Under the pieces are notes generated by a model. The model made no database searches, was not told where the DNA came from, and saw only the letters and a program-made list of their open reading frames with translations. Both the position numbers and the translations under genes were made by a program. Source: Candidatus Hydrogenedentota bacterium (GTDB taxonomy: Bacteria; Hydrogenedentota; Hydrogenedentia; Hydrogenedentales; SLHB01). Taken from it: DNA of 37,344 nt. The DNA lies in assembly GCA_012719295.1 (NCBI GenBank), contig JAAYAQ010000255.1, forward strand, positions 1-37,344. The letters run 5' to 3'. Positions 1 to 37,344 of the stretch are shown here, in pieces; the stretch's first letter is position 1; each line of letters begins with the position of its first letter.

Positions 1-258
1 CTGGCGAACTGGACCTATACCGAGCGGACCCTCGGCATTGAGCGCGACACCGTCCTGTGGCTGTACACGGACGGGGTGGTTGAAACGCGGTCCGCCGAAG
101 GCGAGGCGTTTGGCGAGCAGCGCCTGCACGACGCCATTCAGTCGCTGGAAGGCGAATCATCGAGGGCGGTGGCGGAACTGGTCGGGATGCTTCGCGCCTA
201 TGAAGCCGGACGGCGTCCCAGCGACGATCAGGTCATCATGTTGATCGAATTCACGTAG
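1..258 (+). CDS. SpoIIE/RsbU-type PP2C serine phosphatase, C-terminal end (partial)
   Basis: Open from the first base in frame 1 to a TAG at 256-258, giving 85 residues of the C-terminus only. The stretch LYTDGVVETRSAEGEAFGEQ followed by a helix and ending in DDQVIMLIEF matches the end of SpoIIE/RsbU-like PP2C phosphatases. In that family the TDGV(V/T)E motif contributes a metal-binding aspartate and the DD near the end another. Such proteins dephosphorylate anti-anti-sigma factors or act in other partner-switching signalling. The N-terminal sensor and the first catalytic motifs lie outside the window, so the input signal cannot be told. The next gene starts about 145 bases downstream on the same strand and has no obvious link. 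Confidence 0.75.
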   Translation: MANWTYTERTLGIERDTVLWLYTDGVVETRSAEGEAFGEQRLHDAIQSLEGESSRAVAELVGMLRAYEAGRRPSDDQVIMLIEFT

Positions 259-403
259 TCCCGGGCTGTCGGGGCCTGCTTCATCCTTGTTTGCGGCACT
301 GGTGCTGTGGTTAGCGCGATGTCCCCGTGGCCGGTTCCGGTTGCGCGGGGGAGGTGCGTTGCGGCACCATGGGGCAAATCCAGAACGGCATGGAGATTTT
401 ACG

Positions 404-1336
404 ATGCGAGGCATGCGACGGACGCTATGTATTGTTTTGGCGGTGCCCTGGATGGTTGCGGCGCGGGACGCGGCGGCGCAGGAGGCCCAGCCGCTCACCG
501 CGGCATTGAACGGCGAGCAGGTGGACGTCTCGGTGAATGGCGTTCTTTTCACCAGCTACACGTTTTCCCCGGGGCAGAAGTATCCCTATTTCTGGCCGGT
601 CATGGGCCCGGTTTCCGGCAAGACCGTCACGACGGAGACTTCCGAACCGTATCCGCACCACCACTCGCTGTTTTTCGGCTGCGACCGGGTGAACGGGGGC
701 AATTACTGGCAGGAGGGGAACGAGCGCGGGCAGATTCTCTCGCAGGGACCGGCGATTGTTGAGGCGGCCGGCACGCGGGTCGTGATCACGGACGAGTGCC
801 TGTGGAAACAGCCGGGCCAGGAACCGGTGATCCGCGACACGCGCACGATCACCCTATCGGCTCCGAACCCGGCCACGCGCCTGATCGATTTTGAAATCGT
901 TCTTCATCCGCTTGTGTACGTCAAGATCGAAAAGACGAACCATTCGCTGTTCTCGGCGCGGATGGCGCCCGAACTGAGCGTGGCGTCGGGGGGCACGCTC
1001 ATCAATGCGGAGGGGGCTACGGCTGAAAAAGGCACTTTTGGGACGGCGTCGCCGTGGTGCGACTACTTCGGCACGCGTGAGGGCGTGACCGAGGGCCTCG
1101 CGATCTTCCAGCACCCGCTCAACCCCTGGTACCCGGCGAAATGGTTCACGCGCGACTACGGGTTCTTCTCGCCGACGCCCATGTTCTGGCCCCAGGGGGA
1201 TTTCACGGCGCTGCCGGCGCGCGAGCCCGTCACGCTGGCCTACCGGGTCGTCGTCCATGCCGGCGACGTGAAGGCGGCCGGCATCGCGGAACTCTTCGGA
1301 GCGTACCGGGCGGCCGCGCTCGTCCGGGACCGTTAG
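404..1336 (+). CDS. Secreted DUF6807 (PmoA-named) family protein
   Basis: This is a 310-residue protein. I chose the ATG at 404 because GGAG lies 8 bases upstream (392-395) and the product then starts with a clean signal peptide (basic MRGMRRT, a hydrophobic core, AAA before QEAQ). Upstream in-frame starts such as TTG at 287 would add a charged non-signal segment. The body contains PYFWPVMGP, PHHHSLFFGCDRVNG and a late FSPTPMFWP motif, typical of the DUF6807 family, which Pfam has labelled methane oxygenase PmoA. That label is misleading, since no methane monooxygenase chemistry is implied. Family members occur in planctomycete-like sugar-degradation loci and probably adopt a galactose-mutarotase-like beta-sandwich fold. 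Substrate unknown; carbohydrate-related by context only. Confidence 0.75.
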   Translation: MRGMRRTLCIVLAVPWMVAARDAAAQEAQPLTAALNGEQVDVSVNGVLFTSYTFSPGQKYPYFWPVMGPVSGKTVTTETSEPYPHHHSLFFGCDRVNGGNYWQEGNERGQILSQGPAIVEAAGTRVVITDECLWKQPGQEPVIRDTRTITLSAPNPATRLIDFEIVLHPLVYVKIEKTNHSLFSARMAPELSVASGGTLINAEGATAEKGTFGTASPWCDYFGTREGVTEGLAIFQHPLNPWYPAKWFTRDYGFFSPTPMFWPQGDFTALPAREPVTLAYRVVVHAGDVKAAGIAELFGAYRAAALVRDR

Positions 1337-1350
1337 GCGCGGGGGGATGC

Positions 1351-2700
1351 TCAGGCGCGCCGCTTGTCCTCCATTGGGGTGGCGAATCCTTCGATGCGGT
1401 TGTCGGTGAAGGTGTTTTCGCCGCACTCTTCGCCGATTCGAATGCCGACGCGGCTCGCGGGACCGCGTGTCTCGATGACTTCGTTGTGCGCCAGGGTGTT
1501 TCCGGCAGTGATGCCCTGGAAATCGACCGCGGCGCCGTTATCGGGACCATTGTCGCGGATTCGGTTTTCTTCGAGGAGGTTGCCGGTCGGGGTGAATCCC
1601 TCGCCGCGTTCGGGGCGGAACAAGACGCCCGTTTCGCCGCTGCCTGCGATCTCGTTATTGCGGATGACGTTGTAGTGGTCGCGGTGGCCGATGGAGAGGC
1701 CCTGGCCGGTGTTGTCGAGTATCCGGTTGTTTTCGGCGAGGCCGTACTGCACGCCCCAGCAGAAGAAGAGGCCGATTTTGTTCCGTTCGATCCGGTTGTT
1801 TCGAATCAGGGGCCGTTGCGAGCCGGAGCCCGGGTGCATGCCGAGGTCGGCGTTGCCGTGGGTGTAGCAGTCCTCGACCACCACGTCGTGGCAAACCTGC
1901 CAGCTGATCCCGTCGCCGTTGTTGTTTCGGGCCTCGACGCCCCGGATGAGGATGCGGCTGCAATCCTGAAACCAGAGGTTGCCCGCGTAGTTGCCGTTCA
2001 GCGGCGCGTTCGCTTCGCGGTTGCCGTCGATGACCAGGAGTTCGATCGCCAGATTCGCCTTTTCCTCGGCGGTGACCAGCGGAAACAGGGTCGACACCGA
2101 GGGTGTCTTCATGGTCCAGATGTTCTTTCGAAGAGAGCGATCGAGTTTGAACCGGTTCCCGCTCCGGGCGACCAGGGTGCGTTTCAGCACTTCTTTGCCC
2201 CCGTCATGCGGGTTGTCGGCCTGGATGCATATCCCGTCGCCGACCTGAAACCCCGTGGCGTCGGCCAGCGTGATTTCCTGGTCGAACCAGTCGGAATCCG
2301 CCGCGATGGTGGTCTGCACGGAGGGTTCCTTGATGAGAACCGTCGAATCGCCCTCGCCGAGCAGGCGGACTCCCGAGGGGAGGTAGATGGCGTTTCTCAG
2401 GCGGTACGTGCCGGCCAGGATGTGCACGGTGCCGCCGCCCAGGCGCGCCAGGTAGTCCGCGGCGGCCTGGATCGGCTTCTCGGATTCCCCGGCGAGGTCG
2501 GCGCCGCGCGGTCCCACGGAGATGACCAGGCGCTGTTCCCAATCCGGCTCCACGGCCAGGTCTCCCGATGTCGCACGCGGGCATTTCACCTGCGGCATGT
2601 CCGCTGCGCCGGCCCATCGCACCCACCCCCATCCTGCGACGGCTCCTGAAGCCACCCGCAACACCTCGCGCCGGTTCATGTGCTTCCTGCTCGGTTTCAT
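1351..2700 (-). CDS. Tat-exported right-handed beta-helix (pectate-lyase-fold) protein
   Basis: This is a 449-residue protein. The start at 2700 is fixed by AGGAGG seven bases upstream on the minus strand. The N-terminus has a twin-arginine signal (NRREVLRVASGAVAG). From about residue 70 the chain shows the entry of a right-handed beta-helix (IQAAADYLARLGGGTVHILAG, then YLPSGVRLLGEG). It continues with repeated coils ending in asparagine-rich turns (RNNRIERN, AENNRILDN, IRNNEIAGS, EENRIRDN). This is the polysaccharide lyase/glycosyl hydrolase 28-like fold. I see no recognisable lyase catalytic signature, so activity on a polysaccharide is inferred from fold only. It is transcribed divergently from the aldo/keto reductase gene at 2920, and the 219-base gap between them probably holds both promoters. 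Confidence 0.8.
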   Translation of the reverse strand: MKPSRKHMNRREVLRVASGAVAGWGWVRWAGAADMPQVKCPRATSGDLAVEPDWEQRLVISVGPRGADLAGESEKPIQAAADYLARLGGGTVHILAGTYRLRNAIYLPSGVRLLGEGDSTVLIKEPSVQTTIAADSDWFDQEITLADATGFQVGDGICIQADNPHDGGKEVLKRTLVARSGNRFKLDRSLRKNIWTMKTPSVSTLFPLVTAEEKANLAIELLVIDGNREANAPLNGNYAGNLWFQDCSRILIRGVEARNNNGDGISWQVCHDVVVEDCYTHGNADLGMHPGSGSQRPLIRNNRIERNKIGLFFCWGVQYGLAENNRILDNTGQGLSIGHRDHYNVIRNNEIAGSGETGVLFRPERGEGFTPTGNLLEENRIRDNGPDNGAAVDFQGITAGNTLAHNEVIETRGPASRVGIRIGEECGENTFTDNRIEGFATPMEDKRRA

Positions 2701-2730
2701 AGTCTGGCCTCCTTGGGACTGCCTACCTGC

Positions 2731-2766
2731 GATACTTCATAGTGCATGATATCGCGCCACGGCGCA
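2731..2766. promoter_or_regulatory. Imperfect palindromes in the divergent intergenic region (possible operator)
   Basis: Between the divergent genes, 2731-2753 reads as an imperfect inverted repeat (GATA..TCAT facing ATGATATC, with a 2-base insertion in the left arm). It is followed directly by a short perfect one, GCGCC-AC-GGCGC, at 2755-2766. They lie 30-65 bases before the start of the minus-strand beta-helix gene, a position suited to an operator. No regulator gene is adjacent, and palindromes of this size occur by chance in GC-rich DNA. Confidence 0.25.
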
Positions 2767-2829
2767 ACGCGTTTCAGCGGCACGCCCGTCTGTATCGTGC
2801 GTACCCGGCGATGCGGGCTTTTCGCGTGT

Positions 2830-2859
2830 GTCGCACGCCGTGGCGTGTTGGTCTATAAT
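2830..2859 (+). promoter_or_regulatory. Candidate sigma-70-type promoter for the aldo/keto reductase and downstream genes
   Basis: A perfect TATAAT is present at 2854-2859, rare in such GC-rich DNA, 60 bases before the ATG at 2920. The -35 is weak: GTCGCA at 2830-2835 with an 18-base spacer matches the consensus at three of six positions. The aldo/keto reductase and the giant genes at 3962 and 8432 follow with gaps of 40 and 51 bases, so this promoter could drive all three. Confidence 0.45.
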
Positions 2860-2919
2860 CGCACGCGGTTTAGGGTTTGCGGGAAATCCGCGTCTATGGG
2901 AAACAGGGGAATGTGAATC

Positions 2920-3921
2920 ATGAGATACAGCGCACTTGGCAAGTCCGGCATCACGGCTTCGGTCATCGGCATGGGAACGTGGGTTACCGGGGGCGGCATG
3001 ATCTGGGGTGAAGATCCCGATGACGCCGAATCCATCCGGGCGATACACGCCGCGCTTGATACCGGCATTACGTTGATCGACACCGCGGCCTCCTACGGGC
3101 GGGGCCGCAGCGAGGAAGTGGTCGGGAAGGCCATCCGCGACCGTCGCGAGAAGGTCGTGCTGGCGACCAAGTGCGGGCTTCTGGTGGACGACGATCGCGG
3201 GGCATTCTTTGCGGAATTCGACGGGCATACCATGTACCGCAGCCTGCGCCCGGAGACGATTCGGGAGGAGCTCGAGCTGAGCCTGCGCCGCCTGCAGACC
3301 GACTATATCGACCTGTATCAGACGCATTGGCCGGCGATCGAGCCGTTGAAGACGCCGATCGCCGACACCATGGCCTGCCTGATGGATTTGAAAGCCCAGG
3401 GGAAGATCCGGGCGATCGGGGTCTCGAACGTGAGCCTCGACGAGTTGAAGGAGAACGACGCCGCGGGCGAGCTTTCCAGCTGCCAGCTTCGTTACAGCAT
3501 GCTGACCCGGCATGCCGAAGACGACATACTCCCGTATTGCCTGAAGCACAACATCGCGACGCTCACCTACATGTCGCTGGAACAGGGTCTCCTGACCGGG
3601 AAGATAGGCATGGACCGGGTGTTTTCGAAGGACGAGTTCCGGAGCGACCTGAGCTGGAACCCCTGGTTCGCGCTGGCGAACCGTCAACGCGTTCTGGACC
3701 TGCTGGCCGGCTGGCAAGAGCTGACGGCCACGTACCGGTGCACGCTGGCGCAACTGGTGCTCGCGTGGACGCTCGGCCAGCCCGGCGTGACCCATGTGCT
3801 GGCCGGGGCGCGGAAGACCAGCCAGATCGAGGAGAACGTGGCCGCGGCCGACCTGGACATTGCCGCGCAGGATTTGGATCGCATGCGGCGCGATATCGAG
3901 GCGCTCGGGACGCCGGCCTGA
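2920..3921 (+). CDS. Aldo/keto reductase
   Basis: This is a 333-residue protein. The ATG at 2920 has AGGGGA nine bases upstream. It is an NAD(P)H-dependent oxidoreductase with the TIM-barrel aldo/keto reductase fold. The catalytic tetrad is complete: D54 and Y59 in IDTAASYG, K84 in LATKCG and H136 in YQTHWP. The family motif RAIGVSNVS is present, and the C-terminal VLAGARKTSQIEENVAA matches the NADP-phosphate-binding end. No signal peptide, so cytoplasmic. Relatives reduce sugar aldehydes and ketoses or act in the reverse direction, but the substrate cannot be read from sequence. It is first in a run with the giant cytochrome/FGE genes, only 40 bases before the next start, hinting at carbohydrate-linked metabolism. 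Confidence 0.9.
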   Translation: MRYSALGKSGITASVIGMGTWVTGGGMIWGEDPDDAESIRAIHAALDTGITLIDTAASYGRGRSEEVVGKAIRDRREKVVLATKCGLLVDDDRGAFFAEFDGHTMYRSLRPETIREELELSLRRLQTDYIDLYQTHWPAIEPLKTPIADTMACLMDLKAQGKIRAIGVSNVSLDELKENDAAGELSSCQLRYSMLTRHAEDDILPYCLKHNIATLTYMSLEQGLLTGKIGMDRVFSKDEFRSDLSWNPWFALANRQRVLDLLAGWQELTATYRCTLAQLVLAWTLGQPGVTHVLAGARKTSQIEENVAAADLDIAAQDLDRMRRDIEALGTPA

Positions 3922-3961
3922 CGGGAAGACGGTTCCGGTTTTCGGAGAAATCACGCAGAGA

Positions 3962-6900
3962 ATGAGGAAATGGACCCAGACCATGCGCCTTGCCCGGTTC
4001 ACCGTCCTGGCCCTGCTCGCCGGTATTGTTCCCTGCCTGGCCGTTCCCGCCGAGGGCTGCCGCCTGTGGCTGGACGCCCTGGACGTTGATGCCGACAACG
4101 CGCCCGATACGCTTGCCGGCAACACGCCGGTGGCCGTATGGGCCGACAAGTCGGGCCATGGCCACGACGCCGTGCAGGCCGAGGCGCCGCTTCAACCCGT
4201 CTACGAGGACGCGCGCGTTACGGGATACCCGGCGCTCCGGTTTGGCGGGACGCAATGCCTTGTCAGCGGATGCGCGGCCGAATGGTCCGCGACCGACTGG
4301 ACCGTGTTTGCCGTAGCGACGCTGGACGCCAGCGCTCCCGATAATTATCGCGGGATCATCGGGAACCGGTTCGGGCCGGGCCATGCCGAGTGGTGGACCC
4401 TGGGCACGAAGGGCGACGGCTCGGCGTACCTCGAGCTTGCCGCGGGCGTGGGCGTGCATACGCCATTGCGCCTGGCCGATTCCAGCGCGCATCTGTACAC
4501 GGTGGTCAAGCAGGGCCACAGTTTTCACCTGTTCCGCGACGGCGCGCTGGCGGGTTCGGCCGAACGGGGCGACGTCGGCGGGCTGGATAACGAGCTGCGC
4601 GTGGGACGCTGGTTCGGCGACGGGCAGGGCTGGATTGGCGGTATCGCCGAAGTGCGCCTCTACGACGGCGCCATGGGCGAGGATGCGCGGACGGCGATCG
4701 AGAACGAGCTCATCTCCAAATGGGAGATCGTTCCTCCGCCGGATACGTACCGCAGGCAGGCGACGTGGGCGGCCACCATGGCGGAGGCCCGCGACCGGCT
4801 CCTGGCCCTGGCGTCCGGACAGGGCCCCGCATCGCGGCGCGACTGGCGAGCCAGCGTATGGGAGCACGCGCGCGCGGATTTTCCGGAAGAATCCCGCGCG
4901 ATGACCGGCGTTGTTCCCGGCCCCGGGCATCTGGAATGGTTCCTGCCGCGCGACTCGAATGAACTGGAACGCGCGCTCGTCGGCCAGGCGGGCGAAGCCA
5001 TCCGGCGCCAGGTGGACGCCCTGGCGGCCGCCGGCGCCCCCGCCGGCGACCCGCGGTGGCTTGAATTGCTCCAGGAGGCGGCCGGGGTGCGCGACCGGTT
5101 CGCGCGGACGGCGGCCCGGCTCGAGCGCATCAACCTGATCGCGTTGCGGCGGGCCGTCGAGGACCTGCGGCGCACGTTTCCCGAAACGTATCCCGGCGGA
5201 ACACACTACCTCGCGGAAATCGACCGGTTCGCCGCCGAAAAGGACGCGTTGCTGGCCGGACTTCAGGCATTCGATGGGGCGGCCCTCGAGAAGGCCGATG
5301 AGTTTCTGGCCATGCACCGCGAGGCGCTGCTCGCGAACCCCTTGCTGGATTTTGACCGGCTGCTCTTTGTCCGCCGGGGGCTCTCGAGCCCCTCGCTGGG
5401 CCTGGTACAGAACTGGCAGAGCAATTGCGCCCTGCCGGTGCGCGGTTTTGACGACGAGATCGCGCTCCTGAGCCTTTCCGCGCCGGACGGAGCGGCGTCA
5501 ACGCTGTACCGCCCCGCGGAGCCTGTGTTCACGGGCGATGTCGATCTGCATTTCGATGCCGACCGGCTGCTTTTTTCGTCGATCGGCAGCCACAACCGCT
5601 GGCAGATCTTTGAGATTGGCATCGACGGTTCGGGGTTGCGGCAAGTCACCCCCGGCGACCAGCCCGATGTCGACAACTACGATGCGTGTTACCTGCCCGA
5701 TGGCGACATCATCTTCTGCTCGAACGCCTATTTTGTGGCCGTTCCGTGCGTGAACGGGAGCACGCGGACGGCCGTGCTGTACCGGATGCGTGCCGACGGG
5801 TCGGGCATCCGCCAACTGTGTTTCGACCAGGAACACAACTGGTGCCCGACGGTGCTGAACAACGGCCGCGTCATGTATCTGCGGTGGGAATACACCGACA
5901 CGCCGCACAGCCACGATCGCGTGTTGTTTCACATGAACCCGGACGGCACCGAACAGATGGAGTACTACGGGAGCAATTCGTATTGGCCCAACTCGCTGTT
6001 TTATGCGCAGCCCGTGCCGGACCATCCCACGCGATTCATGGGGATCGTGAGCGGGCACCACGGCGTGCCGCGCATGGGCGAACTGGTCCTGTTCGACCCC
6101 GCCCGCGGCCGCCGGGAGTCCGCGGGGGCGATTCAGCGCATCCCCGGCTACGGCATCCCCGTGCGCTCCGAAACCGATCCCAAGTATGGCTCGACGCTGA
6201 TTCAGGACAATCTGGTCGACGATTCCTGGCCCAAGTTTCTCCATCCTTTTCCGCTCAGCGACACGTATTGCCTCGTTGCATGCAAACCCACGCCGGAATC
6301 GTTGTGGGGCCTTTATCTGGCCGATGTGTTCGACAACCTGTTGTTGCTCCGGGAGGAGCCGGGGTATGCGCTGTTCGAGCCGGTGCCGGTCCGGAAACGC
6401 CCCGTGCCGCCCGTCGTCCCGTCGAAGGTGGACCTGAACCGCGGCGACGCGGTGGTCTATCTGGCCAATGTGTACGAGGGCGCGGGGCTGCAGGGCGTTC
6501 CCCGGGGAACCGTGAAGGCGCTACGTCTGTTCACGTACCACTTTCTGTATCCGGGCATGGGCGGGCCGCAGGCGGTCGTCGGGATGGAAGGGCCGTGGGA
6601 TATCAAACGGATCATGGGCACGGTGCCCGTGGCGGACGACGGCTCGGCATACTTCCGCGTGCCGGCCAACACGCCGATCTCGGTGCAGCCGCTTGATGAG
6701 GAGGGCAAGGCGCTGCAGTTGATGCGGAGCTGGTTCACCGCGATGCCCGGCGAGGTCCTTTCCTGCGCGGGATGCCACGAGAGTCAGAGTTCCGCGCCCC
6801 CGGCCCGGCCCACGCAGGCCGTGCGGCGCTTGCCCGCGGAGATCGAGCCGTGGTACGGTCCTTCGCGCGGGTTCAATTTTCTGCGCGAGGTGCAGCCGGT

Positions 6901-8380
6901 GCTCGACCGGCACTGCGCCGGCTGCCATGACGGGTCCCGGCCCATCCCCAACCTCAAAGAGCGGGCCTATATCACCGATTACACGAGCGTGTTCCACCAT
7001 GGCGGGCAGGATGCGGGCCATTTCTCGGTGTCCTATGCCGAACTGCACCGTTTTGTGCGGAGGCCCGGACTCGAAAGCGACTACCACCTGCTGACGCCTC
7101 TGGAATTCCACGCCGATACCACCGACCTGGTCCAGATGCTCCGGAAGGGCCATCACGGCGTGCACCTGGATGCCGAGGCGTGGGACCGGATCATCACGTG
7201 GATCGATCTCAACGCGCCCTTCCACGGGACGTGGCACGAGATCGCGGGCGAGGAACGCGTGGCGGGGCCCGCGCAACGCCGCCGGGAGCTGCTCCGGCTC
7301 TACGCGAATATGGATCAGAATTTCGAGGCCATTCCCCCTTTCCCTGAAGCTCTTGTCGAGCCCGTCCTGCCCGCGCAGGCGCCGGTGGCGCAGGCGCCGG
7401 CCCCGGTGTGCCCGGGCTGGCCCTTCGATGCCGCGGAGGCCCGGCGCCGCCAGGCGGACGCCGCGGGAACCCTGCGCCTGGCCGCGGAGACTTCCCAGAC
7501 GCCCGTACGGCAGACCATCGACCTGGGCGAGGGCGTCAGCCTCGAGCTGGCGCTCGTCCCCGCGGGCTCGTTTGTCATGGGCGCCGCGGACGGCGAGCCG
7601 GATGAGGCGCCTCAGTCGGTTGTTGTTGTTGAGGAGCCATTCTGGATGGCGCGCACGGAGATCACCAACGCCCAGTTTGAAATCTATGACCCCACGCACG
7701 ACAGCGGCGTCGAGAGCCGGTTTTCCATGCAGTTCGGCGTCCGGGGGTTCTATGTGAACGGGCCCGGGCAGCCCGTGGTGCGCGTCTCCTGGACCGAGGC
7801 GATGGCCTTCTGCGACTGGCTCAGCGCGACGACCGGGCGGCGGTTCACGCTTCCGTCCGAAGCGCAGTGGGAATATGCCTGCCGGGCGGGATCGGCGGAG
7901 GCCTTTTCATTCGGGCCCGTCGATGCCGATTACACCCGGCAGGCCAACTTGGCGGATCAGAAACTGCGCGAGTTCGTGTGCCATACCTACAAGAAAGAGC
8001 GCGAACCCTGGCTTAACGCGAGCAAGTACGACGACTGGATCCCCAAAGACCTGCGTTTCAATGACGGAGGGTTTTTGTCGGACGGCGTGGGATTGTACGA
8101 GCCCAACGCGTGGGGGTTGCATGACATGCACGGAAACGTCTGGGAATGGACGCGTTCAGCGTGCCGGCCGTATCCCTATGACGAACACGACGGCCGCAAT
8201 GTGCCCGGAGCGGACGGCGAACGCGTGGTGCGCGGCGGCTCGTGGCGCGACCGGCCGACGCGGGCCCGGTCGGCCGTACGCCTGGCGTACCGCCCCTACC
8301 AGTGCGTGTACAATGTGGGTTTTCGAGTGGTGTGCGACGTGGAGGGACCGGTTCAGGCCGCGCGGCGCGCCCCGGAGTGA
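3962..8380 (+). CDS. HzsA-related di-haem protein with N-terminal LamG domain and C-terminal FGE fold (paralogue 1)
   Basis: This is a 1472-residue exported protein. Start chosen at ATG 3962 (GGAGAA at 3944-3949; alternative ATG 3983), followed by a signal peptide. Domains: LamG/concanavalin-like, about 33-254 (CRLWLDALD, DKSGHGHDA, IGGIAEVRLYDG); helical linker; the family signature EALLANPLLDFDRLL near 455; a TolB-like beta-propeller, about 490-800 (GDVDLHFD, HNWCPTVLNNGRVMYLRWEY); two covalent c-haem sites, C935-A-G-C938-H939 and C985-A-G-C988-H989; a Pro/Ala linker; and an FGE/SUMF1 fold, about 1199-1460 (WGLHDMHGNVWEW, RGGSW). Propeller-haem-haem is the order of the hydrazine synthase alpha subunit. 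The two copper cysteines of true FGE are replaced by D1430 and A1435, so sulfatase activation is unlikely. Predicted periplasmic or cell-surface redox protein; reaction unknown. Confidence 0.85.
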   Translation: MRKWTQTMRLARFTVLALLAGIVPCLAVPAEGCRLWLDALDVDADNAPDTLAGNTPVAVWADKSGHGHDAVQAEAPLQPVYEDARVTGYPALRFGGTQCLVSGCAAEWSATDWTVFAVATLDASAPDNYRGIIGNRFGPGHAEWWTLGTKGDGSAYLELAAGVGVHTPLRLADSSAHLYTVVKQGHSFHLFRDGALAGSAERGDVGGLDNELRVGRWFGDGQGWIGGIAEVRLYDGAMGEDARTAIENELISKWEIVPPPDTYRRQATWAATMAEARDRLLALASGQGPASRRDWRASVWEHARADFPEESRAMTGVVPGPGHLEWFLPRDSNELERALVGQAGEAIRRQVDALAAAGAPAGDPRWLELLQEAAGVRDRFARTAARLERINLIALRRAVEDLRRTFPETYPGGTHYLAEIDRFAAEKDALLAGLQAFDGAALEKADEFLAMHREALLANPLLDFDRLLFVRRGLSSPSLGLVQNWQSNCALPVRGFDDEIALLSLSAPDGAASTLYRPAEPVFTGDVDLHFDADRLLFSSIGSHNRWQIFEIGIDGSGLRQVTPGDQPDVDNYDACYLPDGDIIFCSNAYFVAVPCVNGSTRTAVLYRMRADGSGIRQLCFDQEHNWCPTVLNNGRVMYLRWEYTDTPHSHDRVLFHMNPDGTEQMEYYGSNSYWPNSLFYAQPVPDHPTRFMGIVSGHHGVPRMGELVLFDPARGRRESAGAIQRIPGYGIPVRSETDPKYGSTLIQDNLVDDSWPKFLHPFPLSDTYCLVACKPTPESLWGLYLADVFDNLLLLREEPGYALFEPVPVRKRPVPPVVPSKVDLNRGDAVVYLANVYEGAGLQGVPRGTVKALRLFTYHFLYPGMGGPQAVVGMEGPWDIKRIMGTVPVADDGSAYFRVPANTPISVQPLDEEGKALQLMRSWFTAMPGEVLSCAGCHESQSSAPPARPTQAVRRLPAEIEPWYGPSRGFNFLREVQPVLDRHCAGCHDGSRPIPNLKERAYITDYTSVFHHGGQDAGHFSVSYAELHRFVRRPGLESDYHLLTPLEFHADTTDLVQMLRKGHHGVHLDAEAWDRIITWIDLNAPFHGTWHEIAGEERVAGPAQRRRELLRLYANMDQNFEAIPPFPEALVEPVLPAQAPVAQAPAPVCPGWPFDAAEARRRQADAAGTLRLAAETSQTPVRQTIDLGEGVSLELALVPAGSFVMGAADGEPDEAPQSVVVVEEPFWMARTEITNAQFEIYDPTHDSGVESRFSMQFGVRGFYVNGPGQPVVRVSWTEAMAFCDWLSATTGRRFTLPSEAQWEYACRAGSAEAFSFGPVDADYTRQANLADQKLREFVCHTYKKEREPWLNASKYDDWIPKDLRFNDGGFLSDGVGLYEPNAWGLHDMHGNVWEWTRSACRPYPYDEHDGRNVPGADGERVVRGGSWRDRPTRARSAVRLAYRPYQCVYNVGFRVVCDVEGPVQAARRAPE

Positions 8381-8431
8381 GCGCGCGGCGCCGGTGCGTC
8401 CCGTGGCGGGCCCGGCACAGAGGGGGGCTGC

Positions 8432-11400
8432 ATGCGTCCTGTGAAGATGGTCTTCGTTGTCGGATGCGGGATTGCGCTGTTGTGGTCGTTGCAGGCGCAT
8501 TCGGCGTTCGACGCCGGGTCTCCCGCGGAGCGGCTGCGCTCGTTTAACGGAGCGGCCCTGCGTCTCGCGATTGAGGACCTGATCCGCGAATTCGGCGAGC
8601 GGTATCCCGACGGTCCGGCGTACCTTCAGGCGCTTGACCGCTACGAAATGTGGGTGCGGGAGATGCGCGATGCGGCCAGCCTCAGCGAACGCGGGGGCTT
8701 GTGGGGCTGGCATCCCAACGATCCCGCCGTGCAGGCGCGCGTGGATGAGATACTCGCGTTCCAGCGGAATGCCCTTCTCGCCAATCCACTGCTGGATTTC
8801 CGGCGGCTCCTGCTTGTCAAACGCAGCGAGGGCAATCTTGGCCTTCCCATGAATTGGGAGAGCAATTCCAGCATTTCGCGTGACGGCATCGACAACGAGC
8901 TCTGCATCCTCTCGCTTGACCATCTCGACGCGGACCCCGTGCGGCTCTTTAAACCGGAAGGGGGGCGGTTCGTAGGCGATGTGGATCTGCACTTCGACGG
9001 CGAACGCATGCTGTTGTCGATGCCCGGCGAAGACCGGCGCTGGCAGGTGTTTGAACTGGGTGTGGACGGGACCGGGTTGCGGCAGCTCCCCTTGATCGAC
9101 GAGCCGGATGTCGACAATTACGATGCGTGCTACCTTCCCGACGGGGCGCTCCTGTTCAGTTCGACGGCCTGTTTTGTTGGCGTCCCGTGCGTGACCGGGT
9201 CGTCGCATGTGTCCCATCTATTCCGGTACGAACCCGAGACCGGGGCCATCCGCCGGCTCACGTTCGAGCAGGACCACAACTGGTGCCCGGCCGTCCTCAA
9301 CAACGGCCGGGTGCTGTATCTCCGCTGGGAGTATTCGGATCTCCCGCATTTTGTGTCGCGGATTCTCTTTCACATGAACCCCGACGGCACCAATCAGGCG
9401 GAGTATTACGGCAGTAATTCCTACTGGCCCAACGGGCTGTTTTTCGCCCGGCCGGCGCCCAATCATCCCACCCTGGTTGCCGCGATCGTCAGTGGCCACC
9501 ACGACGTGCCGCGGATGGGCGAGCTGGTGCTCATCGATCCCGCCCGGGGCCGCGCACAGGCCGGCGGCGTGGTTCAACGCATCCCGGGACGGGGCCAACC
9601 GGTCGAGCCCGTCATCCGCGACGGGCTGGTGATGAACAGCTGGCCGAAGTTCCTGCATCCCTGGCCGCTGAGCGACAAATACCTCCTGGTTGCATCGAAA
9701 CCTGCCCCGGAATCGAAGTGGGGCATCTATCTCGTCGACGTGTTCGACAACATGACGCTGCTTAAAGAGATTGACGGTTACGCGCTGCTGGAGCCGTTGC
9801 CGTTGCGGCCGGCGCCGCGCCCGCCCGTCATCGCGCCGCGCGTAAACCTGGCCGATCCCGAAGCGACGGTGTATCTCACCGACGTGCACGGGGGGCCCGG
9901 TCTGGACGGCGTCCCTCGCGGCACGGTCAAGCGGTTGCGACTCTTTACGTACCATTTTGCGTACCACAACATGGGCGGCCAGGTGAACCGCGTAGGTCTC
10001 GACGGCCCCTGGGATATCAAACGTGTGCTGGGAACCGTGCCGGTGGAATCCGACGGGAGCGCGCTGTTTCGGGTCCCCGCGAACACGCCGATCTCGATTC
10101 AGCCGCTGGATGCGGAAGGCAAGGCGCTTCAGTTGATGCGGAGCTGGTTGGTGGGGATGCCGGGAGAGGTGGTTTCGTGCGCGGGCTGCCACGAACCGCA
10201 GAACGTTACCCCACCCGCCCGCAACACGCTTGCCGCCCGGCGGCCCCCCAGTCCGATCACGCCGTGGTACGGACCCACGCGCGGTTTCGCGTTCACGCGG
10301 GAAGTCCAGCCCGTGCTTGACGCCTACTGCATTGGATGTCACGACGGCCGCGAGGACCGCCCGGACTTTCGCGATGCCCCGCCGGTGCATCCGCCCGCCG
10401 GCCAGGAAGCCTATTCCACGGGTTCGAAGTTCACGCCCGCGTATCTGGCGCTTCGGGCGTATGTCCGCACGAGCACGATCGAGAGCGACATGCACCTCCT
10501 CACGCCGTGCGATTTTCACGCCGATACCTCGCGCCTGGTGCGCCTGCTGTCGAACGGGCACCATGGCGTCGAGCTCTCTCCGGAAGCCTGGGACCGGCTG
10601 ATCACGTGGATTGATCTTAATGCGCCCGCGCACGGCACGTGGCATGAAATCGTGGGCGAGGAGCTGGTCAATCACCAGCGCGACCGCCGCCGCGAACTCT
10701 TGAAACGGTATGCGGGCATTGACGAAGACCCCGAAGCGATCCGCGAGCTCCCCGTGCTGGCCGATGAACCCGCGGCCGCGCCGGTTCCGGCGGCAGCGAC
10801 TCCGGAACCGGAGGCCGCGCCGTCGGGACTGCCCGAACCGCCCCTCGCGGATGCGGCGGCCCCGGGCGCCCTCCGCGCCATCGAGCTCGCGCCGGGCATT
10901 TCCCTCGACTTGGCGTTCGTTCCGTCCGGCGCCGTCTCCCCAGGCAGCGACGCGGGCCATTCGCCGGGACGTCCCGTGCACGGCGCCGCTATCCCGCGCG
11001 GTTTCTGGATGAGCCGCCACGAAATCACCAACGAGCAATTCGCGGTATTCGAGCCGACGCACGACAGCCGCCTGGAACACGGCGATTTTCTTCAGTTCAG
11101 CGTCGAGGAGCGCGGCTACCCCCTGAACGGCCCGCAACAGCCGGTGGTGCGCGTTTCGTGGGAGGAGGCCATGCGTTTCTGCGAATGGCTGGCCCGGCGC
11201 ACGGGGGAGGCCGTCACGCTGCCGTCCGAGGCCGAATGGGAGCACGCCTGCCGCGCCGGCGCCCCGACGCCGATGTGGTATGGCGATGCCGGCGCCGATT
11301 TCGCCGCTTTCGCGAATCTTGCCGATGCCCGTTTCTCGCAGATCGACACGTTTGCCCCCTGGGACCTCCCTTCGGGTGCGCTATACCCCTACCGGCCGGC

Positions 11401-11704
11401 CATCCATGATGTGGACGACGGATTCCGCGTGTCCGCCCCGGCGGGCTCGTTCGAACCGAATCCGTGGGGCCTGTTTGATATGCACGGGAACGTGGCGGAA
11501 TGGACCCGGAGCGCCTGGAGGGCGGGACCGGGTGTCGCCGCCGGGAACGGGCGGGACGCCTCCGATTCGCTCGAAAAGCGCGTCGTGCGCGGCGGGTCGT
11601 GGTATGACCGCCCCGCCGGGGCCACGGCGGCCAGCCGGTATGCCTATCACCCCTGGCAGAAGGTCTACGACACCGGTTTTCGCGTCATCGTCTGTCCGCC
11701 CTGA
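8432..11704 (+). CDS. HzsA-related di-haem protein with C-terminal FGE fold, no N-terminal lectin module (paralogue 2)
   Basis: This is a 1090-residue exported protein. ATG 8432 follows a GGGGGG-type ribosome site, and the signal peptide ends near AHSA. It starts directly with the helical segment, then the signature NALLANPLLDFRRLLLVKR (about 113-131), the propeller (about 180-440), haem sites C583-A-G-C586-H587 and C633-I-G-C636-H637, an Ala/Pro-rich linker (about 775-815) and the FGE fold (about 828-1088). Conserved histidines after the second haem (the FHAD and NGHHG motifs, then HGTWHE) are candidate axial ligands shared with the two paralogues. At the FGE copper site it carries D1059 and A1064 instead of cysteines. 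It lies 51 bases after paralogue 1, so the two are probably co-transcribed. Lack of the LamG module is the main difference. Confidence 0.85.
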   Translation: MRPVKMVFVVGCGIALLWSLQAHSAFDAGSPAERLRSFNGAALRLAIEDLIREFGERYPDGPAYLQALDRYEMWVREMRDAASLSERGGLWGWHPNDPAVQARVDEILAFQRNALLANPLLDFRRLLLVKRSEGNLGLPMNWESNSSISRDGIDNELCILSLDHLDADPVRLFKPEGGRFVGDVDLHFDGERMLLSMPGEDRRWQVFELGVDGTGLRQLPLIDEPDVDNYDACYLPDGALLFSSTACFVGVPCVTGSSHVSHLFRYEPETGAIRRLTFEQDHNWCPAVLNNGRVLYLRWEYSDLPHFVSRILFHMNPDGTNQAEYYGSNSYWPNGLFFARPAPNHPTLVAAIVSGHHDVPRMGELVLIDPARGRAQAGGVVQRIPGRGQPVEPVIRDGLVMNSWPKFLHPWPLSDKYLLVASKPAPESKWGIYLVDVFDNMTLLKEIDGYALLEPLPLRPAPRPPVIAPRVNLADPEATVYLTDVHGGPGLDGVPRGTVKRLRLFTYHFAYHNMGGQVNRVGLDGPWDIKRVLGTVPVESDGSALFRVPANTPISIQPLDAEGKALQLMRSWLVGMPGEVVSCAGCHEPQNVTPPARNTLAARRPPSPITPWYGPTRGFAFTREVQPVLDAYCIGCHDGREDRPDFRDAPPVHPPAGQEAYSTGSKFTPAYLALRAYVRTSTIESDMHLLTPCDFHADTSRLVRLLSNGHHGVELSPEAWDRLITWIDLNAPAHGTWHEIVGEELVNHQRDRRRELLKRYAGIDEDPEAIRELPVLADEPAAAPVPAAATPEPEAAPSGLPEPPLADAAAPGALRAIELAPGISLDLAFVPSGAVSPGSDAGHSPGRPVHGAAIPRGFWMSRHEITNEQFAVFEPTHDSRLEHGDFLQFSVEERGYPLNGPQQPVVRVSWEEAMRFCEWLARRTGEAVTLPSEAEWEHACRAGAPTPMWYGDAGADFAAFANLADARFSQIDTFAPWDLPSGALYPYRPAIHDVDDGFRVSAPAGSFEPNPWGLFDMHGNVAEWTRSAWRAGPGVAAGNGRDASDSLEKRVVRGGSWYDRPAGATAASRYAYHPWQKVYDTGFRVIVCPP

Positions 11705-12128
11705 CGCCGCGTGGGGCCGGCGCTCCGGGTGTGCCCGTCATAGCGGAGCTGCGGTGGTTTGACACGCTCCGGCGGCCTTGTTATCCTCCTCCCAGCAGTT
11801 GTTGTAATACGTTCCACAGGTGGCATTTTTCTGCAACCGGACAGCTTCCTGATGGCCATGGCGCATGAAACATCCCCGTGCCGGGTAGCGATCCGCGTTC
11901 GGGGCACGATTTACCGGAGGCGCGTCCGGAAATCCCGCAAGGACGTGGAACCCGGTGTTTCAGCCGGGCATTCCGGCGGCCCTGGGAACGCCATTCACGG
12001 CACGGTCTCCGGCTGGCCCGGTGCGGACGCAATGGGCTTCGTCATGCCCCGGCGGCGCGGACACGGAACGGGATAGAGGCCCGGGGGCTCCCTCGGGAAA
12101 CACGTTGGATTAAAGGAGGATACGAACG
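11705..12128. other. 424-base intergenic region before the VOC/Dha/LsrF cassette
   Basis: No supported gene. It holds a candidate promoter (11759-11787), a small CCCGG-loop-CCGGG hairpin at 11951-11968, an 18-base GC-rich hairpin (12080-12097, one mismatch) and the strong ribosome site AAGGAGGA (12113-12120) of the next gene. If the promoter is real the leader is over 330 bases, long enough for a structured RNA, but I could not match it to a riboswitch class. Confidence 0.5.
11759..11787 (+). promoter_or_regulatory. Candidate sigma-70 promoter
   Basis: A perfect TTGACA at 11759-11764, a 17-base spacer and TATCCT at 11782-11787 (four of six matches to TATAAT). It points toward the VOC/DhaK/DhaL/LsrF genes that begin at 12129 and would separate them from the upstream giant paralogues. 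Confidence 0.45.
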
Positions 12129-12449
12129 ATGGCAGGCGCGAAGTTTCACCATTTTGGCGTACCCACGACCCAACAGGCCGGGAAGGAAGAGTATCTCGAG
12201 GGCGCGAAGGTCTACATCACGAATGCGGATGAACATCCGTTCCACATTGAATTCCTGCGTTTTGACAAAGACAGCCCGATGCATCCGGACGTTCAGAACA
12301 CGCCCCATGCGGCCTTTATGGTCGACAACCTTGACGAGGCCATCCAGGGCCGCACGGTCATTGTCGAGCCGTTCGACGCCAACCCGTCGCTGCGCGTAGC
12401 CTTCATCAAGGACGGGGACGCCGTGCTCGAACTGATGGAAGCCAGGTGA
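12129..12449 (+). CDS. Small VOC-fold (glyoxalase/bleomycin-resistance-like) protein
   Basis: This is a 106-residue cytoplasmic protein. The ATG at 12129 is preceded by AAGGAGGA at ideal spacing. The chain opens with KFHHFGVPTTQ, has FHIEFLRFDKDSP in the middle, HAAFMVDNLDEAI at the start of the second half and ends VAFIKDGDAVLELME. That is the paired beta-alpha-beta-beta-beta layout of a single VOC domain with candidate metal ligands (His near the start, Glu in HIEF, Glu in LELME). VOC proteins catalyse isomerisations, epimerisations and dioxygenations on vicinal-oxygen substrates. Its position as first gene in front of DhaK-, DhaL- and LsrF-like genes suggests it acts on an intermediate of the same pathway, perhaps as isomerase or epimerase. 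That role is inference. Confidence 0.65.
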   Translation: MAGAKFHHFGVPTTQQAGKEEYLEGAKVYITNADEHPFHIEFLRFDKDSPMHPDVQNTPHAAFMVDNLDEAIQGRTVIVEPFDANPSLRVAFIKDGDAVLELMEAR

Positions 12450-12498
12450 CCCGTCCGGGAACCGGTACGGATACTGAACCAAGGGGGAGCAAGCCGTC

Positions 12499-13500
12499 AT
12501 GGCAATGAAGAAGTTTATCAACGATCCCGATCACCTCGTCAACGAGCTGCTGGCGGGTTTTGTGCTGGCCAATGCGAACAAGGTGGCGCTGACAGGCAAC
12601 AATCTGGTCGTGCGGGCGCAGCCGAAACCCGCAAACAAGGTGGCCGTGGTCACGCTGGGCGGGAGCGGGCACGAACCCGCGCTGAGCGGATTTGTGGGCG
12701 AGGGCATGCTCGATATCAGCGTTCCGGGCGAGATCTTCGCCGCGCCCGGGCCTCCGCGCGTGTTCGAGGCGCTCAAATTGGCCAACCGCGACGCGGGGGC
12801 GCTGCTGGTCGTCCTGAATCACGAAGGCGATGTGATGACCGCCGGTATCGCGATGGAAATGGCCGAGAAAGAAGGCCTCAACGTGAAACAGGTTCTGACC
12901 CATGAAGACATCTCGGCGCCGTCGCGGCAGGATCCCCGGGACCGGCGCGGGCTGGTGGGCTGTTTCCCGGTAATCAAGGTGGCCGGCGCCGCCGCGGAAC
13001 AGGGCCGGCCGCTGGACGAGTGCCTCGCCATCGCCGAGCGCATGGAACGCAACATGGCCACGCTCGCGGTCGCCGTTACGGGCGCGACGCATCCCTCGAC
13101 GGGCAGCGTGATCGCGGAGGTGCCCGAGGCCGACATGATTGTCGGCATGGGCCAGCACGGGGAGGCCGGCGGGGGGCAACAGCCGCTCAAGAGCGCCGAT
13201 GAAACGGCCGCAATCATGATCGACGCCCTGTGCGAGGACTTGGGGGCGAAGGCCGGCGACCGGCTGCTCGTGATGATCAACGGGGTCGGCTCGACAACGC
13301 TCATGGAACAGTATCTGGTGCTTAACGGTGTGAAAAAGGCCCTGGATGCGAAGGGCATCGGTTTGGCGCGCGCGATCGCGGGCGAGTTTCTTACGGTGCA
13401 GGAGATGGGCGGCTTCCAGATGTTTGCCGCGAAGATGGACGACGAGCTGCTGGCCCTGTGGGACGCCCCCTGCAACACGCCGGCGCTGGTTGTGAAATAG
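12499..13500 (+). CDS. DhaK-like ketose kinase subunit (DAK1 domain)
   Basis: This is a 333-residue protein, the usual length for a stand-alone DhaK. The ribosome site AAGGGGGAGC precedes ATG 12499. The substrate loop GGSGHEP (54-60) and LDISVPGEIFAAP match DhaK, and H220 in GMGQHGEAGG corresponds to the histidine that binds the ketone covalently as a hemiaminal. The family accepts dihydroxyacetone, but homologues phosphorylate erythrulose and other short or branched ketoses, so dihydroxyacetone is not assured here. The nucleotide-binding partner is encoded 19 bases downstream. No PTS-type DhaM is visible, so ATP-dependent phosphorylation is the simpler reading. It sits between the VOC gene and the DhaL/LsrF genes in what looks like one operon. 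Confidence 0.88.
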   Translation: MAMKKFINDPDHLVNELLAGFVLANANKVALTGNNLVVRAQPKPANKVAVVTLGGSGHEPALSGFVGEGMLDISVPGEIFAAPGPPRVFEALKLANRDAGALLVVLNHEGDVMTAGIAMEMAEKEGLNVKQVLTHEDISAPSRQDPRDRRGLVGCFPVIKVAGAAAEQGRPLDECLAIAERMERNMATLAVAVTGATHPSTGSVIAEVPEADMIVGMGQHGEAGGGQQPLKSADETAAIMIDALCEDLGAKAGDRLLVMINGVGSTTLMEQYLVLNGVKKALDAKGIGLARAIAGEFLTVQEMGGFQMFAAKMDDELLALWDAPCNTPALVVK

Positions 13501-13519
13501 GCTCTGGGACGACAGAACG

Positions 13520-14155
13520 ATGGTGACCTGCGAGCGATGGGTGGCGATGGTGCGCGCGGCGGCCGGGCAGGTGCGCGCCAGCCAGGAACTGCTTTCGAAC
13601 CTGGATTCGCACGGCGGCGACGGCGATCACGGCACCACGATGGTCCGCGCCATGAACTGCATCGAGCAGGCCGTCGCGCAAGACCGGTCGTCGTCGATGC
13701 CGGACCTGTTGCGCGCCATCGGCTGGGCGGTCATGGGCGTTGACGGCGGCGCGACGGGCCCGCTTTTCGGGACGTTTTTCATGAGCATGTCGGATGCGGC
13801 GTCCGGAGACGCGGCGCTTGACGCGCGGGGGCTGGCGGCGGCGTTTGCGGCGGGTCTGGCGGGCGTACAGAAGCGTACCCGCGCCCGGGTGGGCGACAAG
13901 ACGATGCTCGATGCCCTGGTGCCGGCGGTGGAGGCCGCCCAGGCGGCCGCGGACTGCGGGGGCTCGGTCGAAGACGTGCTGCGAAGCGCGTTCGAGGCCG
14001 CCCGCGCGGGCGCGGAAGGCACGAGTGCGTTGCAGGCGCGGTTTGGCCGCGCCAAAAACATTGGCGAAAAGAGCATTGGACAACCCGACGCCGGGGCAAC
14101 CTCGGTTTCGCTCTTGTTCAAGGGGTTTTTGGAAGGAGTGACATCACATGCCTGA
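13520..14155 (+). CDS. DhaL-like ketose kinase subunit (DAK2 domain)
   Basis: This is a 211-residue helical-barrel protein that supplies ADP/ATP and magnesium to a DhaK partner. The diagnostic LDSHGGDGDHGTTM motif is present: D29, D34 and D36 align with the magnesium-binding aspartates of E. coli DhaL and H37 follows. GDKTMLDALVPA near residue 130 and the ARFGRAKNIGEKSIGQPDAGATS tail region also match the family. The ribosome site is weak (GGGACGA), so translation may be coupled to dhaK, 19 bases upstream. Its last 8 bases overlap the start of the LsrF-like gene at 14148, strong evidence for one operon. Together with the preceding gene it makes a two-subunit kinase; the true substrate is unknown. 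Confidence 0.88.
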   Translation: MVTCERWVAMVRAAAGQVRASQELLSNLDSHGGDGDHGTTMVRAMNCIEQAVAQDRSSSMPDLLRAIGWAVMGVDGGATGPLFGTFFMSMSDAASGDAALDARGLAAAFAAGLAGVQKRTRARVGDKTMLDALVPAVEAAQAAADCGGSVEDVLRSAFEAARAGAEGTSALQARFGRAKNIGEKSIGQPDAGATSVSLLFKGFLEGVTSHA

Positions 14156-15041
14156 TGCGGACAAGAAGACCGGCGACAAGGAGAAGGATTTCGGGATCGG
14201 CATTCCGCAGGAGACGCCCGGGTTTTTCCTCAAGGGCAGCGCCCATCTTGACTGGGGGATGAAACACCGGCTCGCGCGCATTTTCAATCCCAAGAGCGGG
14301 CGGACGGTCATGCTGGCGTTTGATCACGGCTACATCATGGGGCCGACGTCCGGCATTGAACGGATCGACCTCAGCATCCCCCCGCTGATTGACTACGTGG
14401 ACTGCCTGATGTGCACGCGCGGGGCCTTGCGCACCTGCATCCCGCCCGAGACCAACAAGCCGGTGGTCATGCGGTGCAGCACCGGGGCCACGGTGCTCAA
14501 GGATCTCAGCGACGAGGTGATCGGGGTGACGGTCGAAGATGCCCTGCGCATGAACGCGGCCGCGGTGACCACGCAGGTCTGCATCGGCGCGACGCACGAA
14601 CGCGAAACGCTCGAAAACCTGGCGTACCTGATCAACGAGGGCAACAACTACGGCGTTCCGACGCTCGGCGTCACCGCCGTGGGTAAGGAACTTGTGCGCG
14701 ACGCCCGGTATCTGGGCCTTGCGTGCCGGGTGGTCGCGGAACTGGGCGCGCATTTCGTGAAGACGTATTACTGCGAACCCGATTTCGAGGAAGTCGTGGC
14801 GGGATGTCCCGTCCCGATCGTGATTGCGGGCGGCAAGAAGCTCCCGGAGAAAGAGGCCCTCGAAATGGCGTACAAAGCGATCAGCCAGGGCGCCATGGGC
14901 GTGGACATGGGCCGCAACATCTTCTGCGCGGATGACCCCGTCGCGATGGTGCAGGCGGTGCGCCAGGTGGTTCACGAGAACGACACGCCGGCGAAGGCGT
15001 TTGACCTGTACGAGACCCTGAAACACGAACACGCGAAGTGA
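14148..15041 (+). CDS. LsrF-like class I aldolase/thiolase (DeoC/FbaB superfamily)
   Basis: This is a 297-residue protein. It closely resembles E. coli LsrF over its whole length: the LDWGM and RIFNPKSGRTVMLAFDHGY region, LMCTRG, VKTYY, CPVPIVIAGGKKLPE and GVDMGRNIF. K205 in HFVKTYY is in the position of the Schiff-base lysine. LsrF transfers acetyl from the phosphorylated AI-2 breakdown product 3-hydroxy-5-phosphonooxypentane-2,4-dione to CoA, giving dihydroxyacetone phosphate and acetyl-CoA. Here no LsrK, LsrR, LsrG or Lsr transporter is seen. The gene instead overlaps dhaL by 8 bases, so the phosphorylated substrate is probably made by the DhaK/DhaL-like kinase. An aldol or thiolytic cleavage of a phosphorylated ketose or diketone is the best-supported role. 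Confidence 0.88.
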   Translation: MPDADKKTGDKEKDFGIGIPQETPGFFLKGSAHLDWGMKHRLARIFNPKSGRTVMLAFDHGYIMGPTSGIERIDLSIPPLIDYVDCLMCTRGALRTCIPPETNKPVVMRCSTGATVLKDLSDEVIGVTVEDALRMNAAAVTTQVCIGATHERETLENLAYLINEGNNYGVPTLGVTAVGKELVRDARYLGLACRVVAELGAHFVKTYYCEPDFEEVVAGCPVPIVIAGGKKLPEKEALEMAYKAISQGAMGVDMGRNIFCADDPVAMVQAVRQVVHENDTPAKAFDLYETLKHEHAK

Positions 15042-15108
15042 CCGCCCCTGTGAATGAGGCCGGACGCGCAGGACGCGGTGCGCGCACCGAAGCAGGAGGA
15101 ACCGGGTG

Positions 15109-15771
15109 ATGATTCACATGACCAGGCGACAAATGATAGGCGGCGTTGTAGCCGGCGCGGCAATGTCTGCCGTTGGCGGGCGCGCACGCGCAAGCGAGGT
15201 GAACATGCTGAATAACAAGGATTTCTACAAGGCGGATGGCGGTTTTGACGCCGCGGCGGCGAAGGAAGCCTATTACGACATGATGCGGCGGTTCAATTAC
15301 CCCATCGTCGACCGGCTCAAGGGCGAGGAGTTCTGGGCGGTCGATTTTGGTCTGGGTAAGTTTACCGAAGTGGGTATGGCGGGCATTTTCTGGCTGAATG
15401 TCAAGGAGCACGACTTTTTCGGCCACGAGATCTATCTGTTGCCCGGCCAGATGATCCCCGAACACCGTCATCTGAAGACCGAGGAGGCGCGGCCGAAAAT
15501 GGAAGGCTGGCACACCCGTCATGGCTTTGTCTGGACGTACGGCGAAGGCGAACCCAATCCGGGAGACGTCGAGCGCATTCCGCCCAGTCACCGCGATATC
15601 GCCAAGGCCCGGCGCGCCCTCAAACTGATGCCCGGCGAGGTGACCTGGCTGCCCGTGGCTGAACAGTGGCATTCCATGCTGGCGGGGCCCGAGGGCGCCA
15701 TCGTGACCGAGTATGCGTCGTACCACGACAACGCCGCCCTTCGGTTCACGATTCCGAACGCGAAACTGTAG
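15109..15771 (+). CDS. Tat-exported D-lyxose-isomerase-like cupin protein
   Basis: This is a 220-residue protein. ATG 15109 has AGGAGG nine bases upstream (15094-15099); GTG 15106 and ATG 15118 are alternatives. The N-terminus is a twin-arginine signal (MTRRQMIGGVVAGAA, ending ARAS). The body fits the D-lyxose ketol-isomerase cupin family: HEIYLLPGQMIPEHRH, then KTEEARPKMEGWHTRHG, and WLPVAEQWHSM near the end, giving a set of His/Glu residues for a divalent metal. Family enzymes interconvert lyxose and xylulose in the cytoplasm, so a Tat-exported version is odd and its substrate may differ. It lies 67 bases after the LsrF-like gene and before the third giant paralogue, linking cassette and secreted proteins. 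Confidence 0.75.
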   Translation: MIHMTRRQMIGGVVAGAAMSAVGGRARASEVNMLNNKDFYKADGGFDAAAAKEAYYDMMRRFNYPIVDRLKGEEFWAVDFGLGKFTEVGMAGIFWLNVKEHDFFGHEIYLLPGQMIPEHRHLKTEEARPKMEGWHTRHGFVWTYGEGEPNPGDVERIPPSHRDIAKARRALKLMPGEVTWLPVAEQWHSMLAGPEGAIVTEYASYHDNAALRFTIPNAKL

Positions 15772-15902
15772 GCCGGAAGCATGCGCAGGAGACGGGCCGT
15801 GCACCCGCCCTGCTGGATGGACCTGGAAGGTTTGTGCGAGCGGGCGTAGAGGCGCCGGAAACGGCGGCCGCGCGCCCGCACAACAAGAGGACATCGAGAA
15901 CC

Positions 15903-18900
15903 GTGAGCCCTTTCCAAACCAATGCCCTGCGGATGGGTGTGTTTCTGACGTGCCTGGCTTGTGCGGTTGCGGCCGCGGCTGCGGCCGGCGAAGGCGGCGG
16001 CTCCCTGTATGTGAAGCACGAGACCTGGTCCGCGACCATGACCGCCGCGCGGCAGGCGTTCCAGGCCGCCGGGAATGACCCGGCTCTCGAGATCGGGCCG
16101 TGGCATACGACCGGCGCGTTGAAGGCGGACGGCTTTGCCCACGCGCTGTTCCCCGAGCAGGGGGTCGATCTGCAGGCGAAAACCGCCGACGGCAAACCGC
16201 TCTGGACGCCGCAACCGGACTGGAAAGACGGCGGGGTCATCAATCTGCCCGGCGGCGACTCGCAGTCGACGTATCTGTTCCGCACCATCCAGGCGGCCGG
16301 CCCCGTCACATTGACGGCCAGTTTTGGAAGCGACGACGGTCTCGAGGTCTGGTTCAACGGCGAGAAGGCCGTTTCGACGGACGTGCCGCGGGTGGCCGCT
16401 CCCAATCAGGATCGGACGGCCCTCTCGTTGAAACCGGGGGAGAACCGCCTGCTCCTGAAGATTTACAACCGGAGCGGTGGGCATGCGTTCTTTTTTGCGC
16501 TCGCCGACCAGCGGCTCGATGCGATCTGGCGCCAGATGGCCGCCGATTTCCCGCGCCAGGCCCGGTGGTTTGAGCAGAGTGTCGGAGGCGACGGCGTGAT
16601 GGCCTGGTTCCGTCTCACTTCGACCGCGGCCGAGGAGCGCATCGTCACGGACGCGTTGGACCGCCTGGACGGTCTGGCCGACGGGCTTAAGAACGAATTG
16701 GGCGCGCTGAAAGCGGAAGCGGCGTCCGCCCATGACTCGCGCTGGCTGACCCTGTTCGAGCGCGCGCGTCTTGCCTCCGACAACGTGGATCTCCTGAACA
16801 GAGTCAACCTGGCGGCGGTACGGCGCGCGGTCGACGACCTGCGGACGGCCTACCCCGGCCAGTACCCCAATGGCCCGGCGCTGGCCGAGCGCATTGCCGC
16901 GCTGGAGGCGACGGTCCAGCAGGCACGCCAGGCCCTGCTCGAAGCCCGGCCCGGCGCGGAGAACGCCCTCGGCGAGGCGGCCGTTCAGGCGGCCGCGTTG
17001 CAGCGCGAAGCCCTGCTGGCCAATCCGCTGCTCGATTTTGACCGGCTGCTTCTCATTAAACGCGCGGAAGGCAACCTGGGCCTGCCGCAGAACTGGCAGG
17101 GCAACTGCGCGGTAGCGCGCGCGGGCTACGACAACGAGATCTGCGTGATGAGCCCGGTGGCTCCCGACGGCGCCCTGAGCACGTTCTTCAAGCCCGAGGG
17201 TTCGCGGTTCGTGGGCGATGTGGATCTGCATTTCGACGGCAGCAAGATGCTGGTATCCATGCCCGGGTCTCATGACCGCTGGCAGATCTGGGAACTGGGC
17301 GCCGACGGTTCCGGGCTGCGCCAGGTGACGCCGGGCGCGTATCCGGATGTCGACAACTACGATGCGTGTTATCTGCCCGACGGCCGGATCGTGTTCGCGT
17401 CCACCCGGTGCTTCCAGGGGATTCCCTGCGTGGCGGGGTCGGATGCCGTGGCCAACCTGTGCATCATGCATCCCGACGGCACGGGCATCCGCATGCTCTG
17501 TTTTGATCAGGACCACAACTGGTGCCCGACCGTGCTCAACAACGGCCGGGTCCTGTTTTCCCGGTGGGAATACTCGGATACGCCCCACTACTTCTCGCGC
17601 CTGCTGTTCCACATGAATCCGGACGGCACCAATCAGATGGAGTATTACGGCAGCAACTCGTTCTGGCCAAACTCGATTTTCTATGCCCGGCCGATACCGG
17701 GCCACCCGACCAAGGTCGTTGCCATTGTTTCCGGCCATCACGGCGTGGCCCGCATGGGCGAGCTCACGGTATTCGACCCCGCCGTGGGACGGCGCGAGGC
17801 GGATGGCGCGGTGCAGCGCATCCCCGGCTACGGCGAGTCCGTCGATCCGGTCATTGCCGACCAGCTTGTTGCGGATTCCTGGCCGAAATTCCTGCACCCG
17901 TATCCCCTGAACGACAAGTATTTTCTCGTGTCGTGCAAACCGTCCCCCGAGGCCCTGTGGGGGATCTATCTCGCCGACATCTTTGACAACCTGGTGCTGC
18001 TCAAGGAGGAGCCCGGATTCGCGCTGCTGGAGCCGGTGCCCTTCCGGGCCACGCCGGCGCCGCCCGCGATCCCGGACAAGGTGCGCCTTAATTCGAAGGA
18101 GGCCACGGTCTATCTCGCGGACATCTACGAGGGGGACGGGCTGAAAGACATCCCGCGCGGGACCGTCAAGAAACTCCGGCTCTATGCCATGCACTATACC
18201 TACAATAAAATGGGCGGGCACATGCACATCGGGGTGGAAGGCCCCTGGGACGTGCACCGCATTCTCGGCACCGTGCCCGTGTTCGAAGACGGGTCGGCGG
18301 TGTTCACCGTGCCCGCGAATACCCCGATTGCGGTGCAGCCGCTCGACGAGCGGGGCCGCGCGCTGCAGGTCATGCGGAGCTGGTTCACGGCGATGCCGGG
18401 CGAGGTCCTGTCCTGCGTTGGCTGCCACGAACAACAGAACATGGGGCCGCCTGTAACGCGGAGCCTGGCCTCGCGCACGCCGCCGGTGGCGATTGAACCG
18501 TGGTATGGGCCCGCGCGCGGGTTCAGTTTCAAGCGCGACGTTCAACCGGCGCTGGACCAGTTCTGCGTGGGCTGTCATCAGGGACAGGAAGGGCGTCCCG
18601 ATTTCGCCCGCAAAGACGAGAACGGGTGGAACAACTTCACGCCCGCGTATTTGGCGCTGCACCCCTACGTCCGGCGGCCCGGGCCCGAGAGCGACTACCA
18701 TCTGGCGATGCCGATGGAATGGCACGCGGGCACGAGCGAGCTCGTTCAGATGCTCGAAAAAGGCCATTTCGGCGTAAAACCGGACGCGGAGGCGTGGGAC
18801 CGGCTCTTCACGTGGATCGATCTCAACGTGCCCGATCACGGGACGTGGCATGAACAGCAGCCCATTCCTAACAATTTCGACAAGCGCCGGGACTACATGC

Positions 18901-19973
18901 TGGCCACGTACGCCAATCGCACGGACGATTTTGAGGCCATCCCCGAGGGTCTCGGCGCTCCGCGCGCGTTCGTCGCGCCCGAACCGGCGGCCGTGAAGCA
19001 GAGCGCCGCGGTGCGCGTCGAGGGCTGGCCGTTCTCGAGCGAAGCGGCGCTGGCCCTGCAGCGCGCCGCGGCAGGCGCCGTGACCGCGGCCGACGCGGCC
19101 GGCGAACCGCAGCGTAAGACCGTCGAGCTTGGCGACGGGGTGACGATGGACTTCGTGCTCATCCCCGCGGGGGACTATGTAATGGGTAGCGGGGCCGGGG
19201 CGCTGGACGAACAGCCTCCGTGCACAGTGACCATAGACCAGCCTTTCTGGATGGGCGTCACCGAGGTGTCGAACGCTCAGTTCGCGCGTTTCAACCCCGA
19301 GCATGATACGGGGACCATCGATCAGCACAACAAAGACCACACCCGGCCGGGATACGCCGCCAACCTGCCCGGCCAGCCCGCGGCGCGGGTCTCTTGGGAT
19401 GAAGCGATGGCGTTCTGCGAGTGGCTGAGCGGCCATGCCGGCCTTGCCTGCACCCTGCCAACCGAGGCGCAATGGGAGTGGGCGTGCCGGGCCGGTTCGG
19501 ATGCCCCGTTCTTCTATGGCGGGATGGATGCGGATTTCTCGGCGTTTGCCAATCTTGCCGACCAGTCGATCAAACTGCTGGCTGTTGCGGGAATCGATCC
19601 TCAACCCATTCCCAACCCCAGCGCGTACGAGGATTTTCTGCCGAAAGACGCCCGCTTCAACGACGGCGAGCGCATCGTGACCGGCGTGGGCCGGTATCAG
19701 CCCAATCCCTGGGGATTGATGGACATGCACGGCAACGTGGCGGAATGGACCCGCACCTCGTTCGCCGCGTATCCGTACTCGGAAGATGGCCGTAACGAGC
19801 CGGCGTCGCGCGCGGACAAAGTGGTCCGCGGCGGCTCCTGGCTGGATCGGCCTCACCGGGCTACGGCGTCTTTCCGGCTGGCGTACAAGCCGTATCAGAA
19901 GGTGTTTAACGTGGGTTTTCGCGTGATCATGCCCGTAGACGCGCAGAATCCCGTCAATATCGCACGGAACTAG
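15903..19973 (+). CDS. HzsA-related di-haem protein with N-terminal PA14/galactose-binding-like module and C-terminal FGE fold (paralogue 3)
   Basis: This is a 1356-residue exported protein. Start chosen at GTG 15903 (AAGAGGA at 15885-15891); ATG 15933 is the alternative, and either gives an Ala-rich signal peptide. Residues about 35-200 form a beta-sandwich of the PA14/galactose-binding type (FGSDDGLEVWFNGEKAV, LKPGENRLLLKIYN), different from the LamG of paralogue 1. Then follow the signature EALLANPLLDFDRLLLIKR (about 369-387), the propeller, haem sites C838-V-G-C841-H842 and C888-V-G-C891-H892, conserved histidines (MEWHAG, KGHFG, HGTWHE) and the FGE fold (about 1087-1350) with RGGSW at 1309-1313. 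Copper-site cysteines are replaced by D1315 and A1320. Predicted periplasmic or surface redox protein. The propeller/di-haem peroxidase gene follows after 278 bases. Confidence 0.85.
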   Translation: MSPFQTNALRMGVFLTCLACAVAAAAAAGEGGGSLYVKHETWSATMTAARQAFQAAGNDPALEIGPWHTTGALKADGFAHALFPEQGVDLQAKTADGKPLWTPQPDWKDGGVINLPGGDSQSTYLFRTIQAAGPVTLTASFGSDDGLEVWFNGEKAVSTDVPRVAAPNQDRTALSLKPGENRLLLKIYNRSGGHAFFFALADQRLDAIWRQMAADFPRQARWFEQSVGGDGVMAWFRLTSTAAEERIVTDALDRLDGLADGLKNELGALKAEAASAHDSRWLTLFERARLASDNVDLLNRVNLAAVRRAVDDLRTAYPGQYPNGPALAERIAALEATVQQARQALLEARPGAENALGEAAVQAAALQREALLANPLLDFDRLLLIKRAEGNLGLPQNWQGNCAVARAGYDNEICVMSPVAPDGALSTFFKPEGSRFVGDVDLHFDGSKMLVSMPGSHDRWQIWELGADGSGLRQVTPGAYPDVDNYDACYLPDGRIVFASTRCFQGIPCVAGSDAVANLCIMHPDGTGIRMLCFDQDHNWCPTVLNNGRVLFSRWEYSDTPHYFSRLLFHMNPDGTNQMEYYGSNSFWPNSIFYARPIPGHPTKVVAIVSGHHGVARMGELTVFDPAVGRREADGAVQRIPGYGESVDPVIADQLVADSWPKFLHPYPLNDKYFLVSCKPSPEALWGIYLADIFDNLVLLKEEPGFALLEPVPFRATPAPPAIPDKVRLNSKEATVYLADIYEGDGLKDIPRGTVKKLRLYAMHYTYNKMGGHMHIGVEGPWDVHRILGTVPVFEDGSAVFTVPANTPIAVQPLDERGRALQVMRSWFTAMPGEVLSCVGCHEQQNMGPPVTRSLASRTPPVAIEPWYGPARGFSFKRDVQPALDQFCVGCHQGQEGRPDFARKDENGWNNFTPAYLALHPYVRRPGPESDYHLAMPMEWHAGTSELVQMLEKGHFGVKPDAEAWDRLFTWIDLNVPDHGTWHEQQPIPNNFDKRRDYMLATYANRTDDFEAIPEGLGAPRAFVAPEPAAVKQSAAVRVEGWPFSSEAALALQRAAAGAVTAADAAGEPQRKTVELGDGVTMDFVLIPAGDYVMGSGAGALDEQPPCTVTIDQPFWMGVTEVSNAQFARFNPEHDTGTIDQHNKDHTRPGYAANLPGQPAARVSWDEAMAFCEWLSGHAGLACTLPTEAQWEWACRAGSDAPFFYGGMDADFSAFANLADQSIKLLAVAGIDPQPIPNPSAYEDFLPKDARFNDGERIVTGVGRYQPNPWGLMDMHGNVAEWTRTSFAAYPYSEDGRNEPASRADKVVRGGSWLDRPHRATASFRLAYKPYQKVFNVGFRVIMPVDAQNPVNIARN

Positions 19974-20013
19974 CCGATGGTTTGCCGGCCGCGCTGTCCC
20001 TTCCTGTCATGCA

Positions 20014-20027
20014 GACGGGCGCCCGTC
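20014..20027. repeat. 14-base perfect palindrome
   Basis: GACGGGCGCCCGTC lies 40 bases after the stop of paralogue 3. It has no loop bases and no T-run after it, so it looks more like a protein-binding site than an intrinsic terminator. An outer GCCGG/CCGGC pair flanks it. Function unknown. Confidence 0.35.
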
Positions 20028-20123
20028 GTGCGCCGGCTTCAGGTTCGGGCGCGTGGAACGGTGCGGTGTTTTCGGGGTTCTATGGGATGCGGGCGGGAAC
20101 CGCGCACCCCGCCGGAGCGCGGG

Positions 20124-20153
20124 TTAGAATCTTGAAGGAAGAATCGGTACAAT
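20124..20153 (+). promoter_or_regulatory. Weak candidate promoter for the propeller/di-haem gene
   Basis: TACAAT at 20148-20153 is a five-of-six -10 match. TTAGAA at 20124-20129 with an 18-base spacer is a poor -35 (three of six). The gene starts at 20252, about 95 bases downstream. The rest of the 278-base gap shows only the palindrome at 20014-20027. Confidence 0.3.
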
Positions 20154-20251
20154 CGGGTTGAATTGGCGCCGTGGGCGGCATGCGCCGCGCCCTTTTCGAA
20201 AAGCAATGAAAACGCGAAGCACGGCTGCGCACGAACAAGGGGGATCGGACT

Positions 20252-22093
20252 ATGTGGAATGCGGCAATCTGGCGCCGCGGGTTTGCGATCGTACTGCTGA
20301 TGGCGGGAATCCTGGCCGGCAGCGCTTCGGCGCAGCACTACTTGTCGCCGTTGTCGCTGGCGCTGAGTCCGGAGCAGACCTCCCTGTACGTCGCCGCGCA
20401 CACGGGCAATCAGATCGTGGTGCTGGGACTGGCGGACCAATCCGTCGCGTCGACGATTCCGTTGCCCGGCGCGCCGGGGGGCCTGTGCGTATCCGCTGAC
20501 GGAACCGCGCTTTACGTGACCATTGAAGCGCCCGAAGGGGCGCTGCTGGTCGTGAACCGTGCGGATGGGGCGATCCGGGCGCGCGTTCCCATGGGACATG
20601 CCCCGGTGGCGCCGGTTGCGAGCGCCGACGGGAAGTTCGTGTATGTGTGCAACCGTTTCGACAACCAGGTGGCCGTGATTGACGCGGCCGCCAACGCGGA
20701 GGTGGCCCGGGTTTCGGTCAATCGCGAACCGGTTGCCGCGGCCCTGACACCGGACGGGAAATGGCTCTGCGTGGCCAACCATCTTCCGGCGGGCGCGTCT
20801 GACGGGGACTACGTCTCCTCGTGTGTTTCGATGATCGATACGGCGGCGCGCAGCGTGGCCGCGACCATCGTTCTGCCCAACGGCAGCACCGGCCTGCGCG
20901 GGATGGCCATGTCGCCGGACGGGGCCTATGCCTATGTGACGCACATTCTCGGGCGATACCAGCTTCCCACCACGCAGCTCGAGCGCGGCTGGATGAACAC
21001 CAACGCGCTGAGCATCATCGATGTCGCCGGCCAGAAACTGTTGAATACGGTCCTGCTCGATGACGTGGACCTGGGCGCCGCCAACCCGTGGGGGGCTCAG
21101 GTGAGCGCCGACGGCGCCTACCTGTGCATCTGCCACGCCGGCACCCAGGAAATCAGCGTGATCGACCGGGCGGCGTTGCACGACAAACTGGCCCGGGTCG
21201 CGGCCGGCGAGCCGGTGTCTGAAGTGTCGCGTACCTCCGAGGACGTGCCGAACGACCTGGCATTCCTGGTGGGCATGCGCCGTCGCATCAAGCTGACCGG
21301 CAATGGCCCCCGCGGGATCGCCATCGCGGGCACGAAAGTCTATGCCGCCGAGTATTTCACCGACAGCATCGGCGTGGTGGACGTGAATCCCGAGGCGCGT
21401 CCGCGCGCGGCGTCCATCGCGCTGGGGCCCGGCCAGGAACTGTCGGTCGCGCGCAAAGGCGAGATGCTGTTCAACGATGCCGCCCTGTGCTTTCAGAACT
21501 GGCAGAGTTGCGCGAGCTGCCATCCCGACATGCGCGCCGATGGCCTGAACTGGGACCTGCTCAACGACGGCATGGGCAACCCCAAAAACACCAAGAGCCT
21601 GTTTCTGTCGCATCAGACGCCGCCCGTGATGGTGTCCGGCGTGCGCGACAAGGCCGAAACCGCGGTCCGGTCGGGTATCCGCTACATCCAGTTCGCTGTC
21701 CGGCCGGAGGACGATGCCGTTGCGATTGACGAATACGCGAAGACGGTGACGGCCGTGCCCAGCCCGTATCTGGTAAACGGCACGCTGAGTGAATCCGCCA
21801 AACGCGGTGAAGCCCTGTTCCAGCAGGCGGGGTGCGCGACCTGTCATCCCGCGCCTCTGTATACCGATCTCCAGGCCTACAGCGTCGGCACCGGCAAGGA
21901 CCGCGAGGCCGACATGAAATTCGACACGCCGACCCTCGTCGAAGTATGGCGCACGGCCCCGTATCTGCACGACGGCCGCGCCGCCACCATGCTCGACATG
22001 CTGAAGAGCGAGGCTTCGGGGGCGCAGCATTGCCCCTCCGGCCTGACGGAGGAGCAGCTCGCCGATCTTGCCGCCTATGTCCTGTCGCTGTAA
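20252..22093 (+). CDS. Exported YVTN beta-propeller fused to a di-haem cytochrome c peroxidase/MauG-like domain
   Basis: This is a 613-residue protein. AAGGGGGA precedes ATG 20252, and the signal peptide ends GSASA before QHYL. Residues about 30-395 are repeated propeller blades of the YVTN type (VAAHTGNQIVVLG, VCVSADGTALYV-like units, VYVCNRFDNQVAVID, AYAYVTH). The C-terminal part has two c-haem sites, C420-A-S-C423-H424 and C528-A-T-C531-H532. Around them lie FQNWQSCASCHPD, TPPVMVSGVRDKAET and TPTLVEVWRTAPYLHDGRA, typical of bacterial di-haem peroxidase/MauG relatives. Hydrazine synthase has a propeller beta subunit and a CCP-like di-haem gamma subunit, which this fusion would combine. Generic propeller-peroxidase proteins are also common in planctomycetes, so the partnership with the HzsA-like paralogues is inference from context. 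Confidence 0.85.
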   Translation: MWNAAIWRRGFAIVLLMAGILAGSASAQHYLSPLSLALSPEQTSLYVAAHTGNQIVVLGLADQSVASTIPLPGAPGGLCVSADGTALYVTIEAPEGALLVVNRADGAIRARVPMGHAPVAPVASADGKFVYVCNRFDNQVAVIDAAANAEVARVSVNREPVAAALTPDGKWLCVANHLPAGASDGDYVSSCVSMIDTAARSVAATIVLPNGSTGLRGMAMSPDGAYAYVTHILGRYQLPTTQLERGWMNTNALSIIDVAGQKLLNTVLLDDVDLGAANPWGAQVSADGAYLCICHAGTQEISVIDRAALHDKLARVAAGEPVSEVSRTSEDVPNDLAFLVGMRRRIKLTGNGPRGIAIAGTKVYAAEYFTDSIGVVDVNPEARPRAASIALGPGQELSVARKGEMLFNDAALCFQNWQSCASCHPDMRADGLNWDLLNDGMGNPKNTKSLFLSHQTPPVMVSGVRDKAETAVRSGIRYIQFAVRPEDDAVAIDEYAKTVTAVPSPYLVNGTLSESAKRGEALFQQAGCATCHPAPLYTDLQAYSVGTGKDREADMKFDTPTLVEVWRTAPYLHDGRAATMLDMLKSEASGAQHCPSGLTEEQLADLAAYVLSL

Positions 22094-22204
22094 CGCTCAA
22101 GGGAAGTCTTGGCCGAAAGATAATGGCGTCTGGCCCCGCCCGGCGCCCCGTGTATCAACCCGGTCTCACCGGGCGCGCCTGTGCGCGCCGCATGTGAGGC
22201 GGTC

Positions 22205-23326
22205 ATGAAGGACGACAACGTGAGTTTGAGACAAGAGAACAGCATCCAGACCCGAATTGTCCAGCGGACCGGTTACCAGGAACTGTTTATTACCGCCGCG
22301 CCCCAGCCCGGACAGGACCTGGGCGCGTTGTTGCTCGAGGTGTTTCAGGCGGTCGATGAGCGCCGCGCCTCGGTCGTTTCACACGAGATTTTCGGGGTGT
22401 CCCGTGCAGCGGGCGATGCCGCGTTCCTGCAGCTGGCCGCCGAACGCGGCGAGCCGGTATGGCCGGTGCTCTGGATATCGGAAGGGGCGGATGCGGAACC
22501 GCCCGCCGTGGCCGTTCAGGTGTGGGCCGTAACCGGGCTCGAGGTCAGCCCCGTGCGCTGCAACGGCCGGATCATCGGCGTGCGGTACGAAGACGAAAGC
22601 GCCGAATACTGCCGTCTCGGGGGGATCCTTCCCGGCGACGTGTCCGTGGCCGAAGGCGTGCAGGCGATGTCCGTTTTCGAGCAGATGGAGGCCGGGCTCG
22701 AGACCGTCGGCATGAATTTTCACGACGTGCTGCGCACGTGGTTTTACAACGACCGGATCACGGCGTGGTACCCGCAGTTCAACCAGGCCCGCGACACCAT
22801 GTTCAAGCGGTGGCGGGTATTCGACGGGCTGGTGCCTGCGAGCACGGCCGTTGGCGGCGCGAATGCGTTCGGCGCGGCCCTCACCGGCGGGCTGATTGCG
22901 GTCAAGGCCAAGACGGACGCCGTGCAACGGCGGCCTCTGCCTTCGCCGCTGCAGTGCCCCGCCCTGGATTACGGCAGTTCGTTCAGCCGCGCGGTGGAAT
23001 TCGAGACGGAGGACCACCGCCGCGTCTACATTTCCGGCACCGCCAGCATCGCCCCCGAGGGCCATACGGTGTTTATTGACGACATTGAAGGCCAGATCGC
23101 CCGGACAATGGAGGTGATCGGCGCCATTCTCGAGTCCCGCGGCATGGCCTGGAAGGACGTCTGTCGCGGCATCGCCTATTTCAAGGATCCGCGGAACCTC
23201 GGGCTCTTTCCGAAGTACTGCGAGGCCCAGGGCATCTCCGACCTCCCCCTGGCGCAGGTGAAAGACGACATCTGCCGCGATGACCTCCTGTTTGAGGTCG
23301 AACTCGACGCGATTGTGGCAAAATAG
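22205..23326 (+). CDS. Multi-lobed RidA/YjgF-fold protein (chorismatase-like architecture)
   Basis: This is a 373-residue cytoplasmic protein. ATG 22205 was chosen because GAGGCGG lies just upstream; GTG 22181 is an alternative. The C-terminal about 110 residues form a clear RidA lobe (VYISGTASIAPEGHTVF, then GQIARTMEVIGAILESRGMAWKDVCRGIAYFKD). The middle carries a second such lobe (MSVFEQMEAGLETVGMNFHDVLRTWFYND, later YPQFNQARDTMF), and the N-terminus resembles a worn first lobe. RidA proteins hydrolyse enamine/imine intermediates; the related FkbO/Hyg5 proteins hydrolyse chorismate and share a two-lobe plan. I cannot assign the reaction. It lies 111 bases after the propeller/di-haem gene and 57 before the SMP-30-like gene, on the same strand. 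Confidence 0.65.
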   Translation: MKDDNVSLRQENSIQTRIVQRTGYQELFITAAPQPGQDLGALLLEVFQAVDERRASVVSHEIFGVSRAAGDAAFLQLAAERGEPVWPVLWISEGADAEPPAVAVQVWAVTGLEVSPVRCNGRIIGVRYEDESAEYCRLGGILPGDVSVAEGVQAMSVFEQMEAGLETVGMNFHDVLRTWFYNDRITAWYPQFNQARDTMFKRWRVFDGLVPASTAVGGANAFGAALTGGLIAVKAKTDAVQRRPLPSPLQCPALDYGSSFSRAVEFETEDHRRVYISGTASIAPEGHTVFIDDIEGQIARTMEVIGAILESRGMAWKDVCRGIAYFKDPRNLGLFPKYCEAQGISDLPLAQVKDDICRDDLLFEVELDAIVAK

Positions 23327-23383
23327 GCGGCAGGTCCGATAGAGCGGGCGGGATTCGCCGCCGCATGGGTGGAGGACGTATCG

Positions 23384-24283
23384 ATGTTGAACCGGGCTGT
23401 GCGCTACCTGAGCGTGGCAATCCTTGCAACGGGATCCGTGCTCGCTGCCGAAGAGACGGGACCGATCGCGTGGCGTCTTGAGCCGGTGAAGTCCATCAAG
23501 GGCTGCAAAGTGCCGGAGTGCGTAGTGGTCGACGCCGAGAATGCCCTGGCCTACATTTCCAACATCGAGGCGCTCCCCGACGAATACTGGTCCGACGATG
23601 GGCGGGGATTCATCTCCCTGATGACGGCCGACGGCAAGATGCTCAAGCGGCGCTGGCTCAACAGCACGCCCGACGCGGTCATCCATGGCCCCAAGGGCAT
23701 GTGCATTCTCCAGGACGTGCTCTATTTCGCCGACAACAGCCGCCTGCTGCGCCGCCCCCTCCAGCCCGGGGGCCAGGTGGAGCCGCTTCCGGTGCCGGAG
23801 GCGGAACGGATCAATGACCTGGCCACCGACGGAACGCACATCTTCGCCAGCGATACCACGCGCGGCGTCATCTACAAAGTGGACCCCGCGACCAGCGAGG
23901 TGGCGGTGCTGAAATCGCCGCCGTCCGTCAACGGAATCACGTTTCACCAGGGCGCGTTTTTTGCGGTGAGCTGGGATCAGCACGACATTTTTGAACTCGA
24001 CCCCGCGGGGGAAACCGACCCGGTTCCGTTCGGTCTTGGGGCGCACTTCACCCATCTGGACGGCATTGAGGTGCTCGACGACGGGACGTTTATCGTGTCG
24101 GATTTTGACGGCAACAAGCTCTGGGCCGTGGGTTCCGACCGCAAGGCCATTGCCCCCCTCGCAGACGTGGAGACGCCCGCCGACATCGGGCTCGACCGCA
24201 AGCGGATGCTTCTCTACGTTCCCCTGTTCATGAAGGACGAGGTGGCCATCTTCCGGCTCACGAAGGATTCGCCCGCGAAGTGA
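23384..24283 (+). CDS. Secreted SMP-30/gluconolactonase-like beta-propeller protein
   Basis: This is a 299-residue protein. ATG 23384 is supported by GGAGGA seven bases upstream (23371-23376); GTG 23369 would spoil the signal peptide. The signal peptide runs MLNRAVRYLSVAILATGSVLA. The body is a six-bladed propeller of the SMP-30/NHL type: PECVVVDAENALAYISN, INDLATDGTHIFASDT, VNGITFHQGAFFAVSW, HLDGIEVLDDGTFIVSDFDG and ADIGLDRKRMLLYVP. The N/D pattern matches calcium-binding lactonase relatives, but sugar-lactone hydrolysis is not assured because many such propellers are only binding proteins. Last gene of the plus block; its end is 9 bases from the end of cydB on the other strand, and I see no terminator between them. 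Confidence 0.75.
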   Translation: MLNRAVRYLSVAILATGSVLAAEETGPIAWRLEPVKSIKGCKVPECVVVDAENALAYISNIEALPDEYWSDDGRGFISLMTADGKMLKRRWLNSTPDAVIHGPKGMCILQDVLYFADNSRLLRRPLQPGGQVEPLPVPEAERINDLATDGTHIFASDTTRGVIYKVDPATSEVAVLKSPPSVNGITFHQGAFFAVSWDQHDIFELDPAGETDPVPFGLGAHFTHLDGIEVLDDGTFIVSDFDGNKLWAVGSDRKAIAPLADVETPADIGLDRKRMLLYVPLFMKDEVAIFRLTKDSPAK

Positions 24284-24292
24284 TGCCGCGGT

Positions 24293-25318
24293 TCAGTAGG
24301 TCATTTTGCCCACTTGGACCTTACCGCGGAATACCCAGTAGATGACGCTCGTGTAGGCCAGCACGAACGGCATGCCCAGGATCGCGATGGTGAGCATGAT
24401 CTTCAGGGTTTTTGCCGACGAGGCGGCGTTGTAGACGTCCAGATTGAACGCGGGATCGATGTTCGAGAGCACCAGATTCGGCCACAGCGTGATGCCCAGA
24501 AGGCCATTGAACGCCGCGATGGCCACCGCCGACGACACGAACGCCGCCAGGAGCCGGTTCTTCGAGAGCGAACGCGGAATGTTTACGATGGCCAGCACGC
24601 TGACAGCGACGGCGGCCCACGCCGCGGGATGCGCCCGGAAATTGTCGAGCGCATGGCCAAGCTTCGCGAGCGTATAGAGCGTTACCGCGAGGTAAGTCAC
24701 GAGGAAGAAGGTGAAGGTCTTCGCGGCCCACCCGCGCACCCGCTGCTGAAGCTCCCCTTCCGTCTTGAGACACAGGTAGAGGTTGCCGTGCATCGTGAAC
24801 ATCGCCAACGCGAACACGCCGACCAGCAACTGATACGGTCCCAGCAAATCGAAAAACGTCCCCACGTACTCGATATTGCCGTTGACCTCTTTGACGGGGA
24901 TGCCGGTCATCGCGTTGCCGACGGCCACTCCGAACAGGAGCGTGGCGACGGCGCTGCCGAGGGCGAATGCCCAGTCCCAGAAACTCCGCCAGGCGGGATG
25001 GTCAAGTTTGCTGCGGAGTTCGAGCGAAATGGCCCGGAAGATCAGGGCGTAGAGGAGCAGCATGAACGCGGTGTAAAACCCCGAAAACACCGTGGCATAG
25101 ACTTCCGGGAACGCCGCGAACATGGCGCCGCCAAACGTGACGAGCCAGACTTCGTTTCCGTCCCAGAACGGCCCGATCGAATTGAGCAGCACCCGGCGGT
25201 CGCGGTCGTTGCGCACGAACGGGTGCAGGATGCCCACGCCCAGGTCGAACCCGTCGAGGATGGCGTATCCTGCAAGCAGGATACCCAGCAGGAAAAACCA
25301 GATCGTGTTGAGGTCCAT
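24293..25318 (-). CDS. cydB: Cytochrome bd ubiquinol oxidase subunit II
   Basis: This is a 341-residue membrane protein with eight or nine hydrophobic segments. Start at ATG 25318, with GGAGGAAGGG upstream inside the 3' end of cydA; the gap after cydA is 4 bases, so translation is coupled. The N-terminus LNTIWFFLLGILLAGYAILDGFDLGVG and the following FVRNDRDRRVLLNSIGPFWDGNEVWL are the CydB family signatures. CydB supports the quinol oxidase CydA and has no haem ligands of its own in the classical enzyme. The complex reduces oxygen to water with quinol electrons at high oxygen affinity in the cytoplasmic membrane. No cydDC exporter genes are in the window. The frame stays open upstream of the ATG through cydA, but that extension is an overlap artefact. 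Confidence 0.95.
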   Translation of the reverse strand: MDLNTIWFFLLGILLAGYAILDGFDLGVGILHPFVRNDRDRRVLLNSIGPFWDGNEVWLVTFGGAMFAAFPEVYATVFSGFYTAFMLLLYALIFRAISLELRSKLDHPAWRSFWDWAFALGSAVATLLFGVAVGNAMTGIPVKEVNGNIEYVGTFFDLLGPYQLLVGVFALAMFTMHGNLYLCLKTEGELQQRVRGWAAKTFTFFLVTYLAVTLYTLAKLGHALDNFRAHPAAWAAVAVSVLAIVNIPRSLSKNRLLAAFVSSAVAIAAFNGLLGITLWPNLVLSNIDPAFNLDVYNAASSAKTLKIMLTIAILGMPFVLAYTSVIYWVFRGKVQVGKMTY

Positions 25319-25322
25319 GCGC

Positions 25323-26777
<1,455 letters not shown>

Positions 26778-26843
26778 GACCCAGTATCCCCGTTATATGC
26801 CTTGGCCCTCTTTGGCGCGCAGGCGCCCCGGCCGCCCTGCTGT

Positions 26844-26905
26844 CATGCCGGCTCGACCCCGGACGGGTGGCGTCCCCGCCACGGCGCCGCCGGCGCCACG
26901 GCATG
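26844..26905. repeat. Nested inverted repeats, possible three-way-junction RNA or extragenic palindromic element
   Basis: An outer perfect 7-base stem (CATGCCG 26844-26850 with CGGCATG 26899-26905) encloses two perfect 6-base hairpins, GTGGCG-tccc-CGCCAC (26867-26882) and GGCGCC-gcc-GGCGCC (26883-26897). The fold is possible on either strand. It lies 66-128 bases before the cydA start, so it may be part of the cydAB leader, or a dispersed REP-like element. Confidence 0.4.
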
Positions 26906-27024
26906 TGAGCCGATGCCAGGAATATACCTTTCCGTCCGAGACCCTGTAAAGCCTGCCCCGCCCGCGAAATGCGGCGGCGCTGCGCCGAAACGCCGCGGCC
27001 GCGCCGAGCGGACCGGTTGGAGCC

Positions 27025-27067
27025 GTGAAAAAACCGGGAAACGGGCCGGCGGGGCCCGGTTTCCCGG
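27025..27067 (-). terminator. Intrinsic terminator of the DUF1858 gene
   Basis: CCGGGAAACGGGCC (27034-27047) pairs with the facing GGCCCGGTTTCCCGG (one bulged G), giving a stem of about 14 pairs with a short loop. On the minus strand the stem is followed by TTTTTTC. It begins 39 bases after the stop of the gene at 27107-27373 and isolates it from cydAB. Confidence 0.8.
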
Positions 27068-27106
27068 CGTTCAGCGCGAGATATGTGCGCTCCGGTCAGC
27101 CTGGTT

Positions 27107-27373
27107 CTACGCCTGGGGCTCCTCTTCGAGCAGGCTCTCCAGGACTTCCAGCAGGGCATCCGGATCGATGCCGTAGCCGGCGCATACCTGCCCGATGGTC
27201 TCAAACTGTCCCAGAGCGCAATGGGAACATCCGCCCAGGTGGAATGCCGCGAATACCTCGCGGACGCGGGGATGCACCTGCATGGCTTCTTGGATGGGCA
27301 TGTCGAGATGAAAGATCGGCTCTGCGTTCGGCTGATTGGCTGCCGGGGCCTCGGTTTTGTCGGTATCGGCCAT
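27107..27373 (-). CDS. DUF1858 (hybrid-cluster/ScdA-associated) small CxxC protein
   Basis: This is an 88-residue cytoplasmic protein. ATG 27373 has AAAGGAGA upstream. After a disordered N-terminus, FHLDMPIQEAMQVHPRVREVF leads into GGCSHCALGQFETIGQVC with C49, C52 and C64, the DUF1858 signature. The domain occurs alone and at the N-terminus of ScdA/RIC-type di-iron repair proteins and hybrid-cluster proteins. A role in redox sensing or Fe-S/nitrosative-stress repair is suggested by family but unproven. It lies 23 bases after the 74-residue gene and is followed by an intrinsic terminator. The suf operon and nadA are close by on the same strand, which fits an Fe-S-related role. Confidence 0.75.
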   Translation of the reverse strand: MADTDKTEAPAANQPNAEPIFHLDMPIQEAMQVHPRVREVFAAFHLGGCSHCALGQFETIGQVCAGYGIDPDALLEVLESLLEEEPQA

Positions 27374-27396
27374 GGTTCGTCTCCTTTGGTTGGGAC

Positions 27397-27621
27397 TTAT
27401 CCGCCCTGATTCCAGTACTGCTCGAATTCCTCCTGCGAGGATTCGCGGAGCATGTCAGGCCGGTATAGTTTTTTCACAATGGGGTCGGCGACCCGCTCCA
27501 GTTCCCCCGTTCCGTCGATGTGGGTAACGTAGCGGAGCACCTTCTGGTTATCGTCACATTCGTAGTAGATGGTGGCGTCGCCTTTACCCGGAACGGGTTG
27601 CGATGTTTTGTAATAACGCAT
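27397..27621 (-). CDS. Conserved-looking hypothetical 74-residue protein
   Basis: I chose ATG 27621 because AAGGGGG lies 6 bases upstream; the frame is open further up but without a ribosome site. The product starts MRYYKTSQPVPGKGDATIYY and runs on as alternating strands (VLRYVTHIDGTGELERVAD) with an acidic helix at the end (SSQEEFEQYW). No cysteines, no signal peptide, no membrane segment. It distantly recalls small beta-rich DUF6881-like proteins, but I do not recognise it firmly. It sits between nadA (69 bases upstream) and the DUF1858 gene (23 bases downstream), so it is probably co-transcribed with them. Confidence 0.6.
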   Translation of the reverse strand: MRYYKTSQPVPGKGDATIYYECDDNQKVLRYVTHIDGTGELERVADPIVKKLYRPDMLRESSQEEFEQYWNQGG

Positions 27622-27690
27622 CGGTTTCCCCCTTTTACTGCTGCATTCCCATAGACTTAACAAACTCGGGAGATGGGCCATTCCAGCGTA

Positions 27691-28764
27691 TCAGGAAATT
27701 GCCAGCATGTTGTCGATCGGGACCCGGGCGTCCCGGAGGATGGCTTCAGGCAATTCTATCTGGTACTGCAGCTTTTGGAGCGCTTCGAGCGTATCTTCCA
27801 GGGTGATCAGGGCCATGTGGGGGCACTGGTGGCTGCACATGCGGATCATTTCCTTGTCGGGATTTTCCGCGGCGAGGTTGTCGCCCATGCTGCACTCCGT
27901 AAACAGCATGAACTGTTTGGCATCGGACGCCTTGACCACATCAACCATCTTTTTGGTGCTGCCGGAGATATCCACCTTCGCGATGACCTCCGGTTTGCAT
28001 TCGGGGTGAGCGATGGTGACGGCTTCCGGGAACTGTTGTTTCACGGCGTCGACGTGTTCGGGCTCGAACAGTTCATGCACTTCGCAGTGCGCGCCCCAGC
28101 CGATCACCGCGGGCGTATCGGCGCGCAACTCCTTCTCGGAGCCGGGAATCCAGCCCTGGATGAATGCGAGACCCAGTTCACGGGCGGTGTTGTGCGCGAG
28201 GAACTCGTCCGGCACGAAGATGATGTGTTTGTGACCCTTGTTGAGAAGATATCGCACCACCGCATCGGCATTTCCCGAGGTGCAGCAGTAATCGGAGACG
28301 GCCTTGGTTTCGGCGTGGGTGTTGACGTAACTCACGACGGGCGCGCCCGGGAACCGTTCTTTGAGGGCCCGCACATCGTCGGCCGTGATGCCTTCGGCCA
28401 GGGAACAACCCGCTTCGAGGTTCGGCAGCAGCACCATCCGGTTCGGATTAAGGATCTTGGCGGTTTCGGCCATGAACTTGACGCCGCAGAACACGATGAT
28501 ATCCGCCTCGGATTGCGCGGATACCCGCGACAACTGGAGCGAATCGCCGACGTTGTCCGGCACCGAGCAATACAGGGCGGGTTCCATGTAGTTGTGTCCG
28601 AGGATGATGGCGTTCAGTTCCCGTTTGAGCCGGTTGATCTCGAAGGCGAGCTGCGCTTTTGCCTGAATCTCCACGTCCGGGATGAGCCGGTGCAGTTTGG
28701 CACGCATGCTTTCGAGCAGGTCCTCGAACGCCTGTGTGTGGCGGGTAGCGCGGGTGTTCGTCAT
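27691..28764 (-). CDS. nadA: Quinolinate synthase
   Basis: This is a 357-residue protein. ATG 28764 has AGAGGAAC upstream. It condenses iminoaspartate with dihydroxyacetone phosphate to quinolinate for NAD synthesis and needs a [4Fe-4S] cluster. Cluster cysteines are present: C120 in NLEAGCSLAEG, C227 in WGAHCEVHELF and C310/C314 in RMCSHQCPHM. LGHNYMEPAL, SYVNTHAETKA and HPECKPEV are substrate-site motifs of the family. Length and motif order are normal. No nadB or nadC is in the window. A good minus-strand promoter lies at 28926-28898, and the 74-residue and DUF1858 genes follow. Confidence 0.95.
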   Translation of the reverse strand: MTNTRATRHTQAFEDLLESMRAKLHRLIPDVEIQAKAQLAFEINRLKRELNAIILGHNYMEPALYCSVPDNVGDSLQLSRVSAQSEADIIVFCGVKFMAETAKILNPNRMVLLPNLEAGCSLAEGITADDVRALKERFPGAPVVSYVNTHAETKAVSDYCCTSGNADAVVRYLLNKGHKHIIFVPDEFLAHNTARELGLAFIQGWIPGSEKELRADTPAVIGWGAHCEVHELFEPEHVDAVKQQFPEAVTIAHPECKPEVIAKVDISGSTKKMVDVVKASDAKQFMLFTECSMGDNLAAENPDKEMIRMCSHQCPHMALITLEDTLEALQKLQYQIELPEAILRDARVPIDNMLAIS

Positions 28765-28897
28765 CGCCTTTGTTCCTCTCGGGGTTGCAGCCCAGGCGGT
28801 TGTTTCGAAAAAGGCCTTGGGGACAGTGTCTTGCCGGTGACCGCCATCGCCAATGCCCTGTCATTTCGGAGCCCATCGAACAAGCCGATAGGCCCGT

Positions 28898-28926
28898 ATG
28901 CTAGCACCCCATGGCGCCTCAATCAA
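28898..28926 (-). promoter_or_regulatory. Candidate sigma-70 promoter of nadA
   Basis: On the minus strand TTGATT (28926-28921), a 17-base spacer and TAGCAT (28903-28898), each matching the consensus at four of six positions, with the spacer at the optimum. Predicted leader of about 125 bases before the nadA start at 28764. The rest of the gap between nadA and sufU holds only the hairpin at 28994-29028. Confidence 0.45.
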
Positions 28927-28993
28927 AATCCTGTTTTCTCACGGGAACGCCTCCGAATCGCCTGTCCGGTGAGACCTGATGGCGCACAATGGA

Positions 28994-29028
28994 TCCGCCG
29001 GAGACCGCGGAACGGGTCCGAAGGCGGA
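28994..29028 (-). terminator. Possible hairpin terminator after sufU
   Basis: TCCGCC (28994-28999) pairs with GGCGGA (29023-29028), and GGAGACC/GGTCC continue the stem with a 2-base bulge. It lies about 27 bases after the sufU stop. There is no U-run on the minus strand, so it would be a weak or Rho-assisted terminator. Confidence 0.3.
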
Positions 29029-29055
29029 CAAGCGCCGAGGCCAGCGGGCGGGACG

Positions 29056-29511
29056 CTACTCCGTAGTGACGGACGAATGCGTTCCGCGCAAGGCGCTGAG
29101 CAGGGCGTGCCATGACAGGGTCGCGCACTTGATGCGAATCGGAAACTCCCGGACGCCCGAGAAGACCGCGAGTTTTCCGACGGCCTTTTCATCGATGGGC
29201 GCGTCGGGTTTGGCCGTGACCATGCGGTGGAACTGAACAAAGAGGTCTTCGGCCTCGCGAACGGTCTTGCCCTTGAGGAGGGTCGTCATGAGGGAGGCCG
29301 AGGATTTCGCGATGGCACAGCCCCGGCCCTCGAAGCTGATGTCGGCGATGACGTCGCCGTCGAGTTTCAGATACAGCGTGAAGTGGTCCCCGCACAAGGG
29401 GTTGTGCCCCTCGATCCGGCGGTCGGCGTCCTCCATGGCATGGAAATTCCGCGGTTTGCGGTTGTGTTCGAGGATCACTTGTTCGTAGAGGGCGCGGTTG
29501 CTCTGTCCCAT
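29056..29511 (-). CDS. sufU: SufU-type iron-sulfur/zinc scaffold and sulfurtransferase protein
   Basis: This is a 151-residue protein. Cysteines C40 (NPLCGD, with D42), C65 (GRGCAIAKSS) and C129 (RIKCATLSW) are the SufU/IscU set. The extra segment between C65 and C129 and the lack of the IscU LPPVK motif favour SufU. In Gram-positive bacteria SufU binds zinc and accepts persulfide sulfur from SufS for transfer to SufBCD. Its ATG at 29511 overlaps the sufS stop by one base (TAATG), so translation is coupled. It is last in the sufBCDSU operon; no sufE is seen, so SufU is the likely partner of SufS here. Confidence 0.92.
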   Translation of the reverse strand: MGQSNRALYEQVILEHNRKPRNFHAMEDADRRIEGHNPLCGDHFTLYLKLDGDVIADISFEGRGCAIAKSSASLMTTLLKGKTVREAEDLFVQFHRMVTAKPDAPIDEKAVGKLAVFSGVREFPIRIKCATLSWHALLSALRGTHSSVTTE

Positions 29512-30779
29512 TACCCGAAAACCTCATGTACGCGTTCGAGGGCCTTGCCGAGCGCGTCGAGTTCCTCGCGCGTATTGTAGAATGCCAGCGAGGCGCGCGC
29601 GGTGGCCGGCACGTCAAAGCGTTCCATTAAGGGCTGAGCGCAATGGTGGCCGGCGCGTATGGCAATGCCTTCGCCATCGAGCATCTGGCCGATATCATGC
29701 GGATGCGCCGCATCCATTACAAACGAAAGAACGGAGGCCTTGTGGGCTGCGTTGCCGAGGATGCGCACGCCGTCGATGGAGTGCAGAACCTCGGTCCCGT
29801 ATTGGAGCAGTTCGGCCTCATGGGCCGCGATGCGGTCCATGCCCACGTGATTCAGGTAGTCGATGGCGGCGCCCAGGCCGATCGCGCCCGCGATGTCGGG
29901 CGTGCCCGCTTCAAACTTGTGGGGCAGCGAATTGAAGATCGTCTTGTCGAAGCGGACCGACAGGATCATGTCGCCGCCGGTCTGGTAGGGGGGCATCTCC
30001 TCGAGCAGCTCGGCCCGGCCGTAGAGCACGCCGATGCCCGTGGGACCGAACACCTTGTGTCCCGAGAACACGAAGAAATCGCAGCCCAGCTCGAGGACGT
30101 CGATCGCCAGATGGGGAACCGCCTGGGCGCCGTCGACCAGCACGGGCACGCCCCGGGCGTGCGCCATACCGATCAGTTCCTTGACGGGATTCACCGAGCC
30201 GAGGGCGTTCGAGACGTACGTGACTGCCACGAGTTTCGTGCGGCCGGTGAGCATGCGCTGGAACGCTTGGACGTCGAGCTCGCCCGTGTCGGTGATGGGG
30301 GCGACCCGGAGCCGGGCGCCCTTTTCCTCGCACAGCACCTGCCAGGGCACGATGTTGGAATGGTGTTCCATGTGGGTGATCAGGATTTCGTCGCCGGCCT
30401 TCACGTGCTGGCGGCCGTAGGTCTGGGCGACGAGATTGATGCCCTCCGTCGTGCCGCGTGTGAAGATGATTTCGCATTTCAGGCGGGCCCGGATGAAGTC
30501 TCTCACTTTGTGGCGGGCCGCGTCGTAGGCCCTGGTCGAGGCCTCGCTCAGCTGATACAGCCCCCGGTGGACGTTCGCGTTGGTCTCCGCGTAATACCGG
30601 GCGAGCGCGTCAAGCACCGCCTGCGGCTTCTGGCTGGTGGCGGCGTTGTCGAGATACACGAGGGGTTTCCCGTGCACCGTCGTCTGGAGTATCGGAAAGT
30701 CGCGCCGGAGCGCGGCCACGTCGAATATGGATGTCGCATTGGAAGGGATTCCGGAGCTCATCTCCCGGACGGCTCGCAT
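29511..30779 (-). CDS. sufS: Cysteine desulfurase SufS
   Basis: This is a 422-residue PLP enzyme that removes sulfur from cysteine as an enzyme-bound persulfide. ATG 30779 has AGGCGG upstream; ATG 30761 is an alternative. K242 in FSGHKVFGPTG holds PLP and C380 in IRAGHHCAQP is the persulfide cysteine, the type II (SufS/CsdA) active-site form. ITHMEHHSNIVPWQ and RGTTEGIN are family motifs. It lies 25 bases after sufD and overlaps sufU by one base. Cytoplasmic; works with SufU and SufBCD. Confidence 0.95.
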   Translation of the reverse strand: MRAVREMSSGIPSNATSIFDVAALRRDFPILQTTVHGKPLVYLDNAATSQKPQAVLDALARYYAETNANVHRGLYQLSEASTRAYDAARHKVRDFIRARLKCEIIFTRGTTEGINLVAQTYGRQHVKAGDEILITHMEHHSNIVPWQVLCEEKGARLRVAPITDTGELDVQAFQRMLTGRTKLVAVTYVSNALGSVNPVKELIGMAHARGVPVLVDGAQAVPHLAIDVLELGCDFFVFSGHKVFGPTGIGVLYGRAELLEEMPPYQTGGDMILSVRFDKTIFNSLPHKFEAGTPDIAGAIGLGAAIDYLNHVGMDRIAAHEAELLQYGTEVLHSIDGVRILGNAAHKASVLSFVMDAAHPHDIGQMLDGEGIAIRAGHHCAQPLMERFDVPATARASLAFYNTREELDALGKALERVHEVFG

Positions 30780-30804
30780 GATGTCCGCCTTTCTGCGCGT
30801 TCCC

Positions 30805-32130
30805 TCACTTCTGGGGGCTGTAGCGGTTGTAGATGTAATTGTGCAGCCGGGTCCGCAACGGTTCGACGGAGATGTCGTCGACCACTTCGCCGGCGAACCC
30901 GCACGTCAGGATAGCGCGGGCCATTGCTTCCGAGATGCCGCGGCTCTGAAAATAGAAGATCTGTTCCCGGGGCGGCTGGCCGACGGTCGCGCCATGCGTG
31001 CATTTCACGTCGTCCGCGAAGATCTGCAGGATGGGCCGCGTGTCGATGGCCGCCGCGTCCGAGAGGAGCAAATTGCTGTTGAGCTGGTTCGAGTCGGTTT
31101 TCTGGGCATCCCGGTGCACATGGACCGCGCCGCTGAACACGGCGTGGCTCGTGTCGCCGAGGACACCCTTGTACCGGATGCGGCTGGTGCACTGCGGGCT
31201 GGCGTGCTCGATACCGGTGGCATTGTCGATCAGCTGGTCGCCCTCGGCCAGATAGAGTCCTGCGAGCGACGCGTCCGCCCCCTCGCCCGCAAGGCGCGTC
31301 TTGAGCTCATTCCGGGCGATCTTGCCTCCCAGGAAGGCCGAAAACGAACGAAACACGCTGTTCGCATGCTGCTGTACGCGCACGGACGAAAGGTGATAGC
31401 CGCGGGGGCCCTCATGGAGCACCGCATACCGCTTCAGCACGGCCGCGTCGCCCAAAACGATCTCCGTCACGGCATTATTGAAATACGGCGCCTCTGTCAG
31501 GCCGGCATAGCTTTCGATGAGCGTCACTTCGGCCGTTTCGTCCAGGACAATCAGATTTCGCGGGTGGGCCGCCCTGTTCTCCTGCCTGTTCGTGGTGAGG
31601 TACAGGATGTGGACCGGCGCGGTCTCCGCGTAGCCCCGCGGCGCGTGCACCAGGGCCCCGTCCGTGAGGCAGGCCGAGTTCAGCGCGTTGAAGATGTTGC
31701 CCGAATCGCCCGCGAGCGTGTCGAGATGCTTCCGGGCCAGTGCGCCGTCGGTCCGCACGGCCTCGGCCAGACTGGTTACGTGCAGCCCGCCCGTGTCCGG
31801 GAGTTGAGAGGCTTCGGGAACGAAGAATCCGTCCACGAAGACCAGTTCGGTCCATCCGGGTGCGTTGAACCGGTGCGGGGCGGCCACGGCCGGGTCCGCC
31901 GCTTCGCGGGGGGGCTGCATCGACGGTTCAAACGCGGCCCGCACGATGGGCTTCACGTCCGTGAAGCGCCATTCCTCGTCTTTCCGTGTGGGAAACGAGA
32001 GCGTTTCAAACCGTTTGGCGCCCGAATCACGGAGCTGGCGGAGCCAGCCGGGGGCGTGATCCTCGACAGGCTTCGAGCGCGCGTCGAGGAACTTCTCTTT
32101 ATCGGAAAGCCGTTCAGCAACTTCAGTCAT
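30805..32130 (-). CDS. sufD: Fe-S assembly protein SufD
   Basis: This is a 441-residue protein. Start chosen at ATG 32130, because GGTGGAG sits seven bases upstream of it and only one base upstream of the other ATG at 32136; longer in-frame extensions have no ribosome site. The N-terminal helical part (KPVEDHAPGWLRQLRDSG) leads into the SufB/SufD beta-helix core. The C-terminal VKCTHGATVGQ carries C377 and H379, equivalent to the conserved Cys/His pair used in cluster formation at the SufB-SufD interface, followed by FYFQSRGISEAMARAIL. SufD pairs with SufB and binds SufC. Genes sufC and sufS flank it at 29 and 25 bases. Confidence 0.93.
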   Translation of the reverse strand: MTEVAERLSDKEKFLDARSKPVEDHAPGWLRQLRDSGAKRFETLSFPTRKDEEWRFTDVKPIVRAAFEPSMQPPREAADPAVAAPHRFNAPGWTELVFVDGFFVPEASQLPDTGGLHVTSLAEAVRTDGALARKHLDTLAGDSGNIFNALNSACLTDGALVHAPRGYAETAPVHILYLTTNRQENRAAHPRNLIVLDETAEVTLIESYAGLTEAPYFNNAVTEIVLGDAAVLKRYAVLHEGPRGYHLSSVRVQQHANSVFRSFSAFLGGKIARNELKTRLAGEGADASLAGLYLAEGDQLIDNATGIEHASPQCTSRIRYKGVLGDTSHAVFSGAVHVHRDAQKTDSNQLNSNLLLSDAAAIDTRPILQIFADDVKCTHGATVGQPPREQIFYFQSRGISEAMARAILTCGFAGEVVDDISVEPLRTRLHNYIYNRYSPQK

Positions 32131-32137
32131 CAGCATA

Positions 32138-32144
32138 CTCCACC
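32138..32144 (-). promoter_or_regulatory. Ribosome binding site deciding the sufD start
   Basis: GGTGGAG on the minus strand is seven bases from ATG 32130 and one base from ATG 32136. Normal spacing is only possible for 32130. Confidence 0.6.
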
Positions 32145-32159
32145 GTCGCGCGGGTTGAT

Positions 32160-32927
32160 TCAACCGGCGGCCTGCGCGGCGCTCATGTCGCCGCGCACCC
32201 ATTCGTAGCCCTTTTCCTCGAGTTCCAGCGCCAAGTCCTTGCCGCCCGACCGGACGATCCGGCCCTGGTACATCACGTGAACGAAATCGGGCACGATGTA
32301 GTCCAGCAGGCGCTGGTAATGCGTGACGAGGATCATCGATCGTTCGGGGCTGCGCATCTTGTTGACCCCGTCGGCCACGATGCGCAACGCGTCAATGTCG
32401 AGGCCCGAATCGGTTTCGTCGAGAATGGCCAGCCGGGGCTCCAGGACGGCCAGCTGGAGGATCTCGTTGCGTTTCTTCTCGCCGCCCGAGAACCCTTCGT
32501 TGACGGGACGATCCGCGAACGCGGGGTCAATCGCGACGAGTTCCATCTTTTGCTCGAGCAGTTGCCGGAAATCCATGGCGTCGAGTTCTTCCAGGCCGTG
32601 GCTCCTGCGAATTTCGTTGAGCGCGGCGTGCAGGAAGTAGGCGTTCGTGACGCCGGGAATCTCGACGGGATACTGAAACGCCAGGAACAGGCCGAGCCGG
32701 GCGCGTTCTTCGGCGGGCATCTCGAGCAGATCCTGCCGCAGAAAGGTGACCTCGCCGTCCGTGACCTCGTATTGCTCGTGGCCCGCGAGCACCTGCGCCA
32801 GGGTGCTCTTGCCCGAACCGTTGGGGCCCATGATGGCGTGGACCTCGCCCGGGTGGACGGTCAGATGAACGCCCTTGAGGATCTGGATGTCCTCGACTTT
32901 CGCATGCAAATTACTGATTTCGAGCAT
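32160..32927 (-). CDS. sufC: Fe-S assembly ATPase SufC
   Basis: This is a 255-residue ABC-type ATPase that powers the SufBCD scaffold. Walker A GPNGSGKST (34-42), signature FSGGEKKR (146-153), Walker B with D-loop LAILDETDSGLD (167-178) and the H-loop histidine in ILVTHYQRLL are all intact. FLAFQYPVEIPGV is the SufC-type Q-loop. ATG 32927 directly follows the sufB stop codon (TAA-ATG), showing tight translational coupling. No membrane domain; cytoplasmic complex with SufB and SufD. Confidence 0.96.
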   Translation of the reverse strand: MLEISNLHAKVEDIQILKGVHLTVHPGEVHAIMGPNGSGKSTLAQVLAGHEQYEVTDGEVTFLRQDLLEMPAEERARLGLFLAFQYPVEIPGVTNAYFLHAALNEIRRSHGLEELDAMDFRQLLEQKMELVAIDPAFADRPVNEGFSGGEKKRNEILQLAVLEPRLAILDETDSGLDIDALRIVADGVNKMRSPERSMILVTHYQRLLDYIVPDFVHVMYQGRIVRSGGKDLALELEEKGYEWVRGDMSAAQAAG

Positions 32928-34472
32928 TTAACCTACACTCCCTTCGAGGCTCACGCTCAACAGCTTGGTGGCCTCTACCGCGAACTCCATCGGAAGATGG
33001 TCGAACACCTCTTTACAGAACCCGTTGATCACCATCGATATGGCGTCTTCCGGGCCAATGCCCCGCTGCTTGCAGTAGAACAACTGGTCTTCGCTGATCT
33101 TGGACGTGGACGCTTCGTGTTCCACGCTGGCCGTCTTGTTGCGCACCTCGATGAGCGGGAAGGTGTGCGCGCCGCACTGGTTCCCGATCAGGAGCGAGTC
33201 GCACTGCGTGTAATTCCGCGCATTCTCAGCCCGGGGCATCACTTTGACCATGCCGCGGTAGCTGTTGTTGCCGTGCGCGGCCGAGATGGTTTTCGAGATG
33301 ACCGTGCTGCTGGTGTTCTTGCCCAGGTGGATCATCTTGGTGCCTGTATCGGCCTGCTGGTAATTGGTGCTCAGGGCGACAGAGTAGAATTCGCCCACCG
33401 AGTTGTCGCCCTGGAGGATGCAGCCGGGATACTTCCAGGTAATGGCCGAGCCGGTCTCGACCTGGGTCCACGAGATGCGCGAATTGCGGCCGAGGCATTT
33501 GCCCCGTTTGGTCACGAAGTTGAAGATGCCGCCGCGGCCCTGCTCATCGCCGCTATACCAGTTCTGCACGGTGGAGTAGTTGACGGTGGCGTTGTCGAGG
33601 GCCACCAGTTCCACGACCGCCGCATGGAGCTGGTTCTCGTCGCGCCTGGGGGCGGTGCATCCTTCGAGGTAGTTCACGAAGGCGCCCTCTTCAGCGACAA
33701 TCAGGGTGCGTTCGAACTGGCCCGTGTCGGCCGCGTTGATGCGGAAATAGGTCGACAAGTCCATCGGGCAACGCACGCCTTTGGGGATGTAGCAGAACGA
33801 GCCGTCGCTGAAGACCGCCGAGTTCAGGGCCGCGAAAAAGTTGTCGGTGTACGGCACTACGCTTCCGAGATAGCTGCGCACGAGGTCCGGATGGTTCTTC
33901 ACGGCCTCGGAAAACGAGCAGAAGATGATGCCTTTTTTGGCCAGGATCTCCTGATGGGTCGTGGCCACGGACACGCTGTCGAACACCGCGTCCACCGCCA
34001 CGCCGGACAGGCGCTTCTGCTCTTCGAGCGGGATGCCCAGTTTTTCAAAGGTGTTGAGGAGTTCACGGTCGACCTCGTCGAGGCTGTTCAGCTCCTTTGA
34101 CGTGCGTTTCGGCGCTGCGTAGTACCGCTGGGCCTGGTAGTCGATTTCGGGATAGCGCACGTTGGCCCAGCGGGGCTCGGTCATGGTCTGCCAGTGCCGG
34201 AAGGCCTTCAGGCGCCACTCCAGGAGCCAGGCGGGCTCCTCTTTCTTGGCGGAGATCAGGCGGATGACGTCCTCGTTGAGTCCGTGCGGCACGGTCTCCA
34301 TCTCGATGTCGGTCACCCAGCCGTGCTGGTAGGTCCGGTTGGCCAGCTCGGCGATCTCGCGATTGCTGCGTTCAACGCGCGTGCCGGTGTATTCCGGGGC
34401 CTTGACGGTGTTGTCCGTGGTCTCTGGTGTCATGGTCTCGTCCGTTGTTAAGGGCTTCTTCGTCTGTGCCAT
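32928..34472 (-). CDS. sufB: Fe-S assembly scaffold protein SufB
   Basis: This is a 514-residue scaffold protein. ATG 34472 opens a Thr-rich leader (an internal ATG at 34433 is possible). [21 protein letters not shown] with C424, and EHEASTSKI with E453 match the E. coli SufB residues (C405 and E434, the same 29-residue spacing) needed for cluster assembly. [20 protein letters not shown] and VPKGV-like [10 protein letters not shown] are core motifs. First gene of the sufBCDSU operon; the 143 bases before it show no convincing promoter and no Rrf2/IscR-type regulator gene is adjacent. The next gene upstream on this strand, larA-like, ends at 34616. Confidence 0.96.
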
Positions 34473-34615
34473 AAGGGTTTATTCCATCCGAGCCGGTTGT
34501 AGGGATGGGGATGGCGCTGCCCCCCATACCTTGAGGCAAACACCCTCGGCCGGGGCGATATTCCTGATACAGAGCCAGTTACCGCGGGCCCGCGCCGTCC
34601 CGCCACGCTTCGAAT

Positions 34616-35893
34616 TCATGCTTTCAGGAAGGGTATGGTGACCGGGCCGTGGGGCAGCACGGCCACGTCGGCGCCGGGACCGAGGGCGGCGAGTTCCGCG
34701 TCCACCGCCGCCTGGAGGTCCGCCACGGGCGTGAGCATGCACTGCGCGACCCGGCGGGGCGGCAACGAGGAATACACGCTCACCCGGCGCCGTATCAGAA
34801 CAGTTGCGAGCACCTGAGCCTGCCACTGGTCAAGCACGCAGGCCGGTTGCGAGCGAATCCAGTTCAAGACGTCCCGCGGCGATTCCGTCCGGGCCATGAG
34901 CTCGGCGAAATGGCCGTGGTCCGGGACGCCGTCGGCGCACTCACTGGCCACGATGATCCGCCCGCCATCCGCGCAGATGCGCGCGGCAGCGGAGATCCCC
35001 TTTACGGTCTGGTAGAGGTTCTGGTCGAGCGGGAATCCGCTGTTCGAGGTGATGACAAGCGGGCACGGAGCGGTTACGGGCGCCATGGCGTCTTCGGCCG
35101 CCCGCAGACAGCCCGCCCGGTGCGCTTCGAGATACTGCCCGCAGAAGATCCCCGTCAGTTCCTTGGCCGTGTTCAGCGTCACGTTGATCAGGAAATCCGG
35201 CGGACAGCACGCGGCGGCGTCCCGCAGGGCCTGTTGCAGCGGATTGCCGTCCAGCACGCCCCAGGTGCTTTGGGGGTCCGCGACGAGGCCGTAGCTGTGA
35301 AGCCCCAGGATGGTGTCGATGGAAGCCAGACCTGGGGCGACCGCTTTGGGACCGCCCGAGAACCCCGCGAAGAAATGGGGTTCGATGAAGCCCAGAGCGA
35401 TGCGTTTGTCGGCCTCGACGTAGTGCCGGTTCAGGAGAACAGGGAGTCCCGCCGCGGTCTCGCCGACGCGGACATTCATACCCGGGTCGTACGCGTCGTG
35501 ATTGACCACGCGGATCCGGCGCAGCACGGCCGGTCCCAGCATGTGTTCCAGCTCCTCCGCCGTGTTGGGGCGGTGGGTGCCGGCGCCCACGACCAGCGTG
35601 ATATGCTCCGCCGCGACGGGCAGGATTTCGAGAAGCCAGGGCAGGAGCGCGCGGTTGGGCACGGGACGTGTGCCGTCGGAGGTCGTGATCACGATGCGGT
35701 CGGTCGGCGCGATGATCTCCGCGAGCGGGGGAGAAGCGAGCGGGTTCGCGCACGCCGTCCGGAAATGCTCCCGGGGGTGGTCCAGGGGCGGCACGTGACG
35801 CGGTTGCACAATGTGCCAGCGGGCACGCGCAGGGTCGATGCGGACAGGGACGGCGCCTCTGCCGTAGTCGATGTGAATGCTATCGGGATGCAT
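34616..35893 (-). CDS. larA: LarA-family nickel-pincer racemase/epimerase (lactate racemase-like)
   Basis: This is a 425-residue protein, start ATG 35893. The frame stays open upstream through the ahcY region, but that is an artefact. LarA interconverts D- and L-lactate using a nickel pincer nucleotide bound to a lysine. All key residues are at almost identical numbers to Lactobacillus plantarum LarA: H107 (GAGTHRPN; 108), H173 (IEPHFFAGFSGG; 174), K183 (GPKAVAPG; 184) and H199 (GLHSYG; 200). The second domain (ITSNSGFPLDQNLYQTVKG) is also typical. LarA homologues with other alpha-hydroxyacid substrates are known, so lactate is not certain. The maturation genes larB, larC and larE are not in the window. 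It follows ahcY by 62 bases, likely one operon. Confidence 0.88.
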   Translation of the reverse strand: MHPDSIHIDYGRGAVPVRIDPARARWHIVQPRHVPPLDHPREHFRTACANPLASPPLAEIIAPTDRIVITTSDGTRPVPNRALLPWLLEILPVAAEHITLVVGAGTHRPNTAEELEHMLGPAVLRRIRVVNHDAYDPGMNVRVGETAAGLPVLLNRHYVEADKRIALGFIEPHFFAGFSGGPKAVAPGLASIDTILGLHSYGLVADPQSTWGVLDGNPLQQALRDAAACCPPDFLINVTLNTAKELTGIFCGQYLEAHRAGCLRAAEDAMAPVTAPCPLVITSNSGFPLDQNLYQTVKGISAAARICADGGRIIVASECADGVPDHGHFAELMARTESPRDVLNWIRSQPACVLDQWQAQVLATVLIRRRVSVYSSLPPRRVAQCMLTPVADLQAAVDAELAALGPGADVAVLPHGPVTIPFLKA

Positions 35894-35955
35894 GGCCCAT
35901 TCCGGAAGCCTCCGACCTGTTGTCAGCGCCGTGCCACGCACACCGCGCGCGGCCG

Positions 35956-37344
<1,389 letters not shown>

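Follow-up and report, generated by a model that had tools for sequence, protein, structure and literature searches.

A chorismatase-like three-lobed Rid protein encoded beside hydrazine-synthase-like cytochrome genes in Hydrogenedentota

Chorismatases are single-chain proteins built of three lobes. According to PMC7170507, four subfamilies of these enzymes have been named, the chorismate methylene group receives a proton from Glu-334 in Hyg5, and production was lost in Nat-hyg5 when its equivalent residue, Glu-325, was changed. As for the RidA family, PMC4433059 describes that imine hydrolysis depends on an arginine and that fusions of three RidA domains (3x-RidA) exist. A third described system comprises the homologues of hydrazine synthase (HZS) alpha and beta-gamma found outside anammox bacteria, which fall into four clades and are devoid of key residues, as stated in PMC12758564. 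The gene analysed here touches all three systems, and what is new is its setting, in which a chorismatase-like protein is encoded within cytochrome operons.

The gene and its three-lobed product

The window, that is, the whole analysed stretch of 37,344 nucleotides from a Candidatus Hydrogenedentota bacterium, contains a reading frame that starts with ATG at 22205, whose stop codon ends at 23326, and whose translation is free of internal stops (Table 1). A congeneric genome encodes a protein of equal length that is 93% identical and has the same neighbours, and many further genomes of the phylum contain nearly full-length homologues at 38-52% identity, so that the frame is considered a gene and not a chance frame. 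It is present in one copy in the window's genome and will be referred to as the Rid gene. In a crude hydropathy test on 80 relatives, none exceeded 2.0 (Kyte-Doolittle) over a stretch of 15 residues at the N-terminus, and the 373-residue product is probably cytoplasmic.

Table 1. Positions of the Rid gene, its lobes, selected codons and neighbouring genes in the window
Feature	Coordinates	Strand	Remarks
Hydrazine synthase alpha-like cytochrome with fused FGE-sulfatase domain	15933..19973	+	two CXXCH; start codon inferred
Hydrazine synthase beta-gamma-like partner	20252..22093	+	beta-propeller, two CXXCH haem sites, hydrophobic signal-like N-terminus
Chorismatase-like three-lobed Rid protein	22205..23326	+	373 aa; no evident signal peptide, probably cytoplasmic
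Lobe 1, degenerate Rid-type (residues 14-121)	22244..22567	+	conserved residues almost absent
Lobe 2 (residues 122-236)	22568..22912	+	conserved R177, T178, W179, Y189, R196, P211-A212-S213-T214
Lobe 3 (residues 237-373), recognisable L-PSP/RidA lobe	22913..23323	+	conserved F260, R262, S277-G278-T279-A280, Q297, C357, R358, E364
Codon of G278	23036..23038	+	aligned with Gly of Hyg5 (by offset, Nat-hyg5 Gly-231); Ala in FkbO
Codon of C357	23273..23275	+	aligned with Cys of Hyg5 5ag3 (Ser in 5a3k); Ala in FkbO
Codon of E364	23294..23296	+	counterpart of the catalytic Glu: Hyg5 Glu-334, FkbO E338 (printed alignment)
Downstream gene	23384..24283	+	signal-like N-terminus

A preliminary description of this locus had proposed a RidA-fold chain with a clear C-terminal lobe, a second lobe in the middle and a weak one at the N-terminus, and the structure prediction agrees with this layout. 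AlphaFold2, provided with an alignment of 70 sequences (A2, the window protein plus 69 of the 80 related loci), modelled the whole 373-residue chain with a mean pLDDT of 95.4 and a pTM of 0.93, and the Rid order of strands and helices recurred three times in the predicted secondary structure, at about residues 14-121, 122-236 and 237-373. The C-terminal lobe was recognised by the Pfam Ribonuc_L-PSP model (PF01042) at an E-value of 5.7e-12, above the curated cut-off (46.1 bits against a gathering score of 27.3), and it contained, at 260-331, the better of the two stretches of the chain that passed an E-value of 1 with this model. The middle lobe was weak by sequence, with Pfam FkbO_Hyg5-like_N at 24.8 bits, under the cut-off of 27, but clear by structure, with PA5083 (9bjy_A) matching residues 114-234 at Z 15.9; the profile comparison of lobes 2 and 3 resulted in a probability of 88 and an E-value of 2.8e-6, over only 38 aligned columns.

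Lobe 1 is the most diverged, and no relation to lobes 2 and 3 was detectable by profile comparison. Folded alone from 69 sequences, it reached a pLDDT of 94.7 and displayed Rid topology, in the order strand-strand-helix-strand-helix-strand-strand. Its top matches were the middle lobe of a chorismatase (5a3k, Z 9.5) and then Rid proteins (Z 8-9), and other folds were nearly as good (HypE, Z 8.5; PurM-type chains, Z 8.0); Foldseek returned no match for the lone lobe at an E-value of 0.001 or better. In the full model, lobe 1 lies inside the range aligned to Hyg5 (residues 21-370). The opposite arrangement, one Rid lobe joined to an unrelated N-terminal half, was also considered and was not found: the whole-chain model, the Hyg5 superposition and the fold of the lone lobe speak against it, with the caveat that PurM and HypE are near-equal matches for lobe 1. 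The protein is best called a chain of three lobes, the first of which would be a degenerate Rid-type lobe on the strength, mainly, of the whole-chain superposition.

The nearest structures to the model were chorismatases, which occupied all of the top seven chains in Foldseek (E 5.6e-19 to 4.6e-16), with single RidA-type chains at 1.1e-7 and weaker. A second aligner gave Z 32.1 for 5ag3 (rmsd 2.7, 301 residues), 31.8 for 5a3k and 30.9 over 303 residues for FkbO (4bps), against at most 18.0 among the RidA-type chains listed, the latter value being that of RutC on the C-terminal lobe. Both 5ag3 and 5a3k, whose entry titles read chorismatase, are taken here to be Hyg5. The same ranking emerged from the profile search, in which Hyg5 was found at 7.7e-25, FkbO at 1.3e-22 and the best Rid-family chain at 3.1e-13. 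The NCBIfam FkbO/Hyg5 model TIGR04444 reached 39.7 bits (E 3.4e-10) against a cut-off of 325 bits, and three relatives obtained 43.7-61.9 bits; since the three-lobed chorismatase fold is present and this cut-off is missed, the protein has the chorismatase plan without being a member of the family as curated. In a maximum-likelihood tree of residues 121-370 from 46 sequences picked by hand, the family, its paralogues and a divergent Pseudomonadota sequence (L165) split from the known chorismatases with a support of 97, and the order within the family was weakly supported in many places. The preliminary description had likened the protein to FkbO-type chorismatases as products of a similar evolutionary route; the kinship stands, but the notion of a merely parallel route does not, for sequence, structure and active-site residues place the protein in the chorismatase lineage itself.

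Conserved residues of the putative active site

Conservation was evaluated in A2 and in A1, a 38-sequence alignment that includes seven divergent paralogues at 22-27% identity. Lobe 1 had 1 column out of 108 that was constant in at least 90% of the rows of A2, lobe 2 had 21 out of 115 and lobe 3 had 40 out of 137. Because conservation is confined to lobes 2 and 3 (61 columns against 1 in lobe 1), a single working site is likely, which fits the early suggestion that a single chain of concatenated lobes may form a trimer-like barrel with only one or two such sites.

The chorismatase catalytic residues, the inspection of which had been recommended at the outset, proved to be kept as E364, C357 and G278, together with many pocket residues. 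These three positions and R358 were invariant in both alignments (38 of 38 rows in A1 and 70 of 70 in A2). The comparison set consisted of eight chorismatases, namely Hyg5, FkbO and six from Pseudomonadota (L159-L164), the latter obtained by a PF21168 search that had matches in 8 of 349 genomes; the other two matches, L165 and L166, were left out of this set. Among the residues common to the window protein and all eight were R177, W179, Y189, R196, A212, G217, Y256, F260, R262, A263, S277, T279, A280, Q297, Y325, R358 and E364. Regarding the residue trio of CH-II chorismatases (Gly 164, Gly 231 and Cys 318 in Nat-hyg5), the last two have their equivalents in G278 and C357. For Gly-164, located solely by offset, the window protein shows A215; alanine is also found in its 93% identical relative and in the six Pseudomonadota chorismatases, and glycine in 68 of the 70 rows of A2.

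Every one of the 70 rows of A2 departs from the eight chorismatases at five positions that do not vary among these enzymes, with N180 replaced by F, L, I, M, Y or C, A213, N247 and P258 by S, and H286 by G. In A1, S213 and G286 were found in 38 of 38 rows, S258 in 33 and S247 in 31 (with Asn in one row), and N180 in no row. As these replacements are branch-wide, the substrate or the product may differ from those of the known enzymes, and a new hydrolase activity, raised in the preliminary description, is plausible given that several positions constant in the compared known enzymes are changed. The same fold and site could accordingly serve a hydrolase acting on an enol-ether, an enamine or a similar reactive product of the periplasmic oxidation performed by the neighbouring cytochrome module, with a copy tuned to each module type. 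This possibility, which we regard as serious yet somewhat improbable, is favoured by the five replacements and by the separate, well-supported tree branch, and it is disfavoured by the unchanged state of the catalytic Glu, Cys and Gly of Hyg5; the genomic evidence that bears on it is presented below.

L165 itself carries I180, S213, N247, P258 and A286, and is intermediate between the known chorismatases and the window protein's family in tree position as well as in pocket residues. L166 is a member of this family, derived from the genome behind locus L155 and labelled Gammaproteobacteria.

The arginine of RidA (Arg105 in E. coli) was searched for lobe by lobe and was present in none of the lobes of the 373-residue protein, lobes 1 and 2 being placed by motif. 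In lobe 3 the alignments put either L349 or A350 at its position; in lobe 2 this position falls within P211-A212-S213 and in lobe 1 within W86-P87-V88-L89. Across the family, columns 89, 213, 349 and 350 contain arginine in no more than single rows. A covalently linked RidA trimer working as an imine or enamine deaminase would agree with the Pfam L-PSP match and with the 3x-RidA fusions mentioned in PMC4433059; the missing arginine led us to rule out this activity, chorismatases also match far better, and we consider the reading extremely improbable.

Gene setting in Hydrogenedentota and beyond

The Rid gene directly follows a gene that, among the NCBIfam models, best matched the hydrazine synthase beta-gamma fusion, with 160 bits (E 5.1e-47; cut-off 1250 bits), and that, at an E-value of 1e-10, occurs once in the genome. 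Both upstream cytochrome partners begin with hydrophobic, signal-like stretches, as judged by eye, and the Rid protein is devoid of one. Homologues of the downstream gene likewise follow the Rid gene in four relatives (L059, L064, L072 and L076). The window harbors three HZS alpha-like cytochromes, each with an FGE-sulfatase fusion (the one in Table 1 and those at 3794-8380 and 8432-11704), and 13 matches to the HZS alpha domain were counted in the genome. Upstream of the cytochrome genes, at 12499-15041, lie both halves of a dihydroxyacetone kinase (Dak1 and Dak2) and a DeoC/LacD-type aldolase, a block found again upstream in L059, L063 and L071 and partly in L064 and L066; the neighbour at 15106-15771 had no Pfam match. 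On the opposite strand, two genes resembling cytochrome bd quinol oxidase subunits (24293-26777, named from sequence) converge on the cluster.

The linkage was quantified in 68 Hydrogenedentota genomes, of which 35 were counted as carriers of the Rid gene: 34 with matches at an E-value of 4.5e-67 or better, plus G004, whose contig of 3204 bases ends no more than 6 bases beyond the partial match. Intermediate matches in G021 and G026, six matches of a paralogue branch and weak or partial RidA-like matches were left out of this count. All 35 carriers presented an HZS-beta-gamma-like gene at an E-value of 1e-40 or better, which in 34 of them was located upstream on the same contig and strand, at most 306 bases from the Rid gene; 28 genomes had neither gene (Fisher p 2.4e-14, kinship ignored). 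Five genomes harbored HZS-beta-gamma without the Rid gene, and three of these were judgeable (G026, G052 and G053), since the contig ends 185 bases after HZS-beta-gamma in G018 and inside the gene in G060. G026 carries a divergent Rid gene some 5 kb on from HZS-beta-gamma, and in G052 and G053 no Rid gene was seen in flanks of 749 bases and 6.9 kb, respectively, each of these two genomes having a paralogue-branch gene elsewhere. The Rid gene is tightly linked, in genetic terms, to the exported hydrazine-synthase-like cytochrome pair.

A scan of genome contigs revealed at least 548 relatives, and neighbourhoods were compared in the best 80, a sample biased toward the window type as these were chosen as the best matches to the window query. 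HZS-beta-gamma was directly upstream in 32 of these 80 loci (20 of the 67 loci not taken as Hydrogenedentota), and a module of DUF1549/1553, DUF1501 and a third large protein in 15. HZS alpha or beta-gamma stood elsewhere in the locus in seven, a Phycisphaerae UbiA/RluB neighbourhood was found in seven, an amidohydrolase neighbourhood in five and ResB/CcsA only in two; L147 formed a class of its own, and 11 loci presented none of these. The module names rest on one scanned member per cluster, and the third large protein of the DUF1549/1553-DUF1501 module had no Pfam match. In 13 of these 15 loci the module and the Rid gene share a strand, with the module first, and in L112 and L156 the module is on the opposite strand. 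The order DUF1549/1553, DUF1501, third protein, Rid was also observed in four of seven examined loci of the distant paralogue branch (L049, L050, L052 and L055; not in L051, L053 and L054), so that two divergent Rid branches stand in the same gene order. L155, on a contig labelled Gammaproteobacteria, has neighbours that cluster with those of the Kiritimatiellales locus L133, perhaps owing to a binning error. Ten further neighbours, most from loci without a recurrent partner, revealed no additional common theme, nor did a pooled Pfam scan of 90 neighbouring ORFs among the 25 commonest of 141 families.

One genome, G055, possesses one gene of each Rid branch, each beside its own module type. 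Such an arrangement points to one enzyme per particular module, and it counts against a general chorismatase, which would not need one copy per module. The dedicated copies, together with the sugar-metabolism genes (Dak1, Dak2 and LacD) upstream in the window and in some relatives, would also suit a hydrolase for another product of the module.

Pointing back to chorismate, and away from such another substrate, are genes of the pathway that supplies it. In five loci (L118, L126, L140, L141 and L144) the gene immediately preceding HZS-beta-gamma encodes DAHP synthase, and in L147 an EPSP synthase gene is directly upstream of the Rid gene, with DAHP synthase 8 kb downstream. Five of the six DAHP synthases were scanned, all above the TIGR01361 cut-off, and that of L141 was assigned by 69% identity; DAHP and EPSP synthase queries found no further copies in the fetched loci. 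As the operons represent one related set (5 of 80) plus one locus, and may reflect one or two events, the support is moderate. Two chorismate synthase genes are present in the window's genome, a fact of little weight when taken alone; the second (contig C344, L167 6559-9236) has a neighbour that resembles EPSP synthase (named from sequence), and no link between this second gene and the Rid gene was seen.

ResB and/or CcsA homologues, involved with cytochrome c maturation, are found no farther than 0.9 kb from the Rid gene in seven of the 80 loci (L110, L126, L134, L138, L140, L141 and L144). This proximity and the frequent link to c-type cytochromes would be in keeping with a non-catalytic binding or assembly protein that kept its pocket, such as a cytochrome c maturation helper or a sensor for some ligand resembling chorismate. 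We deem this role unlikely, as the catalytic residues are invariant even in paralogues at 22-27% identity, which is not expected without catalysis.

Two further candidates were set aside. Ubiquinone-type use, suggested by UbiA-like genes in the seven Phycisphaerae loci, was not supported: the one such gene scanned, that of L121, is of the decaprenyl-phosphate phosphoribosyltransferase type, and the next gene, as scanned in L125, is a pseudouridine synthase. A part in the anammox hydrazine synthase was discarded because, among 392 Planctomycetota genomes, HZS alpha exceeded its cut-off in 27 and the Rid family (E 1e-30) was found in 34, with no genome having both. In the open-licence literature, no report was found that joins chorismatase with hydrazine synthase, Hydrogenedentes with hydrazine synthase, or RidA with Planctomycetes, cytochrome, gene cluster and chorismate.

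Proposed role and comparison with known systems

The explanation we prefer, to which we give about an even chance as a whole, is that of a cytoplasmic chorismatase-type enzyme dedicated to periplasmic cytochrome modules. The protein would be a single-chain, cytoplasmic pseudo-trimer of Rid-type lobes and an undescribed branch of the chorismatase lineage. The fold, the retained catalytic residues and the gene linkage are computational results, and the reaction that we infer would take place at a single active site between lobes 2 and 3. There, in the manner of Glu-334 in Hyg5, E364 would protonate the methylene of a substrate of the enol-ether (enolpyruvyl) type, and carboxylates may be held and the ring chemistry steered by R358 and C357 together with the arginines conserved in lobes 2 and 3. 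The substrate would most likely be chorismate or a close relative, presumably converted into pyruvate and an aromatic or cyclohexadiene acid, and the enzyme would serve one particular periplasmic cytochrome module. Arguing against this dedicated chorismatase-type enzyme are the five replaced positions, the TIGR04444 score far below the cut-off, the small set of loci with DAHP synthase, the separate copy for each module and the five HZS-beta-gamma carriers without the Rid gene, three of them judgeable.

A bolder version, which we hold to be rather doubtful, is that the family adds another kind to the four chorismatase subfamilies already named, is widespread among Planctomycetota, Verrucomicrobiota, Hydrogenedentota and their relatives, and makes a chorismate-derived aromatic needed by the hydrazine-synthase-like and DUF1549/DUF1501 cytochrome modules. 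If this were true, these large orphan cytochrome systems would depend on a dedicated aromatic cofactor or quinone route. Both kinds of module recur in uncultured bacteria, and to our knowledge no function has been assigned to either. As a soluble enzyme of one chain, with an active site that can be recognised, the protein that accompanies both would offer a practical handle, since its substrate would reveal the chemistry of the modules. It would likewise carry the chorismatase lineage well outside the secondary metabolism from which it is known.

Among the described systems, Hyg5, a CH-II chorismatase that acts as 3-hydroxybenzoate synthase, shares with the window protein the fold, the catalytic Glu, Cys and Gly and many pocket residues. 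The two differ in overall sequence (about 20% identity), in the N, A, N, P and H at positions 180, 213, 247, 258 and 286, all replaced here, in A215, where Hyg5 has glycine, and in the cytochrome operon that surrounds the present gene. FkbO (4bps), a CH-I chorismatase, has the fold and the catalytic Glu in common with it, but carries alanine at the positions of G278 and C357, and the same five positions are replaced. With the RidA/YjgF/UK114 family, the protein shares the Rid topology of each lobe, the third being recognised by Pfam, whereas it has no RidA arginine, its lobes are far diverged and its conservation suggests one site instead of three. The 3x-RidA tandem fusions contain three recognisable RidA domains, unlike the present chain, whose first lobe is undetectable by profile. 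Finally, both upstream partners, one alpha-like and the other a fused beta-gamma-like protein, are of the kind described for HZS homologues outside anammox bacteria in PMC12758564, in whose text the words RidA and endoribonuclease do not appear; compared with the homologues covered there, the window's alpha-like protein additionally bears an FGE-sulfatase domain.
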